Assembly (NCBI GenBank): GCA_020846875.1
Contig: JADLDB010000062.1
Span: forward strand, 1-64,000
Length of the DNA: 64,000 nt
Source: Myxococcales bacterium
GTDB taxonomy: Bacteria > Myxococcota > Myxococcia > Myxococcales > Myxococcaceae
Reading direction: 5' to 3'
Shown: one piece after another, positions 1 through 64,000 of the stretch
Layout: every line of letters begins with the position of its first letter
How positions within the stretch are numbered: position 1 is the first letter of the stretch
Program-made: the position numbers and the translations under genes
The notes under the pieces: model-generated
Databases searched by the model: none
Seen by the model: the letters and a program-made list of their open reading frames with translations, nothing else
What the model was told of the DNA's origin: nothing

Positions 1-293
1 ACGTCAGCTTTCGCCGCTGGGACGGTGGCTTCCCGACGCTCTTCCCGAACCTGCGGGGGCCCGAAGACTTCAAGGTGGACGACGCCCGCTGGGACACCTG
101 CAACGACCTGGAACTCCCGACGTCGCTGAACCAGAACAGTCTGCCCGTCGAGGACATGTGGGGCGCGCTGGACTTCAACTTCGTTCACGAAGGAAAACCC
201 ATCACCTACGTCTTCGACGGCGGCATCCAGATGGGCTTCCACAGCTTCCACGCCGTCATCTACGCCGGCATCGACGAGTGCAAAGGCAACTGA
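1..293 (+). CDS. Unknown protein, C-terminal fragment (cut by window edge)
   Basis: An open frame runs in from the left edge (first complete codon at base 3) and ends at TGA 291-293, so only about 96 C-terminal residues are visible. They are rich in aromatic residues and glycine, with a Cys in a WDTC context and another near the end in DECKGN; two such cysteines could form a disulfide in an exported protein. An in-frame GTG at 75 exists, but the same reading continues upstream with good coding character, so it is unlikely to be the start. No family was recognised. A cell-surface or periplasmic location is inference from the cysteines and the beta-rich look. Confidence 0.6.
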   Translation, partial: VSFRRWDGGFPTLFPNLRGPEDFKVDDARWDTCNDLELPTSLNQNSLPVEDMWGALDFNFVHEGKPITYVFDGGIQMGFHSFHAVIYAGIDECKGN

Positions 294-407
294 CTGATGG
301 CCACCCGGCGAGATACGGCTGAGAGTCCCGACCGCCCGCCTGGAAGCGCTTCCATGCGGCGCACTCTGGCCTGAACACCCGGCGCAACCGTCCTTCTCGC
401 GCCCCGC

Positions 408-916
408 TTAGTCGAGCAGCGACGGCAGGTAGTCGGCGGGCGCCGCGTAGCCCAGTAAAGCCCGCGCGGATCGAGACGCGCGGATCGTCTACTAGCGCGC
501 CTCCACTCGAGCTGACCGCTTCGAGCGCGCCGGCTGCGGTAGGCAGCGTGCGTCGCTCGCGTTGGTGGATATGCCCGTAGAGCACGAGTCCGCGCGCAAG
601 ATCCGAAACACTGCGGCGGAACGGGACATCGTCGGTGAGCCCGTCGCGCAGCACGGCGTGGGTCAGCACCTTCTCGAGGTCCGCCGGCAGCCATCCGGAC
701 GACACGCCCAGCGCCTTCTTCGCCGGGGTCACTTCGAAGGCGTCGAGTTCGCGATCGTGCTTGAGCAGCGCCAGCAGCCCGTCGGTCGCCTGCTTCTCAT
801 GGGCCTTGCCGATCTTCGCGCTCGCCTGAGTAAGGGCCTGCACGTCGGCCGCCGCCAGGCGCCCGCCCTTCGCGAGGGTCTTCTGGAAGAGGGCCGCGAA
901 CCGGCGGGCCCCAGCG
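408..916 (-). pseudogene. Decayed gene, possible metallophosphoesterase-like remnant
   Basis: The 620 bases between the left-edge gene and the OmpA lipoprotein gene hold no intact gene. On the minus strand a frame with protein-like composition runs from about 916 to 450. It has a helical stretch (AKGGRLAAADVQALTQ, KHDRELDAFEV), then a segment with YGHIHQ, TAAGALEAV and SSSGGAL that resembles the GH[TI]H region near the end of calcineurin-like phosphoesterases. No start codon with a ribosome site is evident. After RAGF the reading falls apart, while a different frame offers a natural-looking end (GYAAPADYLPSLLD then TAA at 408-410). This suggests a frameshift near 450-475 and loss of the 5' end. 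The family assignment is weak; the decay itself is better supported. Confidence 0.35.
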
Positions 917-2101
917 TCACTGCTCGACGATGTTGAACTCGGTGCGGCGGTTCTCTGCCTTGCCGGCCGCGGTGGAGTTGGACGCGATGGGCTTGGTCTC
1001 GCCGAAGCCGACCGCTTCCATGCGCTGCGGATCGACGCCCCGCTTGATCAACGCGCTCATCACCGAATTGGCCCGGTTCTGCGACAGCCTCAGGTTCGAC
1101 GCGTCGTTACCCACCGAGTCGGTGTGGCCCTCGACGCGGATCTTCTTGATCTGCTGGTTGTCCTGCATCGCCTGGGCGACCTCGTTGAGAATCTTCTCGG
1201 ACTCGGCGCCGACGATCTTCGCGCTGCCGGTGGCGAACTTGATCTGCTTCTTGATCTCGATCTTGTCCTTCGTCACCGCCACCAGAGAGTACTTGCGCGG
1301 GCAGCCCTTGTTGTCCGCGGGGCCGGGCTGCATGGGGCAGTCGTCGCGATCGTCGGGCACCCCGTCGGAGTCGTTGTCGAGATCGGGGCAGCCGTCCTCG
1401 TCCTGCCAGCCGTCCTTGTCCTCGGGCTCGTTGATGCACTGATCCTTGTCGTCGGTGATGCCGTCGCCGTCCTTGTCCATCACCGGGCAGCCCAGGTTCT
1501 GCATCGGGCCGGCCTCGTTGGGGCACTTGTCGGCCTGGTCGAGAATGCCGTCGGAGTCGTTGTCCGGCTCGGGGCAGCCGTCCTCGTCCTGCCAGCCGTC
1601 GGGATCCTCGGGCACGGTGACGCACTTGTCGGCGGGATCCGGAATGCCGTCGTTGTCCGTGTCCTTGGGCGCCTCCGCCGGGCAGCCCTTGTTCTCCGGC
1701 GGGCCGGGCAGCGAGGGGCAGGCGTCGTCCTTGTCCAGCACGCCGTCGCCGTCCTTGTCGGTGGCCTCCAGCTTCACCACCAGCTTGGGCTGCTCCTTCA
1801 CCACCACCTGCCTGGGCGCGCAGTCCTTCGACAGCGTCACCGCCTTCTTCGCGTTCGTCTCCGCCTGGGTGATGTGCCAATAGGCGCGGCTGGAGTTGCC
1901 CTGATCCAATTCGCCCATGGCGAAGTCCAGGTTGGCTTCGGCGTTGGCCAGCTCGCGCGGCGCGCAGCGGACGGCGTTGGATCGGCGGGCCCGCTCGATG
2001 TCCGTCTTGATGATGTCGGCGCTGGCGCGGATCTGCGGGCCGCTGTGACAGCCAGCCGTCACCACCAGGTACATCAAGCTGAGGCGGAGCTCGAGCGTCA
2101 T
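917..2101 (-). CDS. OmpA-family lipoprotein with thrombospondin type 3 repeats
   Basis: The product is 394 residues. A short signal peptide ends in a lipobox (TAGC, Cys18), so it should be lipid-anchored in the envelope. Residues about 20-110 form a helical segment like the DUF4398-type domain of its upstream neighbour. Residues about 115-270 carry repeated acidic calcium-binding motifs (DKDGDGVLD, DNDSDGILD, DKDGDGITD, DNDSDGVPD) with paired cysteines, typical of thrombospondin type 3 repeats. The C-terminal 115 residues form an OmpA-like peptidoglycan-binding domain (VEGHTDSVG, RLSQNRANSV, GFGETKP, ENRRTEF). It probably tethers the outer membrane to peptidoglycan with a Ca-stiffened spacer. 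Its ATG overlaps the stop of the upstream lipoprotein gene by four bases (ATGA), implying a two-gene operon. Confidence 0.9.
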   Translation of the reverse strand: MTLELRLSLMYLVVTAGCHSGPQIRASADIIKTDIERARRSNAVRCAPRELANAEANLDFAMGELDQGNSSRAYWHITQAETNAKKAVTLSKDCAPRQVVVKEQPKLVVKLEATDKDGDGVLDKDDACPSLPGPPENKGCPAEAPKDTDNDGIPDPADKCVTVPEDPDGWQDEDGCPEPDNDSDGILDQADKCPNEAGPMQNLGCPVMDKDGDGITDDKDQCINEPEDKDGWQDEDGCPDLDNDSDGVPDDRDDCPMQPGPADNKGCPRKYSLVAVTKDKIEIKKQIKFATGSAKIVGAESEKILNEVAQAMQDNQQIKKIRVEGHTDSVGNDASNLRLSQNRANSVMSALIKRGVDPQRMEAVGFGETKPIASNSTAAGKAENRRTEFNIVEQ

Positions 2102-2457
2102 GGGGCGGCGGGAGAAGGAGGAGGCGGTGCAGGCTGCTCGCCCTTGCGGGCCGCCTTCATCGCGTTGTCACGGGCGCGGGTGGCGTAGTCGACCGCCTTC
2201 TTCGCGTAGTCCACCGCCTGCTCGAAGTCCGAGTAGCCCACCTCTTCCTTCGACTTCTGCAGGTACAGCTTCGCCAGCGTCCAGTCGTAGGGCGCCAGCT
2301 TCTCGGCCTGGGCCGTCCGCGCCCCCTCCATCATCGTCTCGGCGTCGATCAGGTAGGCCGTCGACTGGGTGGGCCCGCAGCCCCACAGGGCACAAGCCCC
2401 AAAGCTCAGCGACACCGCCAGCGTCAGCCGCCACCGAGAGGAACGGGCCCCGAACAT
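2098..2457 (-). CDS. Small lipoprotein, DUF4398-like
   Basis: The product is about 119 residues. The ATG at 2457 is preferred over an in-frame GTG at 2475, because a GGGAG ribosome site lies about 11 bases before it and the protein then begins with a proper signal peptide (MFGARSSRWRLTLAV) ending at Cys22 or Cys27. The mature part is helical with YDWTLAKLYLQKSKEE and DFEQAVDYAKKAVDYA, the pattern of DUF4398 proteins, and ends in a proline-rich tail. The downstream OmpA lipoprotein has a related helical segment, and the two genes overlap by four bases. They are likely partners in the same envelope complex. Exact function is unknown. Confidence 0.75.
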   Translation of the reverse strand: MFGARSSRWRLTLAVSLSFGACALWGCGPTQSTAYLIDAETMMEGARTAQAEKLAPYDWTLAKLYLQKSKEEVGYSDFEQAVDYAKKAVDYATRARDNAMKAARKGEQPAPPPPSPAAP

Positions 2458-2571
2458 CGTGGTGAAAGCTCCCACGGTCGCCTGAGGCGGTCAATCTTTT
2501 GGGGCACTTGTCACCTCGGCTGGGCCGCGGGATTGCCCCACGCGGGGATCCTCCTTACAGTCTGCCCACGT

Positions 2572-2823
2572 ATGTCGGGTACCAAGCTCCCCATCGGCTC
2601 CGCGACCGGCCAGGACGGCCGCCCCCGTGCCCAGGTGGCCTACGAAGGTGAAGACGAGTTCAGCACCATGTCGCTCGATCCAGAGCGCAAGCGGGTGCTG
2701 AAGAAGAAGGAAACGCTCGAGCCCTCAGCGCCCGGTGAGAAGCAGCGCGTGAAGGTCAACGAGCTCAAGCCCATGAACGATCAGGGCGTGGTGGGCTTCC
2801 TGCGGAAGATCTTCGCCAAGTAG
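2572..2823 (+). CDS. Small hypothetical protein
   Basis: The product is 83 residues, starting at ATG 2572 (MSGTKLPIG). It is hydrophilic, with a Lys/Arg-rich middle (PERKRVLKKKETLE) and a conserved-looking C-terminus (ELKPMNDQGVVGFLRKIFAK). No signal peptide or membrane segment is present, so it is probably cytoplasmic. No clear Shine-Dalgarno sequence sits before the ATG; a longer form from GTG 2533 would add an implausible N-terminus. It is divergent from the lipoprotein pair and convergent with the PEGA protein gene. I do not recognise the family, and the gene call rests on codon bias and the well-formed ending. Confidence 0.6.
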   Translation: MSGTKLPIGSATGQDGRPRAQVAYEGEDEFSTMSLDPERKRVLKKKETLEPSAPGEKQRVKVNELKPMNDQGVVGFLRKIFAK

Positions 2824-2831
2824 CTCTCTCT

Positions 2832-4364
2832 TCAAAAGCTGCCCGACAGCGTCAGCGCCCCTCCTTCCGACGTAGGGAAGACCGCGAGCTGTGCGCGCTC
2901 GCCAGGCAACAGCCACACCCCCAGTGCGCCCGCCACCGCCACCCCGACGCCTGCTCCGAGGAGGGTGAAGGCCAGGGTCCGGTTGGCGTCCACCTTCGGC
3001 ATCCGCGACAGGGCGGCGAAGTGATTCTCGGTGCCGGGAGGGTAGAGGCGGCCGTCGGAGGTGGTGAGCGACTCCAGCTTGCTGCGATCCGCGGCGCCCA
3101 TGCCGTAGAAGACCAGCCCCAGCACGGCCGTGGTGGCCCCGGCCGCCAGCGCCACGTAGCTGACGATCCGCGCCGTCGACGGGCCGGCCTTCTGCGAGAC
3201 GGCAGGCGGAGCCTCGGTTGGAAGCGGAGGCGGGGAGACGGTCTCGTCCGGCTCCTCCTCGCCCGGAGGGGGCTTCGTCACGGTGGGCGCCGGAGGCGGC
3301 GGGTCCTGCAGGGGCGCCCCCGGAGCGGCCACCACGGCGGCGACCTTCGGCGGCTCGGTGCTGAAGTCCCTGGGATCGCCCTTCCCGGTGAGGATGAAGG
3401 TCGCCAGCTTGCCCACGTAGTCGCCGCCCGCGCCGCCGTTGCGCTCTCGCCGCCCTGAGGAGTCGTACAGCACCGCCGCGATGTAGGGCGGGTTGCCGGC
3501 CCCGGCCACGTTGCGCACGACGATCACCTGGTCCGCCGAGATCGCCGCGCCCAGCTTGAGCGCCTCGTCGTCGTCGGGCGCGCTCACGCACACCGGCGGC
3601 TGGAGCGACACGGCGCCCTCGAAGCCCATGTCCACCTGGACCGTCTCTTCCTTCTTGAGCTCCACGCCGCGGGGAAAGGACTCCCGGTCGCCCACGCGCA
3701 GGGTGAGCCGGTAGAAGCCCGGCACCAGCGAGAGCTTCGAGGGCGTCTTGCCCAGCTCGCGCCCGTCGACGAACACCGCGGCCCCGGGCGGCGTGGACTG
3801 CACCTGGAGCGTCGCCTTCCTCGTCTTGCTCACTTCCTTCCGCACCGCCTCGAAGGCCTGCAGGGTGCTGGGCGGGTAGGCGTCGGGATCGAGCTTGAAG
3901 GTGGGATCGATGCGGAGCACGCGGCGGTAGGCCTCGTTCATCTCCTTCGTGCGATCGAGGTTCTTGTACAACTGCGACTGCACCAGGAGCGCCACCGACA
4001 GCACCGGCCAGGGGCTCACCTGGGGCGACGCCAGCTCCAGGTCGGCGATCGCCTGGCGCACCACGTCCAGCCCGCGCTCGCTCTGTCCGCCGTAGAGCAG
4101 CGTGCGCGCCGAGTCCACCTGGCGCTGCAGATCCTTCAGGCTGCGCCTCGGCCTGGGCCGGACGATGGAGAGCACCTCCTCGGGCTCGAAGAGCTGCGAC
4201 TTGAGCTGCGCGCGGGCCTTGTCGTGGAACTCCTTGAGGCTGGTGGTGAGCGCTGGCTCGCGGCATTCTCCGGCGCCGACGACCAGCACCCGCTGGGCAG
4301 CCAGCGCTCCGGTGGCATAACAACCGACAAGTATCCCCAGACGAACGGCAAAGCGGTTTCTCAT
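2832..4364 (-). CDS. PEGA-domain envelope protein with two C-terminal membrane segments
   Basis: The product is 510 residues, from ATG 4364. An N-terminal signal peptide (VRLGILVGCYATGALAA) is followed by a helical tetratricopeptide-like region (to about 175). A PEGA domain at about 185-250 (STPPGAAVFVDGRELGKTP, PGFYRLTLRVGD) is a small beta module common in exported myxobacterial proteins. A proline-rich linker (about 345-395) leads to two hydrophobic segments (about 400-420 and 465-490). It is divergently transcribed from the kinase gene at 4431 across 66 bases. That kinase ends in a PEGA-like module of its own, so shared control and a common envelope task are plausible but inferred. No enzymatic motif is seen. 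Confidence 0.75.
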   Translation of the reverse strand: MRNRFAVRLGILVGCYATGALAAQRVLVVGAGECREPALTTSLKEFHDKARAQLKSQLFEPEEVLSIVRPRPRRSLKDLQRQVDSARTLLYGGQSERGLDVVRQAIADLELASPQVSPWPVLSVALLVQSQLYKNLDRTKEMNEAYRRVLRIDPTFKLDPDAYPPSTLQAFEAVRKEVSKTRKATLQVQSTPPGAAVFVDGRELGKTPSKLSLVPGFYRLTLRVGDRESFPRGVELKKEETVQVDMGFEGAVSLQPPVCVSAPDDDEALKLGAAISADQVIVVRNVAGAGNPPYIAAVLYDSSGRRERNGGAGGDYVGKLATFILTGKGDPRDFSTEPPKVAAVVAAPGAPLQDPPPPAPTVTKPPPGEEEPDETVSPPPLPTEAPPAVSQKAGPSTARIVSYVALAAGATTAVLGLVFYGMGAADRSKLESLTTSDGRLYPPGTENHFAALSRMPKVDANRTLAFTLLGAGVGVAVAGALGVWLLPGERAQLAVFPTSEGGALTLSGSF

Positions 4365-4430
4365 GTTTGGCCCCGGTAGGATGAACTACTAGAGTCCCCA
4401 ATTCGACGGAAGGAAACAGCGAAACGCAGC

Positions 4431-6524
<2,094 letters not shown>

Positions 6525-6527
6525 GCG

Positions 6528-7547
6528 TCAGAGGCGCTGCCACTTCGGCGTGAAGGGCACGTTCTTCGGCCGGGGCTCGTCGATGGTGATCAGGTACTCG
6601 GCGCGGCGGTTCTTCGGCTCGTCCGTCTCGTCGGGCGTGCCCACCTGCAGCGCCTCCTCGCCGAAGCCGCCGTAGTACACCGCGATGCGCAGGCCCTTCC
6701 GGCGGAAGTACTGGGCGATGGCGCGCGCCCGGTTGAGGGACAGGCCGCGGTTGTACTGGGTGCCGCCCATGGTGTCGGTGTGCCCCGCCACGTACAGCCG
6801 CAGCGTGGCCAGCGAGCCGAACTTCGACACCGCCTCGCTGATGAGCGCGTAGCTCTTGTCCAGCTTGGGCTGCTCCTCGGGGCGAATGTCCCACTTCGCC
6901 GAGTCGAAGTTCACTTCCTCGTGGGGAATGTCGACCTGCCAGGGCGTCAGCTCCACGCCGTTGTACTGGCCCGAGGTGGAGTGCACGCGGAGGAAGATCT
7001 TCATCACCTGGCCCTCTGCCGCCGGCCAGGTCACAAACAGCGGTGCGCCGGGCGCGGCGTCGTCGAAGGGGACTTCGCCGTCGAAGGCGTAGCTGCCGGT
7101 GTCCATCAGCACCTTGAGCTCGGCCTTCGCCGCGGGCTGGTTCAGCTTGAACGACACCTTCCGGCCGGGAAGATCGACGTCCTTGTTCTTGTCGAAGAGG
7201 AACTTGAGCGTGCCGGCCAACTGGGTCTCGAACTCCAGCGGCATGGCGGCGGTCTCAGCGTTCGGCAGGTTGATGGTCAGCTCGCCCTTCCAGGTGACGA
7301 TCCCCTCGTCCTGCGGGAGGTCGATGACCCGGGTGACGCCGGGCTTGCCCCCGCCCTTCACGTCCACCTTCCTCCCGGCGCTGCTCTCCAGCTTCAAGCG
7401 AAAGCCGGCGATCGGCTCGAGGATGTGCACCCGCACGCTGGGCAGGCCCTTGCCCACCATGGTGCGGTTGTTGATGGACAGATCCACCGCGTCCGCTCGC
7501 GCGACGCAGGCCAGGAGCAACGCACCCACCAGGCACACTCGGGTCAT
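6528..7547 (-). CDS. Periplasmic protein with C-terminal OmpA-like peptidoglycan-binding domain
   Basis: The product is 339 residues. The start is ATG 7547 because GGAG lies six bases upstream and the product then opens with a signal peptide (MTRVCLVGALLLACVARADA). The first 215 residues are beta-rich and unlike any family I can name. The last 115 form an OmpA-like domain (YVAGHTDTMGG, GLSLNRARAIAQYF, YYGGFGEEAL, PKNRRAEYLI) with the usual Asp/Arg contacts for diaminopimelate. It is the last gene of an operon with the OPT transporter and two unknown proteins, 17 bases after the preceding stop. Likely role: anchoring an envelope assembly to peptidoglycan. Confidence 0.85.
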   Translation of the reverse strand: MTRVCLVGALLLACVARADAVDLSINNRTMVGKGLPSVRVHILEPIAGFRLKLESSAGRKVDVKGGGKPGVTRVIDLPQDEGIVTWKGELTINLPNAETAAMPLEFETQLAGTLKFLFDKNKDVDLPGRKVSFKLNQPAAKAELKVLMDTGSYAFDGEVPFDDAAPGAPLFVTWPAAEGQVMKIFLRVHSTSGQYNGVELTPWQVDIPHEEVNFDSAKWDIRPEEQPKLDKSYALISEAVSKFGSLATLRLYVAGHTDTMGGTQYNRGLSLNRARAIAQYFRRKGLRIAVYYGGFGEEALQVGTPDETDEPKNRRAEYLITIDEPRPKNVPFTPKWQRL

Positions 7548-7564
7548 CGGCATCTCCAGGAGAA

Positions 7565-8491
7565 TCAGAAGGCAGCCTTGAGGCTCTGCGGGAGGACGAT
7601 GCGCGTCAACCGTCGATTCACCTTGTTGGCGAAGGGCAGCTCGGCTCTGGCCAGCAGGTCGCCTTCGTTGGCCCACACCAGCTCCTGGGACAGCGGATCG
7701 TACAGTTGCCAGGCGCGCGTCTTCCCCGAGGCGCTGGCCTGCATCATCAGGATGAAGCGGCGGTGCTGGCCGGTCGCGGGCCCGATGGCGCAGGGCACGG
7801 GGATGCCGCGCGTCACTGCGCCGGCGGCCGACGCCAGCGCATCGGACAGGCTCATCGCGCCGGGCGCGTCGACGTCGTGCTCCCGCCAGGCGACGGAGAG
7901 GCCGCGGGTGGCCTCGGCGAGCAGATCCTCCAGCAGCTTCCCGGAGGTGGGGGTGGGGCTGGCGTGCGACTGGGAAGGGGGCGGCGGCGCGCTTCCCAGC
8001 GCCCCCCAGTCCATCGCCTTCGCGCTCGCGTCCGCGGACTCGGCCTCGAAGCCGACCTTCTTCTTCCCGGACAGCCCGCGGGCCAGCGCGTCCTGCGCGG
8101 CAGAGAGCTCGAAGCTGGGCTTCACCTTCGGCTCGGGCGGGGGCGCGAGCTCGCGCGTCTCGTCTTCGTTGGGATCTATGGTGCCGCCCTTGAGCTCGAA
8201 GGCGAACAGCGGATCGGCCTCGGCGCGGAGCAGCTGCGCCACCGTGTAGTCCTCGGGCGCGGCGTCCTCCAGGGTGCAGGCCTCGTAGAGCTCGAGGTCG
8301 GACAGGCCGCGGATCTCGTCGGCGAAGGCGTGCACCTCACCCGGGGTGTGGGCGGCGGCCACGGCGCGCTGGAGCAGCTCCCGCTGGAGATCGCTGCCCG
8401 CGTCCTCCAGCAATTCGGTGAACAGCTTCTGGGCCTTGCCGGACCAGCGGTCGAGCTGCTCCTGGGCCTCCTCGGACACCGGGTGCTTCAT
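7565..8491 (-). CDS. Unknown protein, possible C39-like fold at C-terminus
   Basis: The product is 308 residues. The first 110 are acidic and helical (VSEEAQEQLDRWSGKAQKLF). A low-complexity Pro/Ser linker runs to about 185. The last 120 residues contain PCAIGPATGQHRRFILMM followed by WQLYDPLSQELVW. That is the His ... [YD]DP arrangement seen in C39/papain-like peptidase folds, but no convincing catalytic cysteine precedes it, so enzymatic activity is doubtful. No signal peptide is present. Its start overlaps the stop of the 125-residue protein gene by four bases, so the two are translationally coupled. Function unknown. Confidence 0.65.
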   Translation of the reverse strand: MKHPVSEEAQEQLDRWSGKAQKLFTELLEDAGSDLQRELLQRAVAAAHTPGEVHAFADEIRGLSDLELYEACTLEDAAPEDYTVAQLLRAEADPLFAFELKGGTIDPNEDETRELAPPPEPKVKPSFELSAAQDALARGLSGKKKVGFEAESADASAKAMDWGALGSAPPPPSQSHASPTPTSGKLLEDLLAEATRGLSVAWREHDVDAPGAMSLSDALASAAGAVTRGIPVPCAIGPATGQHRRFILMMQASASGKTRAWQLYDPLSQELVWANEGDLLARAELPFANKVNRRLTRIVLPQSLKAAF

Positions 8492-8865
8492 GCCCGGCCT
8501 CCCCGGGGCAGCCGCTCGGCGCCGCGGCGCAGGGCCGTCACCAGGGCGCTCGTCAGCGCCAGGCGCTCGAGGTGGCCCAGCAGGAGCGGCACCTCGACTT
8601 CACTCTTCAGCTTCGCCGCCCAGCGCACCAGGAGCGAAGCCAGCGCGGGCTGCCCGGCGAAGCGGTTGGACGCGAGCTGCTTGAGGCGCGCCGCCGCCTC
8701 GGACACGCGCACGCCTTCCAGCCCCCTCAGGTTGAGGACGCAGTCATTCAAGTGCCGCTGCTGCACCTGGGCGTTGCGCAGGTCGGCCAGTTCCTCCAGC
8801 AGCACCTCGCCGTTCAGCTCGCGGCTGACGAAGGGGGGCGAGGGCTGGGCGCGCGCGGTGGCCAT
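8488..8865 (-). CDS. Hypothetical helical protein
   Basis: The product is 125 residues, mostly alpha-helical and leucine-rich (LLEELADLRNAQVQQ, LLVRWAAKLKSEVEVPLLLGHLERL). It has no signal peptide or membrane segment. It begins only six bases after the OPT transporter stop and overlaps the next gene by four bases, so it is a firm operon member. It could be an adaptor for its neighbours; I do not recognise a family. Confidence 0.65.
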   Translation of the reverse strand: MATARAQPSPPFVSRELNGEVLLEELADLRNAQVQQRHLNDCVLNLRGLEGVRVSEAAARLKQLASNRFAGQPALASLLVRWAAKLKSEVEVPLLLGHLERLALTSALVTALRRGAERLPRGGRA

Positions 8866-8871
8866 GGGGCG

Positions 8872-10704
8872 TCACTTGAGCAGCGTGAGCAGGCCCAGCA
8901 CGCCCAGCACCAGCGCGGCGATCGAGTCCCCGGCGATGAGGCCGCCGCCCACCAGCGAGGTGGTGGACATGTCCTCGGGCAGCTCCTCGGGGCCCTTCTC
9001 CTTGTGCACGGCCTCGGCCCGCCACTTCTGCACCGTGTTCCAGAAGGACGAGAAGATGCCCCCGGCGCCGAACCACATCGAGGTGCCGAACTCCACGAAG
9101 CCGGCGAAGGACGACGCGTAGGGCGACGGCATCAGCACCGCGTCGAAGGCGAAGTCGAAGGCGAAGCCCTTGCCCTTCTTGCTCCACTCCTTGTACCGGG
9201 CGTTGGCCTTCACCACCTTGCGGATCACCTCGGTGGCGAGGCCCAGGGCCACGCCCACCAGCATCGCGGGGATCTGCCACGCCTTGGGCGCCGTCAGCCC
9301 GCGCAGCGCGCCGACGAACTTGTACGTCATCGCCGACTGCCACTGCGCCACCTTCAGCTCCGGGTGCGCGAAGGTGTCTTCCTTCAGCACCGGGTAGGCG
9401 GCCATGAAGATCTTCGCCATGTAGACGGCCAGCACCGCGCCCACCAAGACGCCGATCACCTGGAAGCGGAACTGGTTGGTGCGGTTGGTGCCCAGGCGCC
9501 AGCCGGTGGAGCGGTCCTGCTGCATGTCGCCGCCGATGGAGCAGACGACGAAGACGATCGAGCCGGCCAGCAGCCCGGCGATCGGATCGACCAGGCCCAT
9601 CGCGGCCATCGCCACCACCGACAGCACGAAGGCCGAGCTGATCGGGTTGGAGTCGGTGATGCCCAGCGAGATCCCGTTGACCAGCATCATCAGGAAGGAC
9701 GTCGCCACCGCGAACAGCACCCAGTGCAGGGGCACCTGCATCAGGCCGAAGGAGACGGCGATCACCGCCAGGCCCCAGAAGACCAGCCAGAGGATGAGGC
9801 GCGTGGAGTTGGTGCGCTTCCACTCCTCGCCCGCCGGCACCGGCTCGGCGGCCTTCGGCGCGCCCGCGCGCAGCTTCGCCACCGCCTGCCTCAGGATGAT
9901 GGCGATGTCCACCACCGCCGCGCCCATGATCGTGCCGAGCGCCACCAGGAAGGCGAACTTGCGGTAGGGATCGTTCTCTCCCAGCCAGCCCTGGGCCTTG
10001 AGCCACGGCGTCAGCGCCCACCAGATCACCGCCCAGGTGATGGCCGGCACGCCGATGCGCGCCCCGACGATCATCCCCGCGCCGACGGTGGAGGTGCTGA
10101 TGCCGGTGGCGGCGAGGCGCCCGATGACGGCGAGGTGCCCCAGCTTCTCGAGGACGAGCGGGAACGCGACGCCGATGCCGATGCCGCTGAACAACTGCGC
10201 CACGCTGCGCTTGAGCAGCTTGAGATCCGTGAGCGCGCGCAGGATGTTCGCGACCGCCAGCCCCGACGGGTAGGTGAGCTGCAGCTTGTCGACCAGCACC
10301 GGGGTGTACAGCATGCCCACGCCCACGCCGAACATGCCCACGCAGAGGAAGTAGACCAGCAGGTGCCACGTCTTCGGCTCCGGCAGGCCGAGCCACACCA
10401 TCGCCTGGATGAGCACCCCCATCGCCGCCATCGACGCCACCGACGCCGCGGCCGTCTGCATGTAGTTGGCGCCGTGCTTGCCTTCCGGCCCGTAGAAGTA
10501 GGTGACGGTGGAGCCGAGGATCCCCGCCAGCACCTGGCCGCCGACGAAGAAGCCCAGGGAGAAGTTCATGTAGCTGGCGGTGATGCCGCCGAGCGGCCCG
10601 AGGATCAGGATCGCGATCAGCGCCAGGAAGACGTAGTAGCCCGGCGAGTTCAGCGGCAGCAGCCGGGGCAGCAGGCGTTGGGGTGGGACGGGCTCGGTGC
10701 TCAC
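8872..10704 (-). CDS. OPT-family oligopeptide/metal-chelate transporter
   Basis: The product is 610 residues with about fourteen hydrophobic segments, the usual size for bacterial OPT transporters, which import oligopeptides or siderophore-like chelates by proton symport. Characteristic stretches include YPSGLAVANILRALTD and SIGGDMQQDRSTGWRLGTNR followed by a hydrophobic helix; the latter is a hallmark loop of the family. It starts at GTG 10704 (MSTEPVPPQ), a cytoplasmic Pro-rich N-terminus before the first helix. It heads a four-gene operon (transporter, two unknown proteins, OmpA-domain protein). The substrate cannot be told from sequence. Confidence 0.93.
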   Translation of the reverse strand: MSTEPVPPQRLLPRLLPLNSPGYYVFLALIAILILGPLGGITASYMNFSLGFFVGGQVLAGILGSTVTYFYGPEGKHGANYMQTAAASVASMAAMGVLIQAMVWLGLPEPKTWHLLVYFLCVGMFGVGVGMLYTPVLVDKLQLTYPSGLAVANILRALTDLKLLKRSVAQLFSGIGIGVAFPLVLEKLGHLAVIGRLAATGISTSTVGAGMIVGARIGVPAITWAVIWWALTPWLKAQGWLGENDPYRKFAFLVALGTIMGAAVVDIAIILRQAVAKLRAGAPKAAEPVPAGEEWKRTNSTRLILWLVFWGLAVIAVSFGLMQVPLHWVLFAVATSFLMMLVNGISLGITDSNPISSAFVLSVVAMAAMGLVDPIAGLLAGSIVFVVCSIGGDMQQDRSTGWRLGTNRTNQFRFQVIGVLVGAVLAVYMAKIFMAAYPVLKEDTFAHPELKVAQWQSAMTYKFVGALRGLTAPKAWQIPAMLVGVALGLATEVIRKVVKANARYKEWSKKGKGFAFDFAFDAVLMPSPYASSFAGFVEFGTSMWFGAGGIFSSFWNTVQKWRAEAVHKEKGPEELPEDMSTTSLVGGGLIAGDSIAALVLGVLGLLTLLK

Positions 10705-10798
10705 GTGCAGGACTCCCGGGCGAAGAAGCCGCGCACCCTAACCCCTCCGCGGCCCCCTTGGGGAGCGCCGATCGCGGTGCCCACGCTTTCCCGCAGGC

Positions 10799-11545
10799 TC
10801 ACGGCCCCTCGCGAGCCGAGCAGAGCGCCGCCAACAGCGCGTCGAGGTCCTCCTGCCGCCGCAGGTACCACGAGGCCTCCGACGCCGCCGCACGTCCCAC
10901 CCGCACCGTCACCAGCCGGCGATCGCGCAGCCGGAAGACCGCTTCGTCCGTAACGTCGTCACCGACGTACAGCACCCGCGCCGCTCGCGCCTGGTCCGCC
11001 AACCTCAGCACCGCGTCGCCCTTGTCCGGCGCGCCGGCCGGCAGCACGTTCACCAGCCGCTTCCCGGGGATGGTGCGCACCGGCACGGACAGGCGGGCGA
11101 TCGCCGCGAGGATCGCCCGGCGTGCCAGCTCCGGCCGAGGGGCGCGGCGGAAGTGCACCGACAAGGAGAAGCGCTTGTCCTCCAGCTCGACGCCGGGCGT
11201 CCCCTCCAGCGCCTGCGCCAACGCGCTCCGCGTCGACGCGACGGCGCGCGCCATGGCCCGGGTGGCCGACGCCGGCTCGATGCCGTGGTTGCCCACGACC
11301 ACCTTCACGCCCAGCCCCGCCACCCGCGCGCCTACGTCCGCCCGCGCCCGCCCCGACACGACCACCACCGGGTAGCGCCGGCACGCCGCCGCCAGCAGGG
11401 CGCGCGTCGAGGCCTTCATCGTGGCGCGGGTGCGATCGGCCACGATCGGCGCCAGGGTCCCGTCGAAGTCGAAGGCCAGCAGCGCGCGCGAGGCGGCCAG
11501 CGCGGCCGCGACCTCCTTCCCGGCGGCGGCCGACAGCCACCTCAC
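10799..11545 (-). CDS. otsB: Trehalose-6-phosphate phosphatase
   Basis: The product is 248 residues of the HAD superfamily, dephosphorylating trehalose-6-phosphate to trehalose. Visible motifs are FDFDGTLAPI (nucleophile and acid aspartates), VVVSGR, GNHGIE, and DKGDAVLRL followed by YVGDDVTDEAVF (Mg-binding aspartates). The start is GTG 11545, whose bases overlap the otsA stop as GTGA, so translation is coupled and the order is otsA then otsB. With the divergent GH15 gene this forms a compact trehalose locus. In myxobacteria trehalose accumulates under osmotic stress and during spore formation. Confidence 0.93.
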   Translation of the reverse strand: MRWLSAAAGKEVAAALAASRALLAFDFDGTLAPIVADRTRATMKASTRALLAAACRRYPVVVVSGRARADVGARVAGLGVKVVVGNHGIEPASATRAMARAVASTRSALAQALEGTPGVELEDKRFSLSVHFRRAPRPELARRAILAAIARLSVPVRTIPGKRLVNVLPAGAPDKGDAVLRLADQARAARVLYVGDDVTDEAVFRLRDRRLVTVRVGRAAASEASWYLRRQEDLDALLAALCSAREGP

Positions 11546-13752
11546 GAGACGCCCGTCAGCGGTGACAGCGGCGTGAGCCTGCCGGTGAGCCGCTCCCGCC
11601 GGCGCAGCTCGGCCGCGTCCACCAGCATGCGCCCCGCCCAGCGGTAGACGTTGAACTCCGACACCAGGCGCCGCATCGCGCGCATCCGTTCCCGCTGCTC
11701 CTCGGGTGACATGCGCAGCGCCGCCGCCAGCGCGTCGCTCGCCTGACGCAGATCGTACGGGTTCACCACCAGCGCCTCGGTGAGATCGCGCGCGGCGCCG
11801 GTGAATTGGCTGAGCAGCAGCACCCCCTGCTCGTCGTCCCGGGCGGCGACGAATTCCTTGGCCACCAGGTTCATCCCGTCGTGGAGGCTCGACACGTAGC
11901 AGAGGTCGGCGGCCCGGTAGTACCGGAACACCGTCTGCGGCTCGTGGTGGTCCCGCAGCAGCACCACCGGCCGCCACCCCGGCGTGCCCCAGCGGGCGTT
12001 GATCTCTGCGGCCAACTGCTCGACGCGCTCGTTGAGCTCCCGGTAGCGCGTGATCTTCATGCGGCTGGGCGCGGCCAACTGGATGAAGGTGAAGCGCCCG
12101 CGGAACTCGGGGAAGCGGGCCAACAGCTCGTCCACCGCCGCGAGGCGCTCCTCGACGCCCTTGGTGTAATCGAGCCGGTCGATCCCCACGCCCAGCAGCG
12201 CGTCGGCCCCAAGCCCAAGCTCCCCGCGGATCGCCTTCCGGCACTCGGCCACGCCGGGAACGTCGTGCAGCCAGCGGACCGGCCACTCGATGGAGATGGG
12301 GTACGGGCGCACCAGCGTCTTGCGGCCCTGCTGCACCACCGCCCTCGCCTCGCGATCGATGCGGCTCTCCATGAAGGCGTCCACCGCGTCGATGAAGTTG
12401 TTGCAGTGCTGCTGGGTGTGGAAGCCGATGATGCTCGAGCCCAGCAACCCCGAGAGCAGCTCGTCCCGCCAGGGGCAGATCCCGAAGCGCTCGGCGTTGG
12501 GCCAGGGGATGTGCCAGAAGGTGAGGATGGTGGCGCGCGGCAGCCGCTCGCGGATCATCCGCGGGGCCAGCGCGAAGTGGTAGTCCTGCACCAGCACGAT
12601 CGGCTCGTCGGAGTCGACCTCCTCGCACACCGCGCCGGCGAAGCGCCGGTTCACCGCCACGTAGGTCTCCCAGTCGCTGCTGCGGAACACCGGCCGGGCG
12701 TGCGCCACGTGGCACAGCGGCCAGAGGCCTTCGTTGGAGAACCCGTAGTAGTAGCCGGCTTCCTCTTCCTCGGTCAGCCAGACGCGGCGCAGCAGGTACG
12801 ACTCTTCGCCCGGGGGCACGCGCACGCGATCCTTCGCGTCCACGGTGTCGCGATCCGCGCTGCCGCTGCCGTGCGCCACCCAGGTCCCCGAGCACGCCCG
12901 CATCACCGGCTCCAGCGCCGTCACCAGGCCGCTGGCCGGGTGCACCACCTTCACCCCGCCTTCGCCCCGCTCGTGGATGTAGGGCTCCCGGTTCGCCAGC
13001 ACCACCACCCGCTCGCCCTGGAGGTGCCGGGTCAGCGTCGCCTTGAGCCGCGCAGGATCCCACGGGCCTCCCCGCGCTTCCCCCTCGCGCTCGTTGACCA
13101 GGCGATCCACCAACGCGCGCACGTCGCGGACCATGGGCTGGAACTCCGTCGACGCCTCGCCCAGCAAGGCGCGCTGCAGCTCCAGCGTCCACCCCTTCCA
13201 GGCGAAGCGGGCCGCCAGGAGCGTCGCCACCGCCGCCGCCAGGGCCAGCACGAAGAAGCCCCCGAAGAGCACCTGCCTGGTCGCGGCGTCGCGCTGATCC
13301 ACGTACCCGAGGTCGTGCACCAGCACCACGGTCCCCAGCACTCCCCCCTCGCCCTCCAGCGGAGTGGCCGTGAGGTGCAGCGAGTCCTCCGGCGCCATCG
13401 TGAAGCCGCGGCCCCCGGCCCGCCCCGCGTGCTCCGCCACCAGGGCGCAGGTGAACCCCAGGGGGTAGTCCGAGGTGGCCGCCAGCAGCTCGCCGTCGGG
13501 CAGGCACGCCGCCGCCCCGAGGATCCGGCTGTCCCGGGTGATGTCTTCCAGCGCGCGCCCGACGGTGGCGCGATCATCTGGCCAGCCCCGCGTCAACCCC
13601 ACCCGGGCCGAGTTGACGGCCAGCTTCGACCGCATCGCCAGGTCCGACTCCCACCAGGCCTTCGTGGTGCGCGCCAGCACCCACCACGCGGCGACGGTCA
13701 CCAACGCCAACACCGCGAGCAGGACCAGCACGAAGCGGGCTGCGCGACGCAT
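11542..13752 (-). CDS. otsA: Membrane-anchored trehalose-6-phosphate synthase with N-terminal sensor-like region
   Basis: The product is 736 residues, about 260 longer than a standard OtsA. It opens with a membrane segment (7-27), then about 130 residues predicted to be periplasmic ([38 protein letters not shown]), which resemble a Cache/PAS-like extracytoplasmic sensor. A second membrane segment (161-182) and a short helical linker follow. From about 247 a full GT20 synthase is seen: [74 protein letters not shown]. All expected UDP-glucose and glucose-6-phosphate contacts appear present. The reaction makes trehalose-6-phosphate; the fusion suggests synthesis gated at the membrane. No Shine-Dalgarno sequence precedes ATG 13752. 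Confidence 0.9.
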
Positions 13753-13759
13753 CGGGTCG

Positions 13760-13788
13760 TCTATAACCCGAAGTGGTTGTATATCCAA
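13760..13788 (-). promoter_or_regulatory. Candidate otsA-otsB promoter, near-leaderless
   Basis: On the minus strand TTGGAT, 17 bases, then TATAGA reads as a sigma-70-type -35/-10 pair. The first base of the otsA ATG lies about eight bases beyond the -10 box, where transcription would be expected to begin. No ribosome site precedes the ATG, which fits a leaderless message. The match is moderate (about 3/6 and 4/6), so this is a prediction only. Confidence 0.35.
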
Positions 13789-13794
13789 TGGACG

Positions 13795-13801
13795 AAGGAG
13801 G
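13795..13801 (+). promoter_or_regulatory. Strong ribosome binding site fixing the GH15 start
   Basis: AAGGAGG lies five bases before GTG 13807 and is a near-perfect Shine-Dalgarno match. It rules out the longer in-frame extension and the out-of-frame ATG at 13788, and contrasts with the absent site of the divergent otsA. Confidence 0.75.
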
Positions 13802-13806
13802 AGTCC

Positions 13807-15573
13807 GTGCTGTCCGAGCTGGGGCTCATCGGGAACTGTCAGATCTCGGCGCTGGTGCGCAGCGACGGGGCGATCGTCTGGGCGTGCATGCCCCGCTTCG
13901 ACTCGCCGCCGATCTTCGGCGCGCTGCTCGACGACGAGGGCGGGCGCTTCACCATCTCCCCGTCCGAGGGCGGGAAGGGCACCCAGCGCTACCTGCCCAA
14001 CACCAACGTGCTCGAGACCCGCTTCGAGACGCCGACGGGCACCTTCCGCGTGCTGGACTTCGCGCCGCGCTTCCAGTTGTACGAGCGCAGCTTTCGCCCC
14101 ACCAAGCTGGTGCGCATCGTCGAGCCGCTGTCGGGCACGCCGCGGATCCGCGTCGCCTGCGCGCCGGTGCTGGGCTGGTCGAAGGCCACGCCGTCGCGCG
14201 ACGTCGGCTCGCACCACGTGGCCTGGCGCGGCTACGACGCCGAGCTGCGGCTCACCACCGACGCGCCGCTCACCTACGTGAACGGCGAGCCCTTCGCCCT
14301 CACCGGCAAGCGGCACTTCGTGCTGGCCTGGAGCGCGCCGGTGGAAGAGCCGCTGGCGCCCCTGTGCGGCCGCTTCCTCGACGAGACGGTGCACTACTGG
14401 CAGCGCTGGGTGAAGCACTGCGACATTCCCCCGGCGTACCAGACGCAGGTGATCCGCTCGGCGCTGGCGCTCAAGCTGCACTGCTTCGAGGACACCGGCG
14501 CCATCGTCGCGGCGATGACGACGTCGCTGCCCGAGGCGCCCGGCTCGGGGCGGACGTGGGACTACCGGTACTGCTGGCTGCGCGACGCCTTCTACGTCCT
14601 GGACGCGTTCCACCTGCTCGGGCAGTTCGAGGAGCGCGAGCAGTTCCTCAACTTCCTGGTCAGCGTGGCCACCGCGGCCGGTGACGACCTGGCGCTCGCG
14701 CCGCTCTACCGCATCGACGGCAGCAGCGAGCTGGACGAGAAGATCCTCGACCACTGGCGGGGCTTCCAGGGGGAGGGGCCGGTGCGGGTGGGGAACGCGG
14801 CGGCGCGGCACCTGCAGCACGACGTCTTCGGCGAGATGGTGCTGGCGCTGACGCCCTTGTTCCTCGACGAGCGCTTCCGCGAGCAGGCCAGCCCACAGGT
14901 GCTGGACCTGGTGACGCGGCTGGCCCGCAAGGCGGTGCGGGTGGCCGGCACGCCCGACGCGGGGATCTGGGAGCTGCGCTCGGAGTGGCGCCCGCAGACG
15001 TTCAGCTCGCTCATGTGCTGGGCCGCGGCGGATCGCATGCAGCGCATCGCCCGGCAGCACCGCCCCGAGGACGTGCCCGAGTTCCAGCGCGACGCGGAGC
15101 GCCTGCGCGAGGAGATCTTGCGGGAAGCCGTCGATCCCGTCCGCGGCTGCCTGGTGGCCGACTACCGCGGGAAGGAGGTCGACGCCGCGCTGCTCCAGGC
15201 GATCACCCTGCGGCTGCTCCCGCTGGACGATCGCCGCGTGCACGCTACCATCGACGCGGTGCGGGCCGACCTCGATCTCGGCGGCGGCTGGCTGCGCCGC
15301 TACCGGACCAACGACGGCTTCGGCGTGCCCGAGGTCGCCTTCACGCTCTGCACCTTCTGGTTGATCGAGGCGCTGGCGCGGGTGGGGCGCCACGACGAAG
15401 CCCGGGCGCTGGTGGCGAAGGTGGCCGAGGTGAAGGCGCCCCTGGGGCTCCTCGCCGAGGACGTGGCGCCGGCCACCGGCGTGATGTGGGGGAACTTCCC
15501 CCAGGCGTACTCGCACGTCGGGCTCATCCACGCCGCGTTCGCCGCGTCCCCGAGCTGGTCCGAGTGGACGTAG
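13807..15573 (+). CDS. Glycoside hydrolase family 15 protein (trehalase/glucoamylase-like)
   Basis: The product is 588 residues from GTG 13807. An N-terminal beta domain (GLIGNCQISALV, SDGAIVWACMPRFDSPPIF) precedes an (alpha/alpha)6 barrel with the GH15 signature GRTWDYRYCWLRDAFYVLDA. The candidate catalytic-acid region GIWELRSEW and the C-terminal segment EVAFTLCTFWLIEALARVGR, then PQAYSHVGLIHAA, are both characteristic. Many bacterial GH15 proteins of this size beside otsA/otsB are trehalases; others cleave alpha-glucans. Lack of a signal peptide makes it cytoplasmic. Its divergence from otsA-otsB across 54 bases suggests paired control of trehalose synthesis and breakdown. The exact substrate is not readable from sequence. 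Confidence 0.88.
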   Translation: MLSELGLIGNCQISALVRSDGAIVWACMPRFDSPPIFGALLDDEGGRFTISPSEGGKGTQRYLPNTNVLETRFETPTGTFRVLDFAPRFQLYERSFRPTKLVRIVEPLSGTPRIRVACAPVLGWSKATPSRDVGSHHVAWRGYDAELRLTTDAPLTYVNGEPFALTGKRHFVLAWSAPVEEPLAPLCGRFLDETVHYWQRWVKHCDIPPAYQTQVIRSALALKLHCFEDTGAIVAAMTTSLPEAPGSGRTWDYRYCWLRDAFYVLDAFHLLGQFEEREQFLNFLVSVATAAGDDLALAPLYRIDGSSELDEKILDHWRGFQGEGPVRVGNAAARHLQHDVFGEMVLALTPLFLDERFREQASPQVLDLVTRLARKAVRVAGTPDAGIWELRSEWRPQTFSSLMCWAAADRMQRIARQHRPEDVPEFQRDAERLREEILREAVDPVRGCLVADYRGKEVDAALLQAITLRLLPLDDRRVHATIDAVRADLDLGGGWLRRYRTNDGFGVPEVAFTLCTFWLIEALARVGRHDEARALVAKVAEVKAPLGLLAEDVAPATGVMWGNFPQAYSHVGLIHAAFAASPSWSEWT

Positions 15574-15580
15574 AGCGGGC

Positions 15581-16066
15581 TCACGGCCTGCGCAGCGCTT
15601 CCGTCTCCAGCCCACAGGTCAGTTCGCCCAGCAGCTTCTGCGTGGTGACGATCGCCCGGGGCGACGAGGACGCGAGGAGCCGCTGCACGGCCAGCTCCAC
15701 CGTGGCCCGCGCGGGGTGATCGCGCCGGCGCCCCTTCGCCGAGAGGAAGAGGTGCGCCACCCGCCGATCGGTGACGCTCCGCCTGCGGACGAGCAGGCGC
15801 TTCTTCTCCAACCGCCCCACCGCGATGGAGATGGTGCCCGGATCGAGGTGGAGCTGCCTGGCGAGCTCGGACGAGGTGATGCCCGGGCGATGGCCGACGA
15901 CGCGAATGAACATGCGCTGCTGGGCGGTGATGCCGAGCTCGGCCTCCATGCGCTTGGACAGCCGCTCCAGCGCGTGGTTGAGCTGCCAGAGCGAGCGCAT
16001 GAAGGTGAGCGCCGGCGGCAGGATCAGCTCCCCGGGGTGAGGAGGTTCCTTCGGCGTGCGCTTCAC
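15581..16066 (-). CDS. MarR-family transcriptional regulator
   Basis: The product is 161 residues. The start is GTG 16066, overlapping the lpxI stop as GTGA. A helical dimerisation segment (SLWQLNHALERLSKRMEAELG) is followed by the winged helix: FIRVVGHRPGITSSELARQL, recognition helix DPGTISIAVGRLEKKRLL, and wing RRRSVTDRRVAHLFLSAKG. This is the classic MarR layout. Such proteins usually repress their own operon and respond to small aromatic or oxidised ligands. Its place as the last gene of the lipid A operon is unusual and may allow feedback on envelope synthesis; that is inference. It converges with the GH15 gene with seven bases between. Confidence 0.88.
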   Translation of the reverse strand: MKRTPKEPPHPGELILPPALTFMRSLWQLNHALERLSKRMEAELGITAQQRMFIRVVGHRPGITSSELARQLHLDPGTISIAVGRLEKKRLLVRRRSVTDRRVAHLFLSAKGRRRDHPARATVELAVQRLLASSSPRAIVTTQKLLGELTCGLETEALRRP

Positions 16067-16872
16067 GGAGCGAAGCCCACCACGGACAGCGCGAGCCGGT
16101 CGGCCCACTTGAAGAGCAGCGCCGCGTCCAGGAGCACCGCCTTCCCCGCCTCCACCGCCAGCACCTTCGCCCCCGCCTCGCGCATCACCTCCAGCGTCAC
16201 CGGCCCGGCCGCGGGGAGATCGAAGCGCGTGTCCTGCCCGGGCTTGAGGCGCTTGACCACCACGCCGCCCGGCCCGCCGTACCTCCCCGCGCGGCGGATG
16301 CACTCGTCGGTGCCCTCCACCGCCTCCACCGCCAGCACCACGCCGTCCTTCACCACCACCGTCTGCCCCACGTCCGCGCGCCCCAGGGAGGACGCCACCT
16401 CGCGGCCCAGCGCCACGTCGCGCTCCTGCTGCCAGGACAGCCTGGGGCCGGCCAGGTGGCCTTCGCGCGCCAGCACCTGTGGCACGAAGTCGGTGGCGGC
16501 GACGATGGTGACGCCCTGCTCCTCGAAGTACGCCGCCGCCGCGCGCAGCAGCTCGTCGTCGCGCATGCTGCGCACCTTCGAGGCGATCCGAAGCATGCCC
16601 AGGTCGGGCCGCGCCTGGGTGAGGCTGCGGATCCGCCCGATGCCGCCGGCCATCACCGCCTTCGTGACGCCCCGCCGCCGGAAGGCGCGCGCGATGTGCC
16701 CGGCCTGGCCCACCTTGACCCAGTCGAGGCTGGCGACCACGCCTTCAAGCTCGCCCTGCTCGGCCTCGCCCTCGAAGGCCACCGCGTGCACGGCCAGGCC
16801 CTTCTCTTTCGCCGCCTCCGCGAAGAGGACCGGCAGGCGTCCGCTGCCCGCGATGAGGCCGATGGACTCCAT
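16063..16872 (-). CDS. lpxI: UDP-2,3-diacylglucosamine diphosphatase
   Basis: The product is 269 residues matching the LpxI family (formerly DUF1009), which hydrolyses UDP-2,3-diacylglucosamine to lipid X in lipid A synthesis, in place of LpxH. Visible landmarks are IGLIAGSGRLPVLFAEAAK at the start, GGIGRIRSL, and the C-terminal catalytic-domain stretches VVVKDGVVLAVEAVEGTDE and KPGQDTRFDLPAAGPVT. It starts at ATG 16872, three bases after the lpxA stop, and overlaps the MarR gene. The operon context (lpxD, fabZ, lpxA) agrees with the assignment. Confidence 0.92.
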   Translation of the reverse strand: MESIGLIAGSGRLPVLFAEAAKEKGLAVHAVAFEGEAEQGELEGVVASLDWVKVGQAGHIARAFRRRGVTKAVMAGGIGRIRSLTQARPDLGMLRIASKVRSMRDDELLRAAAAYFEEQGVTIVAATDFVPQVLAREGHLAGPRLSWQQERDVALGREVASSLGRADVGQTVVVKDGVVLAVEAVEGTDECIRRAGRYGGPGGVVVKRLKPGQDTRFDLPAAGPVTLEVMREAGAKVLAVEAGKAVLLDAALLFKWADRLALSVVGFAP

Positions 16873-16875
16873 GCG

Positions 16876-17649
16876 CTACCGCGTGATGCCCCGCTTGCTG
16901 GTGGCGATGAAGTCCAGCATCGCCTCGATCTCTGGCTGCCCGCCGTACTCGGCCTTCAGGCGGCTGAGCGCCTCGTTGAGGCCCAGCTTGGAGCGGAAGA
17001 GGATCTTGTACGCGTCCTTGATGCGCGCGATCTGCTCCTCCGAGAAGCCGTGACGGGTGAGCCCCACGGTATTGAGGCCCGCCAGCTCGGCGCGATCCCC
17101 CTGTGCCGTGCAGTACGGCGGCACGTCCATCACCACCATGCCCCCGCCGGCGATGAAGGCGTGCTTGCCGATGCGGGTGAACTGGTGGACCGCGGACAGG
17201 CCCCCGACGATGACGTGGTCGCCGATCTCGACGTGGCCGGCCAGCGTCGCGGCGTTGGCCAGCACACAGCCGTCGCCGACGAGGCAGTCGTGCGCGACGT
17301 GGGCGTACGCCATGAAGAGGTTTCGGTTGCCCACCCGGGTGACCCCGCCGCCGCCGGTGGTGCCGGTGTGCAGCGTGGTGAACTCGCGAATGAGGTTCTC
17401 GTCACCGACGACCAGCTTCGTCTTCTCGCCTGCGTACTTGAGGTCCTGCGGCTCGGCGCCCACCGACGCGTGGTGGAAGATGCGGTTCTTCGCGCCGATG
17501 GTGGTGTCGCCCACGATGACGGCGTGCGGGCCGACGCTGGTGCCGGCGCCGATGGACACGTCGGGGCCGATGATCGCGTACGGGCCGATGGTGGCCTCGG
17601 GGTGCACCTTCGCCTTCGGGTCGACGATCGCGGTGGGGTGAATGCTCAC
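16876..17649 (-). CDS. lpxA: UDP-N-acetylglucosamine O-acyltransferase
   Basis: The product is 257 residues, the usual LpxA length, catalysing the first step of lipid A synthesis. It has the left-handed beta-helix hexapeptide repeats ([IV]xPxAxI type: IHPTAIVDPKAKVHP, ATIGPYAIIGPDVSIG). The catalytic His lies in MAYAHVAHDCLVGD, followed by HVIVGGLSAVHQFTRIG and a C-terminal helical domain (NTVGLTRHGFSEEQI). The start is GTG 17649, overlapping the fabZ stop by four bases, so an apparent upstream extension is not needed. Confidence 0.95.
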   Translation of the reverse strand: MSIHPTAIVDPKAKVHPEATIGPYAIIGPDVSIGAGTSVGPHAVIVGDTTIGAKNRIFHHASVGAEPQDLKYAGEKTKLVVGDENLIREFTTLHTGTTGGGGVTRVGNRNLFMAYAHVAHDCLVGDGCVLANAATLAGHVEIGDHVIVGGLSAVHQFTRIGKHAFIAGGGMVVMDVPPYCTAQGDRAELAGLNTVGLTRHGFSEEQIARIKDAYKILFRSKLGLNEALSRLKAEYGGQPEIEAMLDFIATSKRGITR

Positions 17650-18095
17650 GGCGTCTTCCCGTTGCGCCTGGCGATGGTCGCCAGAAACTCGCCTTCCGCC
17701 ACCACCTGCCCGTCCACGGTGGCGACGCCCCGCTGCTTCCACACCACCGACTTGGCCTTCACCACCTCGGCGGTCAGCGTGAGGCGATCGCCCGGCACCA
17801 CCGGCTTGCGGAAGCGCGCGCCGTCGATCCCCATCAGGTAGATGACGTACTCATCCTGCGAGAAGCCGGTGCTCTTGAAGGCGAGCAGCGCGCAGGCCTG
17901 GGCGAGCGCCTCGAGGATCAGCACGCCCGGCATCACCGGGTGGCCGGGGAAGTGGCCGTTGAAGAAGTCCTCGTTGGCGGTGACGTTCTTGTAGCCGACC
18001 AGCTTCTTGTGGAGCTCCAGCTCCACCACCCGATCCACCAGCAGGAACGGGTAGCGGTGCGGCAGGAGCTTCGCGATCTCGATCGAGTCCATCAT
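17646..18095 (-). CDS. fabZ: (3R)-hydroxyacyl-ACP dehydratase
   Basis: The product is about 149 residues with a hotdog fold, dehydrating 3-hydroxyacyl-ACP in fatty acid elongation and competing with LpxA for hydroxymyristoyl-ACP. Catalytic His48 lies in GHFPGHPVMPGVLI and Glu62 in EALAQ; LLPHRYPFLLVDRV at the N-terminus is typical. GTG 18098, ATG 18095 and ATG 18092 are consecutive; an AAAGG just upstream best serves the ATGs. The product clusters with lpxD and lpxA as in most Gram-negative bacteria. A second, more divergent FabZ-like protein is encoded at 23818-24276. Confidence 0.95.
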   Translation of the reverse strand: MMDSIEIAKLLPHRYPFLLVDRVVELELHKKLVGYKNVTANEDFFNGHFPGHPVMPGVLILEALAQACALLAFKSTGFSQDEYVIYLMGIDGARFRKPVVPGDRLTLTAEVVKAKSVVWKQRGVATVDGQVVAEGEFLATIARRNGKTP

Positions 18096-18101
18096 CACCT
18101 T

Positions 18102-19142
18102 TCAGGTCCTCTCCTTCTCCAGCGCCTCCAGGCGCTTCTTCAGCTCCCGCAGCTCCTTCGAGAGCTCGGGCAGCCTGGCGAACACCGCCGCCGCGCGCAG
18201 GAAGTCCTTGTGGGGCATGGCCGGCGCGCCCAACACCGTGGCGCCGTCGGCCACGTCGTGCATCACACCCGCCTGGGCGCCCACCTTCGCGAGATCGCCG
18301 ATGCGCAGGTGCCCGGCCACGCCCACCTGGCCCGCCAGCACCACGCCCTGCCCCAGGGTGGTGGTCCCGGACAGGCCCGCCTGCGCGCAGAGGATGGAGA
18401 GCGGCCCGACGACGCTGTTGTGGCCGACCTGCACCAGGTTGTCGATCTTCGTGCCCTTGCCGATGACGGTCTCGCCGGTGGTGGCGCGATCCACGCAGGA
18501 GCAGGCGCCCACCTCCACGTCGTCCTCCACTCGGGCGATGCCTGCCTGGGGGATCTTCACGTGCTCGGGCACGGACAGGTCCAGGGCGAAGCCGAAGCCG
18601 TCGGCGCCGATCACCGCCCCGGCGTGAAGCAGGCAGCGCGCGCCCACCACGCAGCGATCCATCACCGCAGCGTTGGGGGACAGCACCGTGTCCTCGCCGA
18701 CCCGCGCGCCGTCGCCCACGTACGCGCCGGGGTACAGCACGGCCCGCGCCGCCACGGTGGCGCCCTTCCCCACATACGCGTGGGCCATCACGGTGGCGGT
18801 GGCGTCCACCTGCGCCTCGGGGTGAATGGAGGCCTCGGTGGAGCGCCCCGGGGGGTGCGCCTTCTTCGGGTGGAACACCTGGGCGACGCGGGCGAAGGCG
18901 AGGTGCGGATTCGTCACGCGCACGTGGGTGCGGCTGCCGCGGGGAGGTGCGCCGTCGGCCACCAGCACCGCCGACGCCTTCGTGGCCGCGAGCTGCGCCT
19001 TGTACCTCTGGTTCCCGTAGAAGGAGAGCTGCCCGGGCTGGGCTGCCTCCAGGCCGCTGACGCCGGAGATCTCCAGCGAGCCATCGCCGTCTACCTCGCC
19101 GCCCACCAGGGAGGCCAGCTCGCGGATCGTCCTCGCCCTCAC
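18102..19142 (-). CDS. lpxD: UDP-3-O-(3-hydroxyacyl)glucosamine N-acyltransferase
   Basis: The product is 346 residues, normal for LpxD, the third step of lipid A synthesis. An N-terminal uridine-binding domain (LEISGVSGLEAAQPGQLSFY) is followed by a long hexapeptide-repeat beta-helix (SIHPEAQVDATATV onward). The catalytic His lies in NLVQVGHNSVVGPL, and a C-terminal helix follows (FARLPELSKELRELKKRLE). It starts at GTG 19142, overlapping the skp stop by four bases. Confidence 0.95.
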   Translation of the reverse strand: MRARTIRELASLVGGEVDGDGSLEISGVSGLEAAQPGQLSFYGNQRYKAQLAATKASAVLVADGAPPRGSRTHVRVTNPHLAFARVAQVFHPKKAHPPGRSTEASIHPEAQVDATATVMAHAYVGKGATVAARAVLYPGAYVGDGARVGEDTVLSPNAAVMDRCVVGARCLLHAGAVIGADGFGFALDLSVPEHVKIPQAGIARVEDDVEVGACSCVDRATTGETVIGKGTKIDNLVQVGHNSVVGPLSILCAQAGLSGTTTLGQGVVLAGQVGVAGHLRIGDLAKVGAQAGVMHDVADGATVLGAPAMPHKDFLRAAAVFARLPELSKELRELKKRLEALEKERT

Positions 19143-19690
19143 GGCTTCGGGGCGTCCTTCGGGGGCGCGGCCGGCTTGCCCTTCGCCGGGTGCTTCTCGT
19201 TGTAGGTGCGGACCAGCTCGTTGGTGAGATCCATCGACGACGGGGCGTAGACGAGGCCCGAGTCGCTCTTCTCGAACACCATGGCCAGGCCTTCGCGCTG
19301 GGCGATGGAGGCGATGATCGGATCCATCTTGTCGAAGATCTTCTTCAGCTCGGTCTGCTCCTTCTTGGCCAGGTCGAGCTGGGCCTGCTGCTCGCGCTGG
19401 GTCAGCTCGATGACCTTCTTCTGCATCTCGGCGTACTTCTGCACGCGGACCTCTTCGCTCATCATCGCGGCCTGCTTCTCGAGGACGACGCTGTCGGTGC
19501 GCAACCTGGTCTTCTCGGACTCCAGCCCGCTCTTCAGCTTGTCCAGCTCGCCCTTGAGGCGGGCCTTGGCTTCCTTGCCTTCGTGCACTTCCGTCAGCGC
19601 GCGCTGGAGGTCGACGTAGCCGAGCTTCAGGTCGGCGAGCGCGGGAGTGGCGAGCACCAGGGTGAGGAAGAGGATGAGCGCTGGGCGCAT
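19139..19690 (-). CDS. skp: Skp/OmpH-family periplasmic chaperone
   Basis: The product is 183 residues. The start is ATG 19690, preceded by AGGAG five bases upstream, and begins with a signal peptide (MRPALILFLTLVLATPALA). The mature protein has DLKLGYVDLQRALTEV then a long charged coiled coil (about 45-130) and a short C-terminal beta segment, the Skp layout. It should hold unfolded outer-membrane proteins in the periplasm. In most proteobacteria bamA precedes skp; here skp is the first gene behind an apparent promoter, so the bam genes must lie elsewhere. Confidence 0.92.
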   Translation of the reverse strand: MRPALILFLTLVLATPALADLKLGYVDLQRALTEVHEGKEAKARLKGELDKLKSGLESEKTRLRTDSVVLEKQAAMMSEEVRVQKYAEMQKKVIELTQREQQAQLDLAKKEQTELKKIFDKMDPIIASIAQREGLAMVFEKSDSGLVYAPSSMDLTNELVRTYNEKHPAKGKPAAPPKDAPKP

Positions 19691-19721
19691 GGGGGCTCCT
19701 GTCGCGGTGAAACGCGCGCGG

Positions 19722-19750
19722 ACCCTATGTGTGGGGGGTGGGGGGGTCAA
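19722..19750 (-). promoter_or_regulatory. Candidate sigma-70 promoter of the skp-lpx operon
   Basis: On the minus strand TTGACC (5/6 to the -35 consensus) is followed by a 17-base spacer and TAGGGT (3/6 to the -10). Transcription would start about 25 bases before the skp ATG, leaving room for the AGGAG site. The spacer is almost pure C with a few A, an unusual composition that appears as a G tract on the plus strand. Confidence 0.45.
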
Positions 19751-19805
19751 GGCATGCCACTCGAACTGCTCGCGTCGGCCCCGGCGGCTCTGGTAGGACG
19801 GCCGC

Positions 19806-20186
19806 GTGGAACAGAAGCGGATCCTCCTCATCGACGACAGCGAGATCACCCTCGCGATGGAGAAGGCGGTGCTCGAGGCGCGTGGCTACGACGTGCGCGC
19901 GACGTCGACGCTGATGGAGTTCGAGAAGATGCTGGCGGACTTCAAGCCGCACGTGATCCTCACCGACATCCACATGCCCGAGGCGAAGGGCACGGACATC
20001 TGCCGGACGCTGAAGAACGAGTACAACACGCAGGACATCCCGATCGTGTTGTTCAGCTCGCTCAAGGACGAAGAGCTGGAGGCGCTGGCCACGCAGGTGG
20101 GCGCGGACGGCTACCTGTCGAAGGCGCACGGAGTCGAGGCGCTGGGCGAGAAGGTGGATGAGCTGTTCGAGAGCATCATCTGGTGA
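19806..20186 (+). CDS. Single-domain response regulator (CheY-like)
   Basis: The product is 126 residues from GTG 19806, a stand-alone receiver domain. It has the acidic pocket (LLIDDS), the phospho-acceptor Asp in ILTDIHMPE, the conserved Ser in VLFSSLKDEE, and the Lys in YLSKAHG. There is no output domain, so it acts by protein contact, as in phosphorelays or chemosensory pathways. No kinase gene is adjacent, making it an orphan. The cytochrome gene start lies inside its 3' end (29-base overlap), so the two are likely co-transcribed. Confidence 0.93.
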   Translation: MEQKRILLIDDSEITLAMEKAVLEARGYDVRATSTLMEFEKMLADFKPHVILTDIHMPEAKGTDICRTLKNEYNTQDIPIVLFSSLKDEELEALATQVGADGYLSKAHGVEALGEKVDELFESIIW

Positions 20187-21699
20187 ACGGGGGCTGGTGC
20201 TCCTGCTGCTGCTCCTGGCGGCGTGCACCACGCGCGAGAGCCGCCCCACTCGTCCCCCCACCAAAGCCATCCTCTACTTCTCTGCGGACCTGAAGGGCTA
20301 CCTGGGCCCCTGCGGGTGCAGTGAGAACATGCGCGGCGGCATCTCGCGGGCGGCGGGCGAGTTGGCGAAGGCGCGGTCCACCGGAGTGCCGGTCTTCTTC
20401 ATCGACGCGGGCGACGGGCTGTTCGGCGCGCCGTCCATCCCCGAAGACGCCGTCCCGCAGCAGGAGCGCAAGGCGAAGGCGCTGGCGCAGGCGCTCAGGG
20501 CGATGGGGTTGTCGGTACGTGCGCCGGGGCCGATGGACGACGCGCGGGGGGAGGCCTTCCGTGAGTCCTTGCAGTTGCCCGAGGTGAGGCCCGGGGCCGT
20601 CCGCTGGCTCGCGGCTGGGGCGTACCAGGTGGCGGTGATCTCCGCGGGCGACGTGGCGGCGGCGGAGGCGCTGGCGGCGAAGGCGCGGCGCGACGGGGCG
20701 GCCTTCATCGTGGCGCTGGTGCCGCAGGCGATGGAGGCAGCGCTGCGCGGGGCCCTCACCGCTCCGAGCGTCGACCTGGTGATCGCCTCGAAGCCCAAAG
20801 ACGACTTCACGGCGGAGGAGAGCCGGGCTGCCGGCGGCACGACGAAGGTGGTGCAGGTGCAGAACAAGGGGCGGACGCTGCTGCGCGTGGACGTGTCCTT
20901 CCGCGACGGCGGGAAGGTGGAGTGGGTGAAGGGCAGCTCCGAGCGCGACCGCGAGCTCTCCGCGCTGGATGAGCGGATCGAGCTGTTGCGCGCGCAGGTG
21001 GACGCGCCGGGGCTGGGTGGCGAGCTCAAGGGCCTCAAGCAGGCCAAGCTGAACGAGCTCGTCGCGCGGCGGCAGGCGCTGGCGGAGGCTGCCCTGCCCT
21101 TCCCGGTCGATCGCAACGCGGCGACGTTCCACTTCGTCCCCCTGGAGTCCAGCCTCCCGCGGGATCCGGCGGTGCAGGCGATCGAGGCCGCGTACGACCG
21201 CGACGTGGGCCTGCTCAACCTGGAGTGGGCGAAGCAGCACGGGAAGGACTGCGATCCGCCGGCTGCCGATCGCGCGGGCTACGTGGGCAGCGCGGCGTGC
21301 GTCGGCTGTCACCCGTTCGCGGAGAAGGTGTGGCAGGCGACCAAGCACCCGCGCGCGTACGCCTCGCTCGAGGAGAAGGGGAAGCAGAACCACCTCGACT
21401 GCATCGCCTGTCACGTCACCGGCTGGAAGCAGCCCGGAGGCGTGTGCCGCATCGATGCTACCCTCGGCCGCCGCGAGGTGGGCTGCGAGTCGTGCCACGG
21501 GCCGGGCTGGCGCCACATCCAGGTGCCGGTGAAGGAGCACCTCAAGCGCGGGAAGGACGCCGCGACGTGCACCGGGTGCCACGATCGCGAGAACTCGCCG
21601 CACTTCGAGTTCGAGACGTACGTGCAGAAGGTCCTCGGGCCCGGCCACGGCCAGCCGCTGCCGCCGGACGCGGGCCAACTGCCCCGAGTCACGCCCTGA
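20158..21699 (+). CDS. Four-heme cytochrome c lipoprotein with nucleotidase-like N-terminal half
   Basis: The product is 513 residues. ATG 20158 is chosen because it supplies an Arg-containing signal peptide with lipobox LAAC (Cys23). The first half resembles the metallophosphoesterase module of UshA-like cytochromes (GYLGPCGC, RGGISRAAGEL, FFIDAGDGLFG). The usual metal-binding D-x-H-G is D-L-K-G here, so hydrolase activity is doubtful. The C-terminal part has four CXXCH heme sites (CVGCH, CIACH, CESCH, CTGCH) with further histidines for axial ligation. A periplasmic electron-transfer lipoprotein is likely. Its end overlaps the end of the convergent PPTase gene by 11 bases. Confidence 0.85.
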   Translation: MSCSRASSGERGLVLLLLLLAACTTRESRPTRPPTKAILYFSADLKGYLGPCGCSENMRGGISRAAGELAKARSTGVPVFFIDAGDGLFGAPSIPEDAVPQQERKAKALAQALRAMGLSVRAPGPMDDARGEAFRESLQLPEVRPGAVRWLAAGAYQVAVISAGDVAAAEALAAKARRDGAAFIVALVPQAMEAALRGALTAPSVDLVIASKPKDDFTAEESRAAGGTTKVVQVQNKGRTLLRVDVSFRDGGKVEWVKGSSERDRELSALDERIELLRAQVDAPGLGGELKGLKQAKLNELVARRQALAEAALPFPVDRNAATFHFVPLESSLPRDPAVQAIEAAYDRDVGLLNLEWAKQHGKDCDPPAADRAGYVGSAACVGCHPFAEKVWQATKHPRAYASLEEKGKQNHLDCIACHVTGWKQPGGVCRIDATLGRREVGCESCHGPGWRHIQVPVKEHLKRGKDAATCTGCHDRENSPHFEFETYVQKVLGPGHGQPLPPDAGQLPRVTP

Positions 21700-22270
21700 C
21701 CGGGACGAGCGCGAACGCCGCGAAGCGACCGTCCTGCGAGAGGCTGACGTCGACCGGGTGCGGCTGAGCGCGCACCTCGACCCGGGGTGGCCCGAGGCCG
21801 TCGTAGGCGTCGGCGCGGGGCGCGCGAACGACCCTTGCTTCTTCGAGGCCGAGGTGCACGAGGAGCGCGGCGCGCGCGTCCGGGCCGACGATCACCTCGC
21901 GGTGCGGCTCACCCTCACCCACCCAGGCGACCGCGTGGATCGCCCGGCCATGCACGTCGACAGTCCCCCGGGCCCGCACCGCGGACGGGAGCGTCACGGA
22001 GAAAGGAGCGCCAGCGAGGGGCGCGCGGTCGACGATGAAGTTGCGGTGGGCGAAGACAGGCACCGGCCCGAGCTTCGAGGCCAGCTTGAACGCGGCCTCC
22101 TTCGCGGCGAACAGCACCCACAGCAGCGTGCGCGGATCGTCGCTCTGGGCGAGCAGCTCGCGCTCAGAGGGCGCGCACACCCGCTCGATGAAGCGCTGCC
22201 GCGTGCGCTCGGACGCGGGCGAGACGTCGTCAAGGTCGACGACGTCGTTGCCGACGGCGCCCTGGCTCAC
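21689..22270 (-). CDS. 4'-phosphopantetheinyl transferase
   Basis: The product is 193 residues from GTG 22270, which overlaps the ACP stop as GTGA. It carries VGNDVVDL near the N-terminus (Mg-binding Asp) and WVLFAAKEAAFK, the [FW]xxKExxxK signature of Sfp/AcpS-type transferases, plus DVSLSQDGRFAAFAL at the C-terminus. It should load the phosphopantetheine arm onto the serine of the adjacent acyl carrier protein. A dedicated transferase in the same operon as an atypical ACP suggests the housekeeping AcpS does not serve this carrier; that is inference. It is the last gene of the eight-gene lipid operon. Confidence 0.88.
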   Translation of the reverse strand: MSQGAVGNDVVDLDDVSPASERTRQRFIERVCAPSERELLAQSDDPRTLLWVLFAAKEAAFKLASKLGPVPVFAHRNFIVDRAPLAGAPFSVTLPSAVRARGTVDVHGRAIHAVAWVGEGEPHREVIVGPDARAALLVHLGLEEARVVRAPRADAYDGLGPPRVEVRAQPHPVDVSLSQDGRFAAFALVPVRA

Positions 22271-22521
22271 GCCTTGCCGGTCTTCATGATGAGCGTCACG
22301 GCGTCGCCGACCGTCTTCACCTGGTCGGCCTGCTCGTCGCTCACCGCGATCCCGAAGGCGTCTTCGATCTCGAGCACGATGTCGACGAGGCGCGCCGAGT
22401 TCACCTTCAGATCCTTGAGGATCGACGTCTCCATCGACACCGAGCTCAGCGCGTCGGCGTTCTTCACGAACGGCCGGAGGATCTCGACAACCTTACCCAT
22501 CACTTCAGCCTGCTGCTCCAT
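22267..22521 (-). CDS. Acyl carrier protein, atypical phosphopantetheine motif
   Basis: The product is 84 residues with the four-helix ACP pattern. The carrier serine is Ser42, in LKVNSARLVDIVLEIED. Ordinary FAS carriers have DSL at this point; here it is NSA, losing the Asp that normally precedes the serine and helps recognition by AcpS. Acidic helix II (DIVLEIEDAFGI) is retained. The start is ATG 22521 with an excellent ribosome site (AAGGAG, six bases upstream). The gene sits between a KS and a PPTase gene. Similar divergent carriers occur in specialised lipid or polyene pathways. Confidence 0.9.
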   Translation of the reverse strand: MEQQAEVMGKVVEILRPFVKNADALSSVSMETSILKDLKVNSARLVDIVLEIEDAFGIAVSDEQADQVKTVGDAVTLIMKTGKA

Positions 22522-22527
22522 GTGTGA

Positions 22528-22533
22528 CTCCTT
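22528..22533 (-). promoter_or_regulatory. Strong ribosome binding site of the ACP gene
   Basis: AAGGAG read on the minus strand, six bases before ATG 22521. The ACP is the only downstream gene in this operon separated from its neighbour by a real gap (31 bases) and the only one with a strong independent site. This fits the need for carrier protein in excess over the enzymes. Confidence 0.7.
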
Positions 22534-22552
22534 CGTACCCGTACCGCGTTGT

Positions 22553-23821
22553 TCAGCTCTTCCACTTCCTGAAGACGACGCACCCGTTCACGTCGCCGAA
22601 CCCGAAGCTTGCCTTGGCGATCACCTCGAGCGGCAGCTCCACCGTGCGGCGCGCGACGCGGCGCTCGAACGGCGCGATGTCGGGGTGCAGATCGTCGCAG
22701 TTGGCCGAGCCGTGCACGAAGCCGTGGTGCAGCTCGAGGACCGAGGCGACGCACTCGATGCCGCCGGCGGCGCCCAGCGCGTGCCCGATGAGGGACTTGG
22801 TGGAGTGCAGCAAGGGCATCTCGTCGGGCTTGAGCTCCAGCGCCTTCGACCAGTTCGCGACCTCGTGGGGATCGGCGAAGGTCGCCGTGAGGTGGCCGTT
22901 GATCGCGCCGATCTCTCTGGGCTGCACGCCGGCCATCCTCACCGCCGCGCGAATACAGCGCTGCACGCTGACCGGGTTGGGCGCCGTCATGCTGCCGCCC
23001 ATGCGGTGGCCGCCGCAGTTGACGTCACCGCCCAGCACCTCCGCGTAGATGCGCGCGCCCCGCGCCCTCGCCGACTCGAGGCTCTCGAGCACCAGCACGC
23101 CCGCGCCCGAGCCGGGCACGAAGCCCGCGGCGCTCGCGCTCATCGGCCGCGACGCCTCGGCGGGCGCGCCGTTCTTCGTGCGGTTGAGCACCTTCATGCC
23201 GTCGAAGCCCGCCCAGATGTACTTCGAGCTGCCCTCCGAGCCGCCCGCGAGCATCCGCTCGGCCCTGCCCTCGCGAACGCGGAAGAACGCGTCGATCACC
23301 GCCTCGGTGCCGGTGTTGCACGCGCTCGAGTTGGTGGTGACCTGGTTGCCCAGCCCGAGCAGGCCCGCGACGCGCGCGCTGTTGCCGCTCGACATGATCT
23401 GCTCGACCATCGTCGAGCCGAGCCGCCCCACCTTGCCCTGGTCGACGCGCGGCGCCAGCTTCTCGGCGATGGTGTCGATGCCGCCGATGCCGGTGCCGAT
23501 GATCGCGCCGGTGTCCCAGTCGACCTTCTCGGTGCTGCGCTCGAGGCCCGCGTCGGTCCAGGCGTCGATCGCCGCGATGGCCGCGTAGACCATGTTCGGG
23601 TTCATCGCGAGGAGCTCTTCCTGGGATAGGTACCGCCCCTGCAGCTCGTCGACGCCCTCGGGGATTCCGCCGACCTGGCACCCGAACTTCGCGTCCGCGA
23701 GGTGCTGGTGAAAGCGAATGCCGCTCTTCCCCGCGCGCAGCGCGCCAGCGAACGCCTCGAGGCCGTGCGCGTTCGGCGCCAGGACGCCCATGCCCGTGAC
23801 GACCACTCGCCTGTCGCTCAT
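22553..23821 (-). CDS. Beta-ketoacyl-ACP synthase, FabB/FabF-like
   Basis: The product is 422 residues with the two-lobed thiolase fold. The nucleophile is Cys168 (SSACNTGTEAVIDAF), with His310 in NGHLTATFADPHE, Lys342 and His347 in TKSLIGHALGAAGG; FGFGDVNGCVVF closes the protein as in FabF. The catalytic triad is intact, but the surroundings differ from housekeeping enzymes: CNTG instead of CATG/CATS, and HLTAT instead of HGTST. A specialised condensing enzyme is suggested. The gene overlaps the FabZ-like gene by four bases upstream. Confidence 0.92.
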   Translation of the reverse strand: MSDRRVVVTGMGVLAPNAHGLEAFAGALRAGKSGIRFHQHLADAKFGCQVGGIPEGVDELQGRYLSQEELLAMNPNMVYAAIAAIDAWTDAGLERSTEKVDWDTGAIIGTGIGGIDTIAEKLAPRVDQGKVGRLGSTMVEQIMSSGNSARVAGLLGLGNQVTTNSSACNTGTEAVIDAFFRVREGRAERMLAGGSEGSSKYIWAGFDGMKVLNRTKNGAPAEASRPMSASAAGFVPGSGAGVLVLESLESARARGARIYAEVLGGDVNCGGHRMGGSMTAPNPVSVQRCIRAAVRMAGVQPREIGAINGHLTATFADPHEVANWSKALELKPDEMPLLHSTKSLIGHALGAAGGIECVASVLELHHGFVHGSANCDDLHPDIAPFERRVARRTVELPLEVIAKASFGFGDVNGCVVFRKWKS

Positions 23822-24276
23822 CTCTCGACTCCCATGCCCGCGACGGTCCCCCGCGCGACCACCCGGTCGCCGGCGTCAGGCAGCGTCAGCACCACGTTCG
23901 ACTTCAACTTGCGCCGCCGCCAGAAGACCTTCTCGGCAGTCACGCGCACCCTGTCGTTCGGCCGCACCACGTGCTCGAACTCGACCTGCGCCTCGGTGAA
24001 GAGCGTCGTCACGCGCTCGACGGCTTCCTTCGGCGCTTCGAGACCGAGCAGCCAGATTCCGAACGCGACGACGCCCGTCTGGCACATCGTCTCGATGAGG
24101 ATGACCCCGGGCGTCACCGGGTTCCCGGGAAAGTGCCCGGCGTAGAACGACTCGTCGGGCCGGAAGGTGTACTCACCCACCGCGCCGCCCTCGTCGATCT
24201 TCACCAGCCGGTCGAGGAAGCGAAACGGCCGCTGCTGCGGTACCAACGCGAGCACCTCGTCGAGAGCCAGCCTCAC
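23818..24276 (-). CDS. FabZ-like hydroxyacyl-ACP dehydratase
   Basis: The product is 152 residues with a hotdog fold. The motif YAGHFPGNPVTPGVILIETMCQ (residues 46-67) has His48 and Glu62 in the same places as FabZ; VPQQRPFRFLDRLVKI replaces the usual LPHRYPF opening. It should dehydrate 3-hydroxyacyl chains on the operon's carrier protein. It is clearly different from the housekeeping FabZ at 17646-18095. Four-base overlaps on both sides (KS and FabA genes) couple its translation. Confidence 0.88.
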   Translation of the reverse strand: MRLALDEVLALVPQQRPFRFLDRLVKIDEGGAVGEYTFRPDESFYAGHFPGNPVTPGVILIETMCQTGVVAFGIWLLGLEAPKEAVERVTTLFTEAQVEFEHVVRPNDRVRVTAEKVFWRRRKLKSNVVLTLPDAGDRVVARGTVAGMGVER

Positions 24277-24875
24277 GCCGCCCCCCGCTGCTTCATGATC
24301 CCACCCTTGCTGTTCGCCGAGCGCGCCGGGAAGTCGGGGTAGGCGATGCCGGTGAACATGCCGACCTTCGCGTCGGCGATCGTGTAGACGAGCTCGCCGT
24401 CGACGAGCACCCGGCCGTTCGCGATGGCCAGCGCGGCGCCCGAGTCCTTGAGCAAGGTGAACCGGCGAACGTCAACCTCGTAGCGGACGAGCCGATCGTA
24501 CGGGCGGATCTGCCCCGCGAACTCGACCTCCTTGCAGCCCAGGGCGCGGCCCGAGCCGACCGCCCCGTTGAGGCCGCAGTACAGGCCGATGAGCTGCCAC
24601 ACCGCGTCGACGCCCAGGCAGCCAGGCTGCACCGGATCCCCGCGGAAGTGACACTGGAAGTACCAGGCGTCGGGGTGAATGTCCTGCTCGCCCACGATGC
24701 GGCCGCGCGGCCCGTTGCGGGTGATTTCCACGACGCGGTCGAACATCAGCATCGGCGGCGCGGGCAGCCGCATGAACTCGGCCGGCGCACCGCCGATCGA
24801 GTTGCCCTGCGAGAGGCCGAGCAGCTCCTCCTTCGAGAGGCTGGTGCGCCGCAGCAGCTCTTCGTAGTGCATCAT
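24273..24875 (-). CDS. FabA-type 3-hydroxydecanoyl-ACP dehydratase/isomerase homologue
   Basis: The product is 200 residues. ATG 24875 overlaps the KSIII stop (ATGA). It has strong FabA hallmarks: LPAPPMLMFDRVVEI, DAWYFQCHFRGDPVQPGCLGVDAVWQLIG with catalytic His76 and Asp90, and ADAKVGMFTGIAYPDFP near the end. FabA enzymes dehydrate and, in the classic case, isomerise the trans-2 to the cis-3 double bond, opening the unsaturated branch with FabB. Pairing with a FabB/F-like KS suggests this operon makes an unsaturated or polyene acyl chain. The C-terminal 20 residues extend beyond standard FabA. Confidence 0.9.
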   Translation of the reverse strand: MMHYEELLRRTSLSKEELLGLSQGNSIGGAPAEFMRLPAPPMLMFDRVVEITRNGPRGRIVGEQDIHPDAWYFQCHFRGDPVQPGCLGVDAVWQLIGLYCGLNGAVGSGRALGCKEVEFAGQIRPYDRLVRYEVDVRRFTLLKDSGAALAIANGRVLVDGELVYTIADAKVGMFTGIAYPDFPARSANSKGGIMKQRGAA

Positions 24876-25867
24876 GACGCCGCGACCTCCAGCTCGAGCG
24901 CCGCCCAGGTCAGGCCCGAGCCGACGACGACGAGCACCACCGAGTCGCCCGCACCCAGCTCGCCCCACCGCTGCGAGAGCACGCTCGGGGCGCCGGCCGC
25001 GCCGGTGTTACCGAAGTCCTCGACGTTGCGGAAGTGGTCGGCCGCGTCGACGCCGGCGCGCTTGGCGACTGAGTCGAGCATCATGCCGTTCGCCTGGTGA
25101 CCGACGAAGCGCACGCGGCCGCCGGTCCTCGCCACGCGCGCGCGGGCGCCGGGCAAGAGCCGCTCGAGGCAGGCGAGCGTCGTCTTGATCGCGAAGCGCT
25201 GCACCTGGCTGCCTTCCTGCGCGAAGTGCCCGAAGCGGGGCACCGTCACCAGCGCGCAGCCGGCCGGCGAGCTCTCGAGCAGGGTGCGCGTCACCGCGAG
25301 GCGCGCGCGCACCTGCGTGGAGACGATCGCCGCGCTCGTCCCGTCGCCCCACAGCACCGCGTTGGCGCGATCGCGGTAGTCGACCACCCGCGTCGTGTTC
25401 TCGGGGTTCACCACCAGCACGAAGCGCGGCAGCGCGGTCATCTGCGCCAGCAGGTGGAGCTGCGCGCCGAAGCTCGAGCACGCCGAGTTCACGTCGAACG
25501 CCGGCGCCTCGATGCCGAGCGCGTTCGCGACGCGCGCCGCCTCCGAGGGGATCTGCATCTCTGGCGCGCAGCCGCCCGCGACGACCATGCCGATGTCCGA
25601 GGGCCCCAGCTTCGCGCGCTCGAGCGCCATGAGCGCCGCGCGCCTGGCGGTCTCGACGTTCGAGTAGAGCGCGGCTTCCTGCGCCGCCGCCAGGTCGGCG
25701 TTGCGCGACGAGCGGATGAAGTCGAGGGGCAGCACCGTGCGTCGCTGGCGAATGCCGACGCGCTCCAGGATCCACTCGTCGTCCGTGCCGATGTCGAGCG
25801 ACTCGAGGAACTGGTTGTCGATGACGTTCTCGGGGTGAAAGTGCCCGAGCGAGTGAAGGTAGAGCAT
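24872..25867 (-). CDS. Ketoacyl synthase III (FabH-like)
   Basis: The product is 331 residues with the full FabH triad: Cys130 in NSACSSFGAQLH, His257 in VGHQANGMML and Asn287 in FGNTGAAG. The N-terminus (LHSLGHFHPENVIDN, TDDEWILERVGIRQRR) is typical of KSIII primers. It should condense a starter acyl-CoA with malonyl-ACP, or transfer an acyl group, to begin the chain. SGLTWAALELEV at the C-terminus matches VGSGxxWA-type endings. The starter is unknown. The gene lies three bases after the reductase stop. Confidence 0.92.
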   Translation of the reverse strand: MLYLHSLGHFHPENVIDNQFLESLDIGTDDEWILERVGIRQRRTVLPLDFIRSSRNADLAAAQEAALYSNVETARRAALMALERAKLGPSDIGMVVAGGCAPEMQIPSEAARVANALGIEAPAFDVNSACSSFGAQLHLLAQMTALPRFVLVVNPENTTRVVDYRDRANAVLWGDGTSAAIVSTQVRARLAVTRTLLESSPAGCALVTVPRFGHFAQEGSQVQRFAIKTTLACLERLLPGARARVARTGGRVRFVGHQANGMMLDSVAKRAGVDAADHFRNVEDFGNTGAAGAPSVLSQRWGELGAGDSVVLVVVGSGLTWAALELEVAAS

Positions 25868-25870
25868 CGG

Positions 25871-26824
25871 CTAGCCCGCCACCCGTTCACCGCCGTCGAC
25901 GCGGATGAGCGCGCCGTTGACCCAGCGAGCCTCGTCGGTGGCGAGCAGGCAGATGAAGTCGGCGACGTCGGCCGGCGTGGTGAGGCGGCCGAGCGGGTTC
26001 CGCAGGCGCGCGCCTGCCTTCATTCGATCGTTGCCGGGGATCAGCCGCAGCGCGGGCGTGTCGGTGACGCCGGCCTGCACGATGTTCGACCGCACGCCGT
26101 AGGGCCCGAGCTCCACCGCGATCGACCGTGAGCACGACTCGAGCGCGAGCTTCCCCGCCGAGACCGCCGCGTAGCCACGCCAGGCGAGCTCGTTCCCCTC
26201 GCTGGTGAGCCCGATGACGCGCGCGTCGGCGGAGAACAGGCCCCGCGTAAAGAGGTCCTGCGTCCACGTCACGAGGCTCGTCCCCATGCTGTAGACCGTA
26301 CGGGCGAAGTCTTCGTCTTCGAGGTTGAGGCCCGGCTCTGACGCGGGCGCCTCGACGAGTTCGGCGAGCGCGTCGGCCGTGCCCGAAGCGAACACCGCGC
26401 GCACGGCCTCGCCGAGCACCCCGGCGTCGACGCCGAGCTTCGCGGCGAGCTGCTCGCGCGCGCTCACTGCCCCGGCCTGGACCTTCGCGTCCACCAGCGG
26501 CTTCAGGTTGCCGAAGGCGATCGAGTGGAGCAGCAGGCGCACGCGGCCCGAGCCCAGCTTCGCGGCGAGCGCGTCGAGCGCGGTCTTCCGGCCTTCGAGC
26601 GAGAGGGCGTCGAGGTTCATCGTCAGCACCGACACGCCGGTCGCGCGCAGCTCGTCGAACTTCGGCTCGATGGCCGGCATCGCGCCCTTGCGATCGCGGT
26701 GGACGATCGCCAGGTTCATTCCGTGGCGTGCCAGCTTCTGCGCCGTCGCCAGACCGAAGCCGCTGGAGCCCCCGAGGATCAGCGCCCAGTACGACGGATC
26801 GAAGCGAAACCGTTCTGTCAGCAC
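25871..26824 (-). CDS. FabI/FabL-type enoyl-ACP reductase (SDR family)
   Basis: The product is 317 residues from GTG 26824. The longer frame would need a TTG and would overlap the acyltransferase gene. A Rossmann start (ALILGGSSGFGLATAQ) precedes LLHSIAFGNLKPLV. The active-site pair is Tyr218 and Lys225, a Y-X6-K spacing diagnostic of enoyl reductases rather than the Y-X3-K of ketoreductases. RLTTPADVADFICLLATDEARWVNG and VDGG end the protein as in FabI and FabL. An insert of about 55 residues (about 113-170) is unusual for FabI. Its role would be to saturate chosen double bonds. Confidence 0.87.
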   Translation of the reverse strand: MLTERFRFDPSYWALILGGSSGFGLATAQKLARHGMNLAIVHRDRKGAMPAIEPKFDELRATGVSVLTMNLDALSLEGRKTALDALAAKLGSGRVRLLLHSIAFGNLKPLVDAKVQAGAVSAREQLAAKLGVDAGVLGEAVRAVFASGTADALAELVEAPASEPGLNLEDEDFARTVYSMGTSLVTWTQDLFTRGLFSADARVIGLTSEGNELAWRGYAAVSAGKLALESCSRSIAVELGPYGVRSNIVQAGVTDTPALRLIPGNDRMKAGARLRNPLGRLTTPADVADFICLLATDEARWVNGALIRVDGGERVAG

Positions 26825-26849
26825 CCCGCGCCGACTAGCACCCGCATTG

Positions 26850-27611
26850 TCATGGCTTGGCCACGGCAACCATGCCGCGCTGCGCCAACCACGCGTCTTC
26901 CATCGCCTTGAGCTTGCCGATGACTTGCCGTGAGAGGTCGCGCACCCCGCGCAGACCCGTCTGGGCCGTCGCCGGCTCGATGAGCTCGAGCCTCAAGTCG
27001 AGCGTATCGCCCCACGCCGGCACGCCGGTCGCCGCCTGCTGCTTGCGGCCGCGCAGGTAGGCGCAGAGCACCTGCGGGCGATCGAGGCCCTGGAGGATCT
27101 GCCCGATGCCGTAGGTCACCGCGTTCGGATCGATGCGCCCGGCGCGGCTGCGCGTGCCCTCGGGGAAGATCGTCAGCACCTCGCCGCGCGAGACGAGCCA
27201 CCGCAGTTGCTCGATCACGCCCTTGCGGTGCTCGTCATCGCCGCCGCGGTCGATCGGTACTGTTTTGGCGAGGAAGACGAGAGACTTGAGGAACGGGTTC
27301 TTGTCGAAGTGCTCGAGCGCGGCGACGTTCCACGACAAGCGCTCGTAGTGCAGCAGGTAGTCGGGCAGCGACGCGAGCGCCCAGTGCAGGAAGCCCGAGT
27401 CGACCATCGTGAGGTGGTTCGCGCAGACGATCGTCGGGCGCCCGGTGGCGAGCGCGGCCCGGTAGACGCGCCGCGCCTCCTCGATGCCCTCCAGCTTGTT
27501 GTTGCGGATCACCCGCATGGTGAAGACGCAGCCCGCGCCGACCGCCGCGAACGCCACCCAACCAAGGCGGCGCTGCCAGCGCAGGTGCCGTTGCTGGGCG
27601 GGCGTGATCAT
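26850..27611 (-). CDS. Membrane-linked glycerolipid acyltransferase (PlsC-like)
   Basis: The product is 253 residues from ATG 27611. An N-terminal hydrophobic helix (VAFAAVGAGCVFTM) precedes the HX4D motif NHLTMVD (His66, Asp71) and FPEGTRSRAGRI, both hallmarks of the PlsC/lysophospholipid acyltransferase family. It would move an acyl chain from ACP or CoA onto a hydroxyl acceptor, probably a lysophospholipid or another lipid. It is the first gene of the eight-gene operon, so it may be the step that delivers the product of this assembly line to a lipid. The acceptor is unknown. Confidence 0.9.
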   Translation of the reverse strand: MITPAQQRHLRWQRRLGWVAFAAVGAGCVFTMRVIRNNKLEGIEEARRVYRAALATGRPTIVCANHLTMVDSGFLHWALASLPDYLLHYERLSWNVAALEHFDKNPFLKSLVFLAKTVPIDRGGDDEHRKGVIEQLRWLVSRGEVLTIFPEGTRSRAGRIDPNAVTYGIGQILQGLDRPQVLCAYLRGRKQQAATGVPAWGDTLDLRLELIEPATAQTGLRGVRDLSRQVIGKLKAMEDAWLAQRGMVAVAKP

Positions 27612-27768
27612 TCGCCGCGTTCTCTTCCGTGCCTCGGCGCAGCGCAATCGCGTCGCGCCGCCCCGTGACGATTCCATGAAGTCCCGTGGGCGAGGCCTTC
27701 GACAGCCCGCTCTTGAGGGGTGTCGCCAAGCGGGTGAATACCCGGGCGGCTCGCCCGTGTAAGCGGCC

Positions 27769-29382
27769 ATGCGCACGTGGGTGCCGGTCGTCCTGCTCAC
27801 CGTCAGTGGCTGCGCGACCTTCCCCGATGCGCACCTCGTCAGCCTTCGTGCCCAACTCGCCGTGCAGCGCGCCGACCTGTCCTGCGGACCGGCCTCTTTC
27901 CGCCGCGCCGCGCTGGGGGCCCGCTGGGGCGAGTACCTCAAGGTGACAGTGAGCGCCCCGGGCCCTGTCAGCGGCGAGGCGCGGCTGTACGTCGATCGCC
28001 ACCCGGGGCTGCCGGTGCGCTTCGACACGTCACCGTGGACGATGCCTGGGCCGACGCCCGAGGGCGCGCCGCTGCAGACGTGGCCGGCCTGGTCAGCGCG
28101 GCTGGAGGCGCCCCTCCTCGCCGGCGTGCAGCAGGTGGTGGTGGTGGACGTGGCGTGGCCCAACGAGCAACTGGACGTCGCGTCGGCGCTGCCGAAAAAC
28201 GCCCCGCTGGAGCTCTCGGTGAGCGGGCTGGCGACCGCCACCGGCGCCTGCGACGGCGTCACCTTCACCGTGGAGCAGGGCACCCTGGAGCCGACCATTG
28301 GCGAGCGCGCGTGGGTGGCCGAGATGGCGCGCCGCGCAGGCCCCGCATGGCAGGCGAAGCTGGACGCCGAGGCACGCCGCAGGGACGAGATCCGCCGCGC
28401 GCAGGTGGCGCTGGTGGACGCGCGGCATGAGGCCGAGCGCGCCACGCAGGCCGAGCGGGCCGTCCTGGCAGCGGGGCTTCGCCAGCGGCACTACGCCCAG
28501 TGGCAAGAGCGCCGCGGGGCCCGCGTCGCGGCGAGACCTGAGGTGCAGGTGGCTGGTGAGACGCGCGGGGGCGCTGCGCTGCAGGCCGCGGGCGACGAGC
28601 CACAGGCGGCAGGCGATGAGGCACAGGGCGCGCAGGTGACGGGCGACGAGGGCCGGCTGGACTCCAGCACCCAGCGCAGGGACGGCGCGGCCTGGTGCGG
28701 GGCATCGGTGGACCTGGCGCCCCGCAGCGCCACGTGCGGTGCGCCGCGTGCAGAGGGAGCCGGCTGGAGGTGCGGGGCGCCGTGGCAAGGTGCCTGCTCG
28801 AGCGCGACCGGGGCTGCTGCGTGCCTTGAGAGTGCAGGCGTCGGGGCCGCGACGACGGAGGGCGGCGCGTGGACGGCGGCCACCACGTGCACTCAAGGAA
28901 CGACCCGTGAACCGACCTCCACCAACGTGCCCCTCGCAGTCCCTCCAGCCGTGGCACACGCCTCCCCCGAAGTCCTCCTCACCGGCGGTGCGGTGAGCGC
29001 CTCCGCTGACGTCGTCGTACACGACGGGAACGCCGCCCTGCCCGCATCCTGGACGGGCTCCGGCTGCCGCGAGGCTGCACCCGGCGGAGCCACCCCGGCG
29101 CTCGACGCGAATTGGCTGGCCAGTTGGCCCACGGTTGCCGCGCCCGACTCCGCCGAGTCCGAAGGCTGGGCGTTGCCGCCCGAGCTCCGGCGCGCAGAGG
29201 TCAGCACCACCACCGAGTTCGTCCCGCCGCCCCTGGTCGAGGTCACCGTGGAGGCCACCTCCACCGCGTCCGTCGTCGAGCCGTTCCTCGGCTTCGCCTC
29301 CGCGGTGCTGAGCGGACTGTTGCAAGCCGCCCCGCGCCCGCCCGCGCAGCCGGTGCACCGCGCGGTGCCGGTGAAGCGCTGA
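27769..29382 (+). CDS. Large lipoprotein of unknown function
   Basis: The product is 537 residues. The signal peptide ends in TVSGC (Cys15). Residues 20-175 look like a beta domain. A charged coiled coil follows (about 195-245, AEARRRDEIRRAQVAL). A short low-complexity run with AAGDE/TGDE repeats (about 265-300) precedes a segment of about 80 residues with seven cysteines (about 310-385), then a Thr/Val/Pro-rich C-terminus. No family was recognised. It is divergent from the lipid operon across 157 bases, in which no convincing promoter was found. The Cys-rich middle contrasts with the rest and may be disulfide-bonded. Confidence 0.7.
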   Translation: MRTWVPVVLLTVSGCATFPDAHLVSLRAQLAVQRADLSCGPASFRRAALGARWGEYLKVTVSAPGPVSGEARLYVDRHPGLPVRFDTSPWTMPGPTPEGAPLQTWPAWSARLEAPLLAGVQQVVVVDVAWPNEQLDVASALPKNAPLELSVSGLATATGACDGVTFTVEQGTLEPTIGERAWVAEMARRAGPAWQAKLDAEARRRDEIRRAQVALVDARHEAERATQAERAVLAAGLRQRHYAQWQERRGARVAARPEVQVAGETRGGAALQAAGDEPQAAGDEAQGAQVTGDEGRLDSSTQRRDGAAWCGASVDLAPRSATCGAPRAEGAGWRCGAPWQGACSSATGAAACLESAGVGAATTEGGAWTAATTCTQGTTREPTSTNVPLAVPPAVAHASPEVLLTGGAVSASADVVVHDGNAALPASWTGSGCREAAPGGATPALDANWLASWPTVAAPDSAESEGWALPPELRRAEVSTTTEFVPPPLVEVTVEATSTASVVEPFLGFASAVLSGLLQAAPRPPAQPVHRAVPVKR

Positions 29383-29446
29383 CGCCCAGCCGCGTCGTGC
29401 CACCGCCGCTCGAGAGGGGATGGATTTTCGCGTGTCGGATGTTTGA

Positions 29447-29478
29447 CCCCTTCGGAAGCCGACTCCTAGGCTTCGGGG
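29447..29478 (+). promoter_or_regulatory. Hairpin in the leader of the lytic transglycosylase gene
   Basis: CCCC-TTCG-GAAGCC, an eight-base loop, then GGCTTC-GGGG. This forms a six-pair plus four-pair stem with a TTCG bulge, ending 13 bases before the ATG at 29492. It could affect ribosome access or be a terminator of the preceding lipoprotein gene; no T tract follows, so neither is sure. Confidence 0.3.
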
Positions 29479-29491
29479 TGCCACTCGCCGC

Positions 29492-31225
29492 ATGCTCGTC
29501 CCTCCCCTCCTCATCGCGCTCGGGGCGCTGGATCTCCCGATGCCCCCGCCGCCGCCGGGGATGACCCTCGTGGCCCAGGCCCAGGCCGCCGACGCCGGGC
29601 TGGAAGCCCTCGCACCACCTCCGCGCGCCAGCGAAGCGGTTGTGCCGGAGCCCGAAGACGCCGAGCTGGACGAGATGCGCGCCATGGAAGAGGCGGCGAT
29701 CGATCCCCAGTCCCGCTCCGACGCCGAGCTGCGAGCCGCGTTGGAGCGCCTGGGCTACGGCTCGCTCACCCGCGATCGCCTCGAGGCCGCGCTCGAGTCC
29801 GCCCAGCTCTCTGGTGACGAGCTGACCTTCCAGTTGGCCCCCGTCACCGACCTCGCAGCCTTCGACGTGAGCCAGGTGAAGGACCGCTACGACATCCCCG
29901 TCGAGATGCGGCCGCTGGTGGTCCAGTACATCCAGTTCTTCCAGGGCCGGGGCCGCAAGTGGTTCTGCCGGTGGATGTCCCGCAGCACCCGCTACATCCC
30001 CTTGATGCAGCCCATCCTCGAGGCGCACGGCCTGCCGCGCGACACCGTGTACCTCTCGATGATCGAGTCCGGCTTCAACACCCAGGCGAAGTCCCGGGCC
30101 CGCGCCGTCGGCCCATGGCAGTTCATCGCCGGCACCGCGAAGCTGTTCAACCTGAAGGACGACTTCTGGGTGGACGAGCGCAGAGATCCGGTGAAGGCCA
30201 CCCACGCCGCGGCCAACTACCTGTCGCTCCTCTACGCCAACACCGGCCACTGGTACCTGGCGTGGGCCGGCTACAACACCGGCGGCGGGCGCGTGCGGCG
30301 CCTCATCGACACCTGGGGCACGCGCGACTTCTGGGAGCTGTCCGAGCACAAGCGGGGCTTCGCCAAAGAGACCAAGCACTACGTGCCCAAGCTGATCGCC
30401 GCGGCGCTGGTGGCCAAGCACCCCGAGGCCTTCGGCTTCTCCATGGACGAGTTCGACTTCCAGCCGCCCTTCGAGTTCGACGAGGTGAAGCTGGACAACT
30501 CGGTGGACCTCGAGGTGCTGGCCGGCGCGGCTGGGGTCGCCGTGGAGGAGCTCGAGCAGCTCAACCCCGAGCTCAAGCGCTGGTGCACGCCCCCCGCCAC
30601 GGCGGAAGCGCCGTACACCCTGCGCCTGCCCAAGGGCGCCCAGGCCCGCTTCGCAGCCGAGTTCCCGAAGGTGGCCCCCACCGAGCGGCTGCACTTCAAG
30701 ATCCACAAGGTGGTGCGCGGCGACACGCTGTCGAAGATTGCCGTGACGTACCGCTCGGCGCAGGAGGCGATCCTCCAGGCCAACCGGCTGGCCTCGGCGA
30801 AGGCCCTCAAGGTGGGCAGCGAGCTGGTGGTTCCGGTGCCCAGCGACAAGGCGCTCAAGGCGGGCAAGGCCGACGTGGCGCTGGAGAAGCAGGTGGCGCG
30901 GGCGCGGAGATCGGGCCTCAAGGCCTCGCGGCCCGACGAGGAGGTGCCGGCGGGGGCCAGCTCCGGCAAGGCGGCGGTGGCCGGCTCGATCTCGGTCGCA
31001 ACCGTGGACGGGAAGAAGAAGGTCACCTACGGCGTGGGCCGCGGCGACTCCCTGTGGAGCATCGCGCGGCGCTTCGACGTGCACGTCTCGCAACTGCGCG
31101 AGTGGAACCCGGCGCTGGGGAGCTCACGCGGTCTGCAGGTCGGCGCCAGCCTCAGCATCTGGCCGGGGCCGACCGCCGAGCTTCCGGGGGCGTCTGCCGG
31201 GGCAGCCCCGAAGGGCGCGAAGTAG
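29492..31225 (+). CDS. MltD-type membrane-bound lytic transglycosylase with two LysM domains
   Basis: The product is 577 residues. After a short hydrophobic N-terminus and an acidic linker, the lysozyme-like SLT domain spans about 160-300: catalytic Glu192 in SMIESGFN, GPWQFIAGTAK, and WYLAWAGYNTGGGRV. This family cleaves peptidoglycan to 1,6-anhydromuropeptides. Two LysM peptidoglycan-binding modules follow (about 412-455, VVRGDTLSKIAVTY; about 520-565, VGRGDSLWSIARRF). The signal peptide is weakly charged, so export is probable but not certain. It converges with the yccF gene with four bases between stops. Confidence 0.93.
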   Translation: MLVPPLLIALGALDLPMPPPPPGMTLVAQAQAADAGLEALAPPPRASEAVVPEPEDAELDEMRAMEEAAIDPQSRSDAELRAALERLGYGSLTRDRLEAALESAQLSGDELTFQLAPVTDLAAFDVSQVKDRYDIPVEMRPLVVQYIQFFQGRGRKWFCRWMSRSTRYIPLMQPILEAHGLPRDTVYLSMIESGFNTQAKSRARAVGPWQFIAGTAKLFNLKDDFWVDERRDPVKATHAAANYLSLLYANTGHWYLAWAGYNTGGGRVRRLIDTWGTRDFWELSEHKRGFAKETKHYVPKLIAAALVAKHPEAFGFSMDEFDFQPPFEFDEVKLDNSVDLEVLAGAAGVAVEELEQLNPELKRWCTPPATAEAPYTLRLPKGAQARFAAEFPKVAPTERLHFKIHKVVRGDTLSKIAVTYRSAQEAILQANRLASAKALKVGSELVVPVPSDKALKAGKADVALEKQVARARRSGLKASRPDEEVPAGASSGKAAVAGSISVATVDGKKKVTYGVGRGDSLWSIARRFDVHVSQLREWNPALGSSRGLQVGASLSIWPGPTAELPGASAGAAPKGAK

Positions 31226-31229
31226 CGCG

Positions 31230-31616
<387 letters not shown>

Positions 31617-31644
31617 TTATACGGTATGGCCACGGAGTCATTGC

Positions 31645-32061
31645 ATGCGTGTCCTGGGGGCCACAGCGGCGCTCTGCCTCGCCACGGCCTGCGCCAACTC
31701 CGGCTCGGCCATCGCCGGAGCCGTGGTGAACACCGCCATCGCCACCGGGGTGGCCGCGGCGCGACGCGCGGACGGACAGTGCTACACGCCGTGCAACCCC
31801 GGCACGAAGTGCAATGAGAAGACGGGCACCTGCGATCCTCTCCCCTGCGGAGGCAAGTGCCGGCCCGACGAGCACTGTGAGGGCCACTACCTCGGGGAAC
31901 GGTGCATGCCCAACGTCGCGCTGGAGATCCTCGGCACCTCCAGCACGGGCACCGATCCTGCTCCAGCCGGGCCGGCCGACGCGGGGACCAGGCTTCCACC
32001 GCGGAGCGACGATGTGCCACGCGCGCCCGTGCAGGGTCCGGGTCTCGAGGCGCCGCGGTGA
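31645..32061 (+). CDS. Small cysteine-rich lipoprotein
   Basis: The product is 138 residues from ATG 31645. The signal peptide ends in ATAC (Cys16). A short glycine/alanine stretch is followed by nine cysteines within about 42 residues (CYTPCNPGTKC, GTCDPLPCGGKC, DEHC, GERC), a knot or EGF-like spacing, and then a Pro-rich tail. Such Cys-rich lipoproteins are common in myxobacterial genomes and are probably surface-exposed; their function is unknown. The glycerate kinase gene starts inside its stop codon (GTGA), an unexpected partner. Confidence 0.75.
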   Translation: MRVLGATAALCLATACANSGSAIAGAVVNTAIATGVAAARRADGQCYTPCNPGTKCNEKTGTCDPLPCGGKCRPDEHCEGHYLGERCMPNVALEILGTSSTGTDPAPAGPADAGTRLPPRSDDVPRAPVQGPGLEAPR

Positions 32062-33185
32062 AGCCCGCCCGGCCCTTCCGCGTGGTAGTCGCCCCGCAAG
32101 AGTTCAAGGGCACCCTGTCCGCCGCCTCCGCCGCCCAGGCCCTGCGCCGCGGCTTCCACGCCGCTCGCCCCGAGTGGACCCTGGCCCTCCTGCCGCTGGC
32201 CGACGGAGGCCCCGGCACCGTCGAGCTGATCCTCGCCCGCGTCCCCGGTGCCGAGCGACGCACCAGCCGCGTCGAAGATCCTCTGGGCCGCCCCGTCGAG
32301 GCCACCTGGGCGGTGCTGCCTCCCGGTGACGTGGCCGTCCTGGAGATGGCGCAGGCCTCGGGCCTGGCGCGGCTCTCGCCCGCCGAGCGCCGCCCCCTCG
32401 ACGCCTCCACCGCCGGCACCGGCCAGCTCATCCACGCCGCCCTCGAGGCGGGCTGCCGCCGCGTCATCGTGGGCGCGGGAGGCAGCGCCACCACCGACGC
32501 CGGCGCCGGCGCCACCACCGGCCTGGGAGCCCGCTTCCTCGACGCCGAAGGCCAGCCGCTGACGCCCACGCCCCGCCACCTCGCCCGCTGTGCCAGCGTC
32601 GACTTGCGCAGCGTCGATCACCGCCTCGCCCGCACCCAGCTGGAGGTGTGGACCGACGTGAGAAGCCCCCTCCTCGGATTGGACGGCGCCAGCCACCTCT
32701 ACGCGCCGCAGAAGGGCGCCACCGGGTGGGACGTGGCGTACCTGGAGCGCACGCTGGGACACCTGGCGAGCCTGGTCGACACGGGCCCGGCTCTCGCACG
32801 CGCGCCGGGCAGCGGAGCGGCGGGAGGCCTCGCCTGGGGCCTGGCCTCCTTCTGCGGGGCCGCGCTGCGCCCCGGCTTCCTGTCGCTGGCTGGGTTGATC
32901 GGCCTCGACGCGGAGCTCTCGGGCGCGCAGTGGGTCGCCACGGGAGAAGGGCGCCTCGACGCACAGACCTCCGCCGACAAGGGGCCCTGGGGCCTCGGTC
33001 AACTGGCGCGCCGCTGCGGCTGCCGAGTGGTGGCCTTCGTGGGCGCGTGCGAGCTGCCGCCTGAGGCCTGGCGCCGGCGCTTCGACGAGGTGGTGACGGT
33101 CGGCCCTCCGGGCGAAAACCCCGCGGGGGTGCTGGAGCGCTGCGCGCACGCCTGGGCCGAGTCCAGGCTGGATCCCTCAGGCTAG
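32058..33185 (+). CDS. Glycerate 2-kinase (GlxK/GarK family)
   Basis: The product is 375 residues from GTG 32058, the normal family size. Motifs: APQEFKGTLSA at the N-terminus, LPLADGGPGTVE, VGAGGSATTDAGAG, GSGAAGGLAWGL and TGEGRLDAQT near the C-terminus. It phosphorylates D-glycerate with ATP, giving 2-phosphoglycerate and linking glyoxylate or serine breakdown to glycolysis. FKG is the usual FKGS/FKGT motif. The last bases are shared with the end of the convergent repeat protein gene (CTAG serves both stops). Confidence 0.92.
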   Translation: MKPARPFRVVVAPQEFKGTLSAASAAQALRRGFHAARPEWTLALLPLADGGPGTVELILARVPGAERRTSRVEDPLGRPVEATWAVLPPGDVAVLEMAQASGLARLSPAERRPLDASTAGTGQLIHAALEAGCRRVIVGAGGSATTDAGAGATTGLGARFLDAEGQPLTPTPRHLARCASVDLRSVDHRLARTQLEVWTDVRSPLLGLDGASHLYAPQKGATGWDVAYLERTLGHLASLVDTGPALARAPGSGAAGGLAWGLASFCGAALRPGFLSLAGLIGLDAELSGAQWVATGEGRLDAQTSADKGPWGLGQLARRCGCRVVAFVGACELPPEAWRRRFDEVVTVGPPGENPAGVLERCAHAWAESRLDPSG

Positions 33186-34747
33186 AGCAGCATCCTCCGG
33201 CCGTACTTTCCGGTGGCGAACTCGGGGATCTCCGGCGGGGGCGCGTAGTGCACCGCCACCAGGCGCTGGCGGAACTCCTCCTTCGACATCGACGTCTCCC
33301 GGCCCGTGTAGGGGTCGCGGTAGTACACCCGGTCACCGCTGATCCGATCCAGCGACACGTTGTGGTTGAAGTCGCCCATGTCGATGTCGAAGAGCACCGG
33401 GCGGCTCGGGCGCTCGCGGCTCATGATCTCGTTGAGCTCGGCGGTCGCCTCGGCGTCGCTGCCGATCTCCCGCGTCTCGTACTCCACGCCGAACAGCTCG
33501 CCCACCATGGTGCGGATCTGATCCGGGAACAGGCCCCGGTACTGCCGGCCGTCCGCCCCGTGGCTCTCCTGCGCGCTCAAGCTGTAGCTGTCGCCGCCGT
33601 TGGCGAACTCCATCGCTGCCGACTGGAAGATGGCCTCGGTGCTCGACCGGCGATCGTGGTTGTAGCCGGAGAAGAAGATGGACGCGTTGGCGCTGATCTG
33701 TAGGGTGCCGCCGCCGCGCATCGTCACGCTCCCGTCCACCACCAGCCCCGCCAGCAGGCGCGCGTACTCGGCCGGCTGCTGGCTGGCGAGCTCGTACTGC
33801 ATCGAGCTCACCGTGCAGGTGGGCGCCTGGCCCTGCCAGATGCGCCCCGGGACGACGATGTCGTACATGCAGTCGGCCAGCACCTGCCTGCCCGTCTCCG
33901 TGCTGGCCAGCTTGTCAAGGCTGTCGATCAACCGGGTGCCGTCCTTGGCGACCCGGTTGAGCATCGCGCCGTCGCTCTGCTTGAAGATCTCGGCCATCGC
34001 CCGGCAGGCGCGATCGCCGCCCGCGGCCATCACGTCGACGATCTTCTCGCGATCCGCCACGCTCAGCTCGCGGAAGGCCGGCTGCTCGAAGACGAAGCCC
34101 GCCTCGACGGCCTTGCGCGAGTCAACCGGCGTCAACAGCCCGTCCATCTTCGCCTGCGTCTCTTCCGGCAGCCCAAGGCGATCGCCGCCGGGCAGCAGCC
34201 GAGGATCCGCGCTCTCGCCGATCCCGATGTCGTCCAGGCCGCCGCGCCCTTCGACCGGCCCACCGCCACCGATGGAGTCGTCCGCCGTGCCCCGGTTGCG
34301 CCCTTCCGCGACGTCTCCGGTGCCGATGGAGTCGTCGGCCGTGCCCCGGTTGCGGCCTTCCGTGGGATCACCCACGCCGATGGAGTCGTCCGCCGTGCCC
34401 CGGTTGCGGCCCGCCGACTCGTCACCCACGCCGATCGAATCGTCTGCCGTGCCTCGGTTGCGCCCCGCCGACGCGTCGCCCTCACCCAGCGAGTCGTCCG
34501 CCGTGCCGCCCTGCCCGTGGCGGCCCTCCGACGGCACCGGGATGGTGGGCCGCTCGAGGTTCACCGGCGGAGGCTTGAAGGCCTCGAAGCTGCTGGTGCG
34601 CCCGGTGGCGACATTCACCGCCGCCTTCACCGCAGCGCCCACCTCGGGCTTCTTGACCTCGGGCGCAGGCGCGGCCGGCTTCGGCGGAGGACGCGGCGCA
34701 GTCACGGTGGGACGGGGCGGCGGATCGAGCTTGCGGAAGATGGCCAT
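33182..34747 (-). CDS. Repeat protein with possible papain-like cysteine peptidase domain
   Basis: The product is 521 residues with no signal peptide. Residues 1-74 are proline-rich. Residues 75-168 hold five near-identical 18-residue repeats with core RGTADDSIGxGD. Residues 200-300 are helical. From about 300 the sequence has GQAPTCTVSSMQYELA, a Cys in a helix-start setting, and later GDFNHNVSLDRI then YYRDPYTGRE. This Cys ... His ... Asp order fits a papain/C39-like fold. I recall similar architectures in myxobacterial proteins of unknown function. It may be a secreted effector or a processing enzyme; both are inference. It is divergent from the STAND kinase gene. Confidence 0.75.
   Translation of the reverse strand: MAIFRKLDPPPRPTVTAPRPPPKPAAPAPEVKKPEVGAAVKAAVNVATGRTSSFEAFKPPPVNLERPTIPVPSEGRHGQGGTADDSLGEGDASAGRNRGTADDSIGVGDESAGRNRGTADDSIGVGDPTEGRNRGTADDSIGTGDVAEGRNRGTADDSIGGGGPVEGRGGLDDIGIGESADPRLLPGGDRLGLPEETQAKMDGLLTPVDSRKAVEAGFVFEQPAFRELSVADREKIVDVMAAGGDRACRAMAEIFKQSDGAMLNRVAKDGTRLIDSLDKLASTETGRQVLADCMYDIVVPGRIWQGQAPTCTVSSMQYELASQQPAEYARLLAGLVVDGSVTMRGGGTLQISANASIFFSGYNHDRRSSTEAIFQSAAMEFANGGDSYSLSAQESHGADGRQYRGLFPDQIRTMVGELFGVEYETREIGSDAEATAELNEIMSRERPSRPVLFDIDMGDFNHNVSLDRISGDRVYYRDPYTGRETSMSKEEFRQRLVAVHYAPPPEIPEFATGKYGRRMLL
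34244..34525 (-). repeat. Five tandem 54-bp coding repeats
   Basis: In-frame direct repeats of 54 bp within the gene at 33182-34747, encoding GRNRGTADDSIGVGD-type units. The central copies differ mainly in three or four codons before each GRNR, where ESA, PTE, VAE and PVE alternate. The first copy begins GRHGQGG and is slightly longer. Each unit carries a Thr and a Ser next to acidic residues. Near-identity at DNA level suggests recent copy-number change. Confidence 0.9.
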
Positions 34748-34765
34748 AGGGAAGCCCTCGGACGA

Positions 34766-34806
34766 GAGAACGCCTTATTATCGGCCCGCCCCCGCCCGGC
34801 GTTCTC
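34766..34806. promoter_or_regulatory. Perfect 9-bp inverted repeat in a divergent intergenic region
   Basis: GAGAACGCC at 34766-34774 and GGCGTTCTC at 34798-34806 are exact reverse complements separated by 23 bases. They lie between the divergent repeat-protein and STAND-kinase genes, flanking an A/T-rich TATTAT element on a very GC-rich background. It could be an operator for a dimeric regulator acting on both genes, or a transcript hairpin. A weaker GTAGG/CCTAC pair lies at 34817-34832. Confidence 0.45.
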
Positions 34807-34841
34807 AGGCGACAATGTAGGAACCAGCCTACCCAGCACCC

Positions 34842-37800
34842 GTGACGCGCTTCGGAAAATACACGTTGGTCTCGTTACTTGGCCGCGGGGGCATGGGCGA
34901 AGTCTTCCTCGCGCGGGCGCCGGGGGTGCAGCGGCCCGTCGTCATCAAGCGGATCTTGTCAACGATGGTGCCAGACGGGGAGGTTTTGCGGGGATTTCTG
35001 GACGAGACGCGGATCGCCGCCCGGCTGCGCCACCCGCACATCATCCGCATCGACGAGCTCGGGGAGGTGGAGGGCGAGTGGTACATCCGCATGGAGTACG
35101 TCGAGGGCGCCAGCTTGAGCCAGGTGATGAAGACCGCGGCGAAGGCTGGCGAGTACCTGGGCCTCGGGGTGTGCCTGTACGTCACCGGCTGCATCGCCAG
35201 CGCGCTCGAGCACGCCCACCAGGCCCGCGACCCGGAAGGCCGGCCGCTCCACGTGGTGCACCGCGACGTCACGCCGCACAACGTGCTGCTGGGCCGCAGC
35301 GGGGCTGTGAAGTTGATCGACTTCGGCGTGGCGCGCGCCGAGCAGCGCTTCCAGTTCACCTCGCCCGGCCTGGTGAAGGGGAAGCTGGCGTACATGTCCC
35401 CGGAGCAGGCGGACGGGAAGAAGGTGGACGGGCGGACCGATCTCTTCGCGCTCGGCATCTGCCTGTGGGAAATCCTCACCGGCCGGCGCCTCTTCCGCGG
35501 CGAGACCGTGCCAGAGACGCTGCAGCGCCTCATCGCGCTGCAGATCGCCCCGCCTTCGATGTACCGCGCCGACGTCCCGCCGGAGGTGGACGCGCTGGTG
35601 CTCAAAGCCCTGTCCCGCGAGCCCGAAGGCCGCTTCCAGCGGGCCGCCGACTTCGTCGAGGCCATCGACACGGTGTGCGATCAGTACGAGCTCACCCAGG
35701 GCGCGCGGCACCTCTCTGCGTTGATCCGCCGGCTGATCCCCGAGGCAGGCCACGCCGAAGGCCTCGCCCCTGACGAGGAGCCCACCGCGCAACTGGAAGC
35801 CAGCGACGCCCGCTCCGAGGTCACCCGGCACGATCGCCGCCGGCCCCCGCCGCCGCAGCAGCCCGACACCCGCGAGACGCGCGCCCCCGAGGGCTCCGAG
35901 CCCGACGCCGACGCGCTGACCGAGTTCCGCGCTCCGGTGGTGGAGGAAGGCAGCTTGATCGGCCGCGCGGGCGAGCTGGCCGATCTCCACCAGATGCTGG
36001 GCGCGGGCGATCGCCTGGTGACGCTGCTGGGGCCGGGCGGCGTGGGCAAGTCGCGGCTGGCGCGCGAGGCGGCGCGGCAGCAGGCCGCCAACTACTCGGG
36101 CCGCGTCTTCTTCGCCGACGCCACCGCCGCGCGAGACGTGGAAGGGCTGTGCCTCACCGTGGCCGAGGCGCTGGGCGCCGCGCTGCCCCCGGGCGGGAAT
36201 CCGATCGAAGGGGTGAGCGCGCTGCTCGCCTCGCGCCGCCGCTGCCTGGTGGTGCTGGACAACGTCGAACACCTGCAGAACGAGGCCGGCGAGGCGCTGT
36301 CCGCCTGGCTCCTGGCGTCCCGCGGGGGGCGCTTCCTGGTGGGATCTCGCGTGGCCCTCGAGGTGGCCGAGGAGAAGACGTACGAGGTGGCCCCCCTGCG
36401 GCTCGACGGGGGCGACGAGGCCGAGTCCGACGCCGCCACCCTCTTCCTCGAGCGCGCCACCCAGGCCAACCCGCGCTTCCCCGGCGGGAAGTGGGCGCGC
36501 GAGGCGGTGCGGGAATTGGTGCGCCGCCTCGACGGCATGCCGCTGGCCATCGAGCTCGCCGCCGCGCAGATGGCGGACGCCCCGCTGGAGGCCCTGCGCG
36601 AGCAGCTCCACGACACCTCCGAGGGTTCCCGCGGCAGCCTCCGCGGCGTCGACGAGGCCTTCGCCGCCAGTTGGGACATGTTGTCCGACGCTGAGCGGGC
36701 CGCCCTGGCCCAGTGCACCGTCTTCGCCGCCGGCTTCACCGCCGAGGCGGCGGTGCGCGTGCTGCGCGTGCCCGGCAGGCAGGGCGTCCACGCCGAAGGA
36801 GTGCTGCAGGCGCTCCACAAGCTGCGCAGCAAGTCGCTGCTGCGCATCTCCTACGCCGCCACCAGCGACTCGCCCCGCTACGTCATGTACGAGTCCTTGC
36901 GCGCGCGCGTGATGGGCCGGCTGCCCGAAGAGGAAGAGAAGGCCCGCCGCCGCCACGCCGAGTGGTTCCTGCGCTTCGGCGAGACGCTGGGCGAGGAAGC
37001 CGAGAAGGGCGGCGGCGTGCTGGACGTGCTGGCCACCGAGCGCGAGAACCTGGTGGCCGCCTGGCGCTGGTGGCTGTCGCAGGGCAAGGAAGGCGCCCGC
37101 AACGCCCTGCGCGTGCTGCTGGCCCTCGACGCCTTCTTCGTAGTGCGCGGCCCCTACGGCGGACAGCGCACCATGCTGGACACCACGCTGGGCCAGCTCG
37201 ACTCCCCGGAGGATCGCGCGCCGGGGCTGGAGGCGCGGGCCCGGGTGCTGCTCGCCCGTGGACGCCCCGCCGAGGCCGCGGCCGATCTCGACGCCGTCCT
37301 CGCCACCGTCAGCGATCCCGCCACCCAGGCCCGCGCGCTCGCCTACCTCGGCAGCGTGCGCAAGCAGGTCGGTAGCCTGGTGGAGGCGCAGGTGCTCTTC
37401 GAGCGCGCGCTCAGAGATCTGCGCAAGGTGCGCGACGAGCGGATGCAGGGGCGCGTGCTGGCCAACCTGGGCGCGATCGCCATGGAGAAGGGGCGGATGG
37501 ACGACGCGCAGGACCTCTATTCCGCCGCGCTGGAGCTGCACAAGAAGTCGGGCGATCGCCGCTTCGAAGGCGTCACCTTCTCCAACCTGGCCACCATGCA
37601 GCAGATGCGCGGCGCGTGGAAGGAAGCGGAGGATTCGTTGAGCCGCGCCCTCGCCATTCACCGGGAGCTGGGCAACCGCCGCAGCGAAGGCATGGCGCTC
37701 ACCAACCTGGGCGATCTCGAGCGCGACCGCGGCGCGGGGGCCCGGGCCATCGCCCTCTACCGGCGGGCCGTGCTGGTCAACCAGGAGGTCGGCAACCGCC

Positions 37801-38270
37801 GCTTCGAGGGCATCTGCCTGCTCAACCACGCCCTGCTGCTCCTCGAGCAACGGGACGTCGAGGCCGGCGGCGAGCTGCTGGAGGAGGCGCTCTCCCTCTT
37901 CCTCGCGGTGGGGGACAAGCGGCACGCGGGGCTGGCGTACGGGGCGCGCGGGGCGCTCCGGGCGTGGGCGAAGCGGCCGGGCGCCGCCGAGGACATCGAC
38001 GCCGCGCACGCCACCCTGGGTGCCGGCGGGGACGTGGCCTTCCGCGCGTCCGTCGACGTCTACGCGGCGCAGCTCGATCTCTCGAAGGCGCTGGCGCTGG
38101 ATCAGCAGGGCAACGAGGCGCTGGCGACGAAGGCGCGGGCCGCCGCCACGGCCCGCATCGACACCGCGGTGGCCGCCGAGCCGGGTGGATCGCGCGCCGA
38201 GCGCTTCGAGCACGTCCGCATGGGCTTGCGGGTGCTCAAGGCCTGGTCCACCCCGCTGGCCGCCGGGTAG
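34842..38270 (+). CDS. Ser/Thr kinase fused to STAND NTPase and TPR repeats
   Basis: The product is 1142 residues from GTG 34842. Kinase domain 5-285: glycine loop LGRGGMGEVF (complete), Lys36, HRDVTPHN with Asp142, DFG 160-162, SPEQ. After a charged linker comes an NB-ARC/STAND-type NTPase: Walker A GPGGVGKS (397-404), Walker B CLVVLDN (468-474), GSR sensor and GMPLAIELAAAQ (about 564-575). A winged-helix-like stretch follows. TPR repeats fill about 830-1070 (ALAYLGSVRKQVG, LANLGAIAMEKG, FSNLATMQQMRG, LTNLGDLERDRG). No membrane segment. The layout is that of an oligomerising sensor in which TPRs bind a trigger and the kinase is the output. The trigger is unknown. Confidence 0.92.
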   Translation: MTRFGKYTLVSLLGRGGMGEVFLARAPGVQRPVVIKRILSTMVPDGEVLRGFLDETRIAARLRHPHIIRIDELGEVEGEWYIRMEYVEGASLSQVMKTAAKAGEYLGLGVCLYVTGCIASALEHAHQARDPEGRPLHVVHRDVTPHNVLLGRSGAVKLIDFGVARAEQRFQFTSPGLVKGKLAYMSPEQADGKKVDGRTDLFALGICLWEILTGRRLFRGETVPETLQRLIALQIAPPSMYRADVPPEVDALVLKALSREPEGRFQRAADFVEAIDTVCDQYELTQGARHLSALIRRLIPEAGHAEGLAPDEEPTAQLEASDARSEVTRHDRRRPPPPQQPDTRETRAPEGSEPDADALTEFRAPVVEEGSLIGRAGELADLHQMLGAGDRLVTLLGPGGVGKSRLAREAARQQAANYSGRVFFADATAARDVEGLCLTVAEALGAALPPGGNPIEGVSALLASRRRCLVVLDNVEHLQNEAGEALSAWLLASRGGRFLVGSRVALEVAEEKTYEVAPLRLDGGDEAESDAATLFLERATQANPRFPGGKWAREAVRELVRRLDGMPLAIELAAAQMADAPLEALREQLHDTSEGSRGSLRGVDEAFAASWDMLSDAERAALAQCTVFAAGFTAEAAVRVLRVPGRQGVHAEGVLQALHKLRSKSLLRISYAATSDSPRYVMYESLRARVMGRLPEEEEKARRRHAEWFLRFGETLGEEAEKGGGVLDVLATERENLVAAWRWWLSQGKEGARNALRVLLALDAFFVVRGPYGGQRTMLDTTLGQLDSPEDRAPGLEARARVLLARGRPAEAAADLDAVLATVSDPATQARALAYLGSVRKQVGSLVEAQVLFERALRDLRKVRDERMQGRVLANLGAIAMEKGRMDDAQDLYSAALELHKKSGDRRFEGVTFSNLATMQQMRGAWKEAEDSLSRALAIHRELGNRRSEGMALTNLGDLERDRGAGARAIALYRRAVLVNQEVGNRRFEGICLLNHALLLLEQRDVEAGGELLEEALSLFLAVGDKRHAGLAYGARGALRAWAKRPGAAEDIDAAHATLGAGGDVAFRASVDVYAAQLDLSKALALDQQGNEALATKARAAATARIDTAVAAEPGGSRAERFEHVRMGLRVLKAWSTPLAAG

Positions 38271-38349
38271 CGGAACTCCGCTGCGTCCCACGGCGTCCCT
38301 GAGTACACTCGCCACCCTCGATTCGAGGTCCCACGAGGGGGAAGCCACC

Positions 38350-41300
38350 ATGAAGCGACACCTGCGCGGCGCCGTCCGCTCCCGCTGGCTGTGGATCGTC
38401 CTCGGCCTTCTTGCCCTGGGCCTGCTGATCGCCTCCACGCAGACGTGCCTGCGCACCGGCTTCGGCTACGGGCTGTGGATCGACGAGTGCCCGGACGGCG
38501 AGGTGCGGCAGACGATTGAGGTCGACTCCTCGGGCCTGTCGCGCCGCGCTTTCCAGAGCATCAGCGTGCGCGTCACCGCGCACTACGCGATCGGCGGCGA
38601 GGAGGCCGTCGGCGTCGAGCCCCTATCCCGCTTCACGCCCACCGTGGCGCTCGTCACCGCGCAGGGCGAGACGCTGCTCACGCCGAAGGAAGGGTGGACG
38701 TCGTCGGGGGGCCCGATGACGGCGGAGGTGGAGCTGCCCAAGGTGAATGACGGCGAGTACACCCTGCGGGCGCGCGCCAGCTCCGCCCTGGGCGACGCGC
38801 AGCTGGACGTGCCGCTGCCCCTCTTCACCCCGGCGCGCATCCACGTCCTCACCGATCGCCCCCTCTACGAGCCGGGCAACACGGTGCGCTTCCGGGCGCT
38901 GGCGCTCAAGGCCGACGACCTGAGCCCGCTGGAGGAGCGGCCCGGCACCTGGCGGGTGGTGGATCCCTCCGGCACGGTGCTGCTCGAAGAGAAGGCGCCC
39001 AGCGGCAAGTGGGGCGTGGTGTCCGGCAGCTTCCCGCTCGATCTCGGCGCCCAGTCCGGCGCGTGGATCGTCTCCTGGAGCAGCGGCAGCGACAGCCAGT
39101 CGCGCACCTTCGACGTGCGGCCCTTCACCCTGCCCCGCTTCCGGGTAGAGGCGGCGGCGGCGAAGCCCTGGTACCGGCGCGGTGAGCGGCCGGTGGTGAA
39201 GGGGACGGTGAAGTACGCCTCGGGCGCGCCGGTGGCGAAGGCGAAGGTGCAGGCCCGCTGGGGCGCCTCGGGGGAGTGGCCGCCGCCGGCCAACTGGGCC
39301 GACGGTACCGCGCTGCCGAAGCAGGCCACCACCACCGCCGAGGGCACCTTCACCCTCGAGCTGCCCCAGGTGCCGCAGGATCTCCAGGGCCAGGCCACGC
39401 TGATCGCCAACCTGGAGGCCATCGACGCGGCGGGCGATCGCGTGGAGGGCAGCGTCTCGGTGCTGCTGTCGCGGGACGACATCGCCGTCACCGCCGTCAC
39501 CGAGCTGGCCGACGGCCTGGTGGAAGGCTTCAACAACAAGGTCTTCGTGCGCGCCACCACGCCCGACGGGCAGGTGCTGAGCGGCGTGGTGCTGAACGTG
39601 AAGCGCCTGTGGGAGGCCTCGGACAAGGGCTCCGACGCGGAGGTGGACGAGGACGGCGTGGCCGGCCTGCAGCTCGATCCTGGCCCGCCGGTGAACGTGG
39701 TCATCCCCGCCATGCCCTTCCGCCCGCCGCCCCCCACCCCGCCGGTGCGACGGCAGGGCCTCGAGGAGCTGCTCGACCTCGACGAAGACGGCGACGTCTC
39801 CCTCGCGGATCGCCTCACGTTCGATCGCGCGCAGGCGCGGGTGGGTGAGTGCGCCCGCTACGTCGGCGACGCTTCGGCCACCTCCGTCGCCGGCCTGCTG
39901 GTGCGCGCCTCCGGGGCCGTCTCCGAGGTGTCGACCCAGGGCGGGCGGCTGGGGAGCTGCCTTGGGCGAGCGCTCAAGGGCCTGCGCTTCGAGCCCGGCC
40001 GGGAGCGCTTCTTCCAGGCCTATTACGTGTTCGACGACGGCGAGCTCCCGCGCTTCGAGCTCGAGGTGCAGGGCGTACCGGTGGTGCCGCCTTCCCTTCA
40101 GGAGCGCCTCGCCGACGCGATGCTGGACGCCCGCGACTGCCTGCCGGCCAACGTCCGCAGCGGTCAGTTCCCCCGCCTGCTGCAGTGGAAGGTGGGGCCC
40201 GATCGCAAGCGCGTCGACCTGAGCTGGGTGCCGATCAAAGGTGACGCCTTCTCGGAAGGCGCGCTGGGCTGCGTGCAGAGCCGGGTGAAGGGCCTGGCCC
40301 TGCCGGTGGAAGGCGACGAGGAAGACCTGCCCGGCCAGGCGATCGGCGCCGCCTTCGTACAGGTGATCGCCCCCGAGAGGTACGAGTCGCTCCGCCCGCA
40401 GGACACGGTGATGGTCGGCTACGAGCTGCAGGTGACGGCGAAGAAGAAGGGCGAGGTGCTGGGCCGCACCACCCTGCGCCTCAACCCGGGCGCGGTGCCG
40501 CAGATCCGCCTCCGGGCAAAGAGCCAACTGCTACGCCCAGGCGAGGCCGTCACCGTGGAGCTGCTCCGCGGCCCCGACTTCACCGGCGAGCTGCCCGAGA
40601 AGCTGTACCTGCGCCACGCCTACCAGGCCGTGGAGGCGAAGCTGGACGAGAAGACGCGCAGCGCCCAGTTCCAGGTGCCCGCCGACTGGCAGGGCTGGGC
40701 CGGCGTCGAGTGGGGCGGCGGCCAGGTGCTCTTCTTCGTGCAACCCCAGGCGCCGCTCAGCGTGGCGGTGACGCCGGAAAAGGAGCGCTACGCCCCCGGC
40801 CAGGTGGCGCAACTGGACGTGCGCACCGCCGAGGGAGGCAGGGGCGCGCCGGCGGGCGTGGGGCTGTTCGGCGTGGACGACAGCCTCTCGCAGTTGGTGT
40901 CCTTGCCCGGCGCGGACGAGCTGGCTTCCGTCCGGCCGCAGGCCACCGGCGCGGCCGCCTTCGGCTCGCTGGACGCGCAGGCCCTGTCGCTGGGGCGCAT
41001 CCGCGGCGCCAACGCCGCCGCCGCCACGCTGATCCGCGTGTCCTCCCTGCCGCCGCCGCCCGCCGTCGAAGCCTCGGTGGCGGTGCACGGCGCGACCAGC
41101 TTCGATCCCAACGAGACGCTGGTGGATCGCTTCTACGCGGTGCTGGGCGAGCTCTACGCCCAGGAGCGCGCGTGGGAAGCCAGCGCCCCCGCCAGCGAGA
41201 AGCTGACGCCCCCGGTGATGGCGCGGCTGTGGAGCCAGGCGCTCGACGCGGTGGAGGCGAAGAAGGAGTCGGCGCGTGACGCCTTCGGGCGGAAGCTGCG

Positions 41301-41424
41301 GCTGCACCAACTGCCGGGCGACCTGCTGGCGCTCACCGATCCCCGCAGCGTGGTGGTCAACGGCACGCGGCTCCCCGAGGACGTGCAGAACTGGCCCCAG
41401 TGGGTCGCGAAGGAGAAGCCATGA
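38350..41424 (+). CDS. Alpha-2-macroglobulin-like protein, MG-domain half, with two AgmX-like insertions
   Basis: The product is 1024 residues from ATG 38350 (GGGGGA site upstream). One N-terminal membrane segment (WLWIVLGLLALGLLIAS) is followed by macroglobulin domains: IHVLTDRPLYEPGNTVRFRA is the diagnostic MG2 stretch, and PRFRVEAAAAKPWYRRGERP the MG3 stretch. At about 495-560 and 587-655 lie two segments with paired cysteines and the pattern of AgmX/PglI C-terminal domains (GAVSEVSTQGGRLGSCL; KVGPDRKRVDLSW, GALGCVQSRVKGL). Further MG domains follow (QPQAPLSVAVTPEKERYAPGQ). The next gene overlaps by four bases and supplies the A2M half, so the system is split over two genes. Confidence 0.85.
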   Translation: MKRHLRGAVRSRWLWIVLGLLALGLLIASTQTCLRTGFGYGLWIDECPDGEVRQTIEVDSSGLSRRAFQSISVRVTAHYAIGGEEAVGVEPLSRFTPTVALVTAQGETLLTPKEGWTSSGGPMTAEVELPKVNDGEYTLRARASSALGDAQLDVPLPLFTPARIHVLTDRPLYEPGNTVRFRALALKADDLSPLEERPGTWRVVDPSGTVLLEEKAPSGKWGVVSGSFPLDLGAQSGAWIVSWSSGSDSQSRTFDVRPFTLPRFRVEAAAAKPWYRRGERPVVKGTVKYASGAPVAKAKVQARWGASGEWPPPANWADGTALPKQATTTAEGTFTLELPQVPQDLQGQATLIANLEAIDAAGDRVEGSVSVLLSRDDIAVTAVTELADGLVEGFNNKVFVRATTPDGQVLSGVVLNVKRLWEASDKGSDAEVDEDGVAGLQLDPGPPVNVVIPAMPFRPPPPTPPVRRQGLEELLDLDEDGDVSLADRLTFDRAQARVGECARYVGDASATSVAGLLVRASGAVSEVSTQGGRLGSCLGRALKGLRFEPGRERFFQAYYVFDDGELPRFELEVQGVPVVPPSLQERLADAMLDARDCLPANVRSGQFPRLLQWKVGPDRKRVDLSWVPIKGDAFSEGALGCVQSRVKGLALPVEGDEEDLPGQAIGAAFVQVIAPERYESLRPQDTVMVGYELQVTAKKKGEVLGRTTLRLNPGAVPQIRLRAKSQLLRPGEAVTVELLRGPDFTGELPEKLYLRHAYQAVEAKLDEKTRSAQFQVPADWQGWAGVEWGGGQVLFFVQPQAPLSVAVTPEKERYAPGQVAQLDVRTAEGGRGAPAGVGLFGVDDSLSQLVSLPGADELASVRPQATGAAAFGSLDAQALSLGRIRGANAAAATLIRVSSLPPPPAVEASVAVHGATSFDPNETLVDRFYAVLGELYAQERAWEASAPASEKLTPPVMARLWSQALDAVEAKKESARDAFGRKLRLHQLPGDLLALTDPRSVVVNGTRLPEDVQNWPQWVAKEKP

Positions 41425-43823
41425 AGAAGGCTCTGGTGTTGACGCTGACGGCCGGGGCCATCCTCGGCTGCTTCTTCGGCTCGCTGGTGCTGGGCAGCGC
41501 GCGCAGCCTGCTCGGCATGAGCGCCGACGCGCTGGCGGGCGAGAGCGCCGGCGCGAACGAGCAGGCGCCCCGGGCCAGGCTGGTGATGCCGGGCGCTCCG
41601 CCTCCCCTCCTCGCGCCCGAGCCGGAGAAGTCCGAGGAAGGGCGGATGGGGGCGAAGGACAAGCAGAAGAAGGTCATGAAGACCTTCGGCATCGGCGACC
41701 TCGGCACCAGCGGCGGAGGCGGTGGCTACGGCCTGAGGAAGGGCGGACTGGACGCGAACGCGGCCCCTCCCGCGGAAGCGCCCACCGACGGGGCGGAAGG
41801 GGGCGAGTCGGCCGCCGCGGCTGCCCCCACCCGCGCCTGGTTCCCCGAGACGTTCCTCTTCGAGCCCCTCATCGTCACCGACGCGGAAGGCAAGGCCAGC
41901 GTACCGGTGAAGGTGCCCGATCGCCTCACTACCTGGCGGGTGCTGGCGCTGGCCCACTCGCGCGCCGGAGGCCAGGCCGGCACGGTGGCCAGCTTCCTCG
42001 GCACCCTCCCCACCTACGTCGAGCCGGTGACGCCGCCCACGCTGTACACCGGCGACGTGGTGAAGCTGCCGGTGCAGGTGGTGAACACCACCGACGCGGC
42101 GCTCACCAGCGCACTCACCCTCGAGGCCACCAACGCCACGCTGTCCTCCGCGGGCGGCACGGTGAAGGTGCCCGGCTTCGGCAGCGCGGTGCAGTACGTC
42201 ACCCTCACCACCCAGAGGCCCGGACCGGTGGCCCTGCGCGCGGGCCTCGGCGGCACCGACGCGGTGGAGAAGAAGATCGACGTGCAGCCGGCTGGGCAGC
42301 GGCAGACGCTGTCGAAGGGCGGCACCCTGGCGGCGCCGCGCACCTTCACCCTCGAAGGCCCGTCCGACGCGCTGCCCGGCACCGAGTCCGTGCGCCTGCG
42401 GGTGTACCCCGGGGCCCTGGGGCTGGTGCGAGCCGAGCTGTCCGCCGCGCCCGGCCGCGGTGGCGTGGCCGAGGACGGCTACCTCCTGCAGTTGTTGGGG
42501 GAGGCGCCGGCGCTGCTCAAGAAGCTGGGCGCAGAGCCGGCGAAGGACACCATTCGCGAGCTGAGCGTGCTGGCCACGCAGCGGGTGATGCGCTACGCGC
42601 GCAACCCCTCGGTGGACACAGCGACGCTGCTGGCCGAAGCCGCGCTCGCCCACCCGGACAACCCGGTGTTGGCGCGGTTGGGCGAGCGCCTCGCGCAGCA
42701 GGTGGCCAGCGCCCAGCGGGGCGACGGCACCTGCGAGGGCGCCACCGGGTGGACGCTGCAGCGGCTGCTGGTGATGACGTCGGACTGCGTGCGGACGGCG
42801 AGGGCCTCCACCGCCACGCCCGCCGCGAAGCAGCGCGCCACCCTTATGACGCTCAAGGCCTCGGGCGCCTTCGAGCGCAACGTGGGCCGGGTGAGCGACG
42901 GCTACACCGCGGCGGCCATCCTCGCGTCGGGGGCCGTGTCCGGCACGGTGGCGGAAGGGCTCAAGAAGCTGATCCTCGACGCGCTGGTGACAGCCGACGA
43001 CGGCGCGAAGCACCTCGAGGTGGAGCCGGGCGTGGTGCGCGCCGACGGGGCCGCGCCTTCCACCTACGAGGCGACGGCGCTGGCCATCCTCGCGCTCTCT
43101 GGCGATCCGCAGGCGCCGCTGGCGGATCTCGGCACCTGGCTCCTGTCCGGCTACTCCGCGCTGTGGGGCTGGGGCGACGGGCGGGCCAACCTGGTGTGCC
43201 TGCGCGCCGCGGTGCAGCTCTTCAAGGATCCTGTGCCCGCCGGGGTGAAGGTGACCCTCGCCCGCGACGGCGAGGCGCTGGCGACGGGCGAGCTGTCCGC
43301 GGCCGCGCTCACCGACGTGCTGACGCTGGACGCCGACGCGACCGGCAGCGGCGGCAAGCACGAGTGGACGGTGACGGCCGAGCCACCCGTGCCGGGCCTG
43401 GGCTACGCGCTGTCCCTGGTGGCCTTCACCCCCTGGAAGGACGGGCCGGCCGGCGGCGTCCAGCTGACCACCAAGGTGCCGGCGGGCCTCACCGTGGGCC
43501 ACGCGGCGGACCTGGAGATCACCGCCGCGGTGCCGGCCGATCTCTCCACCGTCATCGAGCTCTCGCTGCCCGCCGGCGTGCAGGTGGACTCGCCGGCGCT
43601 GGACGCCCTCGTCGCCGCCGCGCAGTTGTCGCGCTACGAGCGGGAAGACGGGCGCCTCACCCTCTACGTGCCGCCCATGCCCGCCGGGGCCGTCTTCCAG
43701 ACCACCCTCAAGGTGGTGCCGACGCTGGCCGGCACGCTGCACGCCGCGCCGTCCACGGTGATGCCGGAAGGCCGGCCTGGGCTGGCCAGGGCGTTCGCGC
43801 CGACCACGTGGGTCGTCAAGTAG
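41421..43823 (+). CDS. Alpha-2-macroglobulin-like protein, A2M/TED half, no thioester motif
   Basis: The product is 800 residues from ATG 41421. It has an N-terminal signal-anchor (VLTLTAGAILGCFFGSLVLG), then a Gly/Ala-rich bait-like linker to about 135. The A2M signature follows (AWFPETFLFEPLIVTDAEGKA, PDRLTTWRVLALAHS). A helical region from about 350 to 610 corresponds to the thioester-containing domain, but the CxEQ thioester is absent. A receptor-binding-like beta domain closes the protein (GLTVGHAADLEITAAVPADL). Bacterial A2Ms trap foreign proteases; without the thioester trapping would be non-covalent, as in thioester-less MagD-type homologues. It is coupled to the previous gene by an ATGA overlap. 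Confidence 0.85.
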   Translation: MKKALVLTLTAGAILGCFFGSLVLGSARSLLGMSADALAGESAGANEQAPRARLVMPGAPPPLLAPEPEKSEEGRMGAKDKQKKVMKTFGIGDLGTSGGGGGYGLRKGGLDANAAPPAEAPTDGAEGGESAAAAAPTRAWFPETFLFEPLIVTDAEGKASVPVKVPDRLTTWRVLALAHSRAGGQAGTVASFLGTLPTYVEPVTPPTLYTGDVVKLPVQVVNTTDAALTSALTLEATNATLSSAGGTVKVPGFGSAVQYVTLTTQRPGPVALRAGLGGTDAVEKKIDVQPAGQRQTLSKGGTLAAPRTFTLEGPSDALPGTESVRLRVYPGALGLVRAELSAAPGRGGVAEDGYLLQLLGEAPALLKKLGAEPAKDTIRELSVLATQRVMRYARNPSVDTATLLAEAALAHPDNPVLARLGERLAQQVASAQRGDGTCEGATGWTLQRLLVMTSDCVRTARASTATPAAKQRATLMTLKASGAFERNVGRVSDGYTAAAILASGAVSGTVAEGLKKLILDALVTADDGAKHLEVEPGVVRADGAAPSTYEATALAILALSGDPQAPLADLGTWLLSGYSALWGWGDGRANLVCLRAAVQLFKDPVPAGVKVTLARDGEALATGELSAAALTDVLTLDADATGSGGKHEWTVTAEPPVPGLGYALSLVAFTPWKDGPAGGVQLTTKVPAGLTVGHAADLEITAAVPADLSTVIELSLPAGVQVDSPALDALVAAAQLSRYEREDGRLTLYVPPMPAGAVFQTTLKVVPTLAGTLHAAPSTVMPEGRPGLARAFAPTTWVVK

Positions 43824-43830
43824 GGCTTCC

Positions 43831-43848
43831 CCTCACCCTCCGGTGGGG
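43831..43848. terminator. Hairpin between convergent genes, possible terminator
   Basis: CCTCACC-CTCC-GGTGGGG forms a seven-pair stem (one G-T pair) with a four-base loop, in the 27 bases between the convergent A2M and AAA ATPase genes. There is no T tract on either strand, so termination is plausible but not shown. Confidence 0.35.
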
Positions 43849-43850
43849 CC

Positions 43851-45593
43851 TCAGCGCTCCTCGAGGAGCACCTTGAGCTCCTTCACCCGCCGGGTGACGT
43901 AGTCGCGCTCCAGCTTCTGGAAGGTCTCGGGGAGGAGCGCGCGGCTGGTGCACTCCTGCACCGCCACCAGGTTCTGCAACTCGAGCTCGAGCGGGTAGCT
44001 GGGCGGCACGAAGTCCTTCACCACCGCCTCCACGTCGGCCAGCGCCACCTCTTCGCGCCCCTCCGTCACCGCGCGGAACTTGGCCCGCACCAGGATCGCC
44101 TCGATGTCCGCGCCCGAGTAGGCGTGGCCGTTGGCCGCCAGCTTCGAGAAGCTGGGCACGTCCACCTTCACCTTCGTCTTCTTCTGCATCGCCTGGAACA
44201 ACTCGTCCTTCTCGGCTTCCGTCTGCGGGTAGAAGAGCGCCAGGTGCTCCTCGGCGCGGCCCTGCCGCTTCAGGTCGATGGGCAGCAGATCCGGCCGGCA
44301 GGTGAGCAGGAACCAGACGATCTTCCCGCGGAAGTGGGTGTTGCCCATGAAGCTGGCGATGGCCGCGAAGATGCGGCTGGAGGTGCCCGAGTCCCCGCCC
44401 GCGTCGCGATCGCCGAGGAAGGCGTCGGCCTCGTCGATCATCACCGCCACCGGCCACAGCGCCTTCAAGAGGTTGAAGATCTTCTCCAGGTTCGCCTCGG
44501 TGACGCCCTGCCACTGGCTGCGGAAGTTGAGGAACTTCACGCAGGGAATGCCGATCTCCCCCGCGAAGCAGGTGACGAGGAAGGTCTTCCCGGTGCCCAC
44601 CGGCCCCGACACCAGGTAGCCCATGGGCATCACCTCGATGCGGCCCTTCTTCAGCGCCGCCGAGGCGTCGCGCAGCATCTTCTTGGCCTTGCCGTGGCCG
44701 GCGACGACGTCCAGGGTGTACTCGGGCTCGATGAACTCCAGCAGCCCGTGGCACTCGGCCTGGATGATTTCCTTCTTCTTGTCCTTGAGCGTCTCGGGGG
44801 TGATCCGGTGCCCCGACTCCAGGGCCTCGGTCAGCAGGCGGTCCAGGTTGATGCGCGAGAGGCCGGCGGTGATCTTCGCCAGCGCGGGCAGCGCCACCTC
44901 GGACACGCTCTGCAGCTTCTTCCCTTCCAGCTTCCACTTCACGAACTCCAGCCGCTCCTCCTCGGTGGGCAGCGCCAGCTCGATGTTGGCCACGTAGGGG
45001 TTGCGCGAGAGGCGCGGGGAGAGATCTGCCAGGTTCTCGGCGATGAGCACGATGGACAGGTCGCCCGAGAGGAGCTGGGGATCGCAGGCCCACTTCACCA
45101 GGGTGGCCAGCACGAAGCGGTCCTCGGCGGCCAGGTGGCCCATGTCGCCGGCAGGGGCGATCGTCTCGGCGAAGTCGATCACCAGCGCCAGCGACTTGCC
45201 GTCGGACAGCCGCATGCGCAGGTAGTTCTCGAGGATCTGCAGCGCGCGGCCGGGATCGCGCGGCATCACCTTGGCGTAGTCGGTGCCGTACATCGAGTCG
45301 TAGGCGGCCAGGGTGCGCGAGAGATCCTGCTGGGTCTCGGGCACCGCGGCGCGGATACCGGAGCTGCGATCGTAGAAGACGACGTGATCGCGCCCGCCGA
45401 ACAGCTCGTCGGCGAAGAACTGCTTCAGGTTGCCGAAGTCGCGCCCGCCGTCCTCGCGGGTAAGCGGCTGCAGATCGCGCACCGCACCGTAGGCGATGAA
45501 GGTGCTGACGGTGCGGGTGTAGTAGCGCTGGGCGAGCTTCTGGGCCCACGGGGGCAGCCCCGCGAGCGGATCGTTGGTCTTCTTCCTGGCCAT
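43851..45593 (-). CDS. AAA-family ATPase (Ycf46-like)
   Basis: The product is 580 residues. The N-terminal half resembles a degenerate ATPase module (STFIAYGAVRD, Walker B-like LALVIDFAET at 136-143, no P-loop). The C-terminal half is a complete AAA domain: Walker A GPVGTGKT (330-337), Walker B VAVMIDEAD (383-390), LLTCRPDLLPIDLKRQGRAEEH with sensor and Arg-finger region, and a helical lid (YSGADIEAILVRAK). This two-module layout matches Ycf46-type ATPases. No protease or membrane domain, so it probably remodels a protein partner. It follows the kinase gene at 45643 after a 49-base gap and may share its transcript. Confidence 0.85.
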   Translation of the reverse strand: MARKKTNDPLAGLPPWAQKLAQRYYTRTVSTFIAYGAVRDLQPLTREDGGRDFGNLKQFFADELFGGRDHVVFYDRSSGIRAAVPETQQDLSRTLAAYDSMYGTDYAKVMPRDPGRALQILENYLRMRLSDGKSLALVIDFAETIAPAGDMGHLAAEDRFVLATLVKWACDPQLLSGDLSIVLIAENLADLSPRLSRNPYVANIELALPTEEERLEFVKWKLEGKKLQSVSEVALPALAKITAGLSRINLDRLLTEALESGHRITPETLKDKKKEIIQAECHGLLEFIEPEYTLDVVAGHGKAKKMLRDASAALKKGRIEVMPMGYLVSGPVGTGKTFLVTCFAGEIGIPCVKFLNFRSQWQGVTEANLEKIFNLLKALWPVAVMIDEADAFLGDRDAGGDSGTSSRIFAAIASFMGNTHFRGKIVWFLLTCRPDLLPIDLKRQGRAEEHLALFYPQTEAEKDELFQAMQKKTKVKVDVPSFSKLAANGHAYSGADIEAILVRAKFRAVTEGREEVALADVEAVVKDFVPPSYPLELELQNLVAVQECTSRALLPETFQKLERDYVTRRVKELKVLLEER

Positions 45594-45642
45594 ATTTCCC
45601 CACTGGCGGCGTTGGCGGGCACGGTGCGCCCGCGGCCGCGTC

Positions 45643-47622
45643 TCATTTCTTCTTGAAGGATTTGGACAACTGCACGGGATCGTCGCCCGTCACTTCCAGC
45701 GTCTCGAGGAAGGGCTCGTAGCCTGGCGCGGTGATCATCACCGAGGCCTTGCCGATGGGCACCTGGCGCATCTGAGGCCACGTCTTGAGCGGCGAGCCGT
45801 CGGCCTCGGTGAGCTCCTCGCCGTTGATGTTGAGGCGCGCCTTGCCCACCACGTCCTCGGGCACGACGATCATCACCAGCCCTTTGGGGGCCGGCTTCAA
45901 GGCGACGATCGCGACGAGCCCCAGGATGAGCGCGGCCGCCACCGCGGCGAGGAGGATCAGGTTCTTGTTCCCGCCCAGACCCTGCGACTCGCCGCCGGCG
46001 ACGGCCACCGGGGCCATGCGGCTGCCGTAGGGCGCAGGCTGGATGGTGGCGGAGCTGTCGTCGAGGCTCGATACGGCCGAGAGCGTGGGCGAGGTGCCGG
46101 AACTCTCCATCATCACCGGCGGCATATTGCGGGTGTTCTTCCGCGGAGGGTCGGCCTCGAGCACGGGAGGCCCGGGGCGCCCCGTGTTCATCCCCGGGCG
46201 AGGCACGGCCGGGCGGCCGGGATCGGTGGGCGGCTCCATCGGCGGCGGGTTGCGGACGTTGAGGTGCTTCACCACCGGCTTGTCGCCGGGTCCGGTGGAG
46301 TCGTCGAAGGGCGCGCCGCCGTCCACCAGCATGGTGGCCTGGTGCTCTTCCTTCTCGTTGGTGAGCATGGGCGCCACCGCGGTGAGGCGCGGCATGCTGG
46401 GGTTGCTGGGCCGGGGCGGCGGCACGGCGGGCGCGCCCGCGGGCCTGAGCGCGGGAGGACCGCCGGGCCGGAAGATCGGCGGCAGACCCCCGGCAGGGGC
46501 GACCATCGGCGGTGCGCCCGGCGGGACCATGGTGGGCAGCGCCGTCACCGCGCTGGCGTTGGCGGCCAACTGCGGGCCGGCGGGCACGGCCCCCACTCCG
46601 AAGCCCATCTCCGCCGCGAGCGCCATGCCTTCGGGCGCCTTGATCTCCGCGTACTCGAACAGGCGGTTCTTCTCCTTCTCGTAGTCCTCCGCGAAGGTGG
46701 ACTTCATGAACTGCGAGAGGTCGCGCTCTCCGAAGCGAGCGCCGGTGCTGTACATGAAGCCCTGCAGGTCCATCGCCAGGTCGCTGGCGTACTGGTAGCG
46801 ATCGTCCACATCCTTGGCGAGCGCCTTCATGACGATGCGCTCCAGCGCCTCGGGGATCTTCCGGTTGAAGTGCGAGGGCGGCAGCACCTCCACCTTGCGC
46901 ACCTTCTCCAGCACCGAGAAGTCCGAGTCGCCCACGAAGAGGCGCTCGCCGGTGAGCATCTCGTACAGGCACACGCCGATGGCGAAGACGTCGCTGCGGC
47001 GATCGAGCGGCAGGCCGCGGATCTGCTCCGGGCTCATGTAGCCGAACTTGCCCTTCAAGATGCCCGCCTGCGTCTTGGTGGCCTTGCCCGCGGCCTTGGC
47101 GATGCCGAAGTCGATGACCTTGACCTCGCCGTCGTAGCTGATGAGCGCGTTCTGCGGCGACACGTCGCGGTGGACGATGTTCATGTCGCGCCCCTGCCGA
47201 TCCCTGGCGCGGTGCGCGTAGTCGAGGCCCTCGCAGCACTTGGCGATCAGGTAGCAGGTCAGCGGGATCGGCGACGGCTCGCCCTTCTTGCGGCAGCGAT
47301 CGAAGACCGCGCGCATGTCCTTGCCGGACACGTACTCCATGGCGATGAAGTACGAGTTCGACAGGTGCGACAACTCGTGGATCTGCGCGATGTTCGCGTG
47401 GCTCAGTTGGACGGTGATCTTCGCCTCGTCGATGAACATCGAGATGAACTCTTCGTCCTCGGCGATGTTGGGGAGGATGCGCTTGATGGCCACCAGCCGC
47501 TCGAAGCCGCCCGCGCCGAACGTCTTGGCGCGCCACACCTCGGCCATGCCGCCGATGTTGACGCGATCGAGCAGGAGGTACTTCCCAAAGGGGATCGGTT
47601 GCCGTTTGGGTGCGGTCGTCAC
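45643..47622 (-). CDS. Transmembrane Ser/Thr protein kinase
   Basis: The product is 659 residues from GTG 47622. Kinase domain 12-290: loop VNIGGMAEVW, Lys47 in VAIKRI, HRDVSPQN with Asp153, DFG 171-173, SPEQIRG; all core catalytic residues are present. A long Pro/Gly/Met-rich linker (about 340-550) carries many Ser/Thr residues. One membrane helix (about 555-580, NLILLAAVAAALILGLVAIV) precedes a beta-rich periplasmic tail resembling PEGA (APGYEPFLETLEV). It lies 64 bases after the PspA-headed operon and 49 before the AAA ATPase gene. Confidence 0.92.
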   Translation of the reverse strand: MTTAPKRQPIPFGKYLLLDRVNIGGMAEVWRAKTFGAGGFERLVAIKRILPNIAEDEEFISMFIDEAKITVQLSHANIAQIHELSHLSNSYFIAMEYVSGKDMRAVFDRCRKKGEPSPIPLTCYLIAKCCEGLDYAHRARDRQGRDMNIVHRDVSPQNALISYDGEVKVIDFGIAKAAGKATKTQAGILKGKFGYMSPEQIRGLPLDRRSDVFAIGVCLYEMLTGERLFVGDSDFSVLEKVRKVEVLPPSHFNRKIPEALERIVMKALAKDVDDRYQYASDLAMDLQGFMYSTGARFGERDLSQFMKSTFAEDYEKEKNRLFEYAEIKAPEGMALAAEMGFGVGAVPAGPQLAANASAVTALPTMVPPGAPPMVAPAGGLPPIFRPGGPPALRPAGAPAVPPPRPSNPSMPRLTAVAPMLTNEKEEHQATMLVDGGAPFDDSTGPGDKPVVKHLNVRNPPPMEPPTDPGRPAVPRPGMNTGRPGPPVLEADPPRKNTRNMPPVMMESSGTSPTLSAVSSLDDSSATIQPAPYGSRMAPVAVAGGESQGLGGNKNLILLAAVAAALILGLVAIVALKPAPKGLVMIVVPEDVVGKARLNINGEELTEADGSPLKTWPQMRQVPIGKASVMITAPGYEPFLETLEVTGDDPVQLSKSFKKK

Positions 47623-47686
47623 AGTCGGGCCGTCAAGGAGGAGTGAGGCAGAAGATCGAGGAGCGTAGTGACGGGTCCGCGCAACC

Positions 47687-48487
47687 TCAACGACCAGAAT
47701 CGGCGGCCTCGTCGGGTGTAGGCGCCTGCCACACGTCCCCGGGGACAGCCAGCCCGGGCTGCTCGCCTTCGTCGGGGGAAGGCTGGGCGCCGGCCACGGC
47801 GACCTCCTGCTGCCAGGGCGCCTCCACCGAGACGACGGCAGGGGGGCCGAAGCGCTGCCCCGCGGCCACGCCCACCAGCGTCACCCAGGCGCGCTTGCCG
47901 TCGGCGGCGACGCAGTAGATCAGCGTGCCGGCCGGCTGCCCTCCCACGTCCGCCGCCGGGCCGGCGCAGCCCCGCCGCACGTCTACCGCCCACCTGGGCA
48001 CGCGCTCGCCCTTCGCGAAGAAGGGGACGGGCCCGAGATCGGCGACGAAGGACTCGAGCAGGCGGGGCTCGTCGGGCACGGCCTGGTGGGACGCGTGCTG
48101 CGAGGCGCCGTCGGCCAGCGCCAGCAGGCCCAGCAGGGCGCGATCCTCCGCGGACATGGGCGAGCGCACCGAGGACAGGACGGCGAAGTCGAAGAAGAGC
48201 AGCACCACGCCGGCGATCGGCCCCAGGCGGTACCCCTTCCACGAGGCGCCCTTCCGCTGCATCAGTCCCGCGGCGATCAGCCCAAAGGCGACGAGGAAGA
48301 CGACCAGGCCCGCCACGGACAGCCCCAGGCTGGGCAGCTCGGCCACGAAGGCCACCTCGGCGGACGAGGCGCGCAGGTAGCGCAGCAGATCGCCGCCGTA
48401 CCACCAGAGGAGGACGAGCAGCAGCAGCCCGTGCATGGCGAGGGCCGCCGGCGTCAGCTTCTTCGGTGCAGCGGCCTCGGCCATCAC
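47687..48487 (-). CDS. Unknown inner-membrane protein
   Basis: The product is 266 residues with three hydrophobic helices in the first 110 (LAMHGLLLLVLLWWYGG; GLSVAGLVVFLVAFGLIAAGLM; GPIAGVVLLFFDFAVLSS). A soluble domain follows with FFAKGERVPRWAVDVRRGC and GTLIYCVAADGKRAWVTLVG, then an acidic Pro-rich tail. GTG 48487 overlaps the permease stop and is followed at once by ATG 48484; either may be used. It is the last gene of the seven-gene operon headed by the PspA homologue. No family recognised; a regulatory or accessory subunit of the ABC transporter is possible. Confidence 0.65.
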   Translation of the reverse strand: MMAEAAAPKKLTPAALAMHGLLLLVLLWWYGGDLLRYLRASSAEVAFVAELPSLGLSVAGLVVFLVAFGLIAAGLMQRKGASWKGYRLGPIAGVVLLFFDFAVLSSVRSPMSAEDRALLGLLALADGASQHASHQAVPDEPRLLESFVADLGPVPFFAKGERVPRWAVDVRRGCAGPAADVGGQPAGTLIYCVAADGKRAWVTLVGVAAGQRFGPPAVVSVEAPWQQEVAVAGAQPSPDEGEQPGLAVPGDVWQAPTPDEAADSGR

Positions 48488-49767
48488 CCCACCTGCCCGG
48501 CCAGGACCCGCGCGGGATCGATGGCGCTGGCGCGACGAGCCGGAAGGAAGGCGCCGGCCACCGCGGCGATCACCCCCAGCACCACCCCCCCGGTGAGCAG
48601 CCAGGCAGGCAGGCTGAAGAAGCTGTCGGGCTTGAAGGGGAACTCCGGGAGCACGCGGGCCGCCAGCATATCCACGCCCGTCGCCGCGGCCAGCGCGAGC
48701 AGCGTGCCCCCCAGTCCCCCCATCAGGCCCAGCAGGGTGGCCTCGGCCATCACCAGGCGGAAGACGTCTCGTCGGGACGCGCCCACCGCCCGCATCACCC
48801 CCAGCTCGCGCTCCCGGGCCCGCACCGCCGCAGACAGGGCGTGGGCGATGTTGAAGGCCGCCAGCACGCAGATCAAGAGCGACAGCAGCGCCATCGCCGA
48901 GGTGGTGATCGCCACCGCGGCGCCCGCGTTCTCCGCCAGGCGCCGCTCCTGATCGTCCACCCGCAGGCCCATCGCCTTCACCGCCTCGACGAGGGCCGGC
49001 ACCTGCGAAGGATCGACGGCCTCCAGCGCCACGCCGGTGAAGGTGGTGGCGTCGGCCCCCGCGGCCGCATTGAGCCGCACCGCCGCCTCCAGCGGAATGA
49101 CGATGCCCGCCAAGAGCCCGCGATCCGACACGCCGACGAGCTGCGCCTGGCTGCGCGTCACCGGCCCCGGCTTCGTCTCGGCCACGAAGCTGCGGTTCCA
49201 GTCCACCGGGAAGGTGAAGCCCGTCACCATGCCGTGCGAGAGCTGCGGCAGCCCGCGGGCCGGGGCGAAGGTCTTGTTGTAGATCTCCAGCAGGCGCGAG
49301 GCGGCGACGGAGGGGATCGGCTGGCCTTCCCCTGGATCGCTGAAGTCGCCCAACTGCACGTCTCGGCGCACGAAGTCGGGATCGACGCCCACCGCCAGCA
49401 CCTCGATGCCCATGCGCAGGCGGCGCCCGAAGAAGTCCCCGTCGTACACGCTGACCGCCGGCACCCGCACCTGCATCTTCCGGTAGGCGCGCTTCACGCC
49501 CGGCAGCGCGGCGAGGCGATCCACCGCGCTCTGATCCAGCTTGCCGCCCAGCAGGCCCAGCGAGAGCTGCGAGGGCACCACCTCCACCAGGCTGGTGTCG
49601 ACGGGGAAGACCTTCTCGCGCACCACGTGGCCCACCCCCAGGCCCAGCGCCACGAAGAAGACGAGCGAGGCGATGCCCACGCCCACGCCGAACACCGAGG
49701 ACACGGACGCGCGGCGATCCCGCGCCACGTTGAGCCGCACCAGGCGCCGCAAGGCCGCGCCGTTCAC
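48484..49767 (-). CDS. FtsX/LolCE/MacB-type ABC transporter permease
   Basis: The product is 427 residues from GTG 49767, overlapping the ATPase stop. One N-terminal membrane helix (VFGVGVGIASLVFFVALGLGVG), a large periplasmic domain of about 220 residues, then three C-terminal helices. The FtsX cytoplasmic motif lies between them (AVRARERELGVMRAVGASRRDVFRLVMAEA). This topology is that of type VII mechanotransmission permeases such as LolC/E and MacB. With the LolD-like ATPase it should move lipoproteins or drive periplasmic work rather than import a solute. The substrate is unknown. Confidence 0.9.
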   Translation of the reverse strand: MNGAALRRLVRLNVARDRRASVSSVFGVGVGIASLVFFVALGLGVGHVVREKVFPVDTSLVEVVPSQLSLGLLGGKLDQSAVDRLAALPGVKRAYRKMQVRVPAVSVYDGDFFGRRLRMGIEVLAVGVDPDFVRRDVQLGDFSDPGEGQPIPSVAASRLLEIYNKTFAPARGLPQLSHGMVTGFTFPVDWNRSFVAETKPGPVTRSQAQLVGVSDRGLLAGIVIPLEAAVRLNAAAGADATTFTGVALEAVDPSQVPALVEAVKAMGLRVDDQERRLAENAGAAVAITTSAMALLSLLICVLAAFNIAHALSAAVRARERELGVMRAVGASRRDVFRLVMAEATLLGLMGGLGGTLLALAAATGVDMLAARVLPEFPFKPDSFFSLPAWLLTGGVVLGVIAAVAGAFLPARRASAIDPARVLAGQVG

Positions 49768-50426
49768 TGAAGCTTCCCTTCCGCCAGGGTGAGGACGCGG
49801 GTGGCCGCGCCGCGCAGGCGCTCCTCGTGCGTCACCGCCAGCACGGTGAGGCCGCCCCGGTTCAACTCCCGGAAGAGCGCCACCACCTGCTCGCTGGTGG
49901 CCGCGTCGAGGTTGCCGGTGGGCTCGTCGCACAACAGCACCTTCGGGCGGGCGAAGAGCGCGCGGGCGATGGCGACGCGCTGCCGCTCTCCTCCCGACAA
50001 CTGGCTGGGGAGCCGCGCGGCCTTGCCTTGCAGCCCCACGCGCTCCAGGGCCTCCTGCGCGCGGGCCAGCGTGTCGGCCGGCGGGGCAGCCGCGAAGAAG
50101 GAAGGCAGCGCCACGTTGTCGCGCGCGGTGAGCCCCTGCACCAGGTGGAAGGACTGGAAGACGAAGCCCACCTGCTCGTTGCGGAAGCGGGAGAGCGCCA
50201 GATCGCCCAGGCAGGCCAGCGCGGTGCCCGCCACGGTGACCTCGCCCGAGTACCCGGTGTCCAGCCCGCCCAGCACGTGAAGCAGCGTGGACTTGCCGCT
50301 CCCGCTGCGCCCCACCACCGCCACGAACTCGCCGGCCTGCACCTCCAGCGACACGGCGTCCAGCACGCGCACCTGGCCGCGCTCCCCGTCGTCGTAGCTG
50401 CGAGACAACCTGCGCGCGGAGATCAC
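49764..50426 (-). CDS. LolD/MacB-type ABC transporter ATPase
   Basis: The product is 220 residues with every ABC motif: Walker A GRSGSGKST, Q-loop VFQSFHL, signature LSGGERQRVAIARAL, Walker B VLLCDEPTGNLD, and the H-loop His in VTHEE. The tight size and EPTGNLD are characteristic of the LolD/MacB/FtsE group. It overlaps the permease gene and the preceding lipoprotein gene by four bases each, making a transport unit with them. Confidence 0.94.
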   Translation of the reverse strand: MISARRLSRSYDDGERGQVRVLDAVSLEVQAGEFVAVVGRSGSGKSTLLHVLGGLDTGYSGEVTVAGTALACLGDLALSRFRNEQVGFVFQSFHLVQGLTARDNVALPSFFAAAPPADTLARAQEALERVGLQGKAARLPSQLSGGERQRVAIARALFARPKVLLCDEPTGNLDAATSEQVVALFRELNRGGLTVLAVTHEERLRGAATRVLTLAEGKLQ

Positions 50427-52021
50427 GGCGCCTTCGCCGCCTCGGCTCCGCCCAGCTTGAGCACCGCCTTCGCCTGCACCACGCGGTCCTTCGCCCCCAC
50501 CGCCACCGTGACGGCCTTCAAGTCGTCCATCGCGTCCAGCCAGCGCACGGTAGTGGCCTTGATCGCGAAGCCGCCGATGCCCCAGGCGCTCTCCGGCAGG
50601 GCGCGCACCGACTGGTTGAGCCGGGTCAGATCGACCGCCACCGCCAGCGCGTCCGTCCCCAGGCCCGCCACCGGCGATCCCCCTTCCGCCTGGCGCTTCA
50701 CCAGCGCGTCCAGCCGCTGCACCGGGGAAGCGAAGAGCACCGTGTCGCCCTTCACCGCGAAGTGCACGCCTTCACCCTGCGCGTACGAGGTGAGCAGCAC
50801 CGGCGTCCCTTCGCGCTCCGCCTTCTGCATCTGCGCGCCGAAGCGGGGCGACACCTGCGCCACCTTCTCCAGCGTGGGCCAGGCTTGATCGGCGGAGGAC
50901 AGCGGCGCGGCGCCGGACAGGTGGGCGTAGGTGAAGGGGTTGGTCTGGCGGATGTCGAAGGACGGCAGGCCGCGATCCATCGGCGGGCGCTCGGCGAGGG
51001 AGAGCGCCACCACCGCCCCGGGCTTCAGCTTCTCCAGCACCTCGCTCTTCACGTCGAACTGGGCCTCGGCGAAGGCGCGGGAGAGGTACGGCCCGAGCAA
51101 CTCCCCGGTGAAGGGCGCGAGCCGCTGCGGATCTCCGTTGAAGCGGGCCACCAGGAAGGCGTCGCGGGGCAGCACGCCCAGCAGCTCCGGCCCCGGCCTG
51201 GCCTCCAGCACGGCGAGCTGCTGCGGATCACCCTTCCACGGCGCGTCCACCGCCACGGTGAGTCCCTGCGGCGTCAGCGAGGCCGTCACCAGCGCGCTGG
51301 ACACCGGCACGCCCCCCAGCACGGGAGAGCCCGGCGGCAGCCAGGCGAACAGATCGCGCTCCCCGCCCAGCCGCGCCTGGGCCTCCTTCAGCTTCGCGTC
51401 GCTGGACAGCGCGTCCGTCTCAGGCAGCGTCGCCAGCATGGCCAGCTTGCCGATCGCGTCCTCGGTGGCCACCAGCGCGTAGCCGTGAGCCAGCACGTAG
51501 CCCAGCCGCGGCGGCTGTCCCGCCTGTGGGCTGAACGTCTTCACCACCACCTCGCCGGCCTTCTGCGCTCCGCCCGCGCCCGCACCCAGCCGGCGGAAGG
51601 ACAGCGTCTCCAGCGCGGTGTGCAGCTTGGCCGCGTCCTTCACCGGCAGCGCCAGGTACGCGTGGCCCGTCATCAACACCGCCGCGCCCATCGCCCGCTG
51701 CCCGTCGATGCCGGCCTGCTCCAGCGCCTCCTTGCTGCGCACGTCGACGCCCAGCTCGCCCACCAGCGCGTCGGAGAAGCCCCTGGCGTCGGCGAAGCCC
51801 TTGAGCTGCGCCAAAAAGCCCGCCACCTTCAGCTTCTCGACGATGGCCAGCTTCTGCCCCACCGCCTCCACCTGCGGCACCACCACCACCACCACCGCCC
51901 CCTTCGGCAGGACGCGCTCCACTCCCTCTACCTGCGGGCCAGCCTTGCCGCACTTCGAGCACCCTGCGAGCAACGCCAGCCCGGCCAGCGCGACGAGGCG
52001 AACGTGCCTTTCCCCCCTCAT
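50423..52021 (-). CDS. Large lipoprotein of unknown function
   Basis: The product is 532 residues. The signal peptide ends in LLAGC (Cys21). The mature part opens with RVLPKGAVVVVVVPQVEAVGQKL and continues as alternating beta/alpha segments (PPGSPVLGGVPVSSALVTASLTP, GVLPRDAFLVARFNGDP). The style resembles DUF3352-type exported proteins, in which such LPxxxxVVVxV motifs recur. It sits directly before, and overlaps, the LolD-like ATPase gene, so it may be the periplasmic partner or cargo of that transporter. The family link is tentative. Confidence 0.7.
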   Translation of the reverse strand: MRGERHVRLVALAGLALLAGCSKCGKAGPQVEGVERVLPKGAVVVVVVPQVEAVGQKLAIVEKLKVAGFLAQLKGFADARGFSDALVGELGVDVRSKEALEQAGIDGQRAMGAAVLMTGHAYLALPVKDAAKLHTALETLSFRRLGAGAGGAQKAGEVVVKTFSPQAGQPPRLGYVLAHGYALVATEDAIGKLAMLATLPETDALSSDAKLKEAQARLGGERDLFAWLPPGSPVLGGVPVSSALVTASLTPQGLTVAVDAPWKGDPQQLAVLEARPGPELLGVLPRDAFLVARFNGDPQRLAPFTGELLGPYLSRAFAEAQFDVKSEVLEKLKPGAVVALSLAERPPMDRGLPSFDIRQTNPFTYAHLSGAAPLSSADQAWPTLEKVAQVSPRFGAQMQKAEREGTPVLLTSYAQGEGVHFAVKGDTVLFASPVQRLDALVKRQAEGGSPVAGLGTDALAVAVDLTRLNQSVRALPESAWGIGGFAIKATTVRWLDAMDDLKAVTVAVGAKDRVVQAKAVLKLGGAEAAKAP

Positions 52022-52836
52022 CGCACCCGCTCCTGGCCCGCGGGCAGCGACGGCGTGGAGGACAGCTCTTCGGTGATCTGCATGAACTGCTCCATCTCGC
52101 GCACCGTCTCCTCCGTGGCGGCCACCTCGGCGGTGAGCGCGTCCAGTTGGCGGCTGACCACCTCGGGATCCCGAATGGCGATGGACTGCTCGTGCGTCAG
52201 GCGCAACACGTCCTCGATCCCGGCCAGTTGGTGGCTGACCACTTCCCGGCTCTCCTCGGCCTGGACGAAGCGCTGTACCCGCTTCTTCAAGATCTCCACC
52301 CGTCGGGCCTTCACGTCGCGCAGCCGCTCGTTCTTCTCCTGGGCGAGCTCCTTCTCCAGCTCGGAGGTCTCCTTCTCGATCGCCTCGCGATCGGTGGCGG
52401 ACAGGAAGCGGCGGTAGCTGTTGAGCGTGCTGACGAGCCGCAGGAAGCTGGTGAGCAGCCCGTCCAGCCGCCGCTCGCTCGAGGCCACCAACACCCGGCC
52501 GCCCGGCATCTTCCGGTAGCTGTCGAGGATCCGCTCCTTGAGCGCCTGCAGCTCCTGGTAGTGCTGGCGCTGGGACGGGGCGAGCTCGTTGAGCAGCGCC
52601 TCCAATTCGTCGGGAGACGCCACGTCATCCAGCTCGGCCGCGCGCGCCCGCACTGCCCGCCGGAAGGACGGCATGGTGGACAGGAGCATCAGGTACAGGC
52701 CCGACGCGCCGCTCGCGGCCGCCAGCGGCACCCAGTCCCCCATCACCAGCGACGCGACGCCACCCGCGGCCAGCGCGAAGAGGTTGGCGGGCATCAGCAG
52801 GGCCGCCTTGAAGTAGTTGGGCGAGCGCTTCTTCAC
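52018..52836 (-). CDS. Membrane protein with cytoplasmic coiled coil
   Basis: The product is 272 residues. Two adjacent hydrophobic segments (about 9-32 and 35-54) are followed by a long charged helical region with heptad character (ELQALKERILDSYRKM; EKETSELEKELAQEKNERLRDVKARRVEILKKRVQRF; LDALTAEVAATEETVREMEQF). A PspA-like coiled-coil architecture anchored to the inner membrane is suggested. It lies 12 bases after the substrate-binding-like gene and overlaps the next lipoprotein gene, so it belongs to the PspA operon. Function unknown; it could form a scaffold with PspA. Confidence 0.7.
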   Translation of the reverse strand: MKKRSPNYFKAALLMPANLFALAAGGVASLVMGDWVPLAAASGASGLYLMLLSTMPSFRRAVRARAAELDDVASPDELEALLNELAPSQRQHYQELQALKERILDSYRKMPGGRVLVASSERRLDGLLTSFLRLVSTLNSYRRFLSATDREAIEKETSELEKELAQEKNERLRDVKARRVEILKKRVQRFVQAEESREVVSHQLAGIEDVLRLTHEQSIAIRDPEVVSRQLDALTAEVAATEETVREMEQFMQITEELSSTPSLPAGQERVR

Positions 52837-52848
52837 GGGCTCTCTCTC

Positions 52849-54027
52849 TTAAGGACTTCGCGCAGCGGCAACGTACTTCAGCGCGCCCAGGTCCGCAGTG
52901 TCTTCGGCGGTGGGCGCAGGCGGGGCGCCGAAGAGCTTCTGGTTGAGGGCGGCGGCGCTGTCGAAGAGCTCCGAGAAGGTGACGGGCGCCTCGTCGGCCA
53001 GCCCGAAGAAGGCCAGGTTGTCTTTCAGCGACGCGGGCGGCGCGGCGCGGATCGCCTCGGTCGGATCGCCCAACTGCGGCGCGACGGTGCCCAGCACCCG
53101 GGCCGCCTCGGTGAGATCCTTCGTCACCGCGGCGTTGGCGTCCAGCACCCCGCGCAACAGCCGGCGAATGCCGTCGGGGTAGCGGGCCGCGAAGTCCCCC
53201 CGCGCCACCAGCACCGTGGCCACCAGGTGCGGCGCGTCGGCCGTGGTGGCGATCACGCTGCCGCCCACCTCCTTCACCGCAGGACCCACGTCGCCCGCGA
53301 AGCCGGCCACCGCGTCCACCCGCTTGGCCTCGAGCGCGGCCCCCGCCTCGAAGCTGGACTCCAGCGGCACCAGTTGCACGTCGCGCAGGGACAGGCCCGC
53401 CCGGGACAGCGCCCAGAGCAGCACGTACCAGGGCAGGGCGCGCTCCTCGACGCCCACCTTCTTGCCGGCCAGCTCGTTGAAGGTGCCGAGGCCCGCGCGC
53501 GCGCCGATCACCTCGTGCCCGCGGCTCCGGCCCAGCAGCATCACCACCCTCGGCGCCGCGTCGCGCAGGAGCGAAGCGGACATGGCGAGGGAAGACACCG
53601 GCAGGGCGGCGACGTCCACGCCTCCGTTCTCCCCGCCCTTCACCAGCGCCTTGCGCAGCTCCTCCTCGCGCTCGAAGACGATCACCTTCACGTCGATGGC
53701 GTAGCTGGCGCGAAACAGGCCCACCCGATCGGCGTCGCCCGCGGCGAGCAGCACCGGCGCCACGCTGCCTCGCGGGACCAGCCCCAGCAGCACGGGGCGC
53801 GTCGGCACCTTCACCACGTCGTCGACGGGCGCCATCACCCCGGCGGGAAAGTCGCCTGCCGCCAGGCGTGGGGCGCGGCCCTGCAGGCGATCGCGCAGAC
53901 GATCCACAAAGCCCAGCCGGGAAGCCACCACGCTGCCGGCCGCCAGGGCCACGAAGAGCGACGCGAGCAGCAGCCGGCCGACCTTGAGTCGCTTCCGGCC
54001 ACCGCCCGCGTGGGGTTCTTCCGCCAA
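52849..54027 (-). CDS. Membrane-anchored solute-binding-like protein (NMT1/SsuA-type)
   Basis: The product is 392 residues. A single N-terminal anchor (LLLASLFVALAAGSVVASRLGF) is not followed by a lipobox. The rest has the two-lobed binding-protein pattern of the nitrate/taurine/thiamine-precursor group: GLVPRGSVAPVLLAAGDADR, GGVDVAALPVSSLAMSASLL, LAGKKVGVEERALPWYVLLWAL, LEAKRVDAVAGF and ARGDFAARYPDGIRRLL. No matching importer permease is nearby, so it may sense a ligand rather than feed a transporter. It follows the pspA-like gene by 21 bases. Confidence 0.8.
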   Translation of the reverse strand: MAEEPHAGGGRKRLKVGRLLLASLFVALAAGSVVASRLGFVDRLRDRLQGRAPRLAAGDFPAGVMAPVDDVVKVPTRPVLLGLVPRGSVAPVLLAAGDADRVGLFRASYAIDVKVIVFEREEELRKALVKGGENGGVDVAALPVSSLAMSASLLRDAAPRVVMLLGRSRGHEVIGARAGLGTFNELAGKKVGVEERALPWYVLLWALSRAGLSLRDVQLVPLESSFEAGAALEAKRVDAVAGFAGDVGPAVKEVGGSVIATTADAPHLVATVLVARGDFAARYPDGIRRLLRGVLDANAAVTKDLTEAARVLGTVAPQLGDPTEAIRAAPPASLKDNLAFFGLADEAPVTFSELFDSAAALNQKLFGAPPAPTAEDTADLGALKYVAAARSP

Positions 54028-54048
54028 GAGTCGCTCTTCAGCGAAGCG

Positions 54049-54783
54049 CTACTTGACCTCGACCTTCTTGCCGATCGTCTTCTCGCCGCCGGCGGACACC
54101 TCGGACACCGGCGCGGGGCTCTGCAGGCCCATCTCCATCTTGAACTGCTTGACCAGCTCCTGCGCCTGGATGGCCTCGGCTTCTTCTTCGATCTTCAGGG
54201 CCTGGTGGTCGACGCCTTCCAGCGCCATCTGCATGCGCGCCTCGTTGATGGCGGTCTGCTCTTCCACCTTGCGCAGCATCTCGTCGTGGGTGGCATCGAT
54301 GCCGGCCACCTCGAAGGACTCCATGGCGTCGGCCACCTTGGCCTGCCACTTGGAGCGCCGTGCGTCCCGAATGGCGGCCAGCGCCTCGGCCGTCTTGCGG
54401 TCCTTCTCCCGCATGAAGGCCTTCTTCACGTTGAGCGCCTTGTCGTAGGCGGCCTTGGCGGTGGCGAGCTGCGCCTCGTTGCGGGCCAGCGCGCCCTTCT
54501 CCATCTGCAGCCGGGTGGCGTACTGCGCGGCGAGATCGTCCCGCCCGGCCTGGATCGCCGCCTTCACCTTGGCGGTCAGATCGCCCACCTCCTGCTTGTA
54601 CTTGCTGTTCTCCTTCTCCAGCAGCGTCTGGTTCGCCCGCACCATGGCGATCGACTCGTTCATCTTCGGCACCTGGTCGTTCAGGTCCCGGATGTTCTGC
54701 TCGAGGATCAGCTCCGGATCCTCGATGGTGCTGACGAAGAAGCCGACGAAGCTGCGCATCGCGCGCTTGAAGCGTTGCCACAT
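54049..54783 (-). CDS. pspA: PspA/IM30 (Vipp1) family membrane-stress protein
   Basis: The product is 244 residues, almost entirely coiled coil, with the family start MWQRFKRAMRSFVG, then EDPELILEQNIRDLNDQVPKM. The central hairpin (KVKAAIQAGRDDLAAQYATRLQ; RNEAQLATAKAAYDKALNVKKAF) is typical of PspA/ESCRT-III-like proteins, which polymerise on stressed inner membranes. A short C-terminal extension follows. There is no pspF or pspBC nearby and no sigma-54 box was seen upstream, so regulation differs from E. coli. It is the first gene of a seven-gene operon ending at 47687. Confidence 0.9.
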   Translation of the reverse strand: MWQRFKRAMRSFVGFFVSTIEDPELILEQNIRDLNDQVPKMNESIAMVRANQTLLEKENSKYKQEVGDLTAKVKAAIQAGRDDLAAQYATRLQMEKGALARNEAQLATAKAAYDKALNVKKAFMREKDRKTAEALAAIRDARRSKWQAKVADAMESFEVAGIDATHDEMLRKVEEQTAINEARMQMALEGVDHQALKIEEEAEAIQAQELVKQFKMEMGLQSPAPVSEVSAGGEKTIGKKVEVK

Positions 54784-54832
54784 GGTGGGACGTTCTCCCG
54801 TGAGGTGGGTACGTTGGAAACTCTACACGCTA

Positions 54833-56047
54833 TTACGCGCGACGTCGTTGGAAGGTGTTGATTGCCCCGCCGAAGCGAAAAACCTCGCTGTCAAAGGCAC
54901 TTGCGGCCCACTTGAGCGCCGCGCCGGCGCACAGCAGCACCGAGGCCTGCGTGAGCAACACGTCCGCCAGGGTGGCCGTTCCCAGCACCGCAGCCTTCAC
55001 GAGGAGCGCCACGTTGAGCAGCGGGATCAGCGCGGTGGCGGTGTTGAGCTCGATGCCGGGCATCTGGGCCACCAGGGCGGGGGCCAGCCCCACCAGCAGC
55101 ACCGGCGTCATCAGCGCCTGGCCTTCCTTGAAGGTGCGCGCCATGGACGCCACCGCCAGCGCCACGCCGGACACCAGCAGCGCCGCGGGCAGCAGGCACG
55201 CCAGCATCACCCCCACCTGGCCCCAGGTGAAGCGCATGGAGGTGCTGGCTTCCCCCGCCAGTGACAGGCCCGCCCCGAAGGTGCCGGCCATGGCAGCCAG
55301 GTTGGCCAGCGTGGACGCGATGGAGACCAGCGCCACGGTGAGGTACTTCGCGGCCATCACCTGCACCGGGCGCACCGGCGCCACCAGCAGCGTCTCCAGG
55401 GTGCCGCGCTCCTTCTCGCCGGCGGTCAAGTCCACCGCCGGGTAGAGCGCGCCGATGAAGAGCATCATCAGCAGCACGACGGGCAACAGCCGCGAGGCGA
55501 TGAGCGGCCCCAGATCCTTCTGAAAGTCGAGGTCGCTGGCCTCCAGCTTCACCGGCGTGGCGAAGGAGGGATCGAGCTGGCGCGCCTCGAGCCGCAGGGT
55601 GAGGGCCCGGGCGTTGACGGCCTCCAGCACGGGCCGCAGGCGCTCCAGGGCCTCCATCGAGCGATCGAAGCGCTTGGTGTACAGCACGGTGACGGTGGCC
55701 TGGCGATCCTCGGCCACGGCGCGGGTGGAGCCTTCCGGCGCGGCGACGATCGCCGCCACCTTCTGCTCGCGCAGCAACTGCTCGGCGGCCGGCCGCTCCA
55801 CCCGCAGCCAGGAGGTGCGCCCAGGCGTGGGCTGGCCGTCGAGGAAGGCCTGGGCGTCGCCGCTGGTGACGGCCACCACCAGGGGCTCGTTCTTCAGCCG
55901 GTCCTTCCCCGCGGAGATGATCGCCCCCATCAGGGTGAGGATGCCCGGGTAGAGCAGCACCGGCAGCACCAGGGTGAGCAGCACGGTGCGGCGATCGCGC
56001 ACCACGTCGAGCAGCTCCTTCTTGAAGAGCACCGGCAGCGGGCTCAC
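54833..56047 (-). CDS. ABC-2 type exporter permease (NatB-like)
   Basis: The product is 404 residues from GTG 56047, overlapping the ATPase stop. One membrane helix near the N-terminus follows KKELLDVVRDRRTVLLTLVLPVLLYPGILT. A large extracytoplasmic domain (about 50-200) precedes five further hydrophobic helices. AGEKERGTLETLLVAPVRPVQVMAAKYL is the hallmark motif of NatB/ABC-2 permeases. Family members export Na+ or small organic compounds. The gene lies 50 bases upstream of, and codirectional with, the pspA-like gene. Confidence 0.9.
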   Translation of the reverse strand: MSPLPVLFKKELLDVVRDRRTVLLTLVLPVLLYPGILTLMGAIISAGKDRLKNEPLVVAVTSGDAQAFLDGQPTPGRTSWLRVERPAAEQLLREQKVAAIVAAPEGSTRAVAEDRQATVTVLYTKRFDRSMEALERLRPVLEAVNARALTLRLEARQLDPSFATPVKLEASDLDFQKDLGPLIASRLLPVVLLMMLFIGALYPAVDLTAGEKERGTLETLLVAPVRPVQVMAAKYLTVALVSIASTLANLAAMAGTFGAGLSLAGEASTSMRFTWGQVGVMLACLLPAALLVSGVALAVASMARTFKEGQALMTPVLLVGLAPALVAQMPGIELNTATALIPLLNVALLVKAAVLGTATLADVLLTQASVLLCAGAALKWAASAFDSEVFRFGGAINTFQRRRA

Positions 56048-56757
56048 CCCTGGCCTCCGGCGAAGTGGAGGAAGGCGCCTGTCAGCGTGGGCTGGCCGCT
56101 CTCGCGCCGCAGCTCCTCGGGGCTGCCGCGGGCGACGATCCTCCCTGCGCGGACGAAGAGGAGCCGGGTGCACAGGTGCTCCGCTTCCTCCATGCGGTGG
56201 GTGGAGAAGAGCACCGCCTTGCCCCGCGCGCGCGCCCGCTGCACCAGCGCGAGGATGTCGCGGGAGGCCAGCGGATCGAGGGTGGCGGTGGGCTCGTCCA
56301 GGACGTAGGCGAGGGGATCGTGCACCACCGCGCGGCCGATGCTGATCCGCTGCTTCTGCCCGCTGGACATCGCCCCACAGCGCTTCTCCAGAAACGGGGC
56401 CAGCTCGAGCTCGCGGGCCACCTCCTCCACACGCCCGAGGAGCGCCGCGCCGGTCAGCCCCTGCAGCCGCCCGAAGGTGATCAGCACCTCGCGCCCGGTG
56501 AGCCGCTCGTACAGCCCGGTGGAGGAGGTGAGGAAGCCCAGGTGCCGCCGCGCCGCCAGCGGATCGCGGTGCACATCCACCCCGTTCAACGCCGCGCGCC
56601 CCGACGCGGGAGTGAGCAGCCCGGCCAGCACCCGCAGGGTGGTCGTCTTCCCCGCGCCGTTGGGGCCCAAGAGGCCCACCACCTCGCCCGGGCGCACCTC
56701 GAAGGACACGCCGTCCACCGCGCGCACCGGGCCGAAGTCGCGGACGATGTCGTGCAC
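56044..56757 (-). CDS. ABC exporter ATPase (NatA-like)
   Basis: The product is at least 237 residues. Walker A GPNGAGKTTT, signature MSSGQKQRISIGRA, Walker B AYVLDEPTATLD, H-loop FSTHRME. The signature SSGQ replaces LSGGQ. The expected opening strand of such ATPases (IEVHDIVRDFG) begins three codons before GTG 56757, yet no ATG, GTG or TTG precedes it in frame within reach. Either GTG 56757 is used and the strand is shortened, or a rare start (CTG or GTC near 56766-56778) is used. It forms an exporter with the permease gene it overlaps. Confidence 0.9.
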   Translation of the reverse strand: MHDIVRDFGPVRAVDGVSFEVRPGEVVGLLGPNGAGKTTTLRVLAGLLTPASGRAALNGVDVHRDPLAARRHLGFLTSSTGLYERLTGREVLITFGRLQGLTGAALLGRVEEVARELELAPFLEKRCGAMSSGQKQRISIGRAVVHDPLAYVLDEPTATLDPLASRDILALVQRARARGKAVLFSTHRMEEAEHLCTRLLFVRAGRIVARGSPEELRRESGQPTLTGAFLHFAGGQG

Positions 56758-56809
56758 CTCGATGACGGCCGGCCCCAGGGAAGTCGCCTCGTTTCCGGTC
56801 TCGCCGCCT

Positions 56810-58822
56810 TCAGCGGGGATCCAGCTGGCCTGGCTGCTTGAGCACGTTGATCCGCCGACCCATGGGCGCGTTGCCGAAGGCCACCCCGTCGATGGCGTTC
56901 TCGTAGATGACGAAGTCCAGCGCGTAGTCGCCTTCGGGCACTCGCATCACGTAATCGCTCTTCCCGCCGAGGAAGCCCCATTCCCAGTCCCGCAGATCGC
57001 TCTGCCGGGTCATCTTCAGGCCGACGTCGAAGCCGCCCAGGGTGTCTTCCACCACCTTGCCGGCGACGCGCAGGGGGCCGGACACGACGACCGTCTCGTA
57101 CTTGAGATCCTGCACCACCGGCTCGTCCACCAGCAGGCGCGGCACCAGCAGCTCCCGGCCCGTCGCGTATTCAGGGAAGGTCTCGTTGTCGATGGTGAAG
57201 AAGACCTCGTACTCGCCCTTGGGCAGCCGCACGCGGAAGAAGCCGTCTTCGCCCAGCGTCACCGCGCGCCGGTACCAACTGTACTGGCCGCTCATCGCCC
57301 GGTTGCGGAAGGACAGCCACCCGGCGCGCCGCCCCGGCGCTGGCACCGTGCCGTCGATGGTGAGCCGCCCGCTGAACATGGCAGTCTCGATCAGGATGGG
57401 CAAGCTGCGATCCTGGTGCACCTGCAGGAAGCGGTCGACGACGTAGAAGCCTTCGGCCAGGTCGGCCCCCAGCCCCTCGTCCACCCAGAGGATGGTGAAG
57501 TAGTCGCCGGGGAAGGTGCGAAGCTGGAAGGCGCCCGACTCCAGCGGCACCTCGTACAGGAGGAAGCTGGACGTCTCGGCGGCGTTGGAGGCGCCGAACA
57601 TGAACAGGCGCCAGTTGTAGTTGGGGTTGGCCGGCGGCGGCTTGCCGTCGATGAGCAGCCCGCCTTCGATCCAGTGGGTGGTGAGGTTCGCCGACAACTG
57701 CCCGTCCTGGGTCAGGTCGAGGAAGGGCGTGAGCGGCTTGTTCCAGATCTCCGAGGGCAGGTGCCTGTCGGGCGCGCCCTCGAAGCGCAACTGCACTCCG
57801 TACCGCCCCTTCGGGACGAGCGCCGAGTACCCGGGCAGCCCTCCTTCGTGGTGGGTGATCGCCTGGGCCTCGGCGTCGCCGGGCCGCACGAAGGCCAACT
57901 GGTAGTCGGCGCCCACGCGGCGATCCGGCATGGGCAGGCCGTCCAGGGTCAGCTCGCCTTCCAGCAGCGAGGTGGGGATGTCGATGTCCAGCTCCTGATC
58001 GGTCAAGAAGCTCAAGTTGCGGTTGACGACCTGGTAGTTGCTCAACTGAGTGCCGTAGAGGGCGGAGGGCGGCGTGTCGAGGAAGAGGGTGAAGGTGCCT
58101 TCCAGCAGCGACAGCTCGTAGGCGCCGGCGTGGCTGGGCGTGGCCACCGTCTGCCCTTCGGGGATGCCGTAGGCGCGGAAGAAGATGTCCTGGGGGAAGA
58201 CGCTGGAGATGAAGGGCAGGCCGCCGAAGAGGGCGCTGCCGCGCAGTTGGTGCGAGTTGGCCACCAGGCCGCGCGCCTGGTCCTTCGTCATGTCGAGGAA
58301 GCCCAGGTTCTGGTGGCCCTCGTGGGTGGGGAAGACGCCTTTGGGCCAGTACTTCAGCATGTCGTAGCGGGACCGCATCACCTTCACGTCGTAGCGGCCG
58401 AGGGAGTCGGGGGAGCGATCGACCTCCGAGCGGAACCCGCCGCCGAGGAAGAGGAGGTTGAAGGAGCTCACCGGCGCGCCGTTGAGCAAGGCCTCGCCAG
58501 TCAGCTCCCGCAGGGCCACGCACAGCCCGTAGCGCACGCCGCCGTCCACTCCGCCGCTCACCACGCCGCCGTCTTCGTCCGTCGTCAGGCCGTAGGACTC
58601 AGCGGGGCAGTCCTCCCCCGCGTACACCTCGGGGTATTCGATGGACGCGTCGGGGTAGCGGACGATGATGGTCCCCGAGTCCGGCCGGCGCCGCCCGCCG
58701 TCGGGGTCTTCCACGCCGCCATCCGGGTCGCCTTCGCCGGGGCCGCATTGGCACGCCGATCCACCCAGCACCAGCGCCAGGCCAATCCCCACCCATGTCG
58801 TCCACGCTCGGCCTGAGGACAC
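56810..58822 (-). CDS. Large secreted lipoprotein of unknown function
   Basis: The product is 670 residues. GTG 58822 is chosen because GGGAG lies eight bases upstream and the signal peptide then ends neatly at GGSAC (Cys24). Next come acidic Gly/Asp runs (DPDGGVEDPDGG), typical linkers of myxobacterial surface lipoproteins. The rest consists of repeated beta domains of about 90 residues, each with LTIDGxPxP or [AG]VPKGxYxVxF motifs (LDGLPMPDRRVGADY, PKGRYGVQLRF, IDGTVPAPGRRAG, LPKGEYEVFFTIDN, VPEGDYALDFVIYEN). They look like carboxypeptidase-regulatory or fibronectin-like folds. No enzyme motif is seen. Confidence 0.75.
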   Translation of the reverse strand: MSSGRAWTTWVGIGLALVLGGSACQCGPGEGDPDGGVEDPDGGRRRPDSGTIIVRYPDASIEYPEVYAGEDCPAESYGLTTDEDGGVVSGGVDGGVRYGLCVALRELTGEALLNGAPVSSFNLLFLGGGFRSEVDRSPDSLGRYDVKVMRSRYDMLKYWPKGVFPTHEGHQNLGFLDMTKDQARGLVANSHQLRGSALFGGLPFISSVFPQDIFFRAYGIPEGQTVATPSHAGAYELSLLEGTFTLFLDTPPSALYGTQLSNYQVVNRNLSFLTDQELDIDIPTSLLEGELTLDGLPMPDRRVGADYQLAFVRPGDAEAQAITHHEGGLPGYSALVPKGRYGVQLRFEGAPDRHLPSEIWNKPLTPFLDLTQDGQLSANLTTHWIEGGLLIDGKPPPANPNYNWRLFMFGASNAAETSSFLLYEVPLESGAFQLRTFPGDYFTILWVDEGLGADLAEGFYVVDRFLQVHQDRSLPILIETAMFSGRLTIDGTVPAPGRRAGWLSFRNRAMSGQYSWYRRAVTLGEDGFFRVRLPKGEYEVFFTIDNETFPEYATGRELLVPRLLVDEPVVQDLKYETVVVSGPLRVAGKVVEDTLGGFDVGLKMTRQSDLRDWEWGFLGGKSDYVMRVPEGDYALDFVIYENAIDGVAFGNAPMGRRINVLKQPGQLDPR

Positions 58823-58942
58823 CCGGTCTGCTCCCGGCAGAAAAAAGAGCTGATGTAGGAGGTATGAAGCAAAGGCAACGCCATTTGACAAGCCCCCGTC
58901 GTCATTCGGGTTTTCGGCCTGTGGATCCGCGTGGATCCGGCG

Positions 58943-58965
58943 GGCCGACAGGAAGCTGTCAGGCC
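58943..58965 (-). terminator. Hairpin after the amidohydrolase gene, possible terminator
   Basis: GGCC-GACAG-GAAG-CTGTC-A-GGCC folds into a nine-pair stem with one bulged A and a four-base loop, beginning two bases past the amidohydrolase stop. No T tract follows on the minus strand. Just beyond it, 58921-58940 is a tandem pair of GTGGATCCG[CG] decamers. The rest of the 144-base gap (58823-58966) holds only a weak TTGTCA box for the downstream lipoprotein gene. Confidence 0.4.
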
Positions 58966-58966
58966 G

Positions 58967-60298
58967 TCAGTCGAGCGATGCCACCAGGCGCGCGGCGTGG
59001 CGGGAGGCGGAGGCGAGCACCCGTCGCTCGTCGAGGGTGCGGACCTGGCGATCGCGCATCAGCACGTGGCCGTCGACGATCACGTCGCGCACGTCGCGGC
59101 TCTGCCCGGAGTACACCAGCGTGGAGACGACGTCGTCGCTGGTGGGGGTGGAGTGGGGTTGACACAGCTCGACGGTGACCAGGTCGGCCAGGCGCCCTTC
59201 CTCGAGGCTGCCCACCTCGCCGTCGAGGCCGAGGGCCTTCGCGCCATTCAGGGTGGCGAGCTCCAGCACCTCCTGGGCGCTCATGGAGGTGGGGCCGGTG
59301 CGGGGCTTGTGGAGGAGGGCGGCGAGGCGCATCTCCACGAAGAGGTCGAGGTTGTTGTTGCAGGGCGCGCCGTCGGCGCCCAGGCCCACCACGACGCCCT
59401 GGGCGAGCAGCTCCGGCACCTTGGCGTAGCCGGAGGCCAGCTTGAGGTTGGCGCTGGGGCAGTGGGCGACGCGGGTGTGGCTCTCGCGCAGGTGTCTCTG
59501 TTCCTCGGCGGTGAGCCACACGCAGTGGGCCAGGGTGGTGTGGGGGCCGAGCAGCCCGACGTGGGCGAAGTACGACACGTTGTCCATGCCGGTCTTGTCG
59601 CGCACCACGTCGCACTCGGTGGGGTTCTCGCTGGCGTGGGTGTGAATGCGCACCTGGTGATCGCCGGCCAGCACGCCCACCTGGCGCAGGAGCTTCTCGG
59701 TGCAGGACAGGACGAAGCGGGGGGCCAAGGCGTAGCGCAGGCGGCCATTCTCTGCCCCGTGCCACTTCTCGATCAGCTTGAGGCTCTCGGCGAGGCTGGA
59801 CTCGGTGGTCTCGCGCAGGCCCGCGGGCACGCCCTGCCCCGCGTCCATCATGCACTTGCCGCCCACCAGGCGGATGCCGCAGTCGCGGGCGGACTCGAAG
59901 ACGGCGTCGTAGTGGCGCACGCTGCCCATATCGAGCGCGGCCGTGGCGCCGGACCTGATGCACTCGAGGAAGGTGAGATCGGCGGAGGCCCGCATCGACT
60001 CCTTGTCGTGGGAGGCCTCGAAGGGCCAGATCCGCTCGCGCAGCCAGTCGAGCAGCTCCAGGCCGTCGGCGTGGTTGCGGCAGAGCGTCTGGCAGGCGTG
60101 GAGGTGGCTGTGGATGAGCCCGGGGATGACCACCCGCCCCTTCGCGTCGATGAGGCGCCGCACGCCGCTCTTCGGACCCCTGGACGGTGGGCCCACCTTC
60201 GCGATCCGCTTGCCCTGGATGACGATTTCGGCGTCGCGGAGCACCTCGCGCGCGGCGTTCATCGTCACCACGGTAGCGTTGGAGATCACCAGGTCCAT
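58967..60298 (-). CDS. Amidohydrolase, MtaD/SsnA-like (adenosine-type deaminase or chlorohydrolase family)
   Basis: The product is 443 residues from ATG 60298. Metal-binding motifs of the amidohydrolase barrel: GLIHSHLHACQT (HxH), RIHTHASENPTE, LAHCVWLT and GLGADGAPCNNN (final Asp). This set, and DGLELLDWLRERIWPFE after the HxH, matches the 5-methylthioadenosine/S-adenosylhomocysteine deaminase and Atz/Trz group, with guanine deaminases as relatives. One divalent metal and a water-driven deamination are expected. It is cytoplasmic. The substrate cannot be settled from sequence; no purine gene is adjacent. Confidence 0.88.
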   Translation of the reverse strand: MDLVISNATVVTMNAAREVLRDAEIVIQGKRIAKVGPPSRGPKSGVRRLIDAKGRVVIPGLIHSHLHACQTLCRNHADGLELLDWLRERIWPFEASHDKESMRASADLTFLECIRSGATAALDMGSVRHYDAVFESARDCGIRLVGGKCMMDAGQGVPAGLRETTESSLAESLKLIEKWHGAENGRLRYALAPRFVLSCTEKLLRQVGVLAGDHQVRIHTHASENPTECDVVRDKTGMDNVSYFAHVGLLGPHTTLAHCVWLTAEEQRHLRESHTRVAHCPSANLKLASGYAKVPELLAQGVVVGLGADGAPCNNNLDLFVEMRLAALLHKPRTGPTSMSAQEVLELATLNGAKALGLDGEVGSLEEGRLADLVTVELCQPHSTPTSDDVVSTLVYSGQSRDVRDVIVDGHVLMRDRQVRTLDERRVLASASRHAARLVASLD

Positions 60299-60346
60299 CG
60301 GGCGGGGAGCTTCCCCCAGTGGCCCAAGAGGGTACACTTTTCAATC

Positions 60347-60772
60347 GTGATCGCTCTGATCCTCTCCGCAGCGCTGTTGATCGACATGCCGGGGGAGCCG
60401 ACGCCCTACGCGAAGCCGGTCGGCGCGACGAAGGTGAAGTACATCGAGCTGCTGGAGAACAACTCGCACATCATCTACCCGCTGCTGGCGGTGGTGGTGG
60501 TGGCGCTGATCGCCTTCGGGGTGATCAGCGCGTGGCGCAGCGAGGACATGAGCGGGCTGCAGAAGGCCGAGCTCAAGCGGGAGATCATCCGCGAATTGCG
60601 CCGGGAGATCTGGGGCATGACCGCCGACGCGCTGTCGAAGAACGTGGGGGTGCCGCGGTTCAAGCTGCTCAAGATCCTCGAGGAGATGCAGGCCGACAAC
60701 ATCCTCGAGGCGCGGACCGACACGCAGCGGGTCACCACGTGGAAGATGAAGGGGCTGTCGAACAGTCTTTGA
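60347..60772 (+). CDS. Membrane protein with cytoplasmic winged-helix-like tail
   Basis: The product is 141 residues from GTG 60347. A short hydrophobic N-terminus (IALILSAALLI) may be a signal peptide. A clear membrane segment follows at about 44-63 (YPLLAVVVVALIAFGVISAW). The cytoplasmic tail has a charged helix (LKREIIRELRREIWGM) and then TADALSKNVGVPRFKLLKILEEMQADNILE ending in a strand pair (ARTDTQRVTTWKMKG). The tail resembles a winged-helix fold, as in membrane-bound one-component regulators but in reversed order. Divergent from the amidohydrolase gene. DNA binding is a guess from fold only. Confidence 0.7.
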   Translation: MIALILSAALLIDMPGEPTPYAKPVGATKVKYIELLENNSHIIYPLLAVVVVALIAFGVISAWRSEDMSGLQKAELKREIIRELRREIWGMTADALSKNVGVPRFKLLKILEEMQADNILEARTDTQRVTTWKMKGLSNSL

Positions 60773-60833
60773 CGGGTGCGCTGCGGATCAAGCCCAGAGC
60801 GCGCGGGCGTGAAGCGCCGGCGGATTCGTCCCG

Positions 60834-60846
60834 GGGCTCCGAGCCC
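60834..60846. terminator. Short GC hairpin between convergent genes
   Basis: GGGCT-CCG-AGCCC is a perfect five-pair stem with a three-base loop in the 95 bases between two convergent genes (60773-60867). It is the only clear structure there; it lacks a T tract. Confidence 0.3.
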
Positions 60847-60867
60847 ACCGGATCTACGCCGGCCGAG

Positions 60868-62586
60868 TCAGCGCGCGACGCCGCTGATCCGCGAGATCAC
60901 CTGCGGCAGGTACGGATCGCTGGTGTCCACCACCGCGAACACGAAGTACTGCCGGTTGAGCTGCGGCGACACGCCGCCGTCCGGCGCCGGGCCGAACTCG
61001 AGCCGCCCCATCGCGACGCGGGTCGGCACCGAGGCGTTGGGCGTGCCCGCCAGGGTCAGCGGCAGGCGCAGCGCCGGGTCGCCGCCGTCCGGCGCCCAGT
61101 TGAAGAAGCGGCAGTCGCCGGTGCTGGTGGAGTCGCACAATTCGTAGGGCACGTTGCCGCGGCCGCCGTCCAGCAGGTACTCCGCCTGCCACAGCGACAC
61201 CGTCCGCGCCTGCAGCGGCGCGTCGCCCGCGTTGCCCGCCCCGTAGAACTCCGCCGTCAGTGGCACCGTCCCCATCATGGTGATGTCCTGCGGCACCCCC
61301 CGCGGCAACAGCGACTGGCCGGTGAGGTTGACGATCAACGTCTGAGGCGGGCGGCTGCTGCCGGAGGGCTCGCCCTGCCGCGTCCACAGCACTCGAGCCT
61401 GGTCCGCGGCGTCTTCCCGGCAGCCGCTGCGCGCAAGGTAGGTGAGCGCCACCGGCGCCGTCTCCCACGGCTTCGGATCCATCGTGGAAGCGGGGACCTT
61501 CACGTTCCCCTCCATCCACGAGGCCTGCGTACCCCCGTCCGGCAGCCCAGGCGCGTTGGCGAACTCCCAGTCGATCGACGAGCCGCCGTCGCAGCTCGTG
61601 CCCACCTGGCTCTGGAACTGCAGCGTGTAGGTCACCGGCGTGTTGCCGTCGTTGCGGAAGTACAGCCGCCCCGCGCGCTGGTACGGCGCCGCGCCTCCGT
61701 CGAGGCCGATGCACGGGCTGGCCCCCCCGTCAGCCGGGTACAGGCGGCCGTCGCACAGCGAGCCGGCCACCACCGGCAGGAAGGTCACCGCCTGGTCCGT
61801 GCACTGCTCCTGCGGCGAGTCGTCCCACTTCACGCACAGCCGCGGCAGCGCCTGGATCCCCTGGCCCGTGAGGGCCAGCGACTTCGTCCCCAATTCCGCC
61901 GGCAGCACGATGTCCAGGGAGCCGCCCAGCGCGTCGGCCGTGGTGGGCGCGAAGGTGACAACCGCGCTGGCGCTCTCTCCGGCCTTGAGCGTCTTCACCA
62001 GGGTTGACAGGTCCGCCGTCACCGAGGCCGGCGTGCCCGTGAAGTGCGCGTCCGACACCACCAGATCGTTCGAGCCCGAGTTGGTGAGGCTGACGGTGAT
62101 CGCCTTCGTCTCCGTCACGTACACCTCCCCGAAGGCGAGCGCCGCGGGGACGACGGTGGCCACCGCGGTGACGCCCGTGCCGGCCACGTTCAGCGCCACG
62201 GTGGGCGTGGCGGGATCGTCGCACGCGATGGTGGCCGTGCCCGTCTCACGCAGATCCGGCGTGGTGGGCGTGAAGGTGAGCGGCAACTGGAATTCCTCGC
62301 CCACCGCGATGGACACCGGCGCGGTGGTGCCCAGGCCGAAGTGCGCGTTGGAGAAGGTCACCCCGTTGAGCGTCAGCACCGCCGCCCCGCCGTTGCGGAT
62401 CCGCACCGCCTGCGTCCCGGTGACGTTCACCTGCACCTGCCCGAAGTCCACGTTGGACCGGGAGTTGCCCAGCTCGTCCAGCACCTCGATCTTCGGGAAC
62501 CGGGTGTTGGTCTGCGTGCCGCAACTGCACGCCTGAAGCGACCCCGCCACCAGGACCATCACCACCGCTGCCAGTTGCTTGCTCAT
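60868..62586 (-). CDS. Large lipoprotein with ASH-like beta domains
   Basis: The product is 572 residues. The signal peptide ends in LQAC (Cys20). Two tandem immunoglobulin-like ASH/choice-of-anchor D domains cover about 30-245. Each has the pattern FGxVxVxxT..., VxLxNxGxxxLxV, FTPTT (VDFGQVQVNVTGTQAVRIRN; LTFTPTTPDLRETG; AFGEVYVTETKAITVSLTNSG; VTFAPTTADALGG). The remainder is beta-rich with six or more cysteines and DGG runs. A surface or periplasmic adhesion/scaffold role is likely but unproven. Confidence 0.8.
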   Translation of the reverse strand: MSKQLAAVVMVLVAGSLQACSCGTQTNTRFPKIEVLDELGNSRSNVDFGQVQVNVTGTQAVRIRNGGAAVLTLNGVTFSNAHFGLGTTAPVSIAVGEEFQLPLTFTPTTPDLRETGTATIACDDPATPTVALNVAGTGVTAVATVVPAALAFGEVYVTETKAITVSLTNSGSNDLVVSDAHFTGTPASVTADLSTLVKTLKAGESASAVVTFAPTTADALGGSLDIVLPAELGTKSLALTGQGIQALPRLCVKWDDSPQEQCTDQAVTFLPVVAGSLCDGRLYPADGGASPCIGLDGGAAPYQRAGRLYFRNDGNTPVTYTLQFQSQVGTSCDGGSSIDWEFANAPGLPDGGTQASWMEGNVKVPASTMDPKPWETAPVALTYLARSGCREDAADQARVLWTRQGEPSGSSRPPQTLIVNLTGQSLLPRGVPQDITMMGTVPLTAEFYGAGNAGDAPLQARTVSLWQAEYLLDGGRGNVPYELCDSTSTGDCRFFNWAPDGGDPALRLPLTLAGTPNASVPTRVAMGRLEFGPAPDGGVSPQLNRQYFVFAVVDTSDPYLPQVISRISGVAR

Positions 62587-62623
62587 CGTCTTCTCCGGAC
62601 GTTTCTTCTGGCGGACCGGCTCG

Positions 62624-63628
62624 TCACACCAGCTCGGACTTGGGGGCGCGCACCATCAGGTCGACCACCGCGGCCTTCGGGGACTTCTTCTCGTAGCAGA
62701 TCAGGTACACCTGCTCGCAGATCGGCAACTCCACGCCGTACCTCGTCTGCAGATCGCGCGCGCTCTTCGCCGTCTTCACGCCCTCGGCCACCTGGGTCAT
62801 CTCTTTCATGATGTCGTCCATCGAGCGCCCCTTGCCCAGCGCGAGGCCCACGGTGCGGTTTCGCGACAGCTCGCCGGTGCAGGTCAACACCAGGTCCCCC
62901 ATGCCCGCGAGGCCCGACAGGGTCAGCGGGTTGCCGCCCATGCGCACTGCCATGCGGCTGATCTCTGCCAGCCCGCGGGTGATGATCGCCGCCCGCGAGT
63001 TGTGCCCCAGCCCCATCCCGTCAGAGATGCCCGCGGCGATGGCGATCACGTTCTTGAGCGCCCCGCCCACCTGCACCCCCACCACGTCGGTGGAGGTGTA
63101 GCTGCGGAAGAACTCCGACGCGAAGGCCGCCTGCACCGCGCGCGCCGTCTTCTCCCATCGGCTGGCGATGGTCACCACCGTGGGCAGCTTGTGCATCATC
63201 TCCTTCGCGAACGAAGGGCCGGACAGCACCGCCACGTCGGGCGCGTAGTCCTCCGGCAGGCACTGCTCCAGCACCTCCGTCATCGTGTTGAGGGTCTCGT
63301 TCTCGATGCCCTTGGCCACGGTGACGATCGGCACGTGCGCGGGGAAGACGTGGGCCGCCCCCTTGAGGAAGCCGCGGGTGGCCTGGGACGGAATGGCGAT
63401 GACGCACAGCTCGGCGTGCGCCGCGGCCGCGGCCAGGTCGCTCGACGCCTTCACCTTCTCGGAGAGCTTCAGGCCCGGCAGGTAGTCCGCGTTCTCGTGG
63501 GCCGCGTTGATCGCCTCGGCCTGGGCCGCGTCGCGGCTCCACAGCATGACCTCGTCGAAGTTGGGCGTCAGCACCTGCGCCACCGCGGTCCCGAAGCTGC
63601 CCGCGCCGAAGACGGTCGCCTTCTTCAT
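62624..63628 (-). CDS. gpsA: NAD(P)-dependent glycerol-3-phosphate dehydrogenase
   Basis: The product is 334 residues, the usual GpsA length, from ATG 63628; a longer upstream frame is rejected as non-coding. The NAD motif is ATVFGAGSFGTAVAQVL. Other conserved stretches are VAKGIEN, VAVLSGPSFAKEM, GGALKNVIAIAAGISDGMGLGHNSRAAIITRGLAE (catalytic Lys and Asn region) and GLAGMGDLVLTCTGELSRNR. It reduces dihydroxyacetone phosphate to glycerol-3-phosphate, the backbone of phospholipids. Confidence 0.95.
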   Translation of the reverse strand: MKKATVFGAGSFGTAVAQVLTPNFDEVMLWSRDAAQAEAINAAHENADYLPGLKLSEKVKASSDLAAAAAHAELCVIAIPSQATRGFLKGAAHVFPAHVPIVTVAKGIENETLNTMTEVLEQCLPEDYAPDVAVLSGPSFAKEMMHKLPTVVTIASRWEKTARAVQAAFASEFFRSYTSTDVVGVQVGGALKNVIAIAAGISDGMGLGHNSRAAIITRGLAEISRMAVRMGGNPLTLSGLAGMGDLVLTCTGELSRNRTVGLALGKGRSMDDIMKEMTQVAEGVKTAKSARDLQTRYGVELPICEQVYLICYEKKSPKAAVVDLMVRAPKSELV

Positions 63629-63681
63629 GGGCGCTCGTCTACCACGCGCCGGGCCGTTGTGGGCCGTCCGTCCGCGGGCCT

Positions 63682-64000
63682 TTAGATCCCCGTCACCAGG
63701 CCTACGCTGCACACCGGCATGGCCACCGAGTCCTCCGGGCGCCCGTGGAAGTCGAGGCCCAACTGGAAGACGAAGGACGTCTTGGTGGACAGGGGCAGCT
63801 CCGCCCCGCCGCGCAGGCCGCCGTTGTGGCCGATCACCACGTCCGGCGGCACCCCGCCCAGCGGATCCTGCGCCACCGGCTCGGTGTCGAAGGCCATCAG
63901 GTAGCGCGCCTCGAAGAAGAGGCGCGCCGCCCGCCGGCTACCGGCGCGGTAGCTGACGACGAAGGCCGGCGACAGGTTGACGTTCCTCCGGCCGGTGATC
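63682..64000 (-). CDS. Probable outer-membrane beta-barrel protein, C-terminal fragment (cut by window edge)
   Basis: An open frame of about 105 residues enters from the right edge and ends at TAA (63682-63684). It shows alternating hydrophobic and polar residues with aromatic girdles (VNLSPAFVVSYRAG, ARLFFEARYLMAFD, ELPLSTKTSFVFQLGLDFHG), as in transmembrane beta strands. It ends in a strand (VCSVGLVTGI) instead of the usual final Phe. Start and total size are unseen. It is codirectional with gpsA, 53 bases upstream of it. Confidence 0.55.
   Translation of the reverse strand, partial: ITGRRNVNLSPAFVVSYRAGSRRAARLFFEARYLMAFDTEPVAQDPLGGVPPDVVIGHNGGLRGGAELPLSTKTSFVFQLGLDFHGRPEDSVAMPVCSVGLVTGI

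Follow-up and report, generated by a model that had tools for sequence, protein, structure and literature searches.

Results

Organization of the locus

In the window, which is the whole stretch of 64,000 nucleotides analysed here, a gene for a predicted membrane-bound trehalose-6-phosphate synthase lies on the reverse strand, surrounded by the following genes:

8872-10704 (-), OPT-family transporter
10799..11545 (-), otsB, trehalose-6-phosphate phosphatase, 248 aa, with a GTGA overlap with the synthase stop
11542..13752 (-), putative membrane-bound trehalose-6-phosphate synthase, gene including stop, 736 aa
13807..15573 (+), divergent gene for a 588-aa GH15 protein whose N-terminal domain is trehalase-like, 54 bp from the synthase start
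15581-16111 (-), MarR-family regulator

The synthase reading frame runs from an ATG at 13752 to 11545 and is followed by the stop codon at 11542-11544. The otsB start is a GTG at 11545, so that the two genes share four nucleotides (GTGA) at the synthase TGA. The OtsB protein scored above the cut-off of the T6PP model TIGR00685 (104.7 bits, cut-off 68.05), and the GH15 protein was matched by PF00723 (152.7 bits) and PF19291 (51.4 bits). As only 54 bp (13753-13806) separate the two divergent starts, the synthase and GH15 promoters probably overlap or extend into coding sequence. The GTG start of the GH15 gene is preceded by a clear AGGAGG-like ribosome-binding sequence. Among the contig-profile loci described below that had enough flanking sequence to be testable, otsB was the next gene after the synthase in 39 of 47, and a GH15 gene was divergent from the synthase in 27 of 48; in three Planctomycetota loci (L047, L052, L054), the otsB-like and GH15-like genes were both found upstream.

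The synthase was the only GT20 match in the source genome (7.06 Mb, 200 contigs, completeness score 100%). Its protein was divided as follows, all features being on the reverse strand:

13672..13734 (-), membrane helix 1, residues about 7-27, by hydropathy; within helix 2-48 of the AlphaFold model
13279..13668 (-), predicted periplasmic PDC/Cache-like domain, residues about 29-158, by conservation, AlphaFold model and fold searches
13198..13275 (-), membrane helix 2, residues about 160-185, by hydropathy; inside one continuous model helix, 149-196
13018..13197 (-), predicted cytoplasmic helical linker, residues 186-245, by model and conservation
11611..13014 (-), GT20 synthase domain, residues about 247-714, by profile and structure matches

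Hydropathy peaked twice, reaching 2.77 within residues 7-27 and 2.5 within residues 160-185, and the N-terminal MRR..R suggests that helix 1 has its N-terminus inside. The order of helix 1, about 130 residues, helix 2, helical linker and complete GT20 domain, with otsB coupled behind, is that described in the earlier note, and it was confirmed by hydropathy, Pfam and the otsB overlap. From the models, the synthase looks like a membrane protein with a folded, sensor-like domain outside and the enzyme inside.

The enzyme domain

The Pfam GT20 profile (PF00982) matched the synthase with 392 bits (E 5e-117, cut-off 32.5) over profile positions 2-470 of 473, the match spanning residues 250-714 of the submitted 738-aa translation. 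The scores with more specific trehalose models were below their cut-offs: 412.4 bits for the OtsA equivalog TIGR02400 of NCBIfam (cut-off 564.85) and 469 bits for the bifunctional PRK14501 (cut-off 634). Glucosylglycerol-phosphate synthase was also considered and was rejected, the corresponding model TIGR02398 giving 297 bits for a cut-off of 569, less than the two best trehalose models, with the T6PP gene adjoining.

The full-length structure model (pLDDT 86.0, falling to just 53-58 at residues 181-230) matched crystal structures of trehalose-6-phosphate synthase (TPS) in a Foldseek search (5jio, E 6.1e-39, TMt 0.92). The positions that line the substrate site of OtsA were kept relative to the crystallised M. 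thermoresistibile TPS, and they were invariant or nearly so in alignment A5. These kept positions, together with the adjoining T6PP equivalog, indirectly support a trehalose-6-phosphate synthase activity.

Predicted fold of the periplasmic module

The earlier note had read residues 28-160 as Cache/PAS-like and had proposed structure prediction followed by a Foldseek search. An AlphaFold2 model of residues 1-243, built from a 67-sequence input, had a pLDDT of 88.6. It contained helices at 2-48, 61-71, 102-111, 149-196 and 202-226, and strands at 77-83, 89-92, 125-134 and 137-147. Its top Foldseek match in the PDB was the WalK model 9a5d (E 7.9e-7), followed by the YycG extracellular domain 5is1 (E 5.6e-5, TMt 0.61) and by WalK 7dud and the entry 3cwf, with CitA and DctB ranking lower. 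With a second structure aligner, 7dud gave a Z score of 10.7 over 126 residues at 3.0 Å, and many PDC domains were largely tied at Z of about 9-12. However, Roadblock/HBXIP-type folds also reached Z of about 9.5, and the fold match alone is therefore no proof of sensing.

At the level of sequence profiles, the whole-protein Pfam scan assigned no family to the N-terminal part at E<=1, and none of the Pfam Cache models scored over its cut-off with the window protein (dCache_3, E 0.26, 11.3 bits for a cut-off of 25.7). Among 67 members, sub-threshold Pfam matches were obtained to SMP_2 (15), dCache_3 (5), CHASE4 (4) and sCache_3_2 (2). The best relative, which belongs to a distant sensor group, reached 27.1 bits with sCache_3_2 (cut-off 28.4, E 4.9e-6). 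When alignment A4 was compared with the PDB by sequence profile, the best match was a weak one to PdtaS (E 0.007); this alignment comprised 67 hand-chosen rows, near-identical rows being omitted, as were L038, L051, L076, L079, L080 and L119, which lack the domain-border motif. Since a PDC fold is predicted between two membrane helices and the Pfam cut-offs were missed, the module is best described as having a Cache-like fold without being assigned to any Pfam Cache family. The Cache/PAS-like reading was supported by the predicted structure, by fold searches returning PDC/Cache extracytoplasmic sensor domains (WalK/YycG, CitA, DctB) and by the weak profile matches in relatives.

The distant sensor group (L130, L152, L170-L180) carries a module without the cysteine pair described below, placed before a GT20 domain of 51-55% identity, and some of its members gave weak sCache_3_2 or dCache_1 matches. 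The module of this group (13 members) aligned end to end with the main module (hhalign, E 1.4e-23).

In the model, the linker consists of helical segments up to residue 196 and then at 202-226 and 233-242, with P206, D210 and L214 conserved. HAMP identity was examined and is not supported: Pfam HAMP (PF00672) gave no match in the linker, and the 13 HAMP segments of the source genome aligned with alignment A3 over 12 columns (E 0.27) and with the distant-group alignment A6 over 47 columns (E 0.005, probability 7%). The likeness of the predicted linker to HAMP is confined to its position and its helical hairpin.

Constraint on the module and the start of translation

Mean identity to the window protein, calculated on 80 rows, was lowest in the periplasmic part (36%, against 73% for GT20). 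In 12 close pairs, which were hand-picked essentially within the 30 closest and in some of which dS was high, dN/dS was about 0.08-0.46 for the periplasmic part and about 0.03-0.41 for GT20. W33, D37, R41, D74, R76, C83, P97, C102, G140, D147 and R154 were invariant or near-invariant in 83 rows. Two of these residues form a cysteine pair:

13504..13506 (-), C83 codon
13447..13449 (-), C102 codon

Both cysteines were present in 80 of the 83 rows, neither in 3 and a single one in none; since some rows are identical or nearly so (L060, L131), these residue counts are not independent. The earlier note would have abandoned its reading if the N-terminal region were an anchor without a folded domain. 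The predicted fold, the purifying selection and the near-invariant residues support instead a conserved unit that is more than a mere anchor.

The same data bear on the start of translation, since the earlier note would equally have given way to a downstream start yielding a soluble enzyme. An ordinary soluble OtsA could be made in this way, the upstream reading being untranslated or cleaved off: no clear ribosome-binding sequence precedes the ATG at 13752, and residue 207 is an in-frame ATG codon with GGAG nine bases upstream. However, relatives mostly have L or I rather than a start M at position 207, and the full-length synthase is conserved across phyla. A soluble downstream start is very unlikely, since this conservation extends to both membrane helices and to the periplasmic part between them, all of which are under purifying selection; this start was discarded on the grounds of conservation and dN/dS in spite of the GGAG.

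Distribution of the architecture

In a whole-protein search of 60 genomes, source genome included, 39 had some GT20 match. Of the 59 others, 15 had a full-length match with 57-73% identity, starting no later than residue 5 and ending no earlier than residue 726, and the architecture is therefore not a chance one. The profile of the N-terminal module matched 44 of 195 genomes of the phylum, a tally that includes weak or partial matches (G105, G026, G093).

When contigs were scanned with the module profile, 51 loci were obtained in Myxococcota, Acidobacteriota, Planctomycetota and one Gammaproteobacteria assembly. GT20 followed the module in frame in all 51, among which L082 has 41 module residues, L071 and L073 start inside the module and the L072 contig ends within GT20. 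In the match tables of drawn samples, each with its centre genome included, full-length matches were present in 17 of 199 Acidobacteriota (two more starting from residue 117), 4 of 398 Pseudomonadota and 2 of 149 Planctomycetota. The architecture search suggested in the earlier note thus showed that GT20 with two N-terminal membrane segments is found repeatedly, in Myxococcota, Acidobacteriota and Planctomycetota as well as in a small number of Pseudomonadota.

Two sensor-type synthases per genome were seen in G202, G208, G200, G319 and G865; in G202 and G319 the two belong to distinct subtypes, as though adjusted to separate signals. A second, divergent copy with a shorter N-terminal part (L115, G005:C57) stands beside the standard form in the same genome.

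A natural series of sensor-bearing and sensor-less forms

The GT20 relatives form a series of sensor-bearing, one-helix anchored, soluble and sensor-deleted proteins, the latter with both helices. The anchored forms are nine Pseudomonadota homologues (L135-L143) with one membrane helix, no sensor and a GT20 domain 59-62% identical to that of the window. The sensor-deleted forms (L113 and L114, from G147 and G149) keep both helices and GT20, and about 100 periplasmic residues are missing. They were found in 2 of 27 genomes of one genus, the other 25 having just a GT20 of 40-42% identity.

Between the two sensor-deleted genes, dN/dS was 0.06 for GT20, 0.04 for helix 2 and 0.29 for the linker. 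In an ungapped stretch of 24 residues, their linkers have 5 and 3 prolines; over 22 aligned positions, the 83 sensor-bearing rows have 0-2 (one in 81 of the 83). Sensor and linker thus appear to have been lost together, as one unit; alternatively, the pair could mark relaxed use. As both genes come from one clade, they count as one event.

A tree of 110 GT20 domains split 19 classic sequences from 91 of the synthase clade with an SH-aLRT of 100. It was built by a quick method, with SH-aLRT support only, from 110 of 138 GT20 rows, the sensor rows being thinned from 70 to 42 and L071, L073, L082, L115 and L144 left out. The nine one-helix forms made up one group beside the sensor-bearing Pseudomonadota, 15 of 17 soluble rows clustered beside the rows with the distant sensor module, and the sensor-deleted pair was nested in the sensor group; L166 and L168 lie on long branches and their placement is unsure. 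This suggests that the sensor was lost more than once, although the quick tree settles neither root nor direction.

Discussion

A possible receptor-type synthase

On these computational observations of architecture, predicted sensor fold, sensor constraint, cross-phylum conservation, substrate-site positions and neighbourhood, the protein is probably a membrane-embedded, receptor-type trehalose-6-phosphate synthase. The two helices would place a single PDC/Cache-type sensor in the periplasm and GT20 in the cytoplasm. The input from outside could be a ligand, the redox state of C83/C102 or the state of the envelope, including osmotic state; the sensed change would be passed on as a displacement of helix 2 and the helical linker that would shift the activity or assembly of GT20, whose product, trehalose 6-phosphate (T6P), would pass to the coupled OtsB. 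The path from cue to synthesis would involve neither a kinase nor a second messenger nor transcription. The orientation, dimerisation, transmission of the signal, the signal itself and the sign of its effect are what we infer here. Control of synthesis by the sensor is plausible, as the earlier note had proposed in suggesting that periplasmic signals may directly control trehalose synthesis; the osmotic or cell-wall cue that it named is not specifically supported. On balance, we lean slightly towards the wider view of a Cache-type receptor with glycosyltransferase output, present in at least four phyla and repeatedly deprived of its sensor, in which the cue sets compatible-solute synthesis directly.

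The N-terminal part might instead merely bring synthesis to the inner membrane, in the vicinity of a partner, an exporter or an envelope enzyme, the periplasmic fold binding a partner or being structural. Anchoring alone may indeed be the kept feature, because the nine Pseudomonadota homologues retain one helix without a sensor; these forms are a single group, and the sensor-deleted pair retains both helices, with helix 2 constrained. However, near-invariant residues, paired cysteines and a folded Cache-type domain are more than an anchor needs, and linker breakage is confined to the proteins that have lost the sensor, so that an anchor or scaffold is a rather unlikely alternative, though one to be taken seriously. 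A special case of the receptor reading, in which activity is set by the disulphide state of C83/C102 and not by a small ligand, draws on the all-or-none occurrence of the two cysteines; the pair may also be a purely structural disulphide, such bonds being common in periplasmic domains. Near-duplicate rows inflate that count, and the distant sensor group keeps the architecture without the pair; we regard a decisive part for the cysteines as improbable.

Relation to known systems

The synthase resembles OtsA (E. coli, 1GZ5; M. thermoresistibile, 5JIJ) in its GT20 fold, substrate-site positions and coupled otsB. The solved single-domain OtsA forms are soluble and 455-534 residues long, whereas the synthase has about 245 additional residues with two helices and the predicted sensor fold. 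The succession of helix 1, PDC-type domain, helix 2 and helical linker is that of the WalK/YycG, CitA and DctB histidine kinases and of chemoreceptors. However, the output here would be a biosynthetic glycosyltransferase instead of a kinase, chemoreceptor or nucleotide cyclase, and a further difference from these single-Cache/PDC receptors is that the linker is not HAMP by sequence. In the part of the 2016 Cache census considered here, the reported outputs are signalling ones, and no description of a sensor-GT20 fusion was found in the open-access literature (PMC).

If the receptor reading is true, a Cache-type domain on a metabolic glycosyltransferase extends sensor-output fusions into biosynthesis and offers a one-protein route from the cell exterior to desiccation or osmotic protection. 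Trehalose is a stress-protecting sugar, and with this design its synthesis could come under the direct influence of a signal from outside. The series of sensor, anchored, soluble and sensor-deleted forms makes this idea of direct control testable.

In Thermoproteus tenax, T6P synthesis is regulated post-translationally by formation of a TPSP-GT complex (PMC3634074). As presented in the part of that report on the complex, this archaeal system has separate proteins and no fused sensor, whereas the synthase described here is one fusion; a putative mechanosensitive channel gene lies in the TPSP operon. In Ramlibacter tataouinensis, GH15, otsB and TPS genes form a cluster and the GH15 protein was proposed as a trehalase (PMC3164672). 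The three kinds of gene are the same as at our locus, and the part of that report on the cluster mentions no membrane sensor on the synthase.

Follow-up and report, generated by a model that had tools for sequence, protein, structure and literature searches.

Gene content of the operon

The window analysed here, a stretch of 64,000 nucleotides from a Myxococcales bacterium, contains an operon of eight genes on the minus strand (positions 21689-27611). In gene order, these are:

26850..27611, minus strand: PlsC-like acyltransferase, 253 aa, operon gene 1 (Pfam PF01553, E 5e-14)
25871..26824, minus strand: SDR-type enoyl-ACP reductase (ER), 317 aa, with Y-x6-K (PF13561)
24872..25867, minus strand: FabH-like ketosynthase III (KSIII), 331 aa (PF08541/PF08545)
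24273..24875, minus strand: FabA-type dehydratase/isomerase, 200 aa (NCBIfam NF003509, 206.7 bits)
23818..24276, minus strand: divergent FabZ-type dehydratase, 152 aa (PF07977, 2e-18)
22553..23821, minus strand: elongating ketosynthase (KS) of a distinct subfamily, 422 aa (PF00109/PF02801)
22267..22521, minus strand: acyl carrier protein (ACP), 84 aa, NSARLVD at the phosphopantetheine serine (PF00550)
21689..22270, minus strand: phosphopantetheinyl transferase (PPTase), 193 aa (PF01648, E 2e-12)

This layout had been proposed in a sequence-only reading of the DNA, and it holds in detail: each identity agrees with Pfam and NCBIfam, the genes are joined mostly by 4-base overlaps (four of seven junctions, the remaining three being gaps of 25, 3 and 31 bases), and all catalytic residues were recovered by alignment with the E. 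coli enzymes and by motif checks. The lack of a ketoreductase and a malonyl transferase applies to the window copy; relatives do have both. With 70.4% GC versus 70.9% for the window, the operon shows no GC anomaly. Since the same genes turn up in the same order in nearly all 80 loci fetched (see below), we do not consider the arrangement a product of chance.

Elsewhere in the window, two overlapping plus-strand ORFs (38020-41424 and 41400-43823), the first with MG2 and the bait region and the second with A2M, together resemble one alpha-2-macroglobulin; they are either a split gene or the result of a frameshift.

Conserved residues and family models

The operon FabA aligns with E. coli FabA at the active-site His and the FabA-type Asp, and its PDB relatives are FabA enzymes. 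It scores 206.7 bits with the NCBI model for bifunctional FabA (NF003509, cut-off 124) and 178.8 bits with the stricter TIGR01749, below the cut-off of 238. Both marks of a bifunctional FabA, the His plus Asp active site and a FabA-family score, are therefore present. The FabZ His/Glu motif is found in 76 of 77 homologues of the FabZ-type dehydratase. KSIII has the Cys, His and Asn of E. coli FabH; about 18 inserted residues are specific to its family. All 44 ER homologues carry GY-x6-K; the AlphaFold model of the window ER (pLDDT 91) matches FabL (3oid) best among PDB folds, with many SDRs close, and the protein has an internal insertion absent from its sister copy in locus L051. In the acyltransferase, NHx4D is invariant (62/62 operon homologues) and FPEG is seen in 55 of 62.

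The KS is unusual. Its catalytic residues C168, H310, K342 and H347 match those of E. coli FabB and FabF, and the predicted fold is that of an ordinary KAS I/II enzyme, to which FabB and FabF structures fit about equally. The surrounding loops are altered: all 79 operon KSs have GFGDVN in place of the FabB/FabF motif GFGGTN and NGHLT[AG]T in place of HGTST, neither canonical motif occurring once (0/79), and the third loop reads N[CS]GGxR throughout. These motifs are located at the active-site His loop and at the so-called gating loops. The tree of KSs against housekeeping copies, which the sequence-only reading had suggested, places the operon KSs on a separate long branch (support 100/100), apart from FabB, FabF and the housekeeping FabFs; because the loci were picked by similarity, this monophyly is partly built in, and more weight belongs to the motif counts.

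The ACP contains the serine in an unusual context, with NSxRLVD in 77 of 78 operon homologues where AcpP has DSL. Together with GFGDVN of the KS, this motif makes the operon family easy to recognise. The operon PPTase is the best PF01648 match of its genome; the only other match, a weak one, is an Sfp-type protein close to a type I PKS (C104:3644-3817). A PF01648 search found no PPTase of AcpS size (about 130 aa) in the window genome, so the operon enzyme may also load the housekeeping ACP; an AcpS-size match is likewise missing from some complete relatives.

A separate housekeeping fatty acid synthase

The window genome comprises 7.06 Mb and is estimated to be 100% complete. Three full-length ketosynthase N-domains are encoded in it, belonging to a type I PKS, to a FabF on contig C32 and to the operon KS. 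Contig C32 shows the canonical housekeeping order fabH, two genes, ACP and fabF, the two genes being assigned as fabD and fabG by position. Apart from the operon pair, the genome contains a single PF07977 protein:

17646..18098, minus strand: housekeeping FabZ in an lpxD-fabZ-lpxA-lpxI cluster, outside the operon (PF07977, 3e-36)

This full separate set upholds the proposal of a secondary, dedicated and self-loading type II synthase. The sequence-only reading had also named the case in which the operon holds the only KS, FabA and ACP genes of the genome; KS and ACP are not unique, and FabA is, according to a search of the genome. That the operon might be the organism's primary fatty acid synthase (FAS) is suggested by three Syntrophales genomes, in which it provides the only FabA-fold dehydratases. 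For the window genome we reject this possibility in view of fabH-fabD-fabG-acpP-fabF on C32 plus the fabZ at 17646-18098, and with the operon KS found in just 5 of 195 Myxococcota genomes it appears very improbable altogether.

The housekeeping fabZ is part of an OmpH-LpxD-FabZ-LpxA-LpxI cluster (16063-19849, minus strand), which uses LpxI and adjoins the operon. The distance of about 2 kb invites the idea of a second FAS that makes a special acyl group, be it saturated, hydroxylated or of defined chain length, e.g. for lipid A or a surface lipid; FabA would then act mainly as a dehydratase. The operon also recalls the alphaproteobacterial AcpXL-FabZ-FabF-LpxXL arrangement in that it unites a dedicated ACP and KS with a FabZ-type enzyme and an acyltransferase. 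However, the acyltransferase is of the PlsC and not the LpxL type, plus-strand genes lie between operon and lpx cluster, and the operon FabA retains the FabA-type Asp. Moreover, no neighbour outside the operon recurred widely across the 80 fetched loci (based on crude gene calls), which leaves a functional link to the lpx cluster unsupported. We thus regard a synthase for such special acyl groups as rather improbable.

Distribution of the operon

We scanned a single genome of each species, using an alignment of four KS sequences as query; at least 99 loci were confirmed, and 80 of these were fetched. The sequence-only reading had looked to the Myxococcota for conserved synteny. It does exist there, in the rare carriers mentioned above, but this frame was too narrow, as the 80 fetched loci come from about eight phyla. 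Listed were loci from Myxococcota, Syntrophales, Desulfobacteraceae, Spirochaetota, Marinicella, Lysobacterales, Burkholderiales, Gemmatimonadota, Calditrichota, Latescibacterota and Bdellovibrionota. Within the family of the window genome, the KS was found in three genomes only (G002, G005 and G009; 82-83% identity), and in the phylum of one Syntrophales genome 22 of 395 genomes carry it, all with at least 670 bits.

As far as the contigs reach, the order KSIII-FabA-FabZ type-KS-ACP is kept in nearly all 80 fetched loci; usually, the ER precedes this core, while PlsC and PPTase follow it. Between operon genes, pairwise distances are correlated (r 0.73-0.86), which indicates that the operon moves as a unit. 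We read the operon as a horizontally moving type II FAS that is probably orthogonal to the housekeeping one.

Some loci deviate. In three spirochaete loci (L068, L071 and L115), the ER is directly followed by the FabZ-type gene or the KS, with no adjacent KSIII or FabA. In L045, part of the KSIII gene (VLVVNPENTTRVVDY...) occurs twice at the start of a MAG contig (positions 1-663), which is probably an assembly artefact. The Spirochaetales genome of L089 encodes, besides its type II operon, a multidomain protein of Pfa-like build, which has KS-type domains and a pair of FabA-like ones (G109:C22:19158-24587).

The nearest relatives of the window operon, L051 and L059, have the order PlsC-FabD-ER-KSIII-FabA-FabZ type-KS-ACP-PPTase, the placement of FabD agreeing with a direct reading of L051. 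In the window, PlsC and ER are separated by just 25 bases and the FabD site is empty, so FabD was lost from this copy. In other lineages, an SDR, probably FabG, is located between FabA and the FabZ-type gene, although the presence of FabG in single loci is uncertain, since the ketoreductase query overlapped FabA and some A labels read G. Many relatives thus carry a FabD and/or FabG of their own. Judged by these gene orders, the window operon is a reduced form of an ancestral system that was nearly self-sufficient. As relatives carry both genes and the window copy does not, it must borrow FabD and FabG, in agreement with the sequence-only reading; FabD is added in relatives exactly where the window lacks one.

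Relation to known systems

The closest published relative is an ACP-FabB-FabZ-FabA-FabH operon of Coxiella burnetii (CBU_0034-CBU_0038), which was proposed to serve the synthesis of unsaturated fatty acids (PMC5423948). It was horizontally acquired from Deltaproteobacteria or spirochaetes and exists alongside a vertically inherited FAS; reduced growth in Vero cells was reported for insertion mutants of CBU_0035 and CBU_0038 (PMC5423948). The match in origin and in the five-gene core order FabH-FabA-FabZ-FabB-ACP was established from the published description. The operon studied here has the same features, i.e. the FabH-FabA-FabZ-KS-ACP order, a separate FAS in the genome and a patchy distribution across phyla, but the Coxiella report does not mention a PPTase, PlsC or ER (PMC5423948). 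A literature search for a characterised product of the operon yielded this report only, and among the papers found none describes the complete module including PPTase, PlsC and ER or demonstrates what it makes.

With the E. coli FabA/FabB pathway, the operon shares a genuine FabA with the FabA-type Asp and a condensing enzyme with a KAS I/II fold. It differs in that its components are private and clustered, whereas E. coli has scattered genes and uses one ACP, PPTase, FabG, FabZ and FabI for this pathway and for the main FAS; furthermore, the operon KS falls into a clade separate from FabB.

The sequence-only reading had likened the operon to polyene lipid and specialised-metabolite loci. Neither label is supported, given that there is no chain length factor (CLF) partner, that an ER is present and that the content corresponds to an ordinary FabA-type unsaturated cycle. 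Its statement that this is no standard aryl-polyene or DarAB locus was right. Such clusters likewise combine KS, dehydratases, ACP, acyltransferase and PPTase in one locus; however, aryl-polyene clusters have a KS/CLF pair and the operon one elongating ketosynthase only. It also lacks an ammonia lyase, a DarA/DarB-type enzyme and an exporter, contains an ER, and its KSIII scores a mere 26.9 bits with NF005293 (StlD/DarB; cut-off 450). Gene content and family-model scores rule this class out, and we give it practically no weight.

A dissociated type II synthase for polyunsaturated fatty acids or long polyenes, where FabA and the FabZ-type enzyme would iterate with the special KS and PlsC would insert the product, deserves more consideration. 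Two different dehydratases and a divergent KS whose loop motifs are altered are in line with it, as is the presence of the operon in genomes that already have desaturases. The private ACP, PPTase, acyltransferase and dehydratases parallel the activities of PfaABCDE, whose dehydratase domains act repeatedly. Like the type I Pfa synthases, the operon thus offers a broadly equal set of activities, including FabA-like dehydratases and its own PPTase, but in the form of discrete single-function proteins (according to Pfam) and without multidomain PfaA/PfaC, tandem ACPs, a CLF or a Pfa-type acyltransferase, which excludes a Pfa synthase proper. Against a type II counterpart speak the absence of tandem ACPs and of a CLF-like second KS and the fact that one cis double bond fully accounts for the gene content; in addition, the relatives include anaerobes, for which we found no polyunsaturated lipid in the literature searched. 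We therefore consider this explanation unlikely.

A proposed private route to unsaturated acyl chains

Our preferred explanation, to which we would assign a probability of roughly 60%, is a second, orthogonal type II FAS that supplies membrane phospholipid with acyl chains, most likely cis-unsaturated and probably straight. The operon PPTase would load the private ACP, housekeeping FabD would provide malonyl-ACP, and KSIII would initiate the chain. Each cycle would include reduction by housekeeping FabG, dehydration by the FabZ-type enzyme and FabA, and saturation by the ER. At one chain length, FabA would isomerise the enoyl intermediate to the cis-3 form, which would bypass the ER and be elongated by the operon KS; the finished chain would pass from the private ACP to a lysophospholipid via PlsC. 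We infer that the ACP is exclusive, that FabA isomerises to the cis form, that PlsC delivers the chain and that priming is of the straight-chain type, and we likewise infer the product. From sequence, chain delivery to lipid by the operon PlsC is plausible, and a synthase that is insulated and ends in phospholipid is suggested by the fact that the operon has a FabA, KS, ACP, PPTase and PlsC of its own.

In most of 20 genomes that carry the operon, no stand-alone protein of FabA size other than the operon FabA was found. Three Syntrophales assemblies of unstated completeness (G104-G106) gave neither a PF07977 dehydratase beyond the operon nor a match to FA desaturases, which makes the operon the evident oxygen-independent route there. 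For Marinicella litoralis, again with completeness of the assembly unstated, we found FabF and the operon KS, and no separate FabB or third elongating KS. Our literature searches yielded no fatty-acid data on Syntrophus or Marinicella.

Several findings count against this explanation: FabA is not invariant (L068, L071 and L115), and the operon KS has the FabF-like Ile at the position of E. coli FabB Gly107. To our knowledge, E. coli FabF cannot stand in for FabB in unsaturated synthesis. The window genome also has six matches to the FA-desaturase family, as several occur in most Myxococcaceae, in operon-bearing and operon-free relatives alike. Since desaturases are already there, the operon is not needed for unsaturation in this family and would be an optional addition. 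A trade-off between operon and desaturases was not seen among 98 relatives, a comparison of weak power with only four operon carriers.

A more far-reaching version, in which a horizontally mobile and fully private FAS runs in parallel to the housekeeping one and equips the membranes of bacteria from many phyla with an additional set of acyl chains, possibly polyunsaturated ones, is a tentative idea that we hold to be doubtful. The operon family is scarcely studied so far. If our explanation is true, many bacteria would rely on a pair of fatty acid synthases, working in parallel and insulated from each other, to make their membranes, and groups such as the Syntrophales would have an oxygen-independent route to unsaturation. 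The poorly understood Coxiella operon would be joined to a broad family, and the operon would represent a natural case of ACP/PPTase/KS orthogonality.
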